From contig NC_088645.1 of NCBI RefSeq assembly GCF_964019385.1, positions 11,742,692-11,806,691 of the forward strand: 64,000 bases of DNA, written 5' to 3'. The position numbers and the translations under genes are program-made. Source of the DNA: Sycon ciliatum. Taxonomy: Eukaryota; Porifera; Calcarea; Leucosolenida; Sycettidae. Each line of letters opens with the position of its first letter. Position 1 is the stretch's first letter. Of this stretch, positions 1-64,000 are shown piece by piece. The notes beneath the pieces are model-generated. The model did no database searches. It worked only from the letters and a program-made list of their open reading frames with translations, and was not told where the DNA came from.

Positions 1-1
1 G

Positions 2-193
2 AGCGGCACCGCGCTGGGTGAGCATTTCGCGGCCAAGCATGCATCTGACCCACTGCCATTGGGAGCAACGGCTTTCTCGGGTATCCGGGTTCTGGGTTCT
101 GAGCGTGACCGCCCCAGGAGGATCCGGGAGGCCATCAACATCAGGGAGCGATCCCCGGAAATTAACAACAACAGTGGCTGGGATCTGCTATAA
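2..193 (+). pseudogene. C-terminal end of a Penelope-like (GIY-YIG) retroelement ORF, partial
   Basis: The reading frame is open from the window edge to TAA at 191-193. The fragment contains an EHF..KH segment, then RRIREAINIRERSPEINNN and a terminal DLL. A Glu in an 'REA.I' context followed about 12 residues later by Asn resembles the end of GIY-YIG nuclease domains fused to reverse transcriptases in Penelope-like elements. This is pattern recognition on about 63 residues. The upstream RT would lie outside the window. Penelope-like elements are the proposed mobilisers of hammerhead repeats, which are present further along. Confidence 0.45.
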
Positions 194-381
194 CACCACC
201 TTACTGCGAGTGGCGCGGGGCTCTACACACCTCACTGGTGGTGTGAGACTGGAACTGGGCTGTTATCACTGCTGTAGCGCAGTATCTACTTTCCTCGCCG
301 TTTGTGCTTGTGTTGTCATGTATATGTAGTAATGCACACCCGCCATGACGTGCTTTGCACTTCTCTACGCGCGCTGTCACT

Positions 382-553
382 ATGTACCGCGCTTTGCTTG
401 CTTGCCTCCTTCTTTTATACTGCTGTTCTTTCCATGTCCACTTCATTCCTGATGATGGTCATAAAGACCGAAACGTTTTAACCATACCAATGGATTTGTG
501 TGAAATGCAGTGCTCTCTTGAGTGTAGGCAGGTTGCCTGCAAACAATTCAAAA
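382..553 (+). CDS. Possible first exon: signal peptide plus short Cys-rich segment
   Basis: An ATG at 382 opens a typical signal peptide (MYRALLACLLLLYCCSF), followed by about 35 residues with four cysteines in a CEMQCSLECRQVAC pattern. The frame runs into a good donor, AAAA|GTAAGG, at 554-555, leaving phase 1. All introns of the receptor family downstream are also phase 1, so this exon could join the exon at 3568 (member A), whose own signal exon is not otherwise visible. It does not resemble the signal exon of B, C and D. Joining it to A is inference; it may belong to an unrelated secreted peptide gene. Confidence 0.35.
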
Positions 554-633
554 GTAAGGAGAGTATCATAATCTAAAATTTGAGCCTTTGCATTAATTGT
601 ATTGAACAATGGCACAATTGTGTATAATGTGCC

Positions 634-930
634 ATGCACACGATTGAAGACAGGTTTGAAGTCACTGCAAGAGTCGCCAAATTGAAAAAAAACATAGCGC
701 AGTGCTATCTACCATTGGTCTTAAAATGCCACATGGCTTGTTTACGGCAGAAATGTGTTCGCCACCCTACTGTGCTGGCGGTGCAAGCTGGCTGCCCTAA
801 TTATGTAGACTACACAGTCAGCAGAGATATCAGATATCACTCCAATCAAAACTACAATACAACTCTCACCAGAAATACTAAGAGACGCTATAATAATTAT
901 AAGCTGTTACAGAGGCGTGGATCGGTGTAA
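634..930 (+). CDS. Unrecognised ORF with five cysteines
   Basis: This 98-codon frame follows the possible signal-peptide exon by about 80 bases. It encodes a Lys-rich start, cysteines in C-x8-C-x3-C-x4-C-x12-C spacing and an Asn/Tyr-rich end. It could be a second exon of a small secreted protein, but the potential acceptor near 645 has no pyrimidine tract. It may be a chance frame. Confidence 0.15.
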   Translation: MHTIEDRFEVTARVAKLKKNIAQCYLPLVLKCHMACLRQKCVRHPTVLAVQAGCPNYVDYTVSRDIRYHSNQNYNTTLTRNTKRRYNNYKLLQRRGSV

Positions 931-1145
931 CGGGAAGGCACATCCGTACGCCTAAAGAAACGTGTGGGATCCAATCGACAAATTGATCTCCCTCAGTCGT
1001 CCTAACCACCAGAGAATCATTGGCAGAACAGCTATGAGTCAAGTCAAGAAAAATGAAGTGTTTTGCATAGGCACTGGTGTCCGTGATAATCATACGTCAT
1101 CTACTTTGGAATCAATAGCCTCGTTGGTCGCTTATCCGCAGGGGT
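931..1145. other. No feature seen
   Basis: No ORF, repeat or structural motif could be supported here. Confidence 0.4.
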
Positions 1146-1447
1146 TATTATATTATTATATATATTTGAGGATTTCCCAAAGACGTAGTCTAAATTGAAG
1201 GGAGTTCCATTATAATGGGAGGCTGTAGGGTTGAGATAGCAGACAGTGGAGGGCTAATGATTCATATTGAACAGCCTAGCTAGAGAAATACAATTATGCT
1301 GAATGTTCCAGAATGGTCCTTTACCCAATAATACCTATAGCCTCGGGGTATGCCTTGAAATACGAAATATACGGAAACAGAAACACAAAATAAGAATAAG
1401 CGCAACGCTCAAAGAAGGAGAACAGAGGCATGTCAGTGAGGAGTGGC
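1146..1447 (-). mobile_element. 5'-truncated LINE copy (3' UTR only)
   Basis: The minus strand matches the 3' UTR of the LINE fragment at 37020-37320, from ATGCCACTCCTCACTGAC to the CTCAAATATATAATAATA tail. No coding part is left. It is a second, diverged insertion of the same LINE family. Confidence 0.8.
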
Positions 1448-1641
1448 GGGGGTTACTAGTATATGCTTTGTGAATTTTCTGCCCTGGGCGTTGATATTCG
1501 TTTTGTTAGGATCTGAGGTGACTGGGTTCGTTAGAATTGGCTATGTGGTAAAGCTTCAGGAACAGCGTCCACGCATCCATTCCCTATTAGAGAAGTGTAA
1601 ATAGCGCGTGTGACGGGAGCAGACGCAGTGCTGTATTCTAG
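1448..1641. other. No feature seen
   Basis: Nothing recognisable between the LINE remnant and the tail exon of member E. Confidence 0.4.
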
Positions 1642-2118
1642 TCAGTGGGCAGTATTGCAGATAACCAACGACTCACCATCAGGCGTGGTGTTACCAGGGA
1701 TTTCCCCTCTTTGGAGGTCGTTGTTATGGGGACCAAGGCCTTGGTAATGGTTGGGATGTGTTTGTGTATACGTGGATAATAACATGTAGTGACGTTCCTG
1801 CGCTTCAGCACTGGCATGTTCAGTTGTCTCCAGATCAGCATACAGCGAATCTTGGGCTTGTTCAATATTAGCTGGTGCCGTTGACGACTGCACATGGACA
1901 AAATCCGGCATGGTGCCATCATCAGTCATGGAGCAGGACCAGGGCGTGACGTTCGCGATCTTCGAGTCTACCGCTTCAATGTAATATGGGCCCTGGGATG
2001 TGTCCGTTGCTACTTGGTCGTATTGTTGGGGGCGAGCTGTTGTAGACGGAGGTGTTCTTGGAGTTTGCAAGCTTACCGCTTCTCTATTTTCTGGTCGAGA
2101 GTGGCCATGCCGGCATAA
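1642..2118 (-). CDS. Cytoplasmic-tail exon of receptor-family member E (partial)
   Basis: The minus-strand frame (open upstream to about 2118, stop at 1642) aligns along its length with the tails of B, C and D. Its PENREAV start matches ESENGLM. PYYIEAVD matches VYYDIALEP, LYADLETTEHASAEAQ matches the YAHLE/AEAQ segment of D, and HYMLLSTYTQTHPNHYQG matches the Y-x-x-L/STxTQ/HYQSL block. No membrane helix or ectodomain was found next to it, and the N gap begins 185 bases away. It is either the last exon of a gene whose other exons are lost or in the gap, or a decayed relic. Its orientation is opposite to all other members. Confidence 0.65.
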   Translation of the reverse strand, partial: LCRHGHSRPENREAVSLQTPRTPPSTTARPQQYDQVATDTSQGPYYIEAVDSKIANVTPWSCSMTDDGTMPDFVHVQSSTAPANIEQAQDSLYADLETTEHASAEAQERHYMLLSTYTQTHPNHYQGLGPHNNDLQRGEIPGNTTPDGESLVICNTAH

Positions 2119-2303
2119 TATTTGGCATGGACCCGAACAGTACGGAACGCCATTGCCATGTTCTGCATCAGATCTCGCGCACTGCCGATGACATCGTGCG
2201 CGACGTCACCCGACTTCTGGTGTGCAAGTCTGTACGATGAGTGTGCTGGATGTCTACAGCTGCTGTGCATGTGACTAGAATGTGCAAGAACAGTCACATG
2301 ACT

Positions 2304-2503
2304 NNNNNNNNNNNNNNNNNNNNNNNNNNNNNNNNNNNNNNNNNNNNNNNNNNNNNNNNNNNNNNNNNNNNNNNNNNNNNNNNNNNNNNNNNNNNNNNNN
2401 NNNNNNNNNNNNNNNNNNNNNNNNNNNNNNNNNNNNNNNNNNNNNNNNNNNNNNNNNNNNNNNNNNNNNNNNNNNNNNNNNNNNNNNNNNNNNNNNNNNN
2501 NNN
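2304..2503. other. Assembly gap (200 N)
   Basis: Two hundred undetermined bases. The round size suggests a scaffold gap of unknown true length. Confidence 0.99.
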
Positions 2504-2665
2504 GAACTCAGTTCCGGCATCGGTCCGCCTTGCTGCTTCACCAAGTCAATTTCGTATCGCACTCCTAGATTGGCTAGGGTACCCCGTAAGGAGACCATAG
2601 GTCTGTGGGGACTGCCCTAGAGAAATATGAATAAATACTATACTATACTATCAAAACAGGAGGTC
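2504..2665 (+). mobile_element. 3' end of a LINE, truncated by the gap
   Basis: A short frame ending in a Leu/Pro/Arg-rich segment is followed by CTGTGGGGACTGCCC and a TACTA-repeat tail. The same CTG(T/G)GGGA(C/T)TGCCC ending followed by an A/T-rich repeat occurs after 22590 and 36075. Confidence 0.5.
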
Positions 2666-2711
2666 TAAAACTTTCTGTCTCTACGGTCAGAATGGTCTAT
2701 TGGTTACGTCA

Positions 2712-2853
2712 TCATTATTATCACACGAAGAGACGAAGCCAGTTCTGACACTGATCAGGCCTTTCGTATCATTACTGATTTGAGCAGTACGAAATGCCTC
2801 ATCAGTTTCACAACTGACTTCGTCCCTTTGTGTGATAATAATTGTCAGGATCA
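2712..2853. repeat. Imperfect foldback element, arms about 60 bp
   Basis: TTATTATCACACGAAG at the left returns as the reverse complement of CTTCGTCCCTTTGTGTGATAATAA at the right. The whole arm (through CTGATCAGGCC / GGCATTTCG) pairs with a few mismatches around a short centre. MITE-like; no target duplication resolved. Confidence 0.6.
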
Positions 2854-2856
2854 GCG

Positions 2857-3249
2857 AAGCGGACATTGGATGTAGTAATGAACAAAAATAAAAGTTGGAT
2901 AACAAAGTTTCCTAACACGTTTTCTAGAGACGTTCATCAGGGAAATACGTCTTGATAATGAAATCTAGCAATAAACAACGATATAATTATACGTGGAAGA
3001 GTACGAAATGCAGTCTGTGAAAGAAAATAGGAGAAAAGAAGGTGAAGTGCGAAAGACAAGAGAAGTGTGAACTAATAACAGGGGTGGGCAGGGGAGAAAT
3101 AATACTTGGAAAAACCCAATGTGAGACTTAGAGAGAGGGTGAATTGTAAGGAGTACGTGCACGGGTATGTGGGTGGGTGCATGTGTGCATCCTTTATTCG
3201 CTGTGAGGATTCGTCTTTACAGCTAGCAATGGGCATCCTAAGGGCTAAA
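2857..3249. other. A/G-rich DNA, no gene seen
   Basis: No supported ORF. The stretch leads into the GT microsatellite ahead of the exon of member A. Confidence 0.4.
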
Positions 3250-3418
3250 GTGTGTAAATGATTGTGTTTATGTGTGTGTCCGTCCATCTGTCTGGTTGTG
3301 TGTGTGCTTGTCTAATGTGTGCGTTGTGCGTGTGTATGTGTGTGTGAGTGCGTGCATGGTGTGTGTGTGTGTGTGCGTGTGTGTGTGTGTGTGTGTGCAT
3401 GATGTGTGTGTGTGTGTG

Positions 3419-3455
<37 letters not shown>

Positions 3456-3464
3456 AAGTACAAG

Positions 3465-3513
<49 letters not shown>

Positions 3514-3540
3514 GTGGTCGTCCTCTTGAACATGTATGCG
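3250..3540 (+). repeat. GT/TG microsatellite
   Basis: A long interrupted TG dinucleotide array. The same kind of array lies just ahead of the ectodomain exon in B (11291-11470), C (28720-29000) and D (60740-60990), so it is an ancestral feature of intron 1 in this family. Confidence 0.9.
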
Positions 3541-3567
3541 TGTAACATGTCTCTCTCCCTACTCCAG

Positions 3568-4745
3568 TCTCGCCAGCATTCACATCGTCACAGAGTCCAA
3601 TCAATCTTACTCTTGATATGAAGCTGACCAGCGCTGAAGAAACTAATCGTACACTAACTACCACTTCTCCTCTTCCCACAACGTCTACACCTGCTACAGT
3701 CTCCATTCCGATGACTACCTCTACACGAGCTAACGTCGAAACATCTACTCTACCCTATACCACCAGGCTGCCCACATCTAAATCGCCGAACAGGAGTGTA
3801 ACAGATGCCAGTCCAGTAGTGGCAAGTACTACAGAGACCATGGAGAACGGTATGAATACTGTCGTTCTCACAACAGGGCCAGCAACTGGTATTATCCTGG
3901 GCATCGTTGTGCCCTTACTTCTCTTGACCCTGTTTGTACTGCTGACACTTCTACATCGAATGAAGTAGCGTGATCCGCTGTCAGTAACGTGCCAACCAGG
4001 TCGGAAAATTGGAGAAACGGGTGAATCAGTGGAGCCACCGACCCCGGCGCCTAGGCATACAGCCCGGTCTGGGACATGCAATGTCGCGTCAGCCAATCCC
4101 TCCCAGACTTCCTTACATGTATACATTGAAATTGAAACTTCTAACGAAGCAAACAAACCTCTGAACTTGCCCAGGTATTCCTTTACGACCGACGAAGCGA
4201 AGCAGGAACATGATGATGTCGCCATGGCAGCAGAAAATGGTGGTCAACACAGCCAAGATCCACTGTGTGTTGATCTGGAGGCACGTGCAGACGTCACTGC
4301 TGAAGCACAACTGCCAAATTACACGCAACTGTCTGCAAGTACGCAAACACATCCTCACCCGTACCAGAGTCTCGATCTCCATAGCAACAACACTGACAAC
4401 GATGAATCCTCTAGCGTCAACGAAACAACCAATTCTGTGAGTACGCCCAGGTCCTCCTCTGTGGCCAAAAGCCACCATACCCACGCTCCCCGCGTATGCG
4501 AGCGCCCTGCTAATCATACTCCTGATTACACACAACTGTCTGCAAGTACGCAATCACACCCTCATCCTTACCAAAGTCTCGGTCTCCATAACAACGACAC
4601 TCGCGTAGGTGACTCCTCTGCTGAGAGCGAATCCAACAATTCCATGAGCATGTCCAGGTCACCCTGTGTGACCGACAACACAAAGCAGGAACATGAAGAT
4701 GTTGCCATGGTGATACAAAACCATCCCTTGTCTACCTCGGTCTGA
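3568..4745 (+). pseudogene. Receptor-family member A: stalk, membrane helix and tail with an in-frame TAG
   Basis: The exon starts after CTACTCCAG at 3567 in phase 1. Its first 18 codons match the start of the ectodomain exon of D (SQSP.NL....MKLTS), but it then passes directly into a Ser/Thr/Pro stalk, so the ectodomain is absent. A helix (GIILGIVVPLLLLTLFVLL) is followed by LHRMK and TAG at 3966-3968. The same frame then continues for 777 bases, and its translation aligns with the B/C/D tail: K-stop-RDPL with KKRNSL, VYIEIE with YYDIAL. The tail carries two copies of a Y-T-Q-L-S-A-S-T-Q...HPHPYQSL unit, the second ending at TGA 4743-4745. The stop makes it a tailless decoy, a recoded gene or a pseudogene; the sequence cannot say which. 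Its signal exon may be at 382. Confidence 0.7.
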
Positions 4746-5232
4746 CCATCGCTTTGTATGTTGGTAATCCCTTCCTTCCCCTTTTGTGTACGCGTTTTTC
4801 ATTTTCTTTTTTCCTCTTTTTCCGTGGTTGGTCTCACCCTCTCCTCAATTCAATTGGCCATCTTGGCATGCTGCGAGGTGCATAAATACATAAATAAATC
4901 ATTAAATCATAGAGGAGAGATCCGCAATTTTGAGGAGCAGTTGGAGCGAGCATGCGCTAAAGCCCGCTGCAAGGTTGCCACGTTCCTCAATGGGCGTCGA
5001 GACGCAGTGTACACATTGAGAGCACCTACAGTACATGTACATGTACATAATTGTAGGACTATGGCAGCACAATCGTCATGCCTTGCCAATCTGTCAAACT
5101 CCATGCCATGTAATAATACATGACTGTGCGGACTCAGCAAGTCGCACGTGCCTAGGGCGTGCCTTTGACTTTACTACTAGTATATACTGTACTGGCAAGT
5201 ATATAATCATTGTAGGTGTGTTTTCACAGAAG
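4746..5232. other. Intergenic DNA downstream of A, no gene seen
   Basis: It contains an AT-rich stretch and alternating TACATG repeats (around 5031-5048). Copy two at 26287-26766 has indels that break every frame, so it is unlikely to be coding. Confidence 0.5.
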
Positions 5233-5297
5233 ATAACCAACAATTCCATGAGCATGTCCAGGTCACCCTGTGTGACCGACAACACAAAGCAGGAACG
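5233..5297 (+). repeat. Micro-duplication of 62 bp of the A tail
   Basis: AACAATTCCATGAGCATGTC through CACAAAGCAGGAAC repeats 4632-4693 of member A almost exactly. Copy two of the segmental duplication lacks it at the equivalent place (26770), so it arose or was lost after that duplication. Confidence 0.85.
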
Positions 5298-5305
5298 GCC
5301 GTAGA

Positions 5306-5341
5306 CATGTGCATTGTGCATGTACATACACAATGCACATG
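5306..5341. repeat. Perfect hairpin, 13-bp stem
   Basis: CATGTGCATTGTG at 5306-5318 pairs perfectly with CACAATGCACATG at 5329-5341 across a 10-base loop. It is kept in copy two (26800-26835), about 900-1000 bp upstream of the signal exon. Confidence 0.7.
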
Positions 5342-5595
5342 CACAACGCGTCATGTACATGACTGTATGTTCTCTCTAAAATAATGCTTTATTTACCCCT
5401 TGCTTCTGATCCATCGTCGCATTTTGATATTTTCATACACAGTAGGTGCAAACCCAGTGGTATTCTTCACGCTAGACACGCTTTTTTTAAGGATTCCCAC
5501 AGCTTACCCAGCGAATTAAGTAAGGCGTCGACGGCTCTAGGGAGTATTGTGTCGCCACGGACAACAGGTACACGGGTGATAAGAGAAAAAAGACA

Positions 5596-6203
5596 TTCTA
5601 CGGTACTCCCATTACCAACAAGAAATAGAATAAACGAGGCGCTCCAGAAGATCACTACAACAAAGAAGGAACGAAGCGTCGAACACTACGGAGTACTGTG
5701 CTATGACTGACAACTAGTACACGGGTGATAAAAGAAAAAAAAAGTCCCCTGCTTTTTAGCACACAGCACGCGACATTAATTTTGTCACCTGTCATTGACA
5801 TCACTGTCCTGTTTGGCACATAGCATTGGCTAGGATCCTGATGATTGACGTCTTCACACAGTCCCGTAATCAACAATCATATACCGGTAGCTAACTCTGT
5901 TACTCGCTAGCGTGCCGAACAAAAACCAGGTCACACTTGGCACTGCAGGGACACTCCTCACTTGCACGCGTCTGCACTAGTAGTCAGCACATCCAGTAAC
6001 ATTATTCCCTCCGGTCTGCAGTTGGAGGTTGATTCAATGAATTGATCTGGAACTGAACGTTTCCTGGAAAGGAGAAGGTCACGAAGGTGCTGGTAGTTGT
6101 CAGAGGAGTTTCTCCAGTTAGGGCGTATGCTGTATCGTGTCTCGTAGTGGGAGTCTTGAACGATAGGAGCGTCCCGGCGCGCTGACACCATCTCGTTGAG
6201 AAA
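5596..6203 (+). promoter_or_regulatory. Conserved upstream region of gene B
   Basis: About 600 bases before the ATG match the DNA upstream of C (27095-27807) and of D (56013-56642). The small indels among them break every reading frame, so the conservation is not coding. It probably holds the promoter and 5' UTR, but no clear TATA box is assigned. Confidence 0.5.
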
Positions 6204-6288
6204 ATGAAGTGCGGAGTGCCGCCCATCGTTGTGCTGATCATACATGTAGGTGTGTTCGGAGTGATACTACGGGACACTGGAGCAACAG
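6204..6288 (+). CDS. Gene B exon 1: signal peptide
   Basis: ATG at 6204 (AAAATGAAG). It encodes 28 residues that begin MKC and contain a hydrophobic core (PPIVVLIIHVGVFGVIL), then RDTGAT. The exon ends at ACAG|GTAAGA in phase 1, which fits the phase-1 acceptor of the ectodomain exon at 11513. The exon is identical in C and has five substitutions in D. It directs this type I membrane protein to the secretory pathway. Intron 1 is about 5.2 kb here because a LINE was inserted into it. Confidence 0.85.
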
Positions 6289-6299
6289 GTAAGATGATT

Positions 6300-6300
<1 letters not shown>

Positions 6301-6339
<39 letters not shown>

Positions 6340-6370
6340 TGCATGTGTGTGTGTGTGTTTGTGCGTGAGT
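6301..6370 (+). repeat. GT microsatellite in intron 1 of B
   Basis: TG repeat 13 bases downstream of the donor. The same array lies at 27905-27972 in C and degenerates to TGTGCG in D (56745-56790). Confidence 0.9.
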
Positions 6371-6689
6371 GAGTATGTGTGTGTATGTGGTGCCAGCTAG
6401 TTCGGTTGGTGGGTACACTTATGCCTGATTGTGTTGGGTCTGTTGCGAACGGTCGCGGCTACTTGAAGGTGTAATGTTGTACCTGCCACCTTCGTTGTTG
6501 GATCCAGGGTTCATATACTTTCTATTTGAAGTATACATACCTGTTAACCATGGACTGCTTCTGGCTAGATTAACTCTAGTGTAATCAATGGTGCTAGTGA
6601 AGCTAATATCAGATCCACTCTGATTTAGTCACACACACTAGTAGCACGTATTTATTACCTTCACTGGGGGCAGGGGTAACTGCAGTTGG

Positions 6690-6960
6690 ATTCTAGGACG
6701 GATGCCACAGACGGAGTCACCCGCGGCCAAGTCAATAATTCCCTCTCTTCACACATTAGGCAAACTCAAGCTGGATACAAATCTATTTCATTCCTTGGTG
6801 CTGCCCGCTCAATGCGCTTCCCGGGGGGGGGGGGGGGGGGGGGGGGCCTTCGCACTAATCACATCCCCAATTTATTTCGCCAGGAACTTAACAAATTCAT
6901 TCATCTGTTGGGAATGCCCAAGTAAAATAATAAAATACAATACAATACAAAATCACCACT
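6690..6960 (+). mobile_element. LINE 3'-end fragment with a poly-G tract
   Basis: The frame reads ..ISFLGAARSM.FP.. then FRQELNKFIHLLGMPK-stop, like the end of LINE ORFs. A run of about 24 G (6823-6846) interrupts it, and a CAATA repeat tail follows. It is duplicated in C at 28300-28570 with a poly-G of different length. Confidence 0.6.
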
Positions 6961-6997
6961 GAGCAAAGGGAATTCAACGCACTACATTTTCTACCCG

Positions 6998-7090
6998 AAT
7001 ATGCAAGTGGGTGCGTGGTTCAAATAGTTAGAGCACTGTTCTGAACATGATGTTGTGAGATACAATGCCAGTTCGATACGGGTCAAGTTG
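6998..7090 (+). repeat. tRNA-like SINE remnant
   Basis: GTGGTTCAAATAGTTAGAGC resembles a D-arm/A-box, and CAGTTCGATAC, about 45 bases on, is a degraded B-box. Copies lie at 28623-28697 and 56880-56945 in the same intron of C and D. Confidence 0.4.
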
Positions 7091-7229
7091 CAACCCGCCA
7101 TGAACTGGAGTGTTTACCTGACGCATTGGGGTGTGTTTATGTGTGGTTTTATTTGTACATGTACATGTGTATGTGTGTACATGCATGTGTTGTGTGTGTG
7201 TGTGTGTTGGTGCGTGTGCCTGTATGTGT

Positions 7230-10200
7230 GGGTGTAAGCTGCTGCCCAAGGAGGCAGTTTGAAATTTTTCTGCTCCTGACTTTTTCGTGTTTTTCGAGTA
7301 CTTTTGGGCAAAAGAGAGGCCTGGAGTGACCCCTTGAGGGTTGTCTCCAGGGCCAGTACGTAGACAGTGAGCTGCCGACGACTGGAGCCACGTAGCAGGA
7401 GGACGAGGCGAGTTTTTTTTGATACCGCCACCTCTTGCTGCGCCCGAAGTCGCCACTCGCGGTGGTGTGACGAGCCCCCGAGTGGAATATCTCCATCCAG
7501 CTCCGAAAAGCTATGAAGTACGTCAAGGAGAGAGAGAAGAGTGGGAGAGAGGGACGGCGCTGCTTGACGTTTGGGTCGTGGAATGTTCGCTCCCTTGTGG
7601 AAAGGAGTGGCGGCGTAGCTACGGCGAGCGTTTCTGGCCGAGTAGCAGAGGACAAGAAATGTCGTTGTGTTGCTGCCGAGCTGCGCAGGTTGAGCGTGGC
7701 GGCGGCTGGATTGCAGGAGACACACTGGTTCGGCGATGACATTTATGTCGTTGACGGTTTTACTATCTTGTGTTCGGGTCGCCCCGTGCCTGGCGATGGA
7801 GCTCCGGGCAACAGACGAGGAGAAGGAGTCGCCCTGGCACTCAATAAATTTGCAACAGACGCGTGGAAGAATGGTGGTTCGGTCTGGCGGGCTGTGGGCC
7901 CTCGTCTTGTCACTGCACGTCTCAAATTCGCCCTGCGTGGGGGAGAAGTCGCATGGGTGACGGTAGTCAGTGCGTATGCTCCGACTTATGCAGCTCCGCG
8001 TGCCAGCAAAAATCAGTTTTACGAACAGTTGCAGGAGGTAATAGCTGGCGTTCCTGACAGGGACTGCTGTATTCTGCTTGGAGACTTCAACGCCCGTGTG
8101 GGTTCAGGAACAGCTGACGATGGCTGGAGTGGTGTGCGCGGCATGCATGGTTTTGGACAGTTGAATTCCTCTGGAGATGAGCTACTGTCGTTTGCAGCAA
8201 TAAATAATTTGTGGATCTGCAACACCTGGTTCCCCAAGCGGGATATCTTCAAGCGGACGTGGCAGCACCCCGGCTCTCTGCAGTGGCACTGCATCGACTA
8301 TATCTTGATGCGTCAGGATCATCGGCGATTTTGCAGGGACGTGCGCGTTGTTCGTGGTGCTGAGTGTGGCAGTGACCACCAGCTGCTTTGTATAGTCTTT
8401 GAGTTCCCGCATCGCCCGGTGGGGGTTGCCCGACGTGGAGCGAGCCGGGGGCGCCGATTTAATGTCGGCAAGCTGCGGAGTAAGGCGGTGGCCGAGCATG
8501 ATCAATCGGATTCCTGCGCATCCACGTTACAAGACGTCAACGATGTGGGACGTCGCCCCCCCCCCCCCCCGCGCTGTGTGACCACCGCGGACAAGTATCG
8601 TGCCGCTTTATCTGCTGGATTGCGAGATTGCTGGAGCAGCGATGGTAGCGTTGGGGAGAAGTGGACCCATGTGCGCAATACCGTGGTTGCCACAGCCGCT
8701 GATGTATTGGGCCCGAGCGAACGCCGTCAGGCCGACTGGTATGATGACAACTCTGCAACCATACAGCCCCTTCTGCGCGCCCGCAATGAGTGCTACGCGG
8801 AGTGGCTTGCCCACGGTCAGCAGAGGGGCGACACGTATTGGGCCAGCTTCGGGGCTGCTCGATTGCAGGCGCGCGCAGCCGTTGTAAATGCCAAAGAGGC
8901 TTGGATTTTGAATAAGGCACAGGAGGCAACAGAGGCGCGCTTCAACGGGGCAGTCGTCTGGAAATGCGTTCATGCTATCCACGCTGCATGTGAGGGATTA
9001 ACTCCGTGCAAGACTTCCGCCATTAAGGACGAGAATGGAAACCTGTGCCAGTCGACTGAGGATCAATGCAAGCGGTTCCAGAGGCATTTCACATCTGTCC
9101 TGAACCCAGAGAGCTCGTACAACCCCGATATCATGGCTTGCGTTGAGCAGCGACCTGTAGTGTCGAGCCTTGAGGAACCACCAACCATGCATGAGATCTC
9201 CAAGGCCATTTCTCGACTTCGCAATGGCACCGCTGCTGGTTCATCGAGGATACAGCCAGAGTTGCTAAAGTTCGGTGGCGAGGAGCTCAACAACAAGCTC
9301 ATGGAGCTGTTTGGAGATGTGTGGGGAGATGGCTGCGTTCCGCGGGAGTGGGCGGATGCTACCCTCATCCCCATTCCAAAGAAGGGAGATTTGTCGCAGT
9401 GCGACAATTGGCGGGGCATTGCGTTGCTGGATGTGGTCGGCAAGGTCTTGGCGAGTGTCCTTCAGAGAAGGCTGCAGGTATTCGCAGAGGAATTTCTCCC
9501 TGAGTCCCAGTGCGGGTTCCGGCGAGGGCGTGGCTGCTCTGACATGATCTTCACCGTCCGACAGCTCATGGAAAAGTCAATCGAACATCAGGCCAAGGGA
9601 TTTTTTGTGTTTATCGACCTGAAGAAGGCCTATGATTCAGTGCCCAGGGGGTGTCTGTGGCAGGTCCTCGGCCGTGCGGGAGTACCAGAAAAGCTTATCA
9701 ACATCATCCAGTCGTTCCACGACCCCATGTCAGCATCGGTGCAGTTCAACAACATATTATCAGACCCGTTCAGCATTGGCAATGGTCTTCGCCAGGGGTG
9801 CTCTATGGCGCCGGTCCTTTTTAATATCTTTATGTGGGCCGTGATGACCCAGTGGCAACACCGCGTCAGGAGAGTTGACGGGGCTGGCTTCGAGCTCCGC
9901 TCAGCATACAGCAGCGATTTATACCGTAAACCCCGCCGTGACGACCAACACCATTGCCTAACAGATTCCCAGTTTGCTGACGACTCTTGTTTATTCGCTA
10001 CGACTCGGTCTGGAGCGGGGGCAGCATTGTGCTGTCTTCACGAGGTGGCGTCGGGATTCGGCTTGACCATCAGTGCAACGAAGACTCAGTTTGTAGTTGT
10101 TGGCCCCGGCATCACGCTTACTGACCGCGCTCCCCTCCAACTTGGTCAAGCGGAGGTGGAATGCGTACCGCATTTCAAATACCTCGGTTCTGTAGTGGAC

Positions 10201-11289
10201 AGCGGTTGCCGTTCGTCCCGGGACATCGCCGCAAGGATTGCCCAAGCCTCCAGGGCCTGCGGTGCTCTTCGGAGGTCTGTATTCTCCAATCCACATCTGC
10301 TGATGCACACCAAGCGGTGCGTATTCAATGCTTGCGTTCTGTCCCTGCTGTTGTATGGCTCTGAGTGCTGGACGCCCCTTCAGCATGACCTGCAGAAGCT
10401 CTCAACCTTCAGCATGAGGTGCATCCGATCCATCCTCGGGGTCTCTCGAAGCCGGATGTGGGACGAACACATCACCAACGAAGAGCTGCTGGTGCGCTGG
10501 GGAGACTCCGAGACGATTAAAGACAAAATTGCACATCGGCGGTTGGAGTGGTTGGGGCATGTGGCGCGGATGCCGGACAACCGCATCCCAAAACAGGTAC
10601 TGTTTGGCTCCTTCTTGCAGCGTCGCCCAGCACATGGCCCACGCCGCAGATGGAAGGACTGTGCTGTCCGGGATCTACGTGCCCGTGGCGTGGAGGCATC
10701 ATGGTATGATGTTGCATGTGAGTCTCGCGCGGAGTGGCGCAGCACCTACCAAGAGCCTGACAATGTGCCTGAGCCTCCGCCCCGAGTGGTATGTACGGTA
10801 TGCGGACGGGATTTTGCACGGAAAGGAGACATGGCTCGGCATAAGTGTCTGGAGGAGCGTGCGCGGCCTGTGTCTGAGCAGCGGGGCGCCAGTCAGTGCG
10901 GGCGGTGTGGGCGGTGGCTGAGAAGCCGCGGTGGCTTGGTCCGGCATGTGTGTGCCTCAACGGTGGATGCCGCAGTGCCACCTGGAACTACCGGAGCGTC
11001 GGCACCGGCGGAGGGATGTTGTGCCGCACATTGTGACAGGTGTGGTCGCTGCTTTCGCGGTGTCCGGGGACGGGGAAGGCATCGCTGTTCAAGGGTGGCG
11101 CATAGACCAACAGCAGAGGAGCGCTCAGCCTTCCAGCACGTGTGCATATGCGGCAAGCGGATGCGACTACCCGTGCACCTGGAGCGTCATCGAGCGTCGT
11201 GTCCTCTCTCTCTCTCTTCTCAAGTTTCCCAGTGATGGGATCACGTGACCCTTTTGCGGCAGTGACTCTACAGGACAGGACAGGACAGG
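7230..11289 (+). mobile_element. Near full-length LINE in intron 1 of gene B
   Basis: Gene C has the uninterrupted site (CCTGTATGTGTATGTG near 28818), so the borders can be read exactly. ATGTGT is repeated at 7224-7229 and 11290-11295 as a target duplication around 4060 inserted bases. The element has about 280 bp of 5' UTR, one ORF and an ACAGG-repeat tail. Its absence from C shows it arrived after the duplication. Confidence 0.9.
7513..11235 (+). CDS. LINE polyprotein: APE endonuclease, reverse transcriptase, four C-terminal zinc fingers
   Basis: A single intact 1240-codon frame from ATG 7513. An APE-type endonuclease fills about residues 17-290 (SWNVRSL, GLQETHW, LLGDFNARVG, then GSDHQLL with the catalytic Asp-His). 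The RT spans about 560-870, with NWRGIALLDV, SQCGFRRGRG, IDLKKAYDSV (motif A), GLRQGCSMAPVLFN (motif B) and FADD (motif C, near 820). A thumb/connection region with RLEWLGHVARMPDNRIPK follows. The last 145 residues hold four C2H2-like fingers (CTVCGRDF..H..C, CGRCGRW..H..C, CDRCGRCF..H..C, CICGKR..H..C), which probably bind nucleic acid. A CCCCC-rich stretch near 8560 stays in frame. All catalytic motifs are present, so it may be active. It is an APE-type LINE; I do not assign its clade. Confidence 0.92.
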   Translation: MKYVKEREKSGREGRRCLTFGSWNVRSLVERSGGVATASVSGRVAEDKKCRCVAAELRRLSVAAAGLQETHWFGDDIYVVDGFTILCSGRPVPGDGAPGNRRGEGVALALNKFATDAWKNGGSVWRAVGPRLVTARLKFALRGGEVAWVTVVSAYAPTYAAPRASKNQFYEQLQEVIAGVPDRDCCILLGDFNARVGSGTADDGWSGVRGMHGFGQLNSSGDELLSFAAINNLWICNTWFPKRDIFKRTWQHPGSLQWHCIDYILMRQDHRRFCRDVRVVRGAECGSDHQLLCIVFEFPHRPVGVARRGASRGRRFNVGKLRSKAVAEHDQSDSCASTLQDVNDVGRRPPPPPRCVTTADKYRAALSAGLRDCWSSDGSVGEKWTHVRNTVVATAADVLGPSERRQADWYDDNSATIQPLLRARNECYAEWLAHGQQRGDTYWASFGAARLQARAAVVNAKEAWILNKAQEATEARFNGAVVWKCVHAIHAACEGLTPCKTSAIKDENGNLCQSTEDQCKRFQRHFTSVLNPESSYNPDIMACVEQRPVVSSLEEPPTMHEISKAISRLRNGTAAGSSRIQPELLKFGGEELNNKLMELFGDVWGDGCVPREWADATLIPIPKKGDLSQCDNWRGIALLDVVGKVLASVLQRRLQVFAEEFLPESQCGFRRGRGCSDMIFTVRQLMEKSIEHQAKGFFVFIDLKKAYDSVPRGCLWQVLGRAGVPEKLINIIQSFHDPMSASVQFNNILSDPFSIGNGLRQGCSMAPVLFNIFMWAVMTQWQHRVRRVDGAGFELRSAYSSDLYRKPRRDDQHHCLTDSQFADDSCLFATTRSGAGAALCCLHEVASGFGLTISATKTQFVVVGPGITLTDRAPLQLGQAEVECVPHFKYLGSVVDSGCRSSRDIAARIAQASRACGALRRSVFSNPHLLMHTKRCVFNACVLSLLLYGSECWTPLQHDLQKLSTFSMRCIRSILGVSRSRMWDEHITNEELLVRWGDSETIKDKIAHRRLEWLGHVARMPDNRIPKQVLFGSFLQRRPAHGPRRRWKDCAVRDLRARGVEASWYDVACESRAEWRSTYQEPDNVPEPPPRVVCTVCGRDFARKGDMARHKCLEERARPVSEQRGASQCGRCGRWLRSRGGLVRHVCASTVDAAVPPGTTGASAPAEGCCAAHCDRCGRCFRGVRGRGRHRCSRVAHRPTAEERSAFQHVCICGKRMRLPVHLERHRASCPLSLSSQVSQ

Positions 11290-11290
11290 A

Positions 11291-11480
11291 TGTGTATGTG
11301 TGTGTGTTTGTGGGTGCGTGTTTGTGTACATGCGCGCATGTGAACGTGTGTACGTATGACAGTGGGCACATTTGTGGATGTGTCCGTGTACATGCATGGT
11401 ACATGTGTGTGTATGCATATGCGTGTGCATGTGTGTGTATCCATATGCGTGTGCATGTGTGTTTGTGTGCTTTGGGCGGG
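11291..11480 (+). repeat. TG-rich microsatellite before ectodomain exon of B
   Basis: The continuation of the intron 1 GT array that the LINE interrupted; it ends about 35 bases before the acceptor. Confidence 0.85.
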
Positions 11481-11512
11481 AATGTTGGTACGTGTTTCTC
11501 ACCACCTTGCAG

Positions 11513-12022
11513 CCTCGACAGCATGCATTTTGTCTGGAAGTGCAGGAAATCTTACCATTGATAATCACGCTAGGCTGACAAGTGCGCCCGGCGCTGGACC
11601 ACTTCGCCAACCGCGGACAATTGTCCCTTTCCCGAACATATCCTTCTACAGCAGCTGTTCACTTGTCCAGATTGATATTATTGCAGACGGGCTTGGGTCG
11701 CTCTGCTACCCAAACTTGGCCATATTGGAGGAATTCCCTGGAAAAAAGTATCAGACTGCCTCTAAACTCATTCCACCTAGTACACATATGGGGGGCATTG
11801 CAACATGGACTGCGGTGCCCCTTGATGGCTACATATCTGATAACAGCAGTGTGACGAAAGCTTATATACTTGGGATCGCCGTTCAAGCCAACTGCCAGTT
11901 GAATACAAAAGTCATCTCATCGGAATTCGCTTTCGTCTTGCTGCAAGGCACAGCACCCCGTGTGTTACAGAAGTTTTCCTTTGGTGCGGCCCTAGAACCT
12001 CGTGTCACATTGACCATCCGTG
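11513..12022 (+). CDS. Gene B exon 2: extracellular domain
   Basis: Acceptor CACCTTGCAG at 11512 and donor CGTG|GTAAGT at 12023, phase 1 at both ends, so the exon is a symmetric 510-base module. It encodes 170 residues with four cysteines, possible N-glycosylation sites (NLT, NIS, NSS) and alternating hydrophobic strands: a TIVPFPNISFYSSC block, IDIIADGL, NLAILEEFPGKKYQTASKLI, TWTAVPLDGYISDN, AYILGIAVQ and FSFGAALEPRVTLTI. It looks like a beta-sandwich ectodomain, but I do not recognise the family. Copies are at 29043 (C, almost identical) and 61018 (D). Differences from D cluster in one 28-residue patch. Confidence 0.85.
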
Positions 12023-12065
12023 GTAAGTGCCAATCATTCATGCAGGTATTATAATTATACTCATT

Positions 12066-12115
12066 GCTGTAGATAGCAAGCTGTTTTTGGCCATAAAAAG
12101 CCTCATCAGTACAGC
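12066..12115 (-). ncRNA. Degenerate hammerhead ribozyme in intron 2 of B
   Basis: The minus strand keeps helix I (GCTGTA/TACAGC) and CTGATGA. The GAAA core has become AAAAA, helix II has lost a pair and helix III has a mismatch next to the cleavage site. It is homologous to the intact ribozyme at 43005-43052 and is predicted to be inactive. It lies 43 bases after the exon 2 donor, antisense to the gene. Confidence 0.75.
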
Positions 12116-13004
12116 TACGAGCTTTAATTAAGCAAGCCGAGCTACCAGCCATGGTGCAAAGGAGGCACCACAGACATTACGATAGCTCGTCGCTCTAGCG
12201 CCAGAGTGCTCTAACTAAAGCTTAAAAGTGGCGTTGTTTCCGTTTCTCGTAATTCGAGAGATTTTGTATAACAATAATCGGCTAGGTGTTCGAGAAAGAC
12301 TTTTGTAGGTCTCCTTGCGCTTTCGAGCTGTAGTCATTTTTCTTGTTGATCCCTTCCATTTGGGCTTAATTTGACTTCTCGTTAGCTTGGATACAAATTT
12401 TTTTGGCCATATCCAACAAGCCTGGTGACAAATCAATATCGTTATTATAGTTTATCCCTTTCCATTGAGTCAATAGGCAGCGTCGGTCGGCTGCCGCTTG
12501 CCTTATCAAAATACACAGAAAAATACCACTACGCTCTGCTTCGTTCTTTCGCCCCTGCTCAACATTATCATTGCATTTGTTCGCGTGCGTGGTCGCTCCT
12601 TGGCCTTGCATGTGCAAGTGGCAGTGCGGCGTGGTCGGCTGCAACGGCGGCCGACAGCGTGTACGGTTTCATTGCCGCTCGCTCCGTAACACTGATACCA
12701 GCATTATTACTATTCATCATTCCTTGCAAATTCTTCACCACTATCACTTCAAATCAACTTTATCTTTAGTTCGGCAAACTGCCACGAGATTGGTGCCTTC
12801 GTCACACTACTCCTTTCTCGATCTAATTGGCTTCCGGCTTCAACTAGGCTTGCGAACACACGTAGAGTTTGACCGTGAAAAAGTTCTTTTCTATCAGCTG
12901 TTTTGGCCATTCCAATGGCTCTGCAGTGCGTTTGGCAGGATCGTTACTTCTCCTTTGTTGGGGCTGTGCGCATCGCTGTTGGTAGCTGCATTTGGTAATC
13001 CACA

Positions 13005-14498
13005 ATGGTTTGTTGTGGCTGTGCGAAAGGGGGCACATGCGTTCACTGCGTGTGTGCCTCAAGCCGCACATCCGTGCTTTGACTGTTACCCCATTCGGGA
13101 AAGGCACTGTGCCAACCGCATTCCCGGATCCATAAAAGCAAGGTTTCAAACTAATGTGCCGGACCCGAGGGTCGGGCAAACCACTAGTACCGCTATATGT
13201 AGTGTCGATACAAATGGTAACACTAACTCTTGTACGGCATCTATTCGTGGCTGCCTGCCGCCGGTTGAGCCTGGTGCCGGTGATGGGATCTCAAATGTTA
13301 CACGGGCTGATGGCCGTGTTGGGGCTTCCGTCACCGCGTTGTCTGGGTCTTCCGCTCCGCAGCCGCTCGGTGGACACTCGGCGATGGCTTCTTCCCCCAT
13401 CGCCGTACCTATCCCCAGTGTGAGAGGTGCACGCCCAGATGGTGAAGCACCATGTTCACGGACGGGTTCTGTATCAGTTTCCCCTAGGTTGTGGACTGAT
13501 TCTTGCACGCCACATGAGCTACTTGGCAGTGCCTGCGCCTTGACTAGCATTGAATGTCCCTGCCAGCCTCTGCGTGTTGACTTACCGCATCGTGAAGACC
13601 CTGCTCAGGGGTCGGCCAATGCACCTGTCTCGACGTCCCCTGTTGAGGAACATCCTCCAGGTGTATCACCCAATAATGTCGTCCGCGCCTCTGTATTGGT
13701 TCCCCCCAGGTTGTTGACTGATTCTTCCGAACCACACAAAAATGACAGTGGATGTGCTTTGCCAGATGTTGAATGTTTCTGGCAGCCTCTGCGTGTTGAC
13801 TTACCGCATAAAGAAGGCCCTGCCAAGGGGTCGGGTAATGCACCTGTCTCAATGCCCCTGGCGGAGCAACACCCTCCAGTCATACCATCCGATACTGTCA
13901 TCCGTGCCTATAACAAGGTTATTAGTTGGCAACAAAACCCTTTTGATCTGCCTAATGGGGCCTCCGGCAAGGCTTTTGTTCGAGTGCTCACTACGGAACT
14001 ACGAGAATTCAATATATCTCAGGGAGTGGATGTTGATTCCTTGTATAGGTTCTTCATGTTACCCTCTTTATCACTCCAACGCGTAGGGCGTGCCATGGCA
14101 GCTAAGGATTGTGGCAAACACTTGGAGCGCCGTCTTGGGTTATGGAAGGATGGAAATCTTACCGAGCTCCTCGATGAGGGCGACACGACACAGCGGGGCT
14201 TAATGGGTAGGACTGGTCATGGGGGTCGTTTTGATGATGATCAACCACGCCGGTTTGGTAAACTTATGGCCCAGGGCAGAGTTACGACGGCCGCGCGTAT
14301 GCTCAGCTCTTGCGGGAAGGAGCAGTCAGTTACGCCGGTTCTTGCTATGGATGATGTGGTGCCCGTGGGTGGCACTGATTGCGTGGTTGGCGATATCCTG
14401 CGTCAGAAACACCCTGCGCCTGCTGTGCCTAATCCGGATGTGTTGCTTCCCGGACCACCGGGCCATGTGAATGAAATTAATTTACTATGCCGGTATTA
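13005..14498 (+). pseudogene. RT element N-terminal part with Cys cluster (frameshifted)
   Basis: ATG 13005 opens MVCCGCAKGGTCVHC, the start of a Cys cluster that reads intact in copy C at 30559 (CCGC....CVRCEC......CFDCY). Here one extra base near 13068 ends the frame at a TGA. The other frame then runs open through repeats of a QPLRVDLPHxExPAxGSxNAPVS unit (around 13560-13850) and a conserved region (LRVDLPHKEG, RVLTTELREFNISQG, AAKDCGKHLERRLGLW) to 14499. An inserted AATT at about 14475 separates it from the RT frame. The Cys cluster probably binds nucleic acid; the repeated linker has no known role. Confidence 0.65.
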
Positions 14499-15916
14499 AT
14501 ATTGACTTGATAAAGAAAACAGCCTTGGCGGTCCGTGGATCGGCGGGCCCGTCTGGTTTGGACTCTGGCGCTTGGCGCAGAATGTGGACGTTCTATAAGG
14601 GTGCATCGACCGACTTATGTGATGCCATAGCCATTTTTACGCATATGATATGCACAGTCCTATTGCTGGAAGGATATTTGGCACCCTATGTTGCTTGCCG
14701 TCTCATTGCGCTTAACAAAAATCCTGGAGTTAGACCTATCGGGGTGGGCGAGGTATTTCGCCGAATTTATTCAAAGGCAGCCTTGTCTGGAATGAGGTCC
14801 GATATTATGGAGTCGTGTGGCGTTGAACAGGCCTGTACCGGGATCCCAACAGGTCTTGAGTCGATGCACCAGGCAATGGAAATTGCTTTTCGGCATGGCG
14901 AAACGGAGGCTTTGTTGTTGGTGGATGCCCAGAATGCATTCAATAGCCTCAATCGATGCGCCGCCCTTCACAACATTGCTAGGGTGTGCCCTCCACTATC
15001 TCAAATAACTACAAATACTTACCAGTCTCCAGCAACGCTGCATGTATCTGGAGGTGGAAGCATCTTGTCTCGTGAGGGAACCACACAGGGTGATCCTTTA
15101 TCAATGGCAATATACGCTGTTGCATTGACACCTTTGGTCAAATCGTTGCGTGCTTCTGCAGATAGAGTCTGCCAAGGATGGCATGCGGACGATTCTGCCG
15201 CAGCGGGGAAGTTTGGTCCGCTCCGCGTGTGGTATGATAATTTGAAAACTCATGCTGAAGATTATGGATACAATATTAATGAAAGTAAAACTCAGTTGCT
15301 TGTGAAGCCTGGGCTAGAGGTGGCTGGGCTAGAGGTGCCTGGGCTTGAGGTGGCTGCCAACGAGCACTTTGGAGACACGGCTATTGTTGTGAAGACGGAT
15401 GGTGTTCGTTACCTTGGTGCTCGGCTGGGCACTTCCGCTTTCTGTCGTGATTTTGCAATCCAGCGTGCGGGTGAGTGGATACAAGAGATGAATGTTTTAA
15501 AAGAATTTGCGGCTGTTGAGCCTCATGCAGCTTATGCTGCGATGACACATGGTGTAAGGCACAGATGGACATACTTGTTTCGGGCGATGGATTTGGGTGA
15601 GACGGTACTTGCTCCTGTTGAGACTTGCCTCTCTCAGGTTCTTTTGCCAGTTGTTGTGGGGCAACCCGCATTGTCTGGCGGTGATCGGAGGGTGTTGAGA
15701 CTCTCTATTCAGCATGGTGGGATGGCTATCCCGGATTTGGTTGCTATGTCTGCGCACCAACGGCGTCAGTCTCGCCACATTTCGGAGCCTCTGGTGCTGG
15801 GTATTTTAGGTGGCTACGTTGGGACATTGCATGTGCCCTCTCGATCTGTCGCCTCTCCAAGTCACAGGAGTGTAGTGTCCGGGAGTGACACGTTGCCTCT
15901 ACTCCTGTGGCAGTGA
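14471..15916 (+). pseudogene. Reverse transcriptase domain of the intron 2 element
   Basis: The frame reads GPSGLDSGAWRRMW, RLIALNKNPGVRPIGVGE, LLLVDAQNAFNSLNR (motif A Asp), SREGTTQGDPLSMAIYA (motif B) and GWHADDSAAAGKFG (motif C). Motif C has His where copy C and most RTs have Tyr (YADD), which probably lowers activity. A threefold GLEV(A/P) repeat lies near 15310-15355, followed by the thumb (EPHAAYAAMTHGVRHRW). It is a non-LTR type RT. A 4-base insertion breaks the frame from the N-terminal part, and the C-terminal domain is in other frames, so the element cannot make a full protein. Confidence 0.8.
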
Positions 15917-16346
15917 TAGTGGACGCCGTGCGGGAGCGTAAGGCCCAGACCCATGCGCAGCAAAGGAAGGAAGCTGTGGCTGCGGCGAGCGCGGCTGCTG
16001 AAATGTTGTGTGATCGGGACAGGAGGCGTATTCTCGAACTATCAGAGAAGGGTGCCTCGTCCTGGCTGGCTGTATTACCTATCAAGAGGCATGGTTTTAG
16101 TTTGTCACGAAGAGACTTCCAGGATGCTGTCGCTTTGAGATATGGCTGACCTTTGCAGTGTACGCCTGGGTCCTGTGTATGTGGACATGAGTTTTCGGTC
16201 GAGCACCAACTTTGTTGTAGTCGTGGGGGGTTTCTTACCTTACGGCATACTGAAGTTCGTGATCTCCTGGCTGAAGAGCTCACAATGGTTTGTTCCGCGG
16301 TTGGTACGGAACCAACTCTTGAACCTCTAGCTGGCAAGCGTTTTCG
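15917..16346 (+). pseudogene. C-terminal zinc knuckle and RHxE region of the RT element
   Basis: After ASSWLAVLPIKRHGFSLSRR, a frameshift near 16141-16150 leads into CTPGSCVCGHEFSVEH..CC, then GGFLTLRHTEVRDLLAEEL and EPTLEPLAGKRF. This C-x-C-x7-H-x3-C knuckle followed by RHxE and an EP dipeptide is the layout of the C-terminus of R2-type elements, ahead of their restriction-like endonuclease. The frame is cut at 16346 by an inserted LINE and resumes at 19261. Confidence 0.6.
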
Positions 16347-19260
16347 TTTTGTTTGTTGTTTTGTTTGTTTGTATTTATTTTGATTCTCAAATTCAAACGG
16401 GCATAGAACCCAATAACATGAAAGCGAATATGAAAATTATAATGAGAAGGAGAATTCAAATACTTAGATCTTCAACGTGGATTCAGCGGTACATCAGAGG
16501 GAGATCGGGTACAACAGCAAGAGAACAGAAAAAACAGAAGATTTCGCTTGTCTTCAGCATCTACAGGGCACAGGTATAGGGGATTACCTGCGTGCAAAAC
16601 TGCCGAGCGCGATGGATGGCACGGATGTTGCTGGGGAGGGCATTCCATAATACAGCACCCTTGCAAGCAAAGCGCCCCCGCCCTGCAACCGAATGGGAAA
16701 CTGGCACGCACAGGCCCATGGCAGATTGGAGCCGAGTAGGGCCGGGGGTTAGCAGGGTTTGCAACTCTGGACTTGCCAGTGCATAACGACAGCGCCACAC
16801 CAGCTATGCTAGCTTCTGATTGAAGACTTCTGCCACACAGAACACTGCAATGCGCTCCAGCAGGTCGCGGGCAGACGACCACGGAGGGTGGCCAAAGACA
16901 GCACGAGCCCCGCTGTTCTGCAGGACCTGTAGACGGTCGAGGTACCTTCTTTGCAGTGAGCTGGAGTATGCGTTTGAGGCATACAGCAGGTCAGACATGA
17001 TCAGCGATCTAAAGTAGGTCATGCGTGACTGGTGATTCAGGCAGCGGCGCATTCGCCAGAGTGCTCCGATCTTCTGCGATACGCGTGCAGAACATTTGGC
17101 AATGTGGGCGTGCCAGGACATGCTGGAATCGATTGTGGTGCCAAGATAACGAGCACTTGGCACACTAGGCAGTGAAGTGGCATGGCAGACGACCTGTAGA
17201 TCAGCTGGGTGCTGACGGCCGGCAGGAATTGGCACGACTTGGCTCTCGCCAGCACTCAGGATCAGGCCTCGATCCTTCAGCCAGTCTGCAAGGATTGAAA
17301 CCGAAGCAGATAAGACATCGGATACCTCCTGTGCTGTTCGCCAGCTGCACGCGAGAACAATGTCGTCCGTTAATTGAACTGACTCGGACTGGCCAACTAC
17401 AGCGGGGACCTCGCGGGTGTAGAGGCTGAACAGAATGGGGCCCCAGCACCGAACCTTGGGGGACACCACTCGTGCAAGCTGATATAGAGCTAGTCCGTGA
17501 CCCCAGACAGACACGTTGAGTGCGACCGGATAGGTAGCTGGCGAACCAGTCCAAGGCAGTACCGAACACCCCAACACTGTGGAGATCCTGCAATAGCTTG
17601 ACATGTTGGACTTTATCGAAGGCTTTGGACATATCTAACAGGCATACACCTGTGAATAGGCTCTGGTCCTTGGCTGTTAGGATGCGGTTTGACATAAGGA
17701 CTAATGTGTCTTCGGTAGAGTGGCCACGCCTGAACGTAAACTGGGTTGTTGGTAACGATGCTGTTATGTCCAGGAAGGTGATGAGCTCCTTCTGAACCAA
17801 CTTCTCTAGCAGCTTGGAGAGTATGGGTAGAAGGGATACAGGGCGGAAGTTAGTTGGCAGCGATGGATCACCAGAATTATGCAGTGGGATGACATTAGCT
17901 AGCTTGAACGCCGAGGGCACATGTCCGCACGACAGCGAGGCATTGAACAGGCTAGTAACAGATGGCGCCAAGACGTCAGAGCAGAGTTTGAGGACTGCCC
18001 CTGGTACGCCATCGCTGCCTGTTGCCTTCGCGGGATTAACTTGCTGGAGTAGCCTTTCAACAGCACCGATACTGACATGTGAGAACTTGGGGAGGGAAGT
18101 GCAGGGTGGAGACCCGACGGGAGCAGACAAAGTTTGCGGTCGACAATCATCAGTAACCACCTTGTGGAAGGCTGAGGCGACATCTTCGATCGTACAAGAG
18201 GGTTCTACATGGGGACGGTCTCTACAGGTGACTTTGTTAATGGTACGCCAAAGCTTCTTGGTGTTTCCTGCGTTTGCTGTACATTGTCCCTGGAAGTAAG
18301 TGTTTCGCTTCTGTCGGTATGCATTTCTAGCTTCCGCACGGGCGCGCTTGAATGCAGTGTGGAGCGCAGCGTTTGCTTTGTCTCCCCGCCACCGCCTATG
18401 CAGCCGATTCTTGCGCTGGGTGAGCTGGAAGATGTGCCGATCCGACCAGGATTGTAGCTGCTTCCGCTTGGCAGTAGAACACTGGAGAGGAGCATGCTTG
18501 TCGAGGATCGCCAAGAGTCTGTAGTGCAAATTGACCACATGTCGTCAACTGTAGTGTTCGGGGGCCAGGTATCAAGGTGTGCTGCATCAAGGTCGTCTCA
18601 GAAATCAGGTATGTGGATTCTACGTACGTTGCGGAATGGCTTCCTGGAGTCACATGCTTGTCTGGGCACTTGAACGTGCAGGCCCAAGAGGACCTGAACG
18701 GCATCATGGTCGCTGAGGGCAGACGGCACTACGGCGCAACTCCGGGCATCATCGCAACTTGTGAGGATCAAGTCGATGATCTTGCCATTGGGGCACTGGG
18801 GTGTGGTCCTAGTGGCAGTTGTGACCAGGTTTCTGAGGCCATAAGATGCTACCAAATCTGAGAAGCGCTGATAGTGCGGGGATGTTGTGCCGGCTCCGAC
18901 ATCGACATTGAAGTCTCCAAGTACAGTCATAGATGGTGTCAACAATGCTGCTTTATGAAGCTCTCCATCAAGTCTTTCCCAATAGGTGACTGTTGAGTCG
19001 GGCGGGCGGTCCATGCCGCCTATGAGATGCTGGTGACCACGTCTGGTTAACGAAATCCAGGTGCCTTCAAGGCCGTCTACATGGAGATCAGGACGGTGAG
19101 ACACGGGGAGCGTTGATTTGCAGAACATACATACTCCTCCCCCCTGGCGGCCATAGCGGTCGCTGCGGACAACACAGTAACCAGGAATGTGGATCTAATT
19201 ATCAGATATGGTGCTGTTCAACCACGTCTCGCAAAGGGCAAATACATCCCACATATGCAG
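16347..19260 (-). mobile_element. LINE inserted inside the RT element
   Basis: GTTTTCG at 16340-16346 is repeated at 19261-19267 as a 7-bp target duplication. Joining the flanks restores the host frame (..AGKRF|RTANVSEEARLDV). The element runs on the minus strand, is 5'-truncated in the endonuclease domain and has an A-rich tail at its left end. Confidence 0.93.
16804..19260 (-). pseudogene. LINE ORF: endonuclease and RT with stops and frameshifts
   Basis: Read on the minus strand from 19260. The endonuclease part has CETWLNSTISDN, then a TAG at about 19196, then RSDRYGRQGGGVC, VLGDFNVDVG and SDHDAVQVLL. The RT part (18538 to 17440) has GSDGVPGAVLK, PVSLLPILSKLLEK, LLDMSKAFDKVQH (motif A) and SGVPQGSVLGP (motif B). 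A frameshift near 17440 leads into the frame 17604-16804 with ILFSLYT, LTDD in place of the usual YADD, and a C-terminal region (YASNAYSS...NSGARAVFG). It belongs to an APE-type LINE family different from the one at 7230. A truncated relative is at 45281-45460. Confidence 0.85.
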
Positions 19261-19854
19261 GTTTTCGAACAGCGAACGTTAGTGAGGAGGCCAGACTCGA
19301 TGTGAGCGCTCGGGGGTTTTGGAGCCTTGGGGAGAAGGCTTTTTTGATGTAAGGGTTTTTGCCCAGATGTCCCTTCCTATCGCTCCAAATCTCTCAGCGC
19401 TCTCTACAAGCAACATGAGGATTCTAAGCGCCGTGAGTATGAGGAGAGAGTTGTCAATGTAGAGTGTGGTTCTTTCCCCCCTCTAGTGTTCGGTACTCAT
19501 GGTGGTTGTAGTCCGTTGTGCACTGTGATTTTGAAACGTCTTTGTCGCTTACAATGTGAGTCTTCTGGTAGCGAATACTCTGTTGTCATGAGTCTGCTGC
19601 GTGTCTGTCTCTCTTTCTCCTTACTGAGATCCAGTATTCTTTGTATCCGTGGTGCTGGGGTTTCCCCGTCTAACGTTTTGTGGATAGTTCCGTCGTGGTG
19701 GCTGAGTCTCGCCTTGTTACGTAATTTTTCTGATCTTCTATACTGTGTTTATTTGTTTATCAAGTTTTTTGTTTGTTTTTTGTTTTTGATTTTCTTGATG
19801 AAGTTATCGGTGTTCTTATTAATTAGTACAGTGTTTTTTTTGTATTTGTTTTAA
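19261..19854 (+). pseudogene. Continuation of the RT element: nuclease-like C-terminus
   Basis: The frame resumes as RTANVSEEARLDVSARGFWSL..EKAFFDVRVF. One T is missing from the T-run at about 19344, so the literal frame ends in LM-stop; the next frame continues with LSALYKQHEDSKRREYEERV and SLLRSSILCIRGAG. The RLDV...FFDVRV spacing, after the RHxE/EP motifs, resembles the PD-(D/E)xK core of R2-type restriction-like endonucleases. This is an inference from motif order. The frame ends in a T-rich 3' UTR. Confidence 0.55.
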
Positions 19855-20030
19855 ATAGTGGTTGCGACTTCGGCGATGATTTGTAAGAAAGGGTTTGCTC
19901 CCCACACTGGAGCTTGCGCTATTCCGCCGACTTTACTTGACACATGACTGACTCACGACTGCCATCCAGAGCACACGAGAAGTCCATCGAACCTTCGACT
20001 CGGCAAACCTGGAAGAAAGCACCACTCCCT

Positions 20031-20076
20031 GCTCAATACACAATGTTTCGGGGAATTCACCCCTCATCAGTTGAGC
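20031..20076 (-). ncRNA. Hammerhead ribozyme, left arm of the foldback element
   Basis: Minus strand: helix I GCTCAA/TTGAGC, core CTGATGA, helix II GGGG-TGAATT-CCCC, core GAAA, short helix III CATTGTG (with a G.U pair), cleavage after GTA. It differs from the right-arm copy only in helix III. Confidence 0.75.
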
Positions 20077-20561
20077 TTGAGTAGGCTGAGGAAGATTGTG
20101 CCTGAAGAGCACCACTTATATAGTGCTCTCCAGGCACAAACATCACCAGGGATACAAACTTACAGAGACGCTCCGTTTCCAGCGCGACAAACACCTCGTG
20201 AACACCAGATAGCAGCGTGAGCCAGTGTCGCTCCTGGACGGTGAGAACAGACGTCGAGGACCCTCGGTCATTCGCAACGCTGTCACCTCCAAACCAACTA
20301 GTCGCAAGCCCGCGCTGGGCACAACAGTACGAAAATTTAATAGTAAAAAAAATACTATTTCGTACTGTTGTGCCCAGCGCGGGCTTGCCACTAGTTGGTT
20401 TGGAGGTGACAGCGTTGCGAAGGTCCTCGACGTCTGTTCTCACCGTCCAGGAGCGACACTGACTCACGCTGCTATCTGGTGTTCACGAGGTGTTTGTCGC
20501 GCTGGAAACGGAGCGTCTCTGTAAGTTTGTATCCCTGGTGATGTTTGTGCCTGGAGAGCAC

Positions 20562-20569
20562 TATATAAG
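20562..20569 (+). promoter_or_regulatory. TATA-like box ahead of the right-arm ribozyme
   Basis: TATATAAG lies 39 bases before the ribozyme; its mirror image (CTTATATA, about 20115-20122) precedes the left-arm ribozyme. Polymerase II transcription is an inference. Confidence 0.35.
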
Positions 20570-20607
20570 TGGTGCTCTTCAGGCACAATCTTCCTCAGCC
20601 TACTCAA

Positions 20608-20653
20608 GCTCAACTGATGAGGGGTGAATTCCCCGAAACACTGTGTATTGAGC
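20608..20653 (+). ncRNA. Hammerhead ribozyme, right arm of the foldback element
   Basis: Helix I GCTCAA (20608-20613) pairs with TTGAGC (20648-20653). The core CTGATGA is followed by helix II GGGG/CCCC with a TGAATT loop, GAAA, and helix III CAC-T-GTG. Cleavage is expected after A20647 (GTA). All core bases are present. Confidence 0.8.
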
Positions 20654-21342
20654 AGGGAGTGGTGCTTTCTTCCAGGTTTGCCGAGTCGAAGGTTCGATGG
20701 ACTTCTCGTGTGCTCTGGATAGCAGCCGTGAGTCAGTCATGTGTCAAGTAAAGTCGGCGGAATAGCGCGAGCTCCAGTGTGGGGAGCAAACACTTTCTGT
20801 TTTTGTTTTGTTATTGTTTTCCTCCTTTTGAATTGGGTTTATTGAGTTTATTGATCGAGTTTATTTTTTAAATAATTATAAAAAATTGATTTAAAGTTTT
20901 TTGGTTCGGGTTTGAAATTCTTTATTTTACACATGCATTTTTCTTATTTCTTCTCCAGTGTATGTTTTATTCCATTTTTAAACCATTGTGTTAATTTGCC
21001 CGTAAAAGAGGCCTACAGAAAAAAAACTAAAAAGTAGCGGGCAATGCGTATGAGCACACCATTAACCGATATTTCTGTAACCGCTATTTTAAAAGACACT
21101 CCTTATACAAGTACAAGTATCATAGGGATAAATAGTTTTAGTCTGCGTTAACACGACAACGAAGTGCCACCAAAAAAGGAACGAAATCGTTGTGTTTACT
21201 ACATGTATCATCGTTTATACAGTAATTATACTGTACTACAAGGCACGAAAACGCACCCGAAACGGAAGGAAACAGAATTCAATACTCTCCTTTTTACAAT
21301 TATTAAAAAGTTGCTTGCTGATCTTTTTCATTCTTTCTGCAG

Positions 21343-22538
21343 CATTGGATGCGTGCCATCATGCTGCATGTGATACCTGCCAGACCCTCTATCGAAGCTG
21401 TCCTGCATTAGCAGGGGCAAGTGGAACAAGTCAGCATCAATACTACTGCAGTAGTGCATCTAACTACACCTGCCCAACATCAACTGTCCTGCAGCCTACA
21501 AACCGTACAATGCAGCCGACAACCTCTCCTCAACAGAACACCTCTGTAGCAGTTACAGCAACGCGTGTCGATGTGGCTACATCTTACACACTTAAATATA
21601 ACTCATCCAGTGAAGTCTCAACGCAAACTACAGCGGCGGATGTTACGCAGCCGGCAAACAGTACAACACAGCCGACAGCCTCTCCTCAACAGAACACCTC
21701 TGTAGCAGTTACAGCAACGAGTGTCGACGTGGCTACATCTTACACACAAAAATATAACTCGCCCGGTGAGACATCCTCCCCACATCCCAGCCCATTGACA
21801 GGAACATCCAAGCCTGATTCATCCGCTCCAGTATCACAAATTACTACAACAAGTGCAGATGTGGCCATCATTTATGTCTCAGGGCCATCAACTAGCGTCA
21901 TCTTGTCCATTGGTGTGCCCTTGATAATCCTCGCACTGTGCTTGCTACTAGTACTACTATACCGAAGGAAGAAGCGCAACTCCCTGGCAGAAGCTGATCA
22001 GTCACGGCTGCGACATCTAGAGTCCGAAAACGGGCTGATGCTCCCGCGTCCCTCAGGTAGCTATGCAGCCCAACCTCAGACAAGTAGTGGAGCAGCACAA
22101 AATCGGTCCGAGACTGTATACTATGATATTGCGTTGGAACCAGTGAAAGCAAGTAATTCCATGCGGATTTCCAGGTCTTCGGCCATTGCTGACGGTGAGA
22201 ACCAGCGCCCTGACGATGCGGACGTTCCAACGGCTTCATTGAACAGTGAACATCACCTCGCCCCGCTATACTCCGAGCCGGACGCACCTGCAGATGCCAA
22301 TGCCAGAGCGCAGGGATGTCACTACACCCTACCATCTACAGGTACACAATCACGTGCCAACCGCTATGAAAGCCTGGGTCCCCATAGCAACGCTCTCCCT
22401 GGTGGTACATCTCCCACTGAGAATGGAGCAAACAATGCTGGGAACACGCCCGTATCATCCTCCTTTACTCATGACAATACTCGGCATCAGGTCTACGAGA
22501 ACGTCTCCACGGAGCTGTCAGGCGCCGTCAAATTGTGA
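21343..22538 (+). CDS. Gene B exon 3: Cys module, stalk, membrane helix, tyrosine-rich tail
   Basis: Acceptor TTCTTTCTGCAG at 21342, phase 1 to match exon 2; TGA at 22536-22538; 397 codons. Six cysteines (ACHHAACDTCQTLYRSC, then YYC and YTC) form a small probable disulphide module. A Ser/Thr stalk contains two copies of a block starting QP(T/A)N(R/S)T and running through SPQQNTSVAV and VDVATSYT. Then come the helix (VILSIGVPLIILALCLLLVLL), a basic stop (YRRKKRN) and a tail of about 180 residues. Tail tyrosines sit in YYDI, YSEP, YTLP, YESL and YENV, which could serve as SH2 or endocytic motifs; YENV fits a Grb2-type YxN site. The assembled protein has about 596 residues. Its function is unknown; the layout suggests a cell-surface receptor or adhesion protein. 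Confidence 0.85.
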
Positions 22539-22785
22539 ACACACCTACGATTCCATATTTGCTGATCTGTAAGGAGACCTTGAGTCTGTGGGGATTGCCC
22601 TATTAAATATGAATAGATAATAATAATCTTTGTTCATTTTTCAGTTGCAAGTTTATTGATAGTACACGCATTCGTTATTGCTCTCGCTTTCATTGTTAAA
22701 ATTCACACTTGTAAATTTCACTGCTGTTGTTCCTAGCGTTATTTCTCTAACTTAGATCTTCGATAATAGTTCAATTTTGTTTTCA

Positions 22786-23066
22786 ATAATAATAATAATA
22801 ATATTAACTGGTTTGAGGGAAAGAGACAAACGGGAAAAGTCTGAAGAAAAAACTGACTGTCACCACGAGGACTCGAACCAGGGACCTTTGTTTGTAGCCA
22901 GCGATGCTCTAACCACTGAGGTATGGTGTAGTCGTCATCCCAGCAGAGGCCCTTCAGCATTTTCTTCAGACTTCGTAACTCACGCTTCCTGTGAATCCAC
23001 ACAGGTGGGTGGGACGCAACCCTCACTGTAACCCACACACTTCACGTACAAACTAGCACGCGGGGA
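22786..23066 (-). mobile_element. tRNA-derived SINE, cut by a LINE
   Basis: The minus strand has an A-box-like CTCAGTGGTTAGAGC and a B-box GGTTCGAGTCC, a unique body, and a tail of AAT repeats on its left. The 5' end is missing at 23066, where the LINE starts. Confidence 0.8.
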
Positions 23067-26057
23067 TATAGATTGCCGTGATCACGAGCTCTTATGGATT
23101 TCCCTGGCAATGCACTCCGGAACAAAGACTGTTCTGGGTGCGCTCTACCGGCCTGGCTCTTGTGCAGAGACAGACACCAGCCTGATGGACTACCTAGACA
23201 ACACTTTGGATGATGTCCGCCGTCTTGGCAGCAATGTTATAATTGCAGGGGACTTCAACGTGCATAATTCAGCCTGGCTACAGAGTAGCAAGACTACCCG
23301 AGCCGGTGAATGCCTGGAGGAAGTCTGCGCAGCACATCATCTTGTCCAGCATGTCACCCAGCCAACCCGCGGCAACAATACTCTCGATCTTATCATCTCC
23401 GATTTCCCACACCCCGTACGCACCACAGCCTATGGACCACTTGGACGATCTGATCATGCCGTTATCATTGCCGAGTTTCTCCAACAGCATCCACGACGCG
23501 AAGATCCTGCTGTTCGACAGGTTTGGAAATACGCCCTTGCTGACTGGCACCGCCTGAGAGCCTACCTCCGCAACATAGACTGGCCCGCCAAGATCCATGG
23601 GTGTGCGGAGCAGTCCTGTCAGCGCGTAACTGATGTCATCATGCATGGAATGAAACAGTTCATACCATCCAAAGAGCTTGTGGTGCACCAATCCAACCCT
23701 GTATGGTGGACACCGGACTGTTCTAACGCCAATCATGCCAAGGAGCGGGCATGGAAGCTGTGGCGACGCAATCCCCGCAACGATAACCACAAGGTCCAGT
23801 ACATCACAGCTGTTAACCACGAAGTGGAAGCGTGTCATGCAGCGCGATTAGCACATCAACGTAGAATTCGCAACAAGCTTACTGCAGGTTTCCTCCGGGA
23901 CAAAGAGTGGTGGTCAACCATCAAGAGCGCAGCAGGCAAGGGACGTTGCTCTGACATCCCCCTGCTGACCAACCCTGCAGGACAAGAGTTCCACTCTTCT
24001 CGTGAGAAAGCCGAGTGCTTTGCAGCGCATTTTGCGAACAAGTGTAGCCTTGGCAATAACGACCTCTGTGCTGCTGACCTGCCTGACCTGCAACGACCTG
24101 CCTATGCCACGCTAAAGCACATTCACTTCCGCGCAGCAACGGTCAAACGGCACTTGGCGAACTTGGCTGTATCAAAAGCAACTGGACCGGATGGCATCTC
24201 TGCTCGTGTGCTCAAGATGTGCTCATCTGAACTTGCAGACCCACTGGCAAAGCTCTTCGCCCTCTGCTTCTTAGCCGGTGTGCAACCTAGGGCATGGAAA
24301 CTTGCCCATGTAGTCCCAGTCCACAAACGGTCCTCCAGATCTTTGGCATCGAACTACCGACCAATATCACTGCTAACGATCATGTCGAAAGTCATGGAGG
24401 GCATTGTAAACACGCAACTGGTTAACTACCTAGAGAAGCATGAGGTGTTGCCAAACAGCCAGTTTGGATTCCGACGTGGTAGAGGAACCGCAGAACTCTT
24501 AACGGCTCTCCAACATGAATGGGTCCACACCATAAGTACTGGCGGTTGTGTCCAGGTCCTCGCCGTGGATATTGCCGGTGCATTTGACCGGGTATCGCAC
24601 ACAGGAGTGCTGTACAAAGCAAAGCAGGCCGGCGTCGACGGACGCCTGCTTGTATGGCTACAGGACTACCTCACCAACCGAAACATCCGCGTTGTGGTTG
24701 GAGGCCAGACGTCAGATGCTCAACCCATCCAGGCTGGTGTCCCCCAAGGCAGCATCCTAGGACCCAGCCTCTTCCTTCTATACACCTGTGACATTGAACA
24801 ATGTTTAACTCCAGGGACGCAGCTGAGCAGCTTTGCAGACGACACTACACTCTACAGCTTAGTACAGCCAACTGACGATCTCCAACAGTCCACCGCCTCC
24901 CTCCAAGGGTCCCTCAACAGTCTTGAGGAGTGGGGCCGCAAGTGGCGTATCTGTTTTGAGCCAGCCAAGACACAGCGCATGACTCTACATCGCAAGCACG
25001 TTCCCCCCTGCACTCCACCAGTCACCTTTGGAGGTGAAGCACTCCAGGAGACAGATACCCTGAAGCTGCTGGGAGTCATGCTCGACCCTACTCTCTCCTA
25101 CAGAGCGCACACTCGCAGTGTTGCACTGCGCGCCTCCCAAAGGCTGGGTTTCCTACGAAAGGCAGCACCCATCCTGGACGACCATGGTCGAGTGACGGTC
25201 TACAAGGGATTCGTGCGACCCCTACTTGAATATGCCCCACTGGCCTGGTCGAGCGCAGCCGCAACTAACATGGCCCAGCTGGACAAGGTTCAGCAACGTG
25301 CCCTGCATTTCCTGGGACCTGGAACCATCCTCCAAAGTCTTCAGCTTCGTCGGATGGTGGCAGCCCTGTCATACTTGTTCAAGCTGCACTACATTCCAGG
25401 GCCTCCCCAGGTAAAGGCCATGCTGCCACCAACCAAGCCCCCTGCCGTAGCTAGCATGTGCACACGGCAAAAACGTCAGACGCACCATGCCTTTCAGCTG
25501 AAGTGGACACCCCCTCGCACAGCCCCTGACTACCTCCTGCGATCCTTCCCCTTCTTCGCCATCACACCCTGGAACAACCTGCCTGCGGACCTCCTGCTTC
25601 ACGAGCCTAATTCAAGACGCCTCCAAACCTTCAAGGTCAACGTATGTAAGGATCTAATCCGAAAGAGATGGCTGTGGTCCACACAGTACCTGTGACGATG
25701 ATATTGAGATTTGAGACCCATTTAGTATTTACCTCTCTACTACTTGCTTGTTATGATTATTGTTCTCTCTCTTCATTTTCCCTTCTGGTTTAGTCATAAC
25801 ACGTATTTATATTATTTGGTGCAATACTAGCGCCCCTTTCTCGCACCAAATTATTATTTTTGCTACCTGACCATGCAACCCCCCCTTTTTTTCGATGCCA
25901 GGTTGCAACGCTAACGCCGAGACCCCTGGTCGGTCGAGTTGCTCCCTGTACATGGGCACGTCGTCCCTACATCCCCTGTGTCCTGTCTTGTGTTTGTCTC
26001 CACATGTCTCTTTGTAGGGCTGTGTTCCCAATAAATAAAAAATAAAAAATAAAAAAA
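23067..26057 (+). mobile_element. 5'-truncated LINE at the duplication junction
   Basis: It starts in the endonuclease coding region directly after truncated SINE sequence (GCACGCGGGG) and ends in an AATAAAAAATAAAAAA tail touching the first base of copy two (26058). No target duplication is visible, because the two flanks are not one former site. Confidence 0.85.
23068..25695 (+). CDS. LINE ORF: partial APE endonuclease and full reverse transcriptase
   Basis: Open from the truncation point (ELLWISLAMHSG, first Met 23110) to TGA 25693-25695, 861 codons from that Met. Endonuclease motifs GALYRPG, IAGDFNVHNSAW, LDLIISDF and RSDHAVII are present, but the first part of the domain, with its metal-binding Asn and Glu, is missing. 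RT motifs are KATGPDGISARVLK, YRPISLLTIMSKVME, SQFGFRRGRG, VLAVDIAGAFDRVSH (A), AGVPQGSILGPSLF (B), SSFADDTTLYS (C, near residue 577) and KLLGVMLD. The end has VYKGFVRPLLEYAPLAWS and WNNLPADLL. The RT is intact but the element is 5'-truncated and probably dead. A decayed relative is at 47036. Confidence 0.9.
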   Translation: MDCRDHELLWISLAMHSGTKTVLGALYRPGSCAETDTSLMDYLDNTLDDVRRLGSNVIIAGDFNVHNSAWLQSSKTTRAGECLEEVCAAHHLVQHVTQPTRGNNTLDLIISDFPHPVRTTAYGPLGRSDHAVIIAEFLQQHPRREDPAVRQVWKYALADWHRLRAYLRNIDWPAKIHGCAEQSCQRVTDVIMHGMKQFIPSKELVVHQSNPVWWTPDCSNANHAKERAWKLWRRNPRNDNHKVQYITAVNHEVEACHAARLAHQRRIRNKLTAGFLRDKEWWSTIKSAAGKGRCSDIPLLTNPAGQEFHSSREKAECFAAHFANKCSLGNNDLCAADLPDLQRPAYATLKHIHFRAATVKRHLANLAVSKATGPDGISARVLKMCSSELADPLAKLFALCFLAGVQPRAWKLAHVVPVHKRSSRSLASNYRPISLLTIMSKVMEGIVNTQLVNYLEKHEVLPNSQFGFRRGRGTAELLTALQHEWVHTISTGGCVQVLAVDIAGAFDRVSHTGVLYKAKQAGVDGRLLVWLQDYLTNRNIRVVVGGQTSDAQPIQAGVPQGSILGPSLFLLYTCDIEQCLTPGTQLSSFADDTTLYSLVQPTDDLQQSTASLQGSLNSLEEWGRKWRICFEPAKTQRMTLHRKHVPPCTPPVTFGGEALQETDTLKLLGVMLDPTLSYRAHTRSVALRASQRLGFLRKAAPILDDHGRVTVYKGFVRPLLEYAPLAWSSAAATNMAQLDKVQQRALHFLGPGTILQSLQLRRMVAALSYLFKLHYIPGPPQVKAMLPPTKPPAVASMCTRQKRQTHHAFQLKWTPPRTAPDYLLRSFPFFAITPWNNLPADLLLHEPNSRRLQTFKVNVCKDLIRKRWLWSTQYL

Positions 26058-26286
26058 TACTCCTGATTACACACAACTGTCTGCAAGTACGCAATCACAC
26101 CCTCATCCTTACCAAAGTCTCGGTCTCCATAACAACGACACTCGCGTAGGTGACTCCTCTGCTGAGAGCGAATCCAACAATTCCATGAGCATGTCCAGGT
26201 CACCCTGTGTGACCGACAACACAAAGCAGGAACATGAAGATGTGGCCATGGTGATACAAAACCATCCCTTCTCTACCTCGGTCTGA
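26058..26286 (+). pseudogene. Duplicated last 229 bases of member A
   Basis: It carries the second YTQLSASTQ...YQSL unit of the A tail up to TGA, with few changes. Nothing upstream belongs to a gene, so it is a non-functional by-product of the duplication. Confidence 0.85.
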
Positions 26287-26799
26287 CCATCGCTTTGTAT
26301 GTTGCTAATCCCTTCCTCCCCCTTTTGTGTGCGCGTTTTTTGTTGTTTTTCCTCTTTTTCCGTGGTTGGTCTCACCCTCTCCTCAATTCAATTGGCCATC
26401 TTGGCACGCTACGAGGTGCATAAATACATAAATAAATCACTGAATTTAATCATAGTGGAGAGATCCTCAACTTTGAGGAGCAGTTGGAGCGAGCAGGCGC
26501 TAAAGCCCGCTGCAAGGTTGCCACGTTCCTCAATGGGCGTCGTGACGCAGTGTACACATTGAGAGCACCTACATGTACATTGTCATGTACATGTACAATG
26601 TAGACTGTAGGACTATGGCAGCACAATCGTCATGCCTTGCCAATCTGTCAAACTCCATGCCATGTAATAATACATGACTGTGTAGACTCAGCAAGTCGCA
26701 CGTGCCTAGGGCGTGCCTTTGACTTTACTACTGTACTGGCAAGTATAATCATTGTAGGTGTGTTTTCACAGAACATCACCCGTACCGTACGGCCGTAGA

Positions 26800-26835
26800 C
26801 ATGTGCATTGTGCATGTACATACACAATGCACATG
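26800..26835. repeat. Perfect hairpin, copy in the C upstream region
   Basis: The same 13-bp stem and 10-base loop as at 5306-5341. Confidence 0.7.
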
Positions 26836-27094
26836 CACAACGCGTCATGTACATGACTGTATGTTCTCTCTAAAATAATGCTTTATTTACCCCTTGCTTC
26901 TGATCCATCGTCGCATTTTGATATTTTCATACACAGTAGGTGCAAACCCAGTGGTATTCTTCACGCTAGACACGCTTTTTTTTTAAGATTCCCACAGCTT
27001 ACCCAGCGAATTAAGTAAGGCGTCGACGGCTCTAGGGAGTATTGTGTCGCCACGGACAACAGGTACACGGGTGATAAGAGAAAAAAGACATTCT

Positions 27095-27807
27095 ACGGTA
27101 CTCCCATTACCAACAAGAAATAGAATAAACGAGGCGCTCCAGAAGATCACTACAACAAAGAAGGAACGAAGCGTCGAACACTACGGAGTACTGTGCTATG
27201 ACTGACAACTAGTACACGGGTGATAAAAGAAAAAAAAGTCCCCTGCTTTTTAGCACACAGCACGCGACATTTGTCACCTGTCATTGACATCACTGTCCTG
27301 TTTGGCACATAGCATTGGCTAGGATCCTGATGATTGACGTCTTCACATCCCGTAATCAACAATCATATACCGGTAGCTAACTCGCCACTCAGGTGTGCAA
27401 GGCATAGGCATAGTGGTGGCCTGCGGAAGCGAAGGCTAGTTTGTGTGTTTCTGAACATTCAAGCGATGCCAACGCGAATCCCGCGAATTATTAAAACTCT
27501 GTTACTCGCTAGCGTGCCGAACAAAAACCAGGTCACACTTGGCACTGCAGGGACACTCCTCACTTGCACGCGTCTGCACTAGTAGTCAGCACATCCAGTA
27601 ACATTATTCCCTCCGGTCTGCAGTTGGAGGTTGATTCAATGAATTTATCTGGAACTGAACGTTTCCTGGAAAGGAGAAGGTCACGAAGGTGCTGGTATTT
27701 GTCAGAGGAGTTTCTCCAGTTAGGGCGTATGTTGTATCGTGTCTCGTAGTGGGAGTCTTGAACGATAGGAGCGTCTGCCGGCGCGCTGACACCATCTCGT
27801 TGAGAAA
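27095..27807 (+). promoter_or_regulatory. Conserved upstream region of gene C
   Basis: Homologous to 5596-6203 and 56013-56642. A 111-bp insert (27384-27494) flanked by AACTC on both sides (27379-27383 and 27495-27499) is unique to C; it has no ORF and looks like a small transposed piece. Confidence 0.5.
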
Positions 27808-27892
27808 ATGAAGTGCGGAGTGCCGCCCATCGTTGTGCTGATCATACATGTAGGTGTGTTCGGAGTGATACTACGGGACACTGGAGCAACAG
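27808..27892 (+). CDS. Gene C exon 1: signal peptide
   Basis: ATG 27808; identical protein to exon 1 of B, ending ACAG|GTAAGA in phase 1. Intron 1 is only about 1.15 kb because C lacks the LINE. It contains the GT array (27905-27972), the LINE 3' fragment with poly-G (28300-28570) and the tRNA-like remnant. Confidence 0.85.
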
Positions 27893-27903
27893 GTAAGATG
27901 ATT

Positions 27904-27943
<40 letters not shown>

Positions 27944-28299
27944 TGCATGTGTGTGTGTGTGTGTGTGTTTGTGCGTGAGTGAGTATGTGTGTGTATGTGG
28001 TGCCAGCTAGTTCGGTTGGTGGGTACACTTATGCCTGATTGTGTTGGGTCTGTTGCCAACGGTCTCGGCTACTTGAAGGTGTAATGTTGTACCTGCCACC
28101 TTCGTTGTTGGTTCCAGGGTTCATATACTTTCTATTTGAAGTATACATACCTGTTAACCATGGACTGCTTCTGGCTAGATTAACTCTAGTGTAATCAATG
28201 GTGCTAGTGAAGCTAATATCAGATCCACTCTGATTTAGTCACACACACTAGTAGCACGTATTTATTACCTTCACTGGGGGCAGGGGTAACTGCAGTTGG

Positions 28300-28570
28300 A
28301 TTCTAGGACGGATGCCACAGACGGAGTCATCCGCGGCCAAGTCAATAATTCCCTCTCTTCACACATTAGGCAAACTCAAGCTGGATACAAATCTATTTCA
28401 TTCCTTGGTGCTGACCGCTTTAATGCGCTTCCCGGGGGGGGGGGGGGGGGGGGGGGGGGCCTTCGCACTAATCACATCCCCAATTTATTTCGCCAGGAAC
28501 TTAACAAATTCATTCATCTGTTGGGAATGCCCAAGTAAAATAATAAAATACAATACAATACAAAATCACC
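28300..28570 (+). mobile_element. LINE 3'-end fragment with poly-G (copy in C)
   Basis: Duplicate of 6690-6960. The G run is slightly longer than in B. Confidence 0.6.
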
Positions 28571-29042
28571 ACTGAGCAAAGGGAATTCAACGCACTACAT
28601 TTTCTACCCGAATATGCAAGTGGGTGCGTGGTTCAAATAGTTAGAGCACTGTTCTGAACATGATGTTGTGAGATACAATGCCAGTTCGATACGGGTCAAG
28701 TTGGAGTGTTTACCTGACGCATTGGGGTGTGTTTATGTGTGGTTTTATTTGTACATGTACATGTGTATGTGTGTACATGCATGTGTTGTGTGTGTGTGTG
28801 TGTTGGTGCGTGTGCCTGTATGTGTATGTGTGTGTGTTTGTGGGTGCGTGTGTGTGTACATGCGCGCATGTGAACGTGTGTACGTATGACGGTGGGAACA
28901 TTTGTGGATGTGTCCGTGTACATGCATGGTACATGTGTGTGTATGCATATGCGTGTGCATGTGTGTGTATCCATATGCGTGTGCATGTGTGTTTGTGTGC
29001 TTTGGGCGGGAATGTTGGAACGTGTTTCTCACCACCTTGCAG

Positions 29043-29555
29043 CCTCGACAGCATGCATTTTGTCTGGAAGTGCAGGAAATCTTACCATTGATAATCACGC
29101 TAGGCTGACAAGTGCGCCGCCCAGCAGTGCACCACTTCTCCAACCGCGGACAATTGTCCCTTTCCCGAACATATCCTTCTACAGCAGCTGTTCACTTGTC
29201 CAGATTGATATTATTGCAGACGGGCTTGGGTCGCTCTGCTACCCGAACTTGGCCATATTGGAGGAATTCCCTGGAAAAAAGTATCAGACTGCCTCTAAAC
29301 TCATTCCACCTAGTACACATATGGGGGGCATTGCAACATGGACTGCGGTGCCCCTTGATGGCTACATATCTGATAACAGCAGTGTGACGAAAGCTTATAT
29401 ACTTGGGATCGCCGTTCAAGCCAACTGCCAGTTGAATACAAAAGTCATCTCATCGGAATTCGCTTTCGTCTTGCTGCAAGGCACAGCACCCCGTGTGTTA
29501 CAGAAGTTTTCCTTTGGTGCGGCCCTAGAACCTCGTGTCACATTGACCATCCGTG
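29043..29555 (+). CDS. Gene C exon 2: extracellular domain
   Basis: Acceptor CACCTTGCAG at 29042, donor GTAAGT at 29556, 513 bases, phase 1 at both ends. It differs from exon 2 of B almost only near residue 23 (APPSSAPLLQ versus APGAGPLRQ, one codon longer). The four cysteines and the FPNISFYSSC and GKKYQTASKLI blocks are intact. The domain family is unrecognised. Confidence 0.85.
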
Positions 29556-29598
29556 GTAAGTGCCAATCATTCATGCAGGTATTATAATTATACTCATT

Positions 29599-29648
29599 GC
29601 TGTAGATAGCAAGCTGTTTTTGGCCATAAAAAGCCTCATCAGTACAGC
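29599..29648 (-). ncRNA. Degenerate hammerhead ribozyme in intron 2 of C
   Basis: The same changes as the copy in B (GAAA to AAAAA; weakened helices II and III). It lies 43 bases after the exon 2 donor and is predicted to be inactive. Confidence 0.75.
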
Positions 29649-30558
29649 AACGAGCTTTAATTAAGCAAGCCGAGCTACCAGCCATGGTGCAAAGGAAGCA
29701 CCACAGACATTACGATAGCTCGTCGCTCTAGCGCCAGAGTGCTCTAACTAAAGCTTAAAAGTGGCGTTGTTTCCGTTTCTCGTAATTCGAGAGATTTTTA
29801 TAACAATAATCGGCTAGGTGTTCGAGAAAGACTTTTGTAGGTCTCCTTGCGCTTTCGAGCTGTAGTCATTTTTCTTGTTGATCCCTTCCATTTGGGCTTA
29901 ATTTGACTTCTCGTTAGCTTGGATACAAATTTTTTTGGCCATATCCAACAAGCCTGGTGACAAATCAATATCGTTATTATAGTTTATCCCTTTCCATTGA
30001 GTCAATAGGCAACGTCGGTCGGCAGCGGCAGTAGATCGGATTCATTGCCGCTCGCCTTATCAAAATACACAGAAAAATACCACTACGCTCTGCTTCGTTC
30101 TTTCGCCCCTGCTCAACATTATCATTGCATTTGTTCGCGTGCGTGGTCGCTCCTTGGCCTTGCATGTGTAAGTGGCAGTGCGGCGTGGTCGGCTGCAACG
30201 GCGGTCGATAGCGTGTACGGTTTCATTGCCGCTCGCTCCGTAACACTGATACCAGCATTTTTACTATTCATCATTCTTTGCAAATTCTTCACCACGGTCA
30301 CTTCAAATCAACTGTATCTTTAGTTCGGCACACTGCCACGAGATTGGTGCCTTCGTCACACTGCTCCTTTCTCGTTGTAATTGGCTTCCGGCTTCAACTA
30401 GGCTTGCAAACACACGTAGAGTTTGACCGTAAAAATGTTCTTTTTTATCAGCTGTTTTGGCCATTCCAATGGCTCTGCAGTGCGTTTGGCAGGATCGTTA
30501 CTTCTCCTTTGTTAGGGCTGTGCGCATCGCTGTTGGTAGCTGCATTTGGTAATCCACA

Positions 30559-33500
30559 ATGGTTTGTTGTGGCTGTGCGAAAGGGGGCACATGCGTTCGC
30601 TGCGAGTGTGCCTCAAGCCCCAATCCGTGCTTTGACTGTTACCCCAGTCGGGAAAGGCACTGTGCCAACCGCATTCCCGGATCCATAAAAGCAAGGTTTC
30701 AAACTAATGTGCCGGACCCGAGAGTCAGGCAAACCACTAGTACCACTATATGTAGTGTCGATACAAATGGTAACACTAACTCTTGTACGGCATGTATTCG
30801 TGGCTGCTTGCCGCCGGTTGAGCCTGGTGCCGGTGATGGGATCTCAAACGTTACGCGGGCTGATGGCCGTGTTGGGGCTTCCGTCACCGTGTTGTCTGGG
30901 TCTTCCGCTCCGCAGCCGCTCGGTGGACACTCGGGGATGGCTTCTTCCACTATTGCCGTACCTATCCCCAGTGTGAGAGGTGCGCGCCCAGATGATGAAG
31001 CACCATGTTTACGGACGGGTTCTGTATCAGTTTCCCCTAGGTTGTGGACTGATTATTGCGCGCCACATGAGCTACTTGGCAATGCCTGCGCCTTGACTAG
31101 CGTTGAATGTCCCTGCCAGCCTCTGCGTGTTGACTTACCGCATCGTAAAGACCCTGCTCAGGGGTCGGCCAATGCACCCGTCTCGACACCCCCTGTTGAG
31201 GAACATCCTCCAGGTGTAGCACCCGATAATGTCGTCCGCGCTTCTGTATTGGTTTCCCCCATGTTGTTGACCGATTCTTCCGAACCACACAAAAAATGAC
31301 AGTGGATGTGCTTTGCCAGATGTTGAATGTTTCTGGCAGCCTCTGCGTGTTGACTTACCACATAGAGAAGGCCCTGCCAAGGGGTCGGGTAATGCACCTG
31401 TCTCAATGCCCCTGGCGGAGCAACACCCTCCAGTCATACCATTATTATTCTTTATTTCCACGATGGCCCATGGCCAATAAGGAAGATAATATGATTCAAA
31501 TCAGTCCAGAATCATATAAAATCAGTCTAGCAAGTAAGGAAACCAACACATTGCAGGGGGATGGGGTCACGATGGGGTACAGTGTGAGCTACTACAGGAG
31601 CATATGGATGATAGAATGAGGCTAGACGCCATTGATTTAAACGCATGCTTGCTATTTGTTTCACGCAGGTCGGGGGGTAGTTGGTTGAAATTGTGAAGGG
31701 ATAGGTTGATGGGTGAGTTGGTGTGTCGGTATGTGTGTGATGTTCTCAATGTGTATGTTCTCATGTGTCGTAGTGCATATGGCTGCTCTGTGGTTGGTCG
31801 TGCAAGGTGAGGCTGTTGCAGGTGAAGGGGAGCGCGGATGTACTTGATGTTGTGGGCAAGAGTAACCTGTCGTAAGAGTTGCCGGGAGACTAATGTGGGG
31901 AGTTGGAGATGATGAAGAAGTGAGCTGTGATGGACTGGTGCAAAAAGGGGGATCCGCAGGCAGATACAGGCTGCTCGTCGCTGAACGCGTTCTAATTGGT
32001 CCTTCTGTGTGCGGGTGGTGTTGGATAACACGAGACTGCCGTACTCTATAACCGGGCGAATGTAGCCATCCGATACTGTCATCCGTACCTATAACAAGGT
32101 TATTAGTTGGCAACAAAACCTTTTTGATCTGCCTAATGGGGCCTCCAGCAAGGCTTTTGTTCGAGTGCTCACTACGGAACTACGAAAATTCAATATATCT
32201 CAGGGAGTGGATGTTGATTCCTTGTATAGGTTTTTCGTGTTACCCTCTTTATTACTACAACGCGTAGGGCGTGCCATGGCAGCTAAGGATTGTGGCAAAC
32301 ACTTGAAGCGCCGTCTTGGGTTATGGAAGGATGGAAATCTTATCGAGCTCCTCGATGAGGGCGACACGATACAGCGGGGCTTAATGGGTAGGACTGGTCA
32401 TGGGGGTCGTTTTGATGATGGTCAACCACGCCGGTTTGGTAAACTTTATGGCCCAGGGCAGAGTTACGACGGCCGCGCGTATGCTCAGCTCTTGCGGGAA
32501 GGAGCAGTCTGTTACGCCGGTTCTTGCTATGGATGATGTGGTGCCCGTGGGTGGCACTGATTGCGTAGTTGGTGATATCCTCCGTCAGAAACACCCTACG
32601 CCTGCTGTGCCTAATCCGGATGTGTTGCTTCCCGGACCACCAGGCCATGTGAATGAAATTTACTATGCCGGTATTAATATTGACTTGATAAAGAAAACAG
32701 CCTTGGCGGTCCATGGATCGGCGGGCCCGTCTGGTTTGGACTCCGGCGCTTGGCGCAGAATGTGGACGTGCTACAAGGGTGCATCGACCGACGTATGTGA
32801 TGCCATAGCCATTTTTACGCGTATGATATGTACAGTCCAATTGCTGGTAGGATCTTTGGCACCCTATGTTGCTTGCCGTCTCATTGCGCTTAGACCTATC
32901 GGGGTGGGCGAGGTATTTCGCCGAATTTGTTCAAAGGCAGCCTTGTCTGTAATGAGGTCCAATATTATGGAGTCGTGCGGCGTCGAACAGGCCTGTACCG
33001 GGATCCCAACAGGTCTTGAGTCGATGCACCAGGCAATGGAAATTGCTTTTCAGCATGGCGAAACGGAGGCTTTGTTGTTGGTGGATGCCCAGAATGCATT
33101 CAATAGCCTCAATCGATGCGCCGCCCTTCACAACATTGCCAGGGTGTGTCCTCCACTATCTCAAATACCTACAAATACTTACCAGTCTCCAGCAACGCTG
33201 CATGTATCTGGAGGTGGAAGCATCCTGTCTCGTGAGGGAACTACACAGGGTGATCCTTTATCAATGGCAATATACGCTGTTGCATTGACACCTTTGGTCA
33301 AATCGTTGCGTGCTTCTGCGGGTAGAGTCTGCCAAGGATGGTATGCGGACGACTCTGCCACAGCGGGGAAGTTTGGTCCGCTCCGCGTGTGGTATGATAA
33401 TTTGAAACCATGGTGAAGATTATGGATACATTATTAATGAAAGTAAAACTCAGTTGCTTGTGAAGCCTGGGCTAGAGGTGCCTGGGCTAGAGGTGCCTGG

Positions 33501-34292
33501 GCTTGAGGTGGCTGCCAACGAGCACTTTGGAGACACGGCTATTGTTGTGAAGACGGATGGTGTCCGTTACCTTGGTGCTGGGCTGGGCACTTCCGCTTTC
33601 TGTCGTGATTTTGCAATCCAGCGTGCGGGTGAGTGGATACAAGAGATGAATGTTCTAAAAGAATTTGCGGCTGTTGAGCCTCATGCGGCTTATGCTGCGA
33701 TGACACATGGTTTAAGGCACAGATGGACATACTTGTTTCGGGCTATGGATTTGGGTGAGGCGTACTTGCTCCTGTCGAGACTTGCCTCTCTCAGGTTCTT
33801 TTGCCAGTTGTTGTGGGGCAACCCGCATTGTCTGGCGGTGATCGGAGGGTGTTGAGACTCCCTATTCGGCATGGCGGGATGGCTATCCTGGATTTGGTTG
33901 CTATGTCTGCGCACCAACGGCGTCAGTCTCGCCACATTTCGGAGCCTCTGGTGCTGGGTATTGTGGGTGGCTACATTGGGACATTGCATGTGCCCTCTCG
34001 ATCTGTCGCCTCTCCGAGTCACAGGAGTGTAGTGTCCGGGAGTGACCACGTTGCCTCTACTCCTGTGGCAGTGATAGTGGACGCCGTGCGGGAGCGTAAG
34101 GCCCAGACCCATGCGCAGCAAAGGAAGGAAGCTGTGGCTGCGACGAGCACGGCTGCTGAAATGTTGTGTGATTGGGACAGGAGGCGTATTCTTGAACTAT
34201 CAGAGAAGGGTGCCTCGTCCTGACTGGCTGTATTACCTATCAGGAGGCATGGTTTTAGTTTGTCAGGAAGAGACTTCCAGGACGCTGTCGCT
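30559..34292 (+). pseudogene. RT element in intron 2 of C (decayed second copy)
   Basis: ATG 30559 begins an intact Cys cluster (MVCCGCAKGGTCVRCEC, CFDCYPSRERHC). An extra A near 31295 breaks the frame, and a LINE fragment (31443-32065) splits the linker. The RT frame 32400-33416 keeps LLLVDAQNAFNSLNR, SREGTTQGDPLSMA and an intact YADD (GWYADDSA), but ends early at PW-stop. The thumb continues at 33454 and in other frames. Sequence from the zinc knuckle onward is deleted: at 34292 it jumps to the right arm of the foldback element. The copy complements B, where YADD is altered but the C-terminus survives. Neither can be active. Confidence 0.8.
31443..32065 (-). mobile_element. 5'-truncated LINE fragment inside the RT element of C
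   Basis: The insertion is absent from B at 13891. CCAT flanks both sides (31439-31442, 32066-32069). The minus strand encodes the end of an RT ORF (YIRPVIEYGSLVLSN, QLERVQRRAA, FNQLPPDLRE) followed by a tail ending in AAT repeats. Confidence 0.8.
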
Positions 34293-34296
34293 TTGC

Positions 34297-34415
34297 GATA
34301 TCGAGTCGAAGGTTCGATGGACTTCTCGTGTGCTCTGGATGGCAGTCGTGAGTCAGTCATGTGTCAAGTGAAGTCAGCGGAATAGCCCGAGCTCCAGTGT
34401 GGGGAGCAAACCCTT
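34297..34415 (+). repeat. Half arm of the ribozyme foldback element
   Basis: It matches 20685-20798 up to GGAGCAAACCCTTTCTG. The left arm, centre and both ribozymes were lost in the deletion that also removed the end of the RT element. Confidence 0.85.
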
Positions 34416-34983
34416 TCTGTTTTTGTTTTGTTATTGTTTTTTTTCCTTTTGGAATGGGTTTATTGAGTTTATTGATCCAGTTTATTTTTAATTATAAAAA
34501 AATTGATTTGAAGTTTTTAGTTTGGGTTTGAAATTCTTTACACATGCATTTTTTTCTGATTTCTTCTCCAGTGTATGATTTATTGCATTTTAAACCATTG
34601 TGTTAAAATTTAATTTGCCCGTAAAAGAGGCCTACAGAAAGAAGAAGAAAAAACTAAAGTAGCGGGCAATGCGTAGGAGTACACCATTTACCGATATTTC
34701 TGTAACCACTATTTTAAAGGAAAATCCTTATACAAGTACACGTATCATAGCGATAAAATTAATAGTTTTAGTCTGCGTTTACACGACAACGAAGTGCGAC
34801 CAAAAAAGAAACGAAATCGTTGTGTTTACTATATGTATCATCGTTTATACAGTAATTATACTGTACTACAAGGCACGAAAACGCACGAAAACGCACCCGA
34901 AACGGAATGAAACAGAATTCAATATTTTCCTTTTTACAATAATTAAAAAAGTTGCTTGCTCATCTTTTTCATTCTTTCTGCAG

Positions 34984-35984
34984 CATTGGATGCGTGCCAT
35001 CATGCTGCATGTGATACCTGCCAGACCCTCTATCGAAGCTGTCCTGCATTAGCGGATGCAAGTGGAACAAGTCAGCTTCAATACTATTGCAGTAGTGCAT
35101 CTAACTACACCTGCTCAACATCAACTGTCCTGCAGCCTACAAACCGTACAACACAGCCGACAACCTCTCCTCAACAGAACACCTCTGTAGCAGTTACAGC
35201 AACGAGTGTCGACGTGGCTACATCTTACACACAAAAATATAACTCGCCCGGTGAGACATCCTCCCCACATCCCAGCCCATTGACAGGAACATCCAAGCCT
35301 GATTCATCCGCTCCAGTATCACAAATTATTACAACAAGTGCAGATGTGGCCATCATTTATGTCTCGGGGCCATCAACTAGCGTCATCTTGGCCATTGGTG
35401 TGCCCTTGATAATCCTCGCACTGTGCTTGCTACTAGTACTACTGTACCGAAGGAAGAAGCGCAACTCTCTGGCAGAAGCTGATCAGTCACGGCTGCGACA
35501 TCTAGAGTCCGGAAACGGGCTGATGCTCCCGCGTCCCTCGGGTAGCTTTGCAGCCCAACCTCAGACAAGTAGTGGAGCAGCACAAAATCCGTCCGAGACT
35601 GTATGCTATGATATTGCGTTGGAACCAGTGAAAGCAAGTAATTCCATGCGGATTTCCAGGTCTTCGGCCATTGCTGACGGTGAGAACCAGCGCCCTGACG
35701 ATGCGGACGTTCCAATGGCTTCATTGAACAGTGAACATCACCTCGCCCCGCTATACTCTGAGCCGGACGCACCTGCAGATGCCAATGCCAGAGCGCAGGG
35801 ATGTCACTACACCCTACCATCTACAGGTACACAATCACGTGCCAACCGCTATGAAAGCCTGGGTCCCCATAGCAACGCTCTCCCTGGTGGTACATCTCCC
35901 ACTGAGAATGGAGCAACCAATGCTGGGAACACGCCCGTATATTTCTCCTTTACTCATGACAATACTCGGCATCAGGTCTACTAG
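34984..35984 (+). CDS. Gene C exon 3: Cys module, stalk, membrane helix, shortened tail
   Basis: Acceptor TTCTTTCTGCAG at 34983, phase 1; stop TAG at 35982-35984. It has the same six-cysteine module, helix (VILAIGVPLIILALCLLLVLL) and YRRKKRN as B, but one stalk block instead of two. In the tail YYDI has become CYDI (one Tyr lost), and a G-to-T change turns the Glu codon of YENV into TAG, cutting the last 15 residues and destroying that possible SH2 site. The remaining motifs are YSEP, YTLP and YESL. The assembled protein has about 531 residues. The rest is intact, so it may be expressed with altered signalling. Confidence 0.8.
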
Positions 35985-36267
35985 AACGTCTCCACGGAGC
36001 TGTCAGGCGCCGTCAAATTGTGAACACAACTACGATTCCATATCTGCTGATCTGTAAGAAGACCTTGAGTCTGTGGGGACTGCCCTATTAAAATATGAAT
36101 AGATAATAATCTTTGTTCATTTTTCAGTTGCAAGTTTATTGTTAGTACACGCATTCGTTATTGCTCTCGCTTTCATAGTTAAAATTCACACTTGTAAATT
36201 TCACTGCTGTTGTTCTTAGCGTTATTTCTCTCACTTAGATTTTCTATAATAGTTCAATTTTGTTTTC

Positions 36268-37547
36268 AATAATAATAATCTTCACTAGTTTGAGGGAAAG
36301 AGACAAACGGGAAAAGTCTGAAGAAAAAATTGACTGTCACCGCCAGGACTCGAACCAGGGACCCTCGCTTGTAGCTGGCGATGCTCTAACCACTGAGCTA
36401 TGGTGTAGTCGTCATCCCAGCAGAGACTGTTCAACATTTTCTTCAGACTTCGTAACTCACACTTCCTGTGACTCCACACAGGCGGGTGGGACGCAGCCCT
36501 CACTGTACCCACACACTTCACGTACACTCTAGCACGCGGGGAGCCCCAAGTCATAAAATCTTCACTAGTTTGAGGGAAAGAGACAAACGGGAAAAGTCTG
36601 AAGAAAAAATTGACTGTCACCACCAGGACTCGAACCAGGGACCCATAATAATAATAATAATAGTAATAATATTAACTGGTTTGAGGGAAAGAGACAAACG
36701 GGAAAAGTCTGAAGAAAAAACTGACTGTCACCACGAGGACTCGAACCAGGGACCTTCGCTTGTAGCCTGCCTTATGGAATTCTTCCATTTGGTCACCACC
36801 CAACCAGAACTTTTTGAAGCAGCGGGATACTGCCCCACGCGTAGTCGCCGCCGCCAACTCGCATTCACTCTGCCACGGGTTGGGAAACACGCCGGGAGGT
36901 CATTTCTCTTCCGCACCGCTACTGTCTGGAATGCCTTGCCCGCAGACCTGAGAGCCACAGCCTCGCAGTCCCTGTTTCACAGTCACATTTGCACGCACTT
37001 CTCTGACACCAAACACAATGCCACTCCTCACTGACATGCCTCTGTCCTCCTTCTTTGTGCGTTGCGCTTATTCTTATTAATTTTTGTGTTTCTGTTTCGG
37101 TACATTTCGTATTTCAAGGCATATCCCGAGGCTATAGGTATCATTGATTAAAGGACCATTCTGGAACATTCAGCATAATTGTATTTCTCTTGCTAGGCTC
37201 TTCATTACGAATTATTAGCCCTCCACTGTCTGCTATCTCAACCCTACAGTCTCCCATTATAATGGAACTCCCTTCGATTTAGACTACGTCTTTGGGAAAT
37301 CCTCAAATATATAATAATAATAATAATAAATAGCCAGCGATGCTCTAACCACTGAGCTATGGTGTAGTCGTCATCCCAGCAGAGGCCCTTCAACATTTTC
37401 TTCAGACTTCGTAACTCACACTTCCTGTGAATCCACACAGGCGGGTGGGACGCAGCCCTCACTGTAACCCACACACTTCACGTACAAAGTAGCACGCGGG
37501 GAGCGCCAAGTCATAAAATATTTTAACTGGTTTGATGAAAAGAGCCA

Positions 37548-37550
<3 letters not shown>
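36268..37550 (-). mobile_element. Head-to-tail chain of tRNA-derived SINEs
   Basis: One nearly full SINE (36285-36559), a 3' part (36560-36644), another copy split by a LINE fragment (36670-36767 and 37328-37519), and the start of a further tail (37517-37550). Each has CTCAGTGGTTAGAGC (A-box) and/or GGTTCGAGTCC (B-box) on the minus strand and an ATT-repeat tail. In the copy spanning the split, the anticodon-arm stem TCGCT/AGCGA is still paired, but the loop lacks the usual U33. Confidence 0.8.
36768..37331 (+). mobile_element. 5'-truncated LINE fragment inside a SINE
   Basis: TAGCC is duplicated on both sides (before 36768 and at 37332). It encodes the end of an RT ORF (PELFEAAGYCP, FTLPRVGKHAGR, TATVWNALPADLRATA) with a stop at about 37034, then a 3' UTR and a TAA-repeat tail. 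It belongs to the same family as 1146-1447. Confidence 0.85.
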
Positions 37551-37579
<29 letters not shown>

Positions 37580-37580
<1 letters not shown>

Positions 37581-38890
37581 GAAGAAGAAGAAGAAGAAGA
37601 AGAAGAAGAAGAAGAAGAAGAAGAAGAAGAAGAAGAAGAAGAAGAAGAAGAAGAAGAAGAAGAAGAAGAAGAAGAAGAAGAAGAAGAAGAAGAAGAAGAA
37701 GAAGAAGAAGAAGAAGAAGAAAGAAGAAGAAGAAGAAGAAGAAGAAGAAGAAGAAGAAGAAGAAGAAGAAGAAGAAGAAGAAGAAGAAGAAGAAGAAGAA
37801 GAAGAAGAAGAAGAAGAAGAAGAAGAGAAGAAGAAGAAGAAGAAGAAGAAGAAGAAGAAGAAGAAGAAGAAGAAGAAGAAGAAGAAGAAGAAGAAGAAGA
37901 AGAAGAAGAAGAAGAAGAAGAAGAAGAAGAAGAAGAAGAAGAAGAAGAAGAAGAAGAAGAAGAAGAAGAAGAAGAAGAAGAAGAAGAAGAAGAAGAAGAA
38001 GAAGAAGAAGAAGAAGAAGAAGAAGAAGAAGAAGAAGAAGAAGAAGAAGAGAAGAAGAAGAAGAAGAAGAAGAAGAAGAAGAAGAAGAAGAAGAAGAAGA
38101 AGAAGAAGAAGAAGAAGAAGAAGAAGAAGAGAAGAAGAAGAAGAAGAAGAAGAAGAAGAAGAAGAAGAAGAAGAAGAAGAAGAAGAAGAAGAAGAAGAAG
38201 AAGAAGAAGAAGAAGAAGAAGAAGAAGAAGAAGAAGAAGAGAAGAAGAAGAAGAAGAAGAAGAAGAAGAAGAAGAAGAAGAAGAAGAAGAAGAAGAAGAA
38301 GAAGAAGAAGAAGAAGAAGAAGAAGAAGAAGAAGAAGAAGAAGAAGAAGAAGAAGAAGAAGAAGAAGAAGAAAAGAAGAAGAAGAAGAAAAGAAGAAGAA
38401 GAAGAAGAAGAAGAAGAAGAAGAAAGAAGAAGAAGAAGAAGAAGAAGAAGAAGAAGAAGAAGAAGAAGAAGAAGAAGAAGAAGAAGAAGAAGAAGAAGAA
38501 GAAAAGAAGAAAGAAGAAGAAGAAGAAGAAGAAGAAAGAAGAAGAAGAAGAAGAAGAAGAGAAGAAGAAGAAGAAGAAGAAGAAGAAGAAGAAGAAGAAG
38601 AAGAAGAAGAAGAAGAAGAAGAAGAAGAAGAAGAAGAAGAAGAAGAAGAAGAAGAAGAAGAAGAAGAAGAAGAAGAAGAAGAAGAAGAAGAAGAAGAAGA
38701 AGAAGAAGAAGAAGAAGAAGAAGAAGAAGAAGAAGAAGAAGAAGAAGAAGAAGAAGAAGAAGAAGAAGAAGAAGAAGAAGAAGAAGAAGAAGAAGAAGAA
38801 GAAGAAGAAGAAGAAGAAGAAGAAGAAGAAGAAGAAGAAGAAGAAGAAGAAGAAGAAGAAGAAGAAGAAGAAGAAGAAGAAGAAGAAGAA
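37580..38890 (+). repeat. Very long GAA microsatellite
   Basis: About 1.3 kb of GAA (roughly 435 units) with about ten single-base interruptions (for example near 37731, 37826, 38049 and 38372). It is preceded by AAT repeats and followed directly by the foldback element. The long Phe/Leu/Ser reading frames through it are artefacts. Confidence 0.98.
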
Positions 38891-39155
38891 AGGTTTGCTC
38901 CCCACACCGGAGCTCGCGCTATTCCGCCGACTTGACACTTGACTGACTCACGACTGCCATCCAGAGCACACGAGAAGTCCATCGAACCTTCGACTCGGCA
39001 AACCTGAAGGTTCGATGGACTTCTCGTGTGCTCTGGATGGCAGTTGTGAGTCAGTCAAGTGTCAAGTAAAGTCGGCGGAATAGCGCGAGCTCCGGTGTGG
39101 GGAGCAAACCTTTCTTACAAATCATCGCCGAAGTCGCAACCACTACTTAATAATA
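38891..39155. repeat. Collapsed copy of the ribozyme foldback element
   Basis: Arms of about 100 bp (from GGTTTGCTCCCCACAC to GTGTGGGGAGCAAACC) meet at CTCGGCAAACCTGAAGG. The middle, with ribozymes and TATA boxes, is missing. The right flank (ACAAATCATCGCCGAAGTC) also borders the left end of the 19876 element. Confidence 0.85.
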
Positions 39156-39164
39156 ATAATAATC

Positions 39165-39252
39165 TGAAGAAATCCGATGGCGTCATTACTGATGTTCAAG
39201 CACCCGACCCCATGCCACTGTCCCGCGGCCCTTTCTATCGTTCTCTTCAGTA
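39165..39252 (+). pseudogene. Relic of a receptor tail repeat
   Basis: The frame reads KKSDGVITDVQAPDPM, then LSRGPFY, and ends at TAA. It matches the KPDDxIADV...LSxGPIYPDPK repeat at the end of D. It is a lone fragment between repeats, evidence of a further lost family member or a transposed piece. Confidence 0.6.
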
Positions 39253-39261
39253 ACCTTAGTA

Positions 39262-39391
39262 GAAGTTAGTGCATGGCAGGGAGGGCCTTATGGCTTGTTA
39301 GTGCCCGACAGGTTAGCCTGAGGGGCGTAGGCCCGATAGCTAACCTGAAGGGCACAAACAAGCCATAAGGCCCTCCCTGCCATGCACTAAC
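39262..39391. repeat. Small foldback element, about 40-bp arms
   Basis: TTAGTGCATGGCAGGGAGGG at the left returns inverted as CCCTCCCTGCCATGCACTAA at the right, extending through GGCTTGTT/AACAAGCC. MITE-like, no ORF. Confidence 0.85.
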
Positions 39392-39399
39392 TAATTTTT

Positions 39400-39926
39400 A
39401 GAACGAGGTTAGATGCATTATCTCACTTGCATTATGCTTTTGCACCCCTATATTGGGTGGTGTTGTGGATTTATGTGCAGAGAGAATTGGTGTGGTATGA
39501 TAGACTATTTTCTTCTGGTAACTCAGCACCGATGAGGATTACTAAAAGGAGAAAAGAAGCAAATTAAATGCTGGGCTCTTATTGCGAGCTTTATTCATAT
39601 TCCCCTTTTCGATACCTATAATGACTTTGATCTACGGTTTCTATGGTTCCACTGTGCACCAGCTGTTGACAAAAGAAAATCGTACAGATGAAGGAGTACG
39701 GGAGAAAATAACCGTACACACTTCTGAGTATCCCGTACATCTATGTAGAGTTCATTATCTGCACCATACTATAATCTTTAAAAAATTGTGAATATTTTTG
39801 TGAATATTTACCCGGTATGTATTAAAAATAGGGCTCAAACGGTTAGTCCGATTAGCCGGTTGCAGACCGGTTACGAAGAATTAACGGTTAACCGATAAAG
39901 ATAACGGTTACCGTAATTCCGCGAAT
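39400..39926. other. No gene seen
   Basis: AT-rich DNA. Around 39839-39915 several copies of CGGTTA/TAACCG make an inverted-repeat-rich patch. Confidence 0.4.
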
Positions 39927-40371
39927 ATGAGCCCACGGGCGCCGGGCCTATATCCGGATATAAGCCCACCTCCATTAGTTTTACAAGCACAACGGTGTCA
40001 TCTGTATTCGTTTGAGCAAAGAGTTAATTTGAAACTATACGTTTTGGTCTATCGCTGCTTGTCATCAATTGCTAGCCCCTTCCTTCAGTCACTGTTTCTC
40101 CAGCGTTCAGTTGGCCCGCACACAAATGCTCGTACTCGTGGCCAGGATACAGCTGCCTTAGTATTACCTAATGTACATATTGGGTATGGACTGCGCTCAA
40201 TTTCTTTTCTGGCGGCAGGTCGGTGGAACACTCTTCCTCCAAACTGTCGTCAGGCACAATCTGCTGGTACTTTTGTTCACCTCACAAAGATTCACCTAGG
40301 ATTCCCTGTAACAAGGCCATGCCTGTTGGGACTCCCCTAGCCAAATAATAGATACTACTACTACTACTACT
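39927..40371 (+). mobile_element. LINE C-terminal fragment with ACT-repeat tail
   Basis: The frame contains QRCHLYSFEQRVNLKLY, RGQDTAALVLPN and FLAAGRWNTLPPNCR, typical of the end of LINE ORFs. It stops at 40340 and has a TACTACTAC tail that abuts the ribozyme array. Confidence 0.7.
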
Positions 40372-40605
40372 GGTTGATAAATATGGTGGTAAAGACACAC
40401 CTGGCAATATGGCGGTAAATACACGCCTGCCCACACATGCTCTCTAGGCTGCAAAGTTCTGGCACAGAGCTCTCCTTCTCACCACCACCACCATCAGTTC
40501 GCGCCTGGCGCCTGGTCGATGCATGGCTGGCGGTATCCGGCATAGCAGGCTGGTACATCAAGTAGCGCATGGCACATAGATGATGACACAGCAACGACAT
40601 AGCTC

Positions 40606-40649
40606 GATTGCGACGTACGTTTCGTCCCCGCTGGACTCATCAGGCAATC
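40606..40649 (-). ncRNA. Hammerhead ribozyme (inverted unit)
   Basis: Identical in sequence to the plus-strand copies but on the minus strand. Confidence 0.88.
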
Positions 40650-40992
40650 TTCTTCTTGGATGTGTTCATACGGAGCTTGACTCGGGAGAATGAAGTCGAA
40701 AACACCACTGCAGCTGTACTTATGGTTGATAAATAATTATGGGGGTAAAAACACACCTGGCAATATGGCGGTAAACACACGCCTGCCCACACACGCTCTC
40801 TAGGCTGCAAAGTTCTGGCACAGAGCTTCAGAACTTTGCAGCCTAGAGAGCGTGTGTGGGCAGGCGTGTGTTTACCGCCATATTGCCAGGTGTGTCTTTA
40901 CCACCATATTTATCAACCATAAGTACAGCTGCAGTGGTGTTTTCGACTTCATTCTCCCGAGTCAAGCTCCGTATGAACACATCCAAGTAGAA

Positions 40993-41036
40993 GATTGCCT
41001 GATGAGTCCAGCGGGGACGAAACGTACGTCGCAATC
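40993..41036 (+). ncRNA. Hammerhead ribozyme, array unit 1
   Basis: Helix I GATTGC (40993-40998) pairs with GCAATC (41031-41036). Core CTGATGA; helix II GTCC-AGCGG-GGAC; core GAAA; helix III is the self-complementary CGTACG closed by A-T; cleavage after GTC at 41030. With no loop, helix III favours a dimeric fold, as known for short-helix-III hammerheads in tandem repeats. All conserved core bases are present. Confidence 0.9.
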
Positions 41037-41344
41037 GAGCTATGTCGTTGCTGTGTGATCATCTATGTGCCATGCGCTATTTAATGTACCAGCCTGCTAT
41101 GCCGGATACCGCCAGCCATGCATCGACCAGGCGCTAGGCGCGAACTGATGGTGGTGGTGGTGAGAAGGAGAGCTCTGTGCCAGAACTTTGCAGCCTAGAG
41201 AGCGTGTGTGGGCAGGCGTGTGTTTACCGCCATATTGTTAGGTGTGTCTTCACCACCATATTTATCAACCATAAGTAAAGCTGCAGTGGTGTCTTCGACT
41301 TCATTCTCCCGAGTCAAGCTCCGTATGAACACATCCAAGAAGAA

Positions 41345-41388
41345 GATTGCCTGATGAGTCCAGCGGGGACGAAACGTACGTCGCAATC
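41345..41388 (+). ncRNA. Hammerhead ribozyme, array unit 2
   Basis: Identical to unit 1; 352 bases downstream. Confidence 0.9.
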
Positions 41389-41696
41389 GAGCTATGTCGT
41401 TGCTGTGTCATCATCTATGTGCCATGCGCTACTTGACGTACCAGCCTGCTATGCCGGATACCGCCAGCCATGCATCGACCAGGCGCCAGGCGCGAACTGA
41501 TGGTGGTGGTGGTGAGAAGGAGAGCTCTGTGCCAGAACTTTGCAGCCTAGAGAGCGTGTGTGGGCAGGCGTGTGTTTACCGCCATATTGCCAGGTGTGTC
41601 TTCACCACCATATTTATCAACCATAAGTACAGCTGCAGTGGTGTCTTCGACTTCATTCTCCCGAGTCAAGCTCCGTATGAACACATCCAAGAAGAA

Positions 41697-41740
41697 GATT
41701 GCCTGATGAGTCCAGCGGGGACGAAACGTACGTCGCAATC
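41697..41740 (+). ncRNA. Hammerhead ribozyme, array unit 3
   Basis: Identical to unit 1. Confidence 0.9.
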
Positions 41741-42048
41741 GAGCTATGTCGTTGCTGTGTCATCATCTATGTGCCATGCGCTATTTAATGTACCAGCCTG
41801 ATATGCCGGATACCGCCAGCCATGCATCGACCAGGCGCTAGGCGCGAACTGATGGTGGTGGTGGTGAGAAGGAGAGCTCTGTGCCAGAACTTTGCAGCCT
41901 AGAGAGCGTGTGTGGGCAGGCGTGTGTTTACCGCCATATTGCCAGGTGTGTCTTCACCACCATATTTATCAACCATAAGTACAGCTGCAGTGGTGTCTTC
42001 GACTTCATTCTCCCGAGTCAAGCTCCGTATGAACACATCCAAGAAGAA

Positions 42049-42092
42049 GATTGCCTGATGAGTCCAGCGGGGACGAAACGTACGTCGCAATC
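42049..42092 (+). ncRNA. Hammerhead ribozyme, array unit 4
   Basis: Identical to unit 1. Confidence 0.9.
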
Positions 42093-42400
42093 GAGCTATG
42101 TCGTTGCTGTGTCATCATCTATGTGCCATGCGCTACTTGACGTATCAGCCTGCTATGCCGGATACCGCCAGCCATGCATCGACCAGGCGCCAGGCGCGAA
42201 CTGATGGTGGTGGTGGTGAGAAGGAGAGCTCTGTGCCAGAACTTTGCAGCCTAGAGAGCGTGTGTGGGCAGGCGTGTGTTTACCGCCATATTGCCAGGTG
42301 TGTCTTCACCACCATATTTATCAACCATAAGTACAGCTGCAGTGGTGTCTTCGACTTCATTCTCCCGAGTCAAGCTCCGTATGAACACATCCAAGAAGAA

Positions 42401-42444
42401 GATTGCCTGATGAGTCCAGCGGGGACGAAACGTACGTCGCAATC
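42401..42444 (+). ncRNA. Hammerhead ribozyme, array unit 5
   Basis: Identical to unit 1. The partial sixth unit ends before its ribozyme. Confidence 0.9.
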
Positions 42445-42734
42445 GAGCTATGTCGTTGCTGTGTCATCATCTATGTGCCATGCGCTACTTGATGTACCAG
42501 CCTGCTATGCCGGATACCGCCAGCCATGCATCGACCAGGCGCCAGGCGTGAACTGATGGTGGTGGTGGTGAGAAGGAGAGCTCTGTGCCAGAACTTTGCA
42601 GCCTAGAGAGCGTGTGTGGGCAGGCGTGTGTTTACCGCCATATTGCCAGGTGTGTCTTTACTACCATATTTATCAACCATAAGTACAGCTGCATTGGTGT
42701 CTTCGACTTCTTTACTTCTACTACTACTCCGTTT

Positions 42735-43240
42735 ATAAGCCCATGGGCTAATAAACAGACACAAATGCAACTCGCGTGTCAAGTAGAATTTTTCACAAAA
42801 ATGGACTCTTCCTACCATGGTACAGCAGGTCAGTGCAGTTTACCAGTAGAGTATGATAGTCTCACCATGAGCACGGACTTGTACTTTTTCGTGAACCTTC
42901 AAAATTCGAATACTGGCCCATGGGCTAAAAAACGAACATGTTTTACTGGATATTATATCCCTAAACTGCATTATTTCACACATAAGCCCATGGGCTTACC
43001 CAATGCTGTAGACAGCAAGCTGTTTCGGCCATAAAGGCCTCATCAGTACAGCTACAAGCTAAATAGGCCGAGCTATCAGCCATGGTGCAAAGGAGGCACC
43101 ACAGACATTAAGGTAGCTCGTCGCTCTAGCGCCAGAGTGCTCAAACTACAAAATGTAGCGGGCATTGCGCGATGCAGCAGCACTAGAGCAGCCTACTGAG
43201 AGTGCTCAACAACGCATATAAACCCATGGGCTTATATGCG
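42735..43240. repeat. Four palindromes centred on CCCATGGG
   Basis: AGCCCATGGGCT (42738), GCCCATGGGC (42916), TAAGCCCATGGGCTTA (42983) and a longer palindrome GCATATAA-CCCATGGG-CTTATATGC (43214-43239) lie within 500 bases. The last two bracket the ribozyme repeat, so they may be its target or terminal sequence. Confidence 0.7.
43005..43052 (-). ncRNA. Intact hammerhead ribozyme, second repeat family
   Basis: Minus strand: helix I GCTGTA/TACAGC, core CTGATGA, helix II GGCC-TTTAT-GGCC, core GAAA, helix III CAGC-TT-GCTG, cleavage after GTC. Every core base and all three helices are perfect. The surrounding repeat (about 43001-43180) matches intron 2 of D (61572-61755) and, less well, of B and C, where the ribozyme is mutated. 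Confidence 0.88.
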
Positions 43241-43639
43241 CGGAACTACAGTACGCAGTAACTTTTCAGTCAATTTTTCAAGTATCAGTGGTGACGTTGT
43301 TGGCGACCCGTTTGAGGAGACCAGCCGTTACATCCCGTACCTCGTTGTGCCTCAGTGAGGGAAACCCACCCAGAGAGCAGGACAAGGCGTGGGCGACGGT
43401 GAGCGATGCACGACACTATCTCTATCTATCGATCTCTCCTCTCTCATCATGCATGCGTCACACTCTCATGGAATTTTCTCTTATAAGATTGCATGCTTCA
43501 CACTCTCATGTACTATTAGTTCCTTTCTTCGTCTTTTTGTGAGAGCTTGGACAATCCACTTGTCCAGGCAAGAAGGCAGCAATGTCTGTTCATTCTGGCA
43601 AAGTGAAATAAAATAATACCAACCAACCAACAACACGGG
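43241..43639. other. No gene seen; sequence interrupting the RT relic
   Basis: A stretch ending in AAATAAAATAATACCAACCAACC, like an inserted element tail. It contains a short direct repeat, ATTGCATGCTTCACACTCTCATG-like (43446-43511). It replaces the zinc knuckle and nuclease end of the RT relic to its right. Confidence 0.4.
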
Positions 43640-46600
43640 AAGCTCGATGGAAGGTGGGCTGGCTGCCAGCCACAGCGGAGCGCAAGGCCATCCCGGAACT
43701 CACCCTTCGAGAGGGCAAAGCCGTGGGCCTTCAGAGGTCTGAAGGTCAGCCAAGCCGACGCACCCTTCTCCGCCGCCAGACCGACACAGAACTGGATATC
43801 AGTGTTCTGCGTCAGTATGAACTCTTTGTCTGCTTGGGCCATTGAAGTGCGGGTACGATTTGCCACCTCCCTCTTAGTGGACCGTACCAGGTCCAGCACA
43901 TTGCCAATCTGGGTGTCCTGGTCCAGAATCTTGCGGACGAGCGCAGATGTTATCTTTGCCGATGCCCGGAACTGGTCGCCCAAGGTGGTGGGGTCGACTA
44001 AGCCGAGGCCTCCTTCACGGCATGGGAAAGCAACGACCCTTCACTCACGTGGGTTTACTGGCTCACCGCACAGGGCAGGAATGAGGACATTGGTGATGGT
44101 GTCTTCCAGCGGGGCAAGATTTCCAGCAACACACTCCATGACTTTGCACAGGAAGGACCAGCGATGCTTCAGGCCTTGTGTGAATGCTGCATAAGCAGCC
44201 TGTGGCTGGGTTTCGGCAATCTTGGCCAAGGACACAATCTCGTCTTTCCACTCGCTTGCCTTCTGGGATACATAGCTCTGGACGAACTCCGTTGATCTTA
44301 GTGCAGCACCTAGAAACCGGTGGCCGTCGGTGGTAATTTGCACACCGGTCCCTGCAAAGGCGTCCTCAGCTTCCTTCAGGTGACCGGCCTTCACAACCAG
44401 GACTGATTTATCAGCATTTGCTACGTACCCATATGCCGGTCCTTTCTGTCGCAGAATATCCCACCAATCGCGTAGTCATTGGAATCTGCCGCCCTCGGAG
44501 GAGTCGTCTGCAAACCACATCTGGATCGTTCCCTCAGCCGAGAGAGCACGAACGAGGGGTAGAATGCCCAGCGCATACGTCGGCATCGCGATGGGATCGC
44601 CTTGGGTGGTGCCCTCCAACGACATGATGACGCTGCCCCCAACAAACAGCTTTGCAAGTTTTCGGTAGCTGTTAATAACGACTGTCGCCAGGGATGGGCA
44701 TAGGTGACGCATGTTGCGCAGGCATCCTTCCCTGTTCAGTGTGTTAAACGCATTCGTGGCATCTGCCATTTAGACCGCTTCAGTATCCTCCTGGTCGAAC
44801 GCTTGCTGCATGGCATGTATCGCCGCCTCGATCCCGCAGTCCTGGCCTGCACAGAGTTGAAGGGTGCCTGCTGCCTCTTGAATATCCTAACCAATTACGT
44901 ACAGGATGGCCTTGCCCACCACTCGCCGCATCACCTCGTCATCCAAATGTGTCTAACACCCGGTTTCTTGTTGAAGGAGATGAGTCGAGATGCCAGGTAT
45001 GCTTCCAGCGATCGGGGGTTGACAAATTCGGTCGCCACACGTCGAGCAGAGCTTGCCAGCGCATCGCATAACGAGTCAGACGCATCGGAGAACATTGTGC
45101 ACGTCCACCTCCATGCCTCAGCGTCTACACCTGACGGGCCGGCTGCGGCATGCGTGTTGAGTACCGCCTTTCTCACCAAGTCACGATTGAGACCAGAGAA
45201 CCTGACCGGATGAGGCTGTGGAGGGGGAGCACCTTGTATCAGGGCCTCAGTGGTTAGGGGCGCAGGCTCAGGGTGTTTGTTTGTTGTTGTTTATTTATTT
45301 TACATCGCAAGGCAAACGGGCAGTTCTGCCCAATATTATGGAAGCGATGACAACCAGTAAGAAGAGTCAGAAATGAAGAGAAAAATAAATGAAAATAAAA
45401 ATACGAAAATGGAAGTAGCAATCAGGGGAGGCAGGGTCAAGACGAGCAAAAAAAAAAAAAAGTTTGTCTTGCAGGACCTCTTGCACTGACTTGTCACCGA
45501 TGTTGTCATCCAGTGCCAGGGCTTCAGCATTTCCGTTGGGGGTTAGCGATGGTAGGGCTTTGGATAGCTTCCCACTTGTCACCAGGTTTGCGAAGTGGCG
45601 TGCATCATCCTTCTCCTTGTTACCCCCGCGGCGGGGCCGGCGAGGTGCTGTGAGCTCTGCTTGAATCGTTCGGCATTCGTGGAGCAGGTCGTGTAGGTCC
45701 CCTCTGTGCCATGTTGCTAGGCGGCGCTGCAAGATATCTGCGGATTTCTCTGCAGGACCTGGCGGCTTCTGCAGCATCAGCATTTGGAAGACCATGGCTA
45801 CTTTCAGAGCTATGCCTTCATCTGGCCCACTGGTTCCAAAGCACGTAATGAAATTGGCGAGTTGGGATACAAAGAGCTTGCCAGTGGCTCCTCGGGGTAC
45901 CTGCATTGCATTCGGTCTACAGTGTACCACTTCTTCGTACACGTCTTACACAGCCTGCACAGAATCCAAGTTGGCACGCTTGCCCAGAAGGAGTCCTGTA
46001 GTGGGGGCAGTAGGGAAATTCGGGAGATCCCGTGGGCCTTCCACCAGCTCTTGATCTGAGTGTGTCGGGGTCTGTTGCAGCTGGCTCTGATCTAGATTGA
46101 CAACGAGGTCAACCTCTTCTGGGGTGTGCACAGGGCTTTCCCGGGACACACTCGTGCGTGCTTGATGCTGATCCAGTGCCCTCCACGCATACTCCTGGGA
46201 GTCCGACTGAGCGCCGGCAGGAGGCTCGTCCGCCCCGCCCTCCGTGACCACGGTGGTTGGTTGCAGCTCATCCAGTGCTCTCCAAGCAAACTGTTGGGAG
46301 TCTAAGGTGGCGCTAGCGGTCTGATCGCCAGTAAATCGAGTGGATTGATTGTCCTCATGGTCAGCCGCCACCTCACCACTGCACGGTAGATCAACGGATA
46401 CGGGATCTCGACATTCTGCCAGCAGGGTGGCTGTGAGAGCGTACGCTTTCCAACGGCCGAAGCCATTTCCGAGCCACCGCGCTATCAGCAGAGACTTCTG
46501 TGTGTTGGTGTTGTGAGAGTGTAACACAACGACCTGTGGCTGCACTGGCATCCACGGCTTCATCGCATTGTACGGTTCGAACTGTTCCCGTAGCATTGTC

Positions 46601-46880
46601 CTGCATCGTAGCCGTATGGTTGTCGGTGGCCGTTGACAGCTCCGGCTGGGGTGGAGATCGCGAGAAGGGATGGCGGAAATTTTACAACGATCTTTCTTTG
46701 ACGGAAGGCAGCTCCAGCCTTGGTGCAGTTACACCTGACGCAGGTGCCGCTGCCGTTGCACCGGCAACACTGGCCACTATGCATCAGGGTGAGTTGCGAA
46801 CGGGGCACCAGAATCCAGATACGAGTGAGAGCTCAAACTGCCATCCTGCCAACATGTCAATCTACCGAAGCTAGTACCGC
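43640..46880 (-). pseudogene. Third decayed copy of the R2-like RT element
   Basis: Read on the minus strand. A Cys cluster (CCRCNGSGTCVRCNC, about 46740-46790), a linker (46596-45946), a conserved region (GATGKLFVSQLANF, KSADILQRRLATWHRGDL), the KHPEPAP boundary, AAGPSGVDAEAWRW, then RT motifs: DATNAFNTLNR (A), EGTTQGDPIAMPTYA (B) and MWFADDSSEGG (C). The thumb has PQAAYAAFTQGLKHRWSF, and GASAWLTFRPLKAHGFALSK ends at about 43640. Frameshifts separate most blocks. It is a different subfamily from the copies in B and C, and its Cys cluster shows the element's N-terminal domain clearly. Confidence 0.8.
45281..45460 (-). mobile_element. 180-bp truncated LINE insert inside the RT relic
   Basis: GTTTGT flanks both sides (45275-45280, 45461-45466). 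Removing the insert restores the RT-relic frame (EVLQDK|HPEPAP). Its sequence (CAAACGGGCA..CCCAATA) matches the 3' end of the LINE at 16347-16450. Confidence 0.85.
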
Positions 46881-47035
46881 CCGGCACTGTGCTGGTATAT
46901 TCAGTGGGCCAAGGCCCTCGACGCGTCATCAAAGAGTAGTAAAATTACGATTGAGCAGGCTAAACCCTGATATGGCCCGTAGCGGGAAAGTCACTGATTG
47001 GTCGTCTCCTAGACAGACCACGTTCTAGTAGTAGT

Positions 47036-48419
47036 AGTAGTACCCGACTACCTGAGTAACCGCTGCCTAAAGGTGGTAACTGGAGGCCACGCTTCCAAGA
47101 AGTATCCCATCACTGCCGGAGTGCCCCAAGGCAGCGCCCTGGGCCCCACACTCTTCATATTGTTTGCTGCCGATATCGACCAATGCCTCTCGCATGGAGT
47201 AAAGCTCAGCTCTTTCGCCGATGACACTACCGTGTACAGTCTGATCAAACGACAACCTCCAGAAGGCAACATCCTTACAGACAACCCTCAACAATCTTGC
47301 CGCATGGGGCCAGCAATGGCGGATCCAGTTCGAGCCCACCAAGAGCCAGCGCCTGATTTTATGCAATGCTCGAAAGCGCCCTGACTTTTCACCAACCACC
47401 TTTGCCGGCGAGATTATTCCGGACTCGGACCACCTAAAGCTGCCTGGAGTCACATTCGACTCTAAGCTTGGGTTCCAGCGCCATATCCATGCTGTCGCTG
47501 TCAAGGCCAGCCAGCGCCTGGGATTCTTGCGCCGTGCTGCTTGGCTTCTGGGTCATGAGGGTCGCCTGCCTTGCCGTGTATAAGGGGTTCATTCGGCCCA
47601 TCCTGGAGTACGCTCCCCTAGCCACTATGTGTGCAGCCCGATCCCACCTAGCACGCTATGACAGGGTGCAGGAGAAGGCAATGCGAATCATCGGACCTGG
47701 CACGATCCTTCAGAGCCTGCAGCTCAGGAGGGCAGTCTCAGGGCTTGCATATGTGTACAAGTTGCACTACATTTTAAGGGTCCACCCCAGCTGACAGCCC
47801 TCCTCCCGCCACCGTCGGCGCCTGCACCTACTCCTAGAACCCGCCGACAACTAGCTTCTCGCCACCCTTTCCAGTTGCAATGGCCACTTGCTCGGACAGC
47901 ACCGAACTACCTACTGAGGTCATTCCCCTACACCCTCATTGCGGCATGGAACGACATTCCTGAGCAAGTCATCCCGGAACCTCCTGCATCGAAGGGAATG
48001 CAGGCCTTCAAGTCTCGCATTTGTCAGCACCTGATGCGCCAGGATTGGTTGTGGGCGACAGCATTCCATGGCGATTGACGATGTTCCATTCTCCAGTCCC
48101 ACAACGATCACCTTGTCTTCATCCCACTGAACTGTACCTTGCTTTCTAGAGCTCTCGAATCACCTCAGTGCAGAATGTTTTGCGTTAATGTTTCTTTATT
48201 CTCTTCTTTCCTTTTTGCTGCTTTTCGTGGCCCCTTTCTCGCTGATCCAGTGCCTGCACACTACTCTGCCTGGCAGCAGCTCCGATCTAACTTCTCCGTA
48301 TTGCCCCCCCCCCCCCCCCCACTGAAAGCAACGCAGCTGTTGGTCCATTGCCATAGTTTCCTGAACTAATCTGGCACTCACTCACTCACCCTCCCTCACT
48401 CACCCCCCCCCCCCATCTC

Positions 48420-48462
<43 letters not shown>

Positions 48463-48703
48463 CAATCATTGTCTGGCTCTCAGGTTCTCACTCTTCACAT
48501 ACAGTCTTTCTTCTCTCCCTTTTCCCCATGGTGCGTGAAGTGTGCCTTGATCCCGAGACCATTGGTCGGGGGAGCGCACTTCACCTCACCGGCACAGCTC
48601 AATAGCACCTACACGCCCTTTGTAGTCCCCTATGTTCTCTTGTTGTTGTTGTTGTCTTCCATTCTATGTAGGCATGTGCATTTTCATATAAAAAATAAAA
48701 AGG
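47036..48703 (+). mobile_element. Decayed 5'-truncated LINE, relative of the 23067 element
   Basis: It starts in the RT (DYLSNRCLKVVTGG) and shows AGVPQGSALGPTLF, SSFADDTTVYSLIK and, in another frame, SQRLGFLRRAAWLLG, VYKGFIRPILEYAPL and GPGTILQSLQLRRA. It ends with LLRSFPYTLIAAWNDIPEQV and TGA at 48076-48078. Several frameshifts break the frame. A long 3' UTR includes poly-C (48306-48320) and CT repeats (48421-48460), with an A-rich tail near 48690-48703. Confidence 0.85.
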
Positions 48704-48891
48704 CAAGAGATACCTCCATACTTTGCACGGCAACGTTGGAGCCAAACACTCATTATTCCCCCAACACGAGATACCCAAACAACACAAGGCAGCCCAGCAA
48801 CACCAGAGTGCCGCCACCCCCAGAGCCACTACCCCCATCTGGTATGGGCATTGCGAGTGCCGGGTTTGTAGCTTTGGTGGCGCATACATAC

Positions 48892-49263
48892 ATGGCCGAG
48901 ACGAATACTGAACCACGGACAAGAGACAAACATGGCGAAATCAACATGCCGAGATTTGAAAGACCTAGAAGATCGATGACCTATTATGCTATGAATTATT
49001 ACAACACTGAGTTTCAAGCATCGGAGAAAGTAACTTACCGTCAGCACCAAAGGAGCAGTCAACTACAACGATCAAAACGACAAGGACCTACAATGGAAGT
49101 GATCGACATGGTTGATGAGGAGTACACGGTGGATGACACAGAAGAAGAGCCAGAAATTGAGACGGACGACGATGTCGTGGGTGATGGGGATGATGCGCAG
49201 GATGGTGATGTTGATAGTAAGAAGTCTGCTGTGTTACAACAAAATGTTGTTGTCTCACCCTAA
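48892..49263 (+). CDS. Unrecognised ORF with an acidic C-terminus
   Basis: ATG 48892 starts 123 codons. The first half is basic and polar with a Tyr-rich patch (RRSMTYYAMNYYNTEFQ); the second half is strongly acidic (EEYTVDDTEEEPEIETDDD, then DDAQDGD). The frame is open further upstream to about 48469 through LINE tail sequence, so a real start is uncertain. No domain recognised; it may be a terminal exon of an unknown gene or a chance frame. Confidence 0.25.
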   Translation: MAETNTEPRTRDKHGEINMPRFERPRRSMTYYAMNYYNTEFQASEKVTYRQHQRSSQLQRSKRQGPTMEVIDMVDEEYTVDDTEEEPEIETDDDVVGDGDDAQDGDVDSKKSAVLQQNVVVSP

Positions 49264-50605
49264 GTGTCTGCAGGTTTATGATGATTCTAGTTTTTCTGTT
49301 GTGTATCGTGCACGTTATGCTAAGCAATTGAAAGTTCTGGAAGCCGCATGTATCTGTTTCTACGAGCCTGGCCTGTGCAAACAAAAGAAGCATGTGGTTG
49401 CGCTGAGATTGTTTTCGTAGGTTCGTGGTGGCCACTTCTTTGTCCCACTTCACAGTTCACACTACGGGAACTGACACGATTATTTACTTTTCTTTTCTTT
49501 TTCTACAGTTCCAACTTCTTTTTACATCTATTGTCTCACCCCTTTATGCTCAGCTTTAGTGTCACATTATTGTCTCACCCCTTTCCCTTCTACCTGTAGC
49601 ACTTTATTTCGTTCTCGGCACACACTATAGAATGTATACTTAATCATTGTTTTGCATGGTTACCTTTAGCCACGATATTCCAATGATGCGTGTGACGTGA
49701 AAACCGATTTTGGAAAACCTTCATGACTCCGTTGATGTGTAGTGATGACGACGGAATTTATCCTTCTTATTGCTATTTTGAAAAGGGAATAGCACTACAT
49801 TTACATCAAATAATAAATACTACTACTACTACTACTACTACTACTATCACACCACTATAAACCCAGGCACTATTACTTGGGGACATACCGTGCAGTGTAC
49901 ACATCGACATTTTCCTCTCTACATCAAGTTTTGGAACTCCACTCTAAATAAAGCCAAACAACAACAACAAGTGCCAGCCACAATTGAGGTGCATCATGCA
50001 GGTTCTCGCTCCACAGGTACTGACACACGCACAGACGTGGACAGCAATAGCAACAGCACACAAATTGAATGGTAGATGGCCGCAGCCAGACTGACTCCAG
50101 AAGTCAAGAAAATGAACAACGATAAAGAACACACCGGATGCAATACATGTACATGTATTTGAAACCGAAAATGATGCGCGTGAAATCCTATCTTGCCTAT
50201 CTCGCTGAGCTCGGCTGGCGAGAAACACAGGTTCTCTAAACGTGATTTCAGCAGCCCCTAGACTGGCCAAGTAGTCCAGTAATTCGGCGCAACAAAACGT
50301 GACTTTCCTGGATGGTCGCATGGTAGAATAATGTGCTGTAAATAATATACCTGGAGACCATCCCGATTTGGCAGGGGGACTGTCCCGATATCGAGGGTGG
50401 AAATAGGCACCCAAAAATGCATTTGTCGCACGCCTCACAGCTACACTTGTATAAGTGTTCTTACCTAACGTTACGTACGTGTATGTTATTGTCCCGATCT
50501 CAGATTTTTTTTCAAAGGTTACAATAAGCCTCTTTTATGGGCAATCACAGAATATGGTATCACTGCGGGCCTGACACCGTGGACACAACAACTAAAGAAA
50601 AGCTA
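49264..50605. other. No gene seen
   Basis: T-rich DNA with an ACT microsatellite at 49827-49847 after AAATAATAAATA, possibly another truncated LINE tail. Frames here lack recognisable domains. Confidence 0.4.
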
Positions 50606-50932
50606 AGGCCGAGTAAAAAAAATTACTAGATGATCGTCCTTTTTTTTGGAAAAATCGGGGAGGGCGGGAGGATTTTATTTTTATTTTTTTACTTTTTACC
50701 CTCTCATGCACACAGTGTACACAACAACATCAAGGTTTTTTTTCTCTTTTTTTCTTTTTTTTTCTTTTTTTCTTTTTCTTTCTTCAGCAGATCGATACTG
50801 ACGTTGTGATATACTAGTAGTATGTGGTCCATATAGTAAAACTCACGATTTAAAAAATAAAATATTTCTTGGGGCGCTGACAAAAACTGGGGCGGACGGG
50901 GACGATCATCTAGCTTTTTTTTTTACTTGGCC
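50606..50932. mobile_element. MITE with TA target duplication
   Basis: Terminal inverted repeats AGGCCGAGTAAAAAAAA / TTTTTTTTTACTTGGCC extend through TAGATGATCGTCC / GGACGATCATCTA. TA flanks both ends (50604-50605, 50933-50934). 327 bp without ORF; Tc1/mariner-like by its TA target. Confidence 0.8.
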
Positions 50933-51109
50933 TAAACGAAATTATTATTTGAGAAAATGTTGGCAAAGGTTGGCACTAGTCAGGGCCTGCTGAGTGCTGG
51001 AGAGCCGGGTCAGCCGGGTCACGCGCCCGGCTGGGGAACTGCACGACCTGGCTGAACAGATAACACCGGGTCCTGTCTGACCCGGCTGAAAAATGTCTGA
51101 AACAGTTTA

Positions 51110-51415
51110 CCGTATTATCTCTAATATAAGCACAGTCTCCAATAATAGCACGTCTCCAATAATAGAACACCTTGGGGCGGCATTCAAAAAATAAAGTGCT
51201 CAGTCTCCATTATAAGCACACTGTGTAAATTCATTGTCTGTACCGGCGAAAAAACCCTGAAATGTGTGTGTCTGACATATAAATTTGGCATGGCAACATG
51301 CTTCTGAAATGAGGTTGAAATAATGGAACAGTCTCCAATAAAGGAACGTCTCCATTAATAGCACGGGGCGGAGGTACATTGAAAAAATAAAGGACCGTGC
51401 TTATAGATAATACGG
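51110..51415. mobile_element. Second MITE with TA target duplication
   Basis: Ends CCGTATTATCT... and ...AGATAATACGG are inverted, with TA on both sides (51108-51109, 51416-51417). Inside, AGTCTCCAATAATAGCAC-like motifs repeat four times. Confidence 0.8.
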
Positions 51416-51719
51416 TAACCAAAAGTGTATCTACTCTTGACAATGGATTCCTAAAGTACCGGCATTTGACGACTCGCGGACCCCATCTGTTGCAAATCTA
51501 GCGCAACCGTAGACCTCTACACACTAGTACAGTCTACAAGCGCGCGACAGAAACTCTGCAAGGGTCAACTGGGGTCAACTGGTTCGAGCGCGATCTGGCC
51601 AGCGGCGAGCAGGAAGTCAGGACATTCATCAAAATCGATGGGGCAGGCAGTCAAAAGCGTAACTTTGGCTAAAGCTTTTGACACAGTTGCAAGTTTTTAG
51701 CCGACTGGTGATTTGGACG

Positions 51720-51894
51720 ATGGAACCCGCAGCGAAGAGAAAAAGAACTCGCGCTTTCCAAGACTTTGGGAGGAAAGGTCGACCCTGGCTCGACTACGAC
51801 CATGCCAGTCTATCCATGTCATGCGCTTTGTGCAAGACGCATTTCCAAAGGAAGACGAGCGGCGGTGGATTTGGTCACGATGCGTGGTCGAAAG
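51720..51894 (+). CDS. Possible first exon of a TTF-type zinc-finger (ZNF862-like) gene
   Basis: ATG 51720 encodes a basic start (MEPAAKRKRTRAFQDF), then WLDYD...MSCALCKTHFQR and a Gly/His/Trp/Ser-Lys end. The W-L-x-Y...M-x-C-x-x-C layout is typical of the TTF-type finger at the N-terminus of ZNF862-like, hAT-related proteins. A donor GTAAAA follows in phase 1. No further exon was found: a transposon with 700-bp inverted repeats begins 170 bases on. It may be a truncated gene or a gene continuing beyond that insertion. Confidence 0.35.
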
Positions 51895-52063
51895 GTAAAA
51901 ATTCACTGCTTCAAATTATCGGCATGCTGCTCGACTCCTGGGTGCTGCAGGCACTCCCCAGTGCTCTATTATGTGAACATGTTCGTCCTGCTACTAGCAC
52001 TAATTAGAAAACAGAATTCCTTTTTTCAAATTGTTAAATCAGAATGGACCGTATGCGTGTTAA

Positions 52064-55000
52064 AACAAAATGGCGTCACGATTTATTGAAAGTGGTATAG
52101 TTGGTGGAACGAGTGTTCAAACCCATTTGAACTTCATACTGTTCGTCTTCTTTTTGACATGCTCTCTTTCCATCGTCCTTAGCTTTTGTTTGTTGAGAGC
52201 TGTTTTGGCTTTCTCCTATACCTCTGGGGGATGCCAAGTGATGGTTTTGAGAGGCTGGTGATGGCTGTGAGCAAGAGTTTGCCGATCGGCGTCGTCCTCG
52301 CTATAGCGATGAAAATACTAGTTACTGCGCACCTGGCAGATATCACAACACGTCGGAGCGTCCAGGAGCAAAGGAATCTTGGGTTTTCACTGGAATCTAG
52401 TTCCTCCAGCATCGTGTAGCCCACCGTCGGTGAATGGCGGTCCAGAAAGGTCGAAACTGGTCTTCTGCAGCATCTCGCAGTCCTGCGAGGCACACTGAAT
52501 ACGCCTGTCATGTATTCTACAAATAAAAATCACGAAATAGTGGACTTTACAGTGATGAGTCTATCCTGTATGCTGCAAAAGACGCAGGATATGTGACTGG
52601 TGTCCGTACACTGGACGCCAATATCATCCCAGTCTTCTCCTGCAGGATCTGTTTGACATTGACATACCGGTATGCAGTGGGTCGACATTGGCCTGGTTTG
52701 GCAGCTATCTGCCTGGGTGGATGTAGCAGGTTTGCATTGGCGCGTCGTCCAGTCCGACATTTTCTTGTAACTGTGGAGTACCGGCAGGGTCTGAGAGGTT
52801 GCTCGTGCTGTGAACACATCTCTACTGCCTGTTTCGTCCTGGAAGTGCCGTCTCGCCGCTTCCTTGCTCTACAGTCACGCCGTTATTTCGCTTTGTTTCG
52901 TGGTGCAGCTCAAAACCTGCCCAAACAACTGTGAGCTCGCAACATGGTATGGACAAATTGCACCACTCATGCTGGTTAACTAAAACCGGGATAGTCGAGT
53001 AAGCGAGTTCACTCCCTGGGCCATGGCAAGATCTGTTCAGCGCGGGCTATTCCAACCTCCAAGTGCATAGTCACCGATCGATCCATGCGATGGTGGTTGA
53101 CCTACAAAGAGCCAAGGTCTACGAGTACTACTATTGGATGCTGTCTACATGCAGTCAACAAAATCAAAGTACCTCAGTATGCCCCAGAACAGGGCATGTG
53201 CATCTATAGCATGACACAACAGGGGTTCTGGCGGCACCTGTCAAACAAGCAGTAGCGACTAGTGCCAGCTACGTATTGGAGGCTAGCCGCTACAGTCTGT
53301 CACTGGAGATAATTATTATGTTCACTGTTTAGACTGAGCACAATCAATGATGCCCAATGTGTGTTCTGTTCCACCTAATTATAACGTCCCATCGCATCAA
53401 CCCTACTACACGCACATGTCGTCACTCTAGCACGACTTGTGTTATTATTGTTTATTTTGATTCGCACGATAAATAGAGCACAATAAACGTTAACTTGACC
53501 GAAGGTTAAAGGCGACTGCAGATAGAGGAACACATCAAGGTACAGGTACCGGCATCAATACAGTATCAGAGAGGTACGCAGAAAAAACTCTCGTAAGCCC
53601 AAGGGGAAGTGGTTGATGAGGGATGAATGCACTCTCCACGCTTGTCTACACTGTTCGTGGAAATGCACACATACATACAATAATATACAACATAGCAATA
53701 GCATGCACAGAACCGAACAATTTCATGTTCACACATGCAAGCACAGACCTGAACATTAGTACCAAAAGCCGATACAGACAATATCCCCATACACACAGAC
53801 GCACACACACACAATGTCCCATGTATGCGCCCGTGGCGAGAAAAGCATGCAAATCTAAAAATGTACTGGATGTGAACCCACAGATTTTCTCTAATAGCAA
53901 TGATAGCGGATCTGATTCTGAATGAAACACACACACAATACAATTATTGAATGCCCATCCGCAGATGATGGCAGGTCCTGAAAGAACAGGCAGTGTTCCA
54001 GTGATGGGGAACAGAACTTCGAGTGGCGAGTGAGGTATACACACACACGTGCGTGCGCGGGCACACACCAAAGTATGAAGAAATAGAATCGACATCGTAG
54101 TATTCATTGGTTGGGGAATGGAAAGGAAAATAAAACATTGCTGTAGGTTATTGTTGTAAGGACACTGGGAGCACAACAGAAAGGTAAGCAACTTGCTTTG
54201 AAGCAAAGAAAGTTATTATTCCACGGATCTCAGAAGGAAGGAACGTTCCAGAATGCTGCACTGGCAACAGGCGGCCTGCATGTGCGCGGCCCCTGCAGTC
54301 GGTCCAGCTGCCGGCCTTGCAGTGCTGAAAAGAATGTGCAGTACAGCATGTCACATAGTATCGCAGCCTGGACAAATAGGCGCTGGGAAGTCCTAGTTAT
54401 GTGCTCACCTACACCACGATGCACCAATCTTCTGAGCTACTTTGGCAACAATTTTGTCCACTTGAGACTCCCATGGGCTGAGCCAGTTGTTGAGGGCTGC
54501 ATCAAGGTGGACGGCAATGACCGCTGATGGCAAGGCAATCCATGACACACAGTCACTAGGGCATCGTCAACATGGCGCTGAGGCTGGATGAATAAAATCA
54601 ACCTTTAGGCTGCCGCGGGATTGACAACGAGGCCGCTGTCTCGAAGCTAGTCAGTCAGCCTGGTCACCGCCATTGACGAACCAGTCGCCACCGCCAGCAG
54701 TGGCGGTAGGTTGTGACAAGTATGGTGCAATATTGTCAGCAAATTCAGTACTCAGGATAAGATGAGTGACAAAGGGAACGTTGTGTTTGATAATATTGAA
54801 GTGAACAGGGATGATCACAAACCCTGCGCGTACTCCACCGTGAGTTACAAGAAAATTCCGGACTGGACGACGAGCAAACACCAACCTGCTACATCCAACC
54901 AGGCAGATACTACAACGATAGCTGCCAAACCAGGTCAATGCCGACCTACTGCATAATGTCAATGTCAAACAGATCCTGCAGGAGAAGACTGGGGTGTTGG

Positions 55001-55562
55001 CGTCCAGTCACTGAGTGTACAGACACCAGTCACATTTCCTGCGTCTTTTGCAGCATACAGGATAGACTCATCACTGTAAAGTCCACAACTTCGTGATTTT
55101 TATTTGTAGAATACATGACAGGCGTATTCAGTGTGCCTCGCAGGACTGCGAGATGCTGCAGAAGACCAGCTTCGACCTTTCTGGACCGCCATTCACCGAC
55201 GGTGGGCTACACGATGCTGGAGGAACTAGATTCCAGTGAAAACCCAAGATTCCTTTGCTCCTGGACGCTCCGACGTGTTGTGATATCTGCCAGGTGCGCA
55301 GTAACTAGTATTTTCATCGCTATAGCGAGGACGACGCCGATCGGCAAACTCTCGCTCACAGCCATCACCAGCCTCTCAAAACCATCACTTGGCATCCCCC
55401 AGAGGTATAGGAGAAAGCCAAAACAGCTCTCAACAAATAAAAGCTAAGGACGATGGAAAGGGAGCATGTCAAAAAGAAGACGAACAGTATGAAGTTCAAA
55501 TGGGTTTGAACACTCGTTCCACCAACTATACCACTTTCAATAAATCGTGACGCCATTTTGTT
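52064..55562. mobile_element. 3.5-kb element with about 700-bp terminal inverted repeats and TTAA flanks
   Basis: Left arm 52064-52785 and right arm 54825-55562 are near-identical inverted copies starting AACAAAATGGCGTCACG. TTAA lies immediately outside each end (52060-52063, 55563-55566), the target type of piggyBac-like transposons. Each arm has a 110-codon frame (minus 52179-52511; plus 55115-55447) starting MTGVFSVPRRTARCC, which I do not recognise. The 2-kb centre shows no transposase, so the element is non-autonomous or its gene is lost. Confidence 0.8.
52786..54824. other. Unique centre of the TTAA-flanked element
   Basis: No domain-bearing ORF was recognised. Frames at 53623-53925 (ending SNSNDSGSDSE) and 54198-54527 have no known match. 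CA-rich repeats lie near 53790-53815. Confidence 0.4.
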
Positions 55563-55566
55563 TTAA

Positions 55567-56012
55567 CATGAATATCGCGGATTACAGAATGGCACAGACC
55601 ACGCAGTGGTTGCCAGCTATTCTGGATTCGCCTTGTTCTCTAAAATTTCCGATTTCCGGTAATAAATTCGCCTTTCTGTTTTGCTGCGTTTTGAGCAGGC
55701 TTTTTGGTTGTTTTTCTGCCGGATGATCTGACCTGGCTTGACTCGGCTGGCCTGCATGCGCCAGGTACACTCTGACTGGGCTGTGTTGAATGTCTAGAGC
55801 AGGCCCTGGGCAGGTGTATGTATCCGCTCTAATCCCTCTACCTCTAGCGTAGAACGTCAGCATATTATGGTTGTCTTCCTGGCTTGCTGGCCCTTGTTGA
55901 CACGTGGGCATGTTGACACACGGACACAGTGCATGCTGTCCATAATCGCGAGTCAAGTAATCACGCCAGTCACACTTCGTGCCAGCCATTCCAAAAAAGT
56001 ACATTGTACATT
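55567..56012. other. No gene seen
   Basis: GC-richer DNA with CTGACCTGGCTTGACTCGGC-type motifs similar to 50995-51085; otherwise featureless. Confidence 0.35.
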
Positions 56013-56642
56013 ATACAGTACTCCCATTACCAACGAGAAATAGAATATATGAGGCGCTCCAGACGATCGCTACAATAAGGAAGGAACGAAGTATCGAACA
56101 CTAGGGTAGTAGGGAGTAGTGTGTTGTGACTGACAACTAGTACACGGGTGACAAAAGAAAAAAAAGTCCCGTGCTTTTTAGCACACAGCACGCGACATTT
56201 GTCACCTGTCATTGAGATCACCAGATCACTGTCCTGTTTGGCACGTAGCATTGACTAGGAACATGATGATTGACGTCTTCACACAGTCCCGTAATCAACA
56301 ATCATTATGCCAGTAGCTAACTCTGTTACTCGCTAGCGTGCCGAACAAAAACCAGGTCACACTTGGCACTGCAGGGGCACTCCTGACTCGCAGCCATCTG
56401 TTCTAGTAAGTTAGCACTTAGACTAAGTTAGAGTAAAATTATTCCCTCCCGTCTGCAGTTGGAGGTTGATTCAATGAATTGATCTTGCACTGAACGTTTC
56501 CTGGAAAGGAGAAGGCCACGAAGGTACTGGTAGTTGTCAGAGGAGTTTCTCCAGTCAGGGCGTATGTTGTATCTTGTCTCGTAGTGGGAGTCTTGAACGA
56601 TAGGTGCGTCTGCCGGCGCGCTGACACCATCTCGTTGAGAAA
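56013..56642 (+). promoter_or_regulatory. Conserved upstream region of gene D
   Basis: Homologous to the region upstream of B and C, starting at the same ACTCCCATTACCAACGAGAA block. It is the most diverged of the three copies. Confidence 0.5.
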
Positions 56643-56727
56643 ATGAAGTGCGGAGTACCGCTGATCGTTGTGCTGATCATACATGTCGGTATGTTCGGAG
56701 TGATACCACGGCACACTGGAGCAACAG
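56643..56727 (+). CDS. Gene D exon 1: signal peptide
   Basis: ATG 56643 encodes MKCGVPLIVVLIIHVGMFG, then VIPRHTGAT, ending ACAG|GTGAGA in phase 1. It has five changes against B and C, all compatible with a signal peptide. Intron 1 is about 4.3 kb and full of repeats. Confidence 0.85.
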
Positions 56728-56945
56728 GTGAGATGATATTGGTGCGTGTGTGTCCGTGCGCGTGTGTGCGTGTGTGCGTGTGCATGTGCGTGTGTCGATC
56801 TGACCCCTCTACATACCAACATCACCACTGAGCAAAGGGAATTCAACGGACCACATTTTCTACCCGAGTATGCAAATGGGTGCGTGGTTCAAATAGTTAG
56901 AGCATTGGCCTTCTGAACATGATGCCGTGAGATACAATGCAGTTT

Positions 56946-57464
56946 CTTTCAAATATTTCTGCGAAGACTTTTTTCACTCCTAACTGACTCCCCTCAGAAG
57001 ATGACTTTGATTGGCGAGGCAGACAGCAAGGGAGAGGAGGTGAACAATGCTCTCACTGTGTCAAGCTCATTGAAACAGAAGGTCACTAATACCTAAAGTT
57101 ACTGGCCCTACTGTCATAATTGAATTTGGGCTATATTTATACATTGCCCACATATATACTGCATCACTAGTGATAGTGATATCCCGGTGAAAATTAGATA
57201 CGCCCACAGATAATACAGATGCACTGCTTATCGACACCTGACTGCTGGGATTTCATTGGTAACTTGATGTCCACATGATCACTGGTACACAATCCACAAA
57301 AAGCCAGCTGATTCGACCTTGTAAGCATAGCCCTGAGCCCCAACACAAAGTTTGGAGTGATGCCATGGGATAGATGTTCATAGAACAGCTTTCATGTCTG
57401 ATTGGTTCACAAGTCGAAATCACCTTTACTGCTAGAAATGCAAAGGAGGGAGTTTGGAAGCTCA
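56946..57464. other. Intron 1 of D, no feature seen
   Basis: Unique-looking DNA without supported motifs. Confidence 0.35.
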
Positions 57465-57466
57465 GG

Positions 57467-57695
57467 GCCCTACACTATGCTTTTTTGCCTAGCTCATCAT
57501 GCATGTTATTAGAACTGATGGATTTTTTTCATTGATTGGCTATAGTATTTACGTCGACCATGACGGCTACAATGCCCAACCATACCACAACAAACTGATA
57601 CGCTACATCATTATAATTATTGCAAAAAGTTTCCATCTGTTCGAATAACATGCATCATGAGCTAGGCGAAAATCATAGCGTAGGGCCCTGAGCGA
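57467..57695. repeat. Inverted-repeat element, arms about 60 bp
   Basis: CAGGGCCCTACACTATGC...CATGTTATTAGAACTGATGG returns inverted as CATCTGTTCGAATAACATG...GCGTAGGGCCCTG. A truncated relative is at 58766-58890. Confidence 0.75.
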
Positions 57696-57989
57696 AAGAA
57701 ATAAACTTTCTCATTGCATTCGAGGGTAATGCGACACCGTCTACCACCTTAATGACCTAGGCAAAAAAAGCATAGGGATGCTATAAATTTTTCATTTCTC
57801 CTATCTTTATTTCAAGCTAAAGACTAGGATTCGAACCCGCACTATCGCCCTACAATGCATTCCCCCAATACACGTCACATACACACTCATTCTTCCAAGT
57901 TGCTTCACGTTATGATCTTGCATTTGAAAGCCCTCTTTGAATATTGTGGCCAGCTGTATTTGACGGTACGGTACGGGGCAGGTACGGGT

Positions 57990-58290
57990 AGGCATCGGGC
58001 AAATATGCTCTAAAAATCACCCATGATGCTTTCTCGCAATTCTTACAATACAGCCGATTATGCCTGAAACCATGCCGATAATTCCCGGAAATGCTCATAA
58101 ATTTAAGCTTGAAATTCAATTTTTTCTTCGTATCCCAACTAGCCATCGAGCAAATATGCTCTAAAATCACCCATGATGCTTTCTTGCAATTCTTAAAACA
58201 CAGCCGATTATGCCTGAAACCATGGCAATAATTCCCGGAAATGCTCATAAATTTAAGCTTGAAATTCAGTTTTTTCTTCGTATCCCAACA
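57990..58290 (+). repeat. Two 151-bp direct repeats
   Basis: CAAATATGCTCTAAAA starts at 58000 and again at 58151; the copies match to ATTTTTTCTTCGTATCCCAA. They share the end motif CGGGCAAATATGCTC with the MITE at 58485. Confidence 0.8.
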
Positions 58291-58484
58291 CATGTCCGTG
58301 GCGAATTTGAAAAATAAGTTTACGTCTAAAATCTTTAGGAAATTTAGCTGTCTGGTGCTCCTAAAACACCACGTGTTCTACGCCATCCATAGCCTAAGTC
58401 CGCATTCAGCTGCCGCACCACGCTATGAGCAAACTACCACAGGATTACCGGTACGACTTTTCCTCGGCAAGGAATGGTCATAGA

Positions 58485-58619
58485 TAGGCACCGGGCAAAT
58501 ATGCTCGAAAAATCACCCGTCCCGCCAATTATTCCCGGGAAACCACCGATAATGCTGATGTGATTTTTGCACCCTAAAATGCTTGATATAGTGCAGGCAT
58601 ATTTGCCGGGTCCCTAGGT
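58485..58619. mobile_element. Small MITE
   Basis: The end GGCACCGGGCAAATATGC returns inverted as GCATATTTGCCGGGTCCC. 135 bp, no ORF. Confidence 0.65.
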
Positions 58620-58765
58620 ACGGGATAGCGCCAGGCGTGTCGACGGTACAAACACAAAAACACACACGGAATTAAAGCTGTGGGGACCCTACTCCCTAGT
58701 TAGTGCCAGACGCTACTGTAGTAACGTCTTTTTCATAGCTACGGGAACGAGAGAGCTTGGAAGCT

Positions 58766-58890
58766 CAGGGCCCTACGCTATGCTTTTATGCTTTTTGGCC
58801 TAGCTCATCGTACATGTTATTAGAACTGATGGAAATGTTTTTTTTCCGTTGATTGGCCGCATCATTGTATTGCAAAACGTTTCAATCAGT
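58766..58890 (+). repeat. Half copy of the 57467 inverted-repeat element
   Basis: CAGGGCCCTACGCTATGC to GAACTGATGGAAATG matches its left arm. Confidence 0.7.
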
Positions 58891-59352
58891 TTGAACATTA
58901 TTATTATTAATATTATTTTCGTATCCGTTCCCAAAGGGAACTCACGACAATGGAGTGTTGGAACATAAACAAAAATAGAAACATGGTGATGTTGAGATAA
59001 AAATGATGCATACATTGAATATGAGCATGTTTTTAGAATATTAGTTAGGCAAAAGTATTTGCAGCATTTATTGCGGATTGTTACTTCTCTAATTTCGTCC
59101 AACTTAATTTGCTCCTTCTTTTCTTTTATCTCCTTATACTGTATTTTAATCAACAAATATTGGCCGATGAGAAACTTTGGCCGATCTCGAAACGAAACCT
59201 TTCGCCGACATTAAACTTTGGCCGATTGGAGTTTTCAAAAAGAAATCGATCGGTATTTTTTGCTCTCACATGCATCCATTGCTCAATGATACATCATTTG
59301 CCTCTATGACAAACTTTGGTCTGCGATTTACTTTGGCCGGTTGGCACCAAGC

Positions 59353-60456
59353 GGCGAAATCAGCGAAATTAAATCGCCAGCGAAAATTGGTTGATTTGAA
59401 TACAGTGATCGGATTTTCTGGCCTTTTGTAGTAATACATTGACCTGTTGAGTCAATGAGGACGGCCGAATGCATGGTTGTCTGTGGAGCACATTACATAA
59501 CTTTACAGTCTCCTAAAATACGTAACCTGTCCGAAGGTAAAAGAGGCTGCAGATTTAGTTTTTCTGCGCGTCGACGGGATGTCTGTCCTGACGTTTCCTG
59601 GGACCGGCGCTGACTCTGCCGATCACGGGCGTTCTGGAGTCGACGGGATGTCTCCCCTGATGTCTCTTCCAACCTTTCCTTTGACCGGCGCTGAATTGCC
59701 CGTTCACGCTTATTTTGGAGACGACGGGATCTCTCTTCCAAAGTATGTTTTTGCTGACGCATCCTACCATCTATTCGGCAACTAACGCCCATTCTAAATT
59801 CTATTCCTCCTCGTCTCCCTATTTCTTTCCAAATCTCCCTCTACATCAGGGAGTCATATACATAATACGACGAATATTGTGGCCAGTTGTTTGTACGGGA
59901 CGGCGGCGAAATCAGCGAAATTAAATCGCCAGCGAAAATTAGTTGATTTTAATACAGTAATCGTATTTTCTGGGCATTTTGTAGTAATACATTGACCTGT
60001 TGAGCCAAAGAGGACGGCCGAATGCATGGTTGCCTGTGGAGCACATTATAACTTTACAGTCTCCTAAAATCCGACGGCAAAAGAGGCTGCAGATTTAGTT
60101 TTTCAGCGCGTCAACGGGATGTCTGTCCTGACGTTTCCTGGGACCGGCGCTGACTCTGCCGATCACGGGCGTTCTGGAGTCGACGGGATGTCTGTCCTGA
60201 TGTCTCTTCCGACGTTTCCTGTCACCGGCGCTGAATCGCTCGTTCACGCTTATTTTGGAGACGACGGGATCTCTCTTCCAAAGTATGTTTTTGTTGACGC
60301 ATCCTATCATTTATTCGGCAACTAACGCACATTCTAAATTCTATTCCTCCTCCTCTCCCTACTTCTTTCCAAATCTCCCTCTACACCAGGGAGTCGTATA
60401 CATAATACGACGAATATTGTGGCCAGCTGTTTGTACAGGACGGTACGGGCCAGATA
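59353..60456 (+). repeat. 552-bp tandem duplication in intron 1 of D
   Basis: GGCGAAATCAGCGAAATTAA occurs at about 59353 and again at 59905. The two copies are similar to about 60425, with small indels. Confidence 0.85.
59493..59792 (-). CDS. Arg/Glu-rich repeat ORF, likely transposon fragment
   Basis: 99 codons on the minus strand with repeated ETS(G)xTSRRLQN.RxRxxQRRS units. Such R/E-rich repeats are common in the N-terminal parts of transposon-encoded proteins. The second copy (60310-60095) has diverged. No catalytic domain was seen, so a function is not assigned. Confidence 0.3.
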   Translation of the reverse strand: MGVSCRIDGRMRQQKHTLEERSRRLQNKRERAIQRRSKERLEETSGETSRRLQNARDRQSQRRSQETSGQTSRRRAEKLNLQPLLPSDRLRILGDCKVM

Positions 60457-60739
60457 CCGGAGCCAGCAAATATTGTGGCCAGCTGTTATGTACAATCCTG
60501 TAGAGCCTTTGTAGTCACAGATAGGGGACAGATACGTAACAGATACGGGATAGCTCCAGGAGTGACACAAACACACAAACAAACAAACACCAAATTAAAG
60601 CTGTGTGGACCCTGGCTAGCGCCAGACGTTACTGAAGTAACGTCTTCTGCATAGCTACGGGAATAAAGCTGTCCTTTATCAGCATTAATCCACTGCCACC
60701 TAAAAAAGAAAGGCACCATATTGGACCTTCCTCACTAAG

Positions 60740-60990
60740 CAAGACATTGGTGTGTGTCTATGTGTGGTTTTCTTTGTCTGTGTGTATGTGCGTACATGTA
60801 TTTGTTGTGTGTATGTGTGTGTGTGTGTGTGTTTGCGCGTGTGTGCGTGTGTGTACATGCGTGGGTGTGAAAGTGTGTACGCATGATGGTGGGTGCATTT
60901 GTGGATGTGTCGGCGTCGGTATACATGTATGGTGCATGTGTGTGTATCCATATGTGTGTGCATGTGTGTGTGTACTTTGGGTGGAAATGT
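60740..60990 (+). repeat. TG microsatellite before ectodomain exon of D
   Basis: The same position and pattern as in A, B and C. Confidence 0.9.
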
Positions 60991-61017
60991 TGGAACATGT
61001 TTCTCTCCGCCTTGCAG

Positions 61018-61530
61018 CCTCAACACCATGCATCTTGTCACAAAGTCCAGGAAATCTTTCCATTGACAATCATATGAAGCTGACAAGTGTGCAGCCTGGT
61101 GATGGACATTTTCTCCAACCGCAGACAATTGTCCCTTTCCCGAACATATCCTTCTACAGCAGCTGTCCATTTGTCCAGATTGATATTATTGCAGACGGGC
61201 TTGATTCGCTCTGCTCACCGAACTTGGCCATATTGAAGGAATTCCCTGGAAAAAAGTATCAGATTGCCTCTAAACTCATTCCACCTAGTACACATGTAGT
61301 GGGCATTGCAACATGGACTGGGGTGACCCTTGATGACTACATATCTGATAACAGCAGTGGTACTGAAGAATATATCCTCGGGATCGCCATGACATCAAAC
61401 TGCAAGCCGACCTATAAAGCTGCCTCGACGGGAGTTACCTGGGTCTTGACGCAAGGCAGCTCACCACGTGCCTTACAGAAGTTTACCTTTGGTGCGGCAC
61501 TAGAACCTCCTGTCACATTGACCATCCGCG
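61018..61530 (+). CDS. Gene D exon 2: extracellular domain
   Basis: Acceptor CCGCCTTGCAG at 61017, donor CGCG|GTAAGT at 61531, 513 bases, phase 1 at both ends. The FPNISFYSSC, VQIDIIADGL, PNLAILKEFPGKKYQ and FGAALEPPVTLTIR blocks are close to B and C, and four cysteines are kept. One segment, AMTSNCKPTYKAASTGV to WVLTQGSSPRA, is very different from B and C. The domain is unrecognised; the variable patch may be a ligand-facing surface (inference). Confidence 0.85.
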
Positions 61531-61575
61531 GTAAGTGCCAATCATCCACTCAATGTACTTGTATATATACCCAAT

Positions 61576-61623
61576 GCTGTAGACAGCAAGCTGTTTTGGC
61601 CATAAAGGCCTCATCAGTACAGC
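61576..61623 (-). ncRNA. Hammerhead ribozyme with a core mutation in intron 2 of D
   Basis: All helices and the GTC cleavage site match 43005-43052, but the core GAAA reads AAAA (the invariant G12 changed). It should be inactive or nearly so. It lies 45 bases after the exon 2 donor. Confidence 0.8.
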
Positions 61624-61759
61624 TACGAGCTTTTAGCGAGCCGAGCTTCTAGCCACGGTGCAAAGGAGGCACCACAGACATTAACATGGCTCGTCGCTCG
61701 TCTCGTCTAGCGCCAGAGTGCTCAAACTATGAAAAGTAGCGGGCAATGCGTATAAGTAC

Positions 61760-62388
61760 ATGCACACCATTTACCGATATTGCTGTAACCACTATTTTAA
61801 AAGACAATCCTTATACATGTACAAGTATCATAGCGATAAATAGTTTTAGTCTGCGTTTACACGACAACGAAGTGCGACCAAAAAAGGAACGAAATCGTTG
61901 CGTTTAATATTATTGTTTCTACGATAACGCACAAAAATGCACCCGGGAACTCGCGGCCTGACAGGAGAGAAACATGGATGCCGTGAATTCGATTTTCCGT
62001 CTTTGATCACTTTCCTGGGGGGCTGATCTACTCACCTCCCACCGCTTGAGCTGTGGCGTCTGTGCCTGTGCCTTAGATCGTTGCAGGGTGGTGTGGTGGC
62101 ATCCCTACTGAAAACTCAGCCGAGCCTCAAGTGAACCGCCGTGAATTCTTTTTTATATCCCCATATATGGTATGGATGAGCGCTCCGTCGATTCATGTCG
62201 GTCCATACAACACTCAACATGCCCATGCCCCCCCCCCCCTCCCCACACACACAAATTGGATAGTTTTAGTCCCATGCCCCCCCCCCCCCCCCCCCCCTCT
62301 GCCAAATCAATAATTTTGTTGCAATTGTAGGCAGCCTTTTTTTACAATAATTAGCATTGCTTGTTGATCTTATTCATTCTTTCTGCAG
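61760..62388 (+). other. Rest of intron 2 of D
   Basis: It shares ACCGATATT.CTGTAACC..TATTTTAAA and CGACAACGAAGTGC with intron 2 of B (21055) and C (34690), an ancestral intron part. Two poly-C runs (62229-62240, about 62276-62297) follow a D-specific stretch. Intron 2 is under 900 bp here, against 9.3 kb in B. Confidence 0.7.
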
Positions 62389-63599
62389 CATTGGATGCGT
62401 GCCATCATGCTGAATGTGATAACTGCCAGACGCTCTATCGAAGCTGTCCTGCATTAGGGGCAAATGGAACAAGTCAACATCAATACTATTGCAGTAGTGC
62501 ATCTAACTACACCTGCTCAACATTAACTATCGTGCAGCCTACAAACCGCACAACACAGCCGACAACCTCTCCTCAACAGAACACCTCTTTAGCAGTTACA
62601 GCGACGACTGTCGAATTGGCTACATCTTACACACTTAAATATAACTCATCCAGTGAAGTCTCAACGCCTGAGTCATCCACTCCGGTATCACAAAGTACTG
62701 CAACAAGTGCAGATGTGGCCATCAGTTATGTCACAGGGCCATCGACTAGTGTCATTCTGGGCATCTGCGTGCCCTTGATTATCCTCGCCCTGTGCATGCT
62801 ACTAATACTACTACATCGAAGGAAGAAGCGCAACTCCCTGGCAGGAAGAGATCAGTCACGGCTGCAACATCGAGAAACCGAAAACGGGCTGATGCTCCCG
62901 CGTCCCTCGAGCGGCTATGTAGCCCAACCTCAGACAAGTAGTGGAGCAGCACAAAATCCGTCCGAGACTCTATACTATGATATTGCGTTGGAACCAGTGA
63001 AAGCAAGTAACTCCATGCGGATTTCCAGGTCTTCGACCATTGCTGACAGTGAAAACCAGCGCCCTGACGATGAGGATGTCCCAGAGGATTCATTGAACAG
63101 TGAACATCACAACGGTCCACAATACGCTCATCTGGAGACTCCTGGAGAAGCCAGTGCCGAAGCTCAAATGCATGAATATATGCTACCGTCTACACACACA
63201 CAATCTCGCCCCAACCATTACCAAAGTCTGGATCCCCATAGCAACGCTCTCCATGGAGGTGAATCTTCTATTGAGAACAGAGCATACGATTGTGTGTACA
63301 CGCCCAGATCTTCCTCTTTGACCGATGACAATACCCGGCATCAGGAACCGTCAAGCTCGTCAAATGGTGAACGCAACCACGAGTCCAGATCTGCTGATCT
63401 GGAGAAGCCCGATGACGCCATTGCTGATGTCCCAGGACCCCACTGCATGGCACTGTCCTGCGGCCCCATTTATCCTGATCCGAAGAGACCCGATGACGTC
63501 ATTGCTGATGTGCAACCACCCCAGCATGCATCGCTATCCAGCGGCCCTATCTATCCTGATCCGAAGGGACCTGAAGACACTTACGACCATGTAGAATGA
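62389..63599 (+). CDS. Gene D exon 3: Cys module, short stalk, membrane helix, long repeat-bearing tail
   Basis: Acceptor TTCTTTCTGCAG at 62388, phase 1; TGA at 63597-63599; about 403 codons. Six-cysteine module (ACHHAECDNCQTLYRSC, YYC, YTC), one stalk block, helix (VILGICVPLIILALCMLLILL), HRRKKRN. The tail carries YYDI, YAHL, YMLP, YQSL and Y-T-P, then two copies of a unit K(P/R)PDD(A/V)IADV...LSxGPIYPDPK, and ends GPEDTYDHVE. B and C have no such repeat. YAHL and YDHV are further possible SH2 or endocytic sites. The assembled protein has about 602 residues. D shows no disabling change and is probably functional; its function is unknown. Confidence 0.87.
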
Positions 63600-64000
63600 C
63601 ACTGTTAGTAGCAATGTGCATCATGACATCATCTCGGTTCCCATAGCAACGTCCGGCACAGAGATGCATACCATACCGGCAATTGGCGTGATCGTGATGC
63701 AGACCCGGTGCTCCACAAAACACCTCACTCCGAGGAATACAGCACCGGGGCCTAAAATTTAGAAAATTCATGTTTTGCATTTAACCTTTATGGCCCGTAT
63801 GATACGTTTTATCCTGACAAGCTCTGAGTGTGTTTACTCTTGTACAACCCACTATGGTTGGTTGCAGTTCAGGTTAATACAAGTATAGAGATATATTGTC
63901 AAATACACATACAGTACAATGCATAAGTAAGAGGCGTTGGAAACCTCGGTTTGTTGTAATATGCTCAACATAGTGCGGGGTCTTGTTTCACATGAACATG
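63600..64000. other. 3' flank of D, no gene seen
   Basis: 3' UTR and intergenic DNA; no clear polyadenylation signal assigned. Confidence 0.4.

Follow-up and report, generated by a model that had tools for sequence, protein, structure and literature searches.

The window analysed here, a stretch of 64,000 nucleotides of the Sycon ciliatum genome (NC_088645.1, positions 11,742,692 to 11,806,691, forward strand), contains a tandem array of 352-bp units that carry hammerhead ribozymes and are inverted at the left end, raising the question of whether the array is a mobile retrozyme and how its inverted end was formed. A sequence-only reading had located it at 40373–42708 and regarded it as a candidate metazoan retrozyme. 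The array itself was recovered, with its bounds corrected to 40371 and about 42710, and Tandem Repeats Finder upheld the 352-bp periodicity (period 352, 5.3 copies, 97% matches). The entire two-armed retrozyme insertion (40371–42710), as delimited by repeat finding and BLAST, has ends blurred by a CTA microsatellite; the BLAST match reaches 40365 and 42713. No copy of the 352-bp unit was found by BLAST in the window outside the array.

The inversion at the left end was confirmed, but not its size of one unit: the left arm (40371–40827, minus strand) measures 457 bp, or about 1.3 inverted units, and has its outer end at a site here named S1, at about u241, where unit coordinates (u) start just after the predicted hammerhead cleavage site. 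The right arm (40829–42710, plus strand) comprises 5.3 units of 352 bp and has its outer end at a second site, S2, with a clean match to about u272 and a BLAST match to u275. One nucleotide separates the two arms. One whole unit, counted from the cleavage site (u1–u352), lies at 41031–41382 on the plus strand, and the unit has a GC content of 51.7%. Since 352 is not a multiple of 3, no reading frame recurs from unit to unit. The earlier claim of no coding potential has to be qualified by the stop-to-stop frames that span the array, the longest of 164 amino acids.

The six identical hammerheads that had been described were also verified: the six copies of the 44-nt motif have exactly the same sequence, five on the plus strand and one on the minus strand, and the covariance-model check that had been proposed returned six matches to Rfam Hammerhead_1 (RF00163), each with 35.4 bits (gathering score 34; E = 3.7e-5, entire window searched). 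The minus-strand type I hammerhead, an exact copy, is at 40606–40649. Those on the plus strand keep an exact 352-bp spacing and are found at 40993–41036, 41345–41388, 41697–41740, 42049–42092 and 42401–42444, with predicted cleavage after 41030, 41382, 41734, 42086 and 42438, respectively. By shared variants (u50, u53 and u105 versus u55), the units at 41031–42710 are ordered A B A B C, and in another locus, L026, variants recur five units apart in a resembling manner. The A B A B order could derive from a later two-unit duplication or from a mixed template; a dimer circle is not needed, since the later duplication explains it equally well.

Several other repeats and coding frames were observed in the window. 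Non-LTR reverse transcriptase (RVT_1) frames are present at 7471–11232 (+), 14471–15913 (+), 17201–18544 (−) and 23032–25692 (+), the first and last of which also contain endonuclease/exonuclease-phosphatase domains. A large direct duplication in many blocks with 90–98% identity relates about 4516–23066 to 26057–36542, with parts again near 56000–63345. Three similar long plus-strand frames (21132–22535, 34947–35984 and 62355–63596) have the look of single-pass membrane proteins with Thr/Ser-rich stretches; a Pfam search of the frames at 21132–22535 and 62355–63596 gave no family above the cut-off. An AAG microsatellite of 1.3 kb is located at 37579–38890, and a weak tRNA match at 36338–36405 on the minus strand (29.7 bits, cut-off 29) falls within a repeat about 110 bp long, several copies of which lie nearby and which is perhaps a tRNA-derived SINE.

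The genome-wide copy search (538 Mb in 313 contigs), also proposed by the sequence-only reading, detected at least 218 dispersed matches to the 352-bp unit, a lower bound because 40 of 1,232 candidate places were scored. The matches listed fall in 40 places, all of which were examined and which include three segmental copies, leaving 37 independent copies. The excluded copies are L015, a segmental copy of L053, and L057 and L058, which have the same right arm and right flank as L056. L058, whose left end differs (u239) and whose duplication is 9 bp long, is possibly the original copy among L056, L057 and L058; substituting it for L056 changes neither of the end-site counts given below (24/24 and 61/66). 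L060 was taken from its second match, as the first sits at the edge of the retrieved stretch.

When a two-armed copy was defined as a minus arm followed by a plus arm within 60 nt, 29 of the 37 independent copies were two-armed and eight were one-armed. All share the same layout when two-armed, with the minus arm on the left, the plus arm on the right and the RNA 3' ends outward. In 28 of the 29 the arms are −6 to +6 nt apart, and in the remaining one 35 nt. A plus arm with a minus piece 38 nt further on, the sole such case, was found in L020 and classed as a neighbouring insertion. Extra retrozyme pieces were observed less than 300 bp from a complete insertion at L020:2199-2299 and L059:1974-2199, with their own ends at S2, as clustered insertions. 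The inverted unit, previously described as an extra of a single locus, is instead the usual form of the element and is better read as an integration footprint.

The hammerhead core was intact in 90 of 97 full units from 40 loci, according to our own pattern match. Judged by divergence alone, the hammerhead (0.0062 per site) resembles the remainder of the unit (0.0063; rank 0.49 among circular windows), and a special conservation of it was rejected on this basis. Variants shared within a locus numbered 0 in the hammerhead, 2 in the predicted S1 hairpin, 6 in the predicted S2 hairpin and 20 elsewhere in the unit, against private variants of 30, 0, 3 and 50, counts that are too small to weigh, the 30 being inflated by short gaps in L050 and L032. 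A genome-wide Rfam search, with 74 of 76,236 candidates scored, gave 21 matches among those listed, four of them above the cut-off, and provides no hammerhead count, the window's own matches being outside the scored set. No match was obtained in phage records (distant blastn), nor in viral contigs or prokaryote genome contigs (exact 32-base pattern).

Direct repeats of at least 9 bp were found at the outer boundaries of 24 of 31 two-armed loci (a set that includes L015, L057 and L058 and counts L060 as one-armed), in comparison with 6 of 930 mismatched left-right pairs. Nineteen of the 24 duplications are 12–14 bp long, and at least four duplications, those of the window, L045, L033 and L039, are wholly or partly low-complexity and thus less informative. 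In the window the possible duplication CTACTACTACT, with its left copy at 40361–40371 and its right copy at 42718–42728, about 7 nt past the end of the clean match, is weak evidence, since the left copy lies within a microsatellite. The A+T content was 67% in twenty hand-listed duplications versus 55% in left flanks. The duplications fit a staggered cut leaving 3' overhangs: the minus arm would then start from the left-hand 3' end of the top strand and the plus arm from the right-hand 3' end of the bottom strand, the geometry that was observed. Expansion of a satellite without insertion is ruled out by the target duplications. With dispersed arrays, a type I hammerhead in each full unit, a 352-bp unit and target duplications, the assignment of the window array as a metazoan retrozyme is supported, its cleavage and circle being predictions.

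The outer ends of the copies are concentrated at two sites on the unit. Sixty-one of 66 outer ends fall within S1 (u229–250) or S2 (u255–290), whereas the width of these two intervals, whose limits were set once the ends had been seen, predicts 10.9; the two sites are about 38 nt apart. All 24 copies with both ends classed pair one S1 with one S2, and the orientation of the pairs is even, with S1 on the left in 12 and on the right in 12. The five ends outside both sites are at u104, u153, u197, u202 and u349. The u202 end, in L035, belongs to an interrupted arm: the unit resumes to the right and ends at u274, where the flanks show a duplication. L035 was left unclassed in the count of 24, and reading across the interruption would make it a 25th mixed pair. 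No difference in length was seen between arms ending at S1 and those ending at S2 (Wilcoxon p = 0.46).

RNA folding predicted a 7-bp hairpin at u229–247 (41259–41277 in the first unit, plus strand), the loop of which (u236–240) contains the S1 start site, and a second hairpin at u269–288 (41299–41318, plus strand), with its loop (u277–280) at the S2 start site. The S1 hairpin was present in the minimum-energy fold of the full circle and in the u150–250 fold, and absent from the u170–300, u190–290 and u225–300 sub-folds. The predicted stability of the circle was not above chance (−101.4 kcal/mol versus −110.2 on average in 30 mononucleotide shuffles). The putative stems are near-invariant among loci, except for a C/T variant at u269 in which pairing with G is kept, an invariance that neither proves nor disproves the predicted hairpins; the S2 hairpin stretch is more variable than the remainder of the unit (0.025 versus 0.006 per site).

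The inner ends, where the two arms meet, are scattered along the unit (Rayleigh p = 0.24, n = 58), and only two of the 58 are within 6 nt of the cleavage site, with 2.1 expected. Thirty-nine of 48 arms are longer than one unit, with a maximum of 4,914 bp. A linear monomer was rejected as the template, as the inner ends do not favour the cleavage site and most arms exceed one unit. Full units without a single difference were found in L045 (five units, both arms), L031 and L049 (two units each, in one arm). Units within a locus differ by 0.2–0.4% in L016 and L026 and by up to 2% in L050 and L062, those of the window differ mutually by about 1.6%, and the mean difference between loci is 1.9%.

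The arm nearest in sequence, or tied for nearest, was that of the same locus in 18 of 27 testable loci, in comparison with 3.4 expected, and nine of the 27 failed this test. A variant common to both arms and absent from all other two-armed loci was found in 11 of 29, including the window (u300). Differences between the arms amount to 19 of 352 sites in L049 and 9 of 220 sites in L035. As the two arms at a locus tend to have variants in common, a single template sequence appears to have often served both DNA ends, and an RNA circle is the simplest template able to do so, with a uniform linear multimer as the alternative.

A search for the GIY-YIG endonuclease domain in the same genome gave at least 13 matches, all above the cut-off (150 of 944 candidates scored), and twelve places were examined. 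Two of these, L070 and L071, are Penelope-like elements with reverse transcriptase and GIY-YIG in one ORF. The frame of L070 has 807 amino acids and a GIY-YIG match of 24.5 bits, with no RVT_1 match reported at E 0.001; that of L071 has 749 amino acids, a GIY-YIG match of 25.4 bits and an RVT_1 match of 26.9 bits (E 4.7e-6), below the Pfam cut-off of 29.6. Homologues of the resident Penelope ORF carry PF00078, PF01541 and PF26215. L071 consists of two divergent arms, and L070 of a long plus arm and a short minus arm. The right ends of both stop at ...CTTCGA, blurred by the duplication in L070, while the left ends extend 34–37 nt beyond that site, to ...GCTACTTCGTT. Both are flanked by 11-bp target duplications, AGTTGTCTTCC and CGATATATTTT. 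Other GIY-YIG loci terminate at the first of these end sites (L074) or at the second (L072).

Penelope-type RT/GIY-YIG ORFs are present in the same genome with the same scar as the retrozyme, the copies of which show the Penelope-type integration pattern of a divergent copy, a tail at one end and two start sites. This scar, drawn from two two-armed Penelope elements, is a strong link between retrozyme and Penelope. The sequence of the tails makes a link that is only suggestive. The tail of the L070/L071 family has its best match over the retrozyme circle in the retrozyme tail (AGCTGCAG..., u249–275), a match equalled by 51 of 3000 random Penelope windows. For a second Penelope family, the best match of the tail lies at another place on the circle, outside the retrozyme tail. 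The tail-versus-tail score was reached by 17 of 2000 shuffles, and over a 100-nt region by 431 of 2000; an unrelated site of L070 gives the retrozyme tail a higher score than the Penelope tail does.

A minimal hammerhead-like motif was detected in L070, L071 and seven of ten other GIY-YIG loci by pattern only, with a regular expression of our own built on what we take to be the core letters. Rfam reported nothing on L070 and L071 at E ≤ 1. The motif is also found in each unit of a 421-bp tandem non-coding array of 4.2 copies, L082:569-2340 (G000:C10:28065700-28068500), in which three motifs are intact by pattern. Its unit derives, by sequence, from the end repeat of the resident Penelope family, and its right end is at the Penelope S1 site. 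The array shares with the retrozyme the tandem non-coding unit, the motif per unit and the S1 end, and differs in its Penelope-derived sequence and, at the one locus read, in its single orientation; it perhaps links Penelope elements and retrozymes. A second retrozyme family with units of 226–228 bp and type I hammerheads was observed in L066 and L067, and also in L065, L068 and L033. Its copies in L066 and L067 are in a single orientation, those in L065, L066, L067 and L068 end near one site about 16 nt past the cleavage site, and two copies in L067 have duplications of about 10–11 bp by eye. The scar of this family seems to be one-sided, unlike that of the 352-bp family.

Taken together, the array is likely to be a non-autonomous retrozyme inserted by target-primed reverse transcription of a two-ended, Penelope-like type, with an RNA circle as the probable template. 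The retrozyme transcript would be cut by the type I hammerhead into 352-nt monomers and circularised, as expected from its family. A docking region resembling that of Penelope-like elements would provide the RNA with its two start sites, S1 and S2, which lie about 38 nt from each other. The enzyme, a Penelope protein with reverse transcriptase and GIY-YIG endonuclease, would make a staggered cut of about 11–14 bp with 3' overhangs, and one overhang would prime at S1 and the other at S2 on one template. Each polymerase would then copy a partial round or several rounds, and both cDNAs would be joined in the middle of the insertion, leaving a pair of divergent arrays whose RNA 3' ends face outward, flanked by target duplications. 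In this scheme we infer the circularity of the template, the enzyme and the simultaneous use of S1 and S2. The eight one-armed copies, the five outer ends outside both sites, the nine loci that failed the nearest-arm test, the ordinary stability of the circle, the variability of the S2 hairpin and the presence of APE-type LINEs in the genome count against it. The narrower proposal that the two ends of one staggered break prime simultaneously on one Penelope-docked RNA circle, as a two-ended rolling-circle reaction that would also produce the inverted copies of Penelope elements, is considered slightly more likely than not.

The strongest competitor, still rather unlikely, is the same two-ended mechanism with linear multimers, transcribed from an existing array, as the template. 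The donor arrays are themselves uniform, so that uniform copies do not require a circle, the circle itself is inferred, and the 1.6% difference and A B A B order of the window units are as expected from a mixed multimer or a later duplication. Against it are the identical units in both arms of L045 and within an arm of L031 and L049, set beside the 1.9% difference between loci, and the occurrence of published metazoan retrozymes mostly as monomeric circles and linear monomers, as described in PMC7229834. Ordinary twin priming by a LINE with an APE endonuclease, in which a 5' inversion arises when the second DNA end enters the RNA at an arbitrary place, is improbable. LINEs with an APE-type endonuclease and reverse transcriptase are present in the window (7471–11232 and 23032–25692), and LINEs likewise yield duplications of such length, yet chance invasion predicts one fixed and one scattered outer end, and all 24 classed pairs combine S1 with S2, so that the second start is not at a random place.

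Inverted arms with identical variants on both sides, as observed, would also be produced by snap-back self-priming, in which the cDNA folds back and copies itself and which was proposed for Penelope inverted copies in PMC3846280. It predicts, however, that the two arms of a copy meet at almost equal unit positions, and junctions within 20 nt were found in three of 29 copies, including the window, with 3.4 expected; it also leaves the different sites of the two outer ends unexplained, making this origin very improbable. That the inverted arms come from assembly error or later recombination is hardly credible: inverted repeats are a known assembly hazard, but the flanks differ on the two sides and are nevertheless bounded by matching duplications, and the two outer coordinates are identical at loci on many contigs. 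The reading preferred over these four is that of two-ended, Penelope-type priming.

Comparison with known systems places the element among the metazoan non-LTR retrozymes, defined by Cervera and de la Pena (2020; PMC7229834), who report linear and circular RNAs of about 170–400 nt. Like these, the Sycon copies are tandem, genome-dispersed units of a few hundred bp (about 150–450 bp in that account), with a type I hammerhead each, a weak helix III and target duplications longer than 4 bp. The Sycon units run head-to-tail, in no LTR-internal layout. Unlike the retrozymes of its main text, they form divergent two-armed insertions with fixed S1/S2 ends, a feature for which the supplementary figures may differ. 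They also depart from the GC content below 50% that it gives as a trend, here treated as descriptive rather than defining, and come from a calcareous sponge. The plant LTR retrozymes described in the same paper are likewise hammerhead-processed and non-autonomous, with a circular RNA intermediate that for Sycon is an expectation, but have type III hammerheads in LTRs, PBS and PPT, 4-bp duplications and Gypsy machinery, whereas the Sycon hammerhead is type I and the duplications are mostly 12–14 bp. In the literature search, no paper joined Sycon and hammerhead ribozyme, and none joined retrozyme and head-to-head, the latter with the proviso that supplementary figures may still show divergent arms.

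Penelope elements are named as strong candidate mobilisers of metazoan retrozymes in PMC7229834, and PMC8969392 states that retrozymes may depend on them. According to PMC7761336, the mobiliser is not identifiable from any motif. With Penelope-like elements, as described in PMC3846280 and PMC11167929, the retrozyme shares a head-to-head inverted copy, a tail of about 30–40 nt at one end, target duplications and two reverse-transcription start sites. One Penelope copy reported in the former carries an inverted pLTR along with a tail of 31 bp and a duplication of 9 bp. The latter shows in vitro, with the purified protein of an anole Penelope, cleavage and extension of the two strands and initiation at two internal sites of the RNA, which form the limits of the genomic tail; no difference in start site between the strands was seen there, whereas each end of the Sycon copies uses a different one. 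The resident L070 and L071 agree with the retrozyme in their divergent arms, ends 34–37 nt apart and 11-bp duplications, and differ in encoding RT and GIY-YIG and in their minimal hammerhead-like motif. The retrozyme has no ORF in its 352-bp unit, a canonical rather than minimal type I hammerhead and multi-unit arms. Lacking a long frame (at most 164 amino acids from stop to stop), it was not classed as a Penelope element and looks like a passenger.

The scar of the retrozyme therefore itself indicates the machinery, with two fixed end sites on opposite sides of the insertion, as in the two resident Penelope elements, and the paired sites also parallel those of the purified Penelope protein in vitro described in PMC11167929. 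The inverted copies of Penelope elements and their optional tail are thereby united in one testable idea, for which the retrozyme supplies the RNA sites to assay, and the shared scar points to an enzyme that may mobilise retrozymes in animal genomes.
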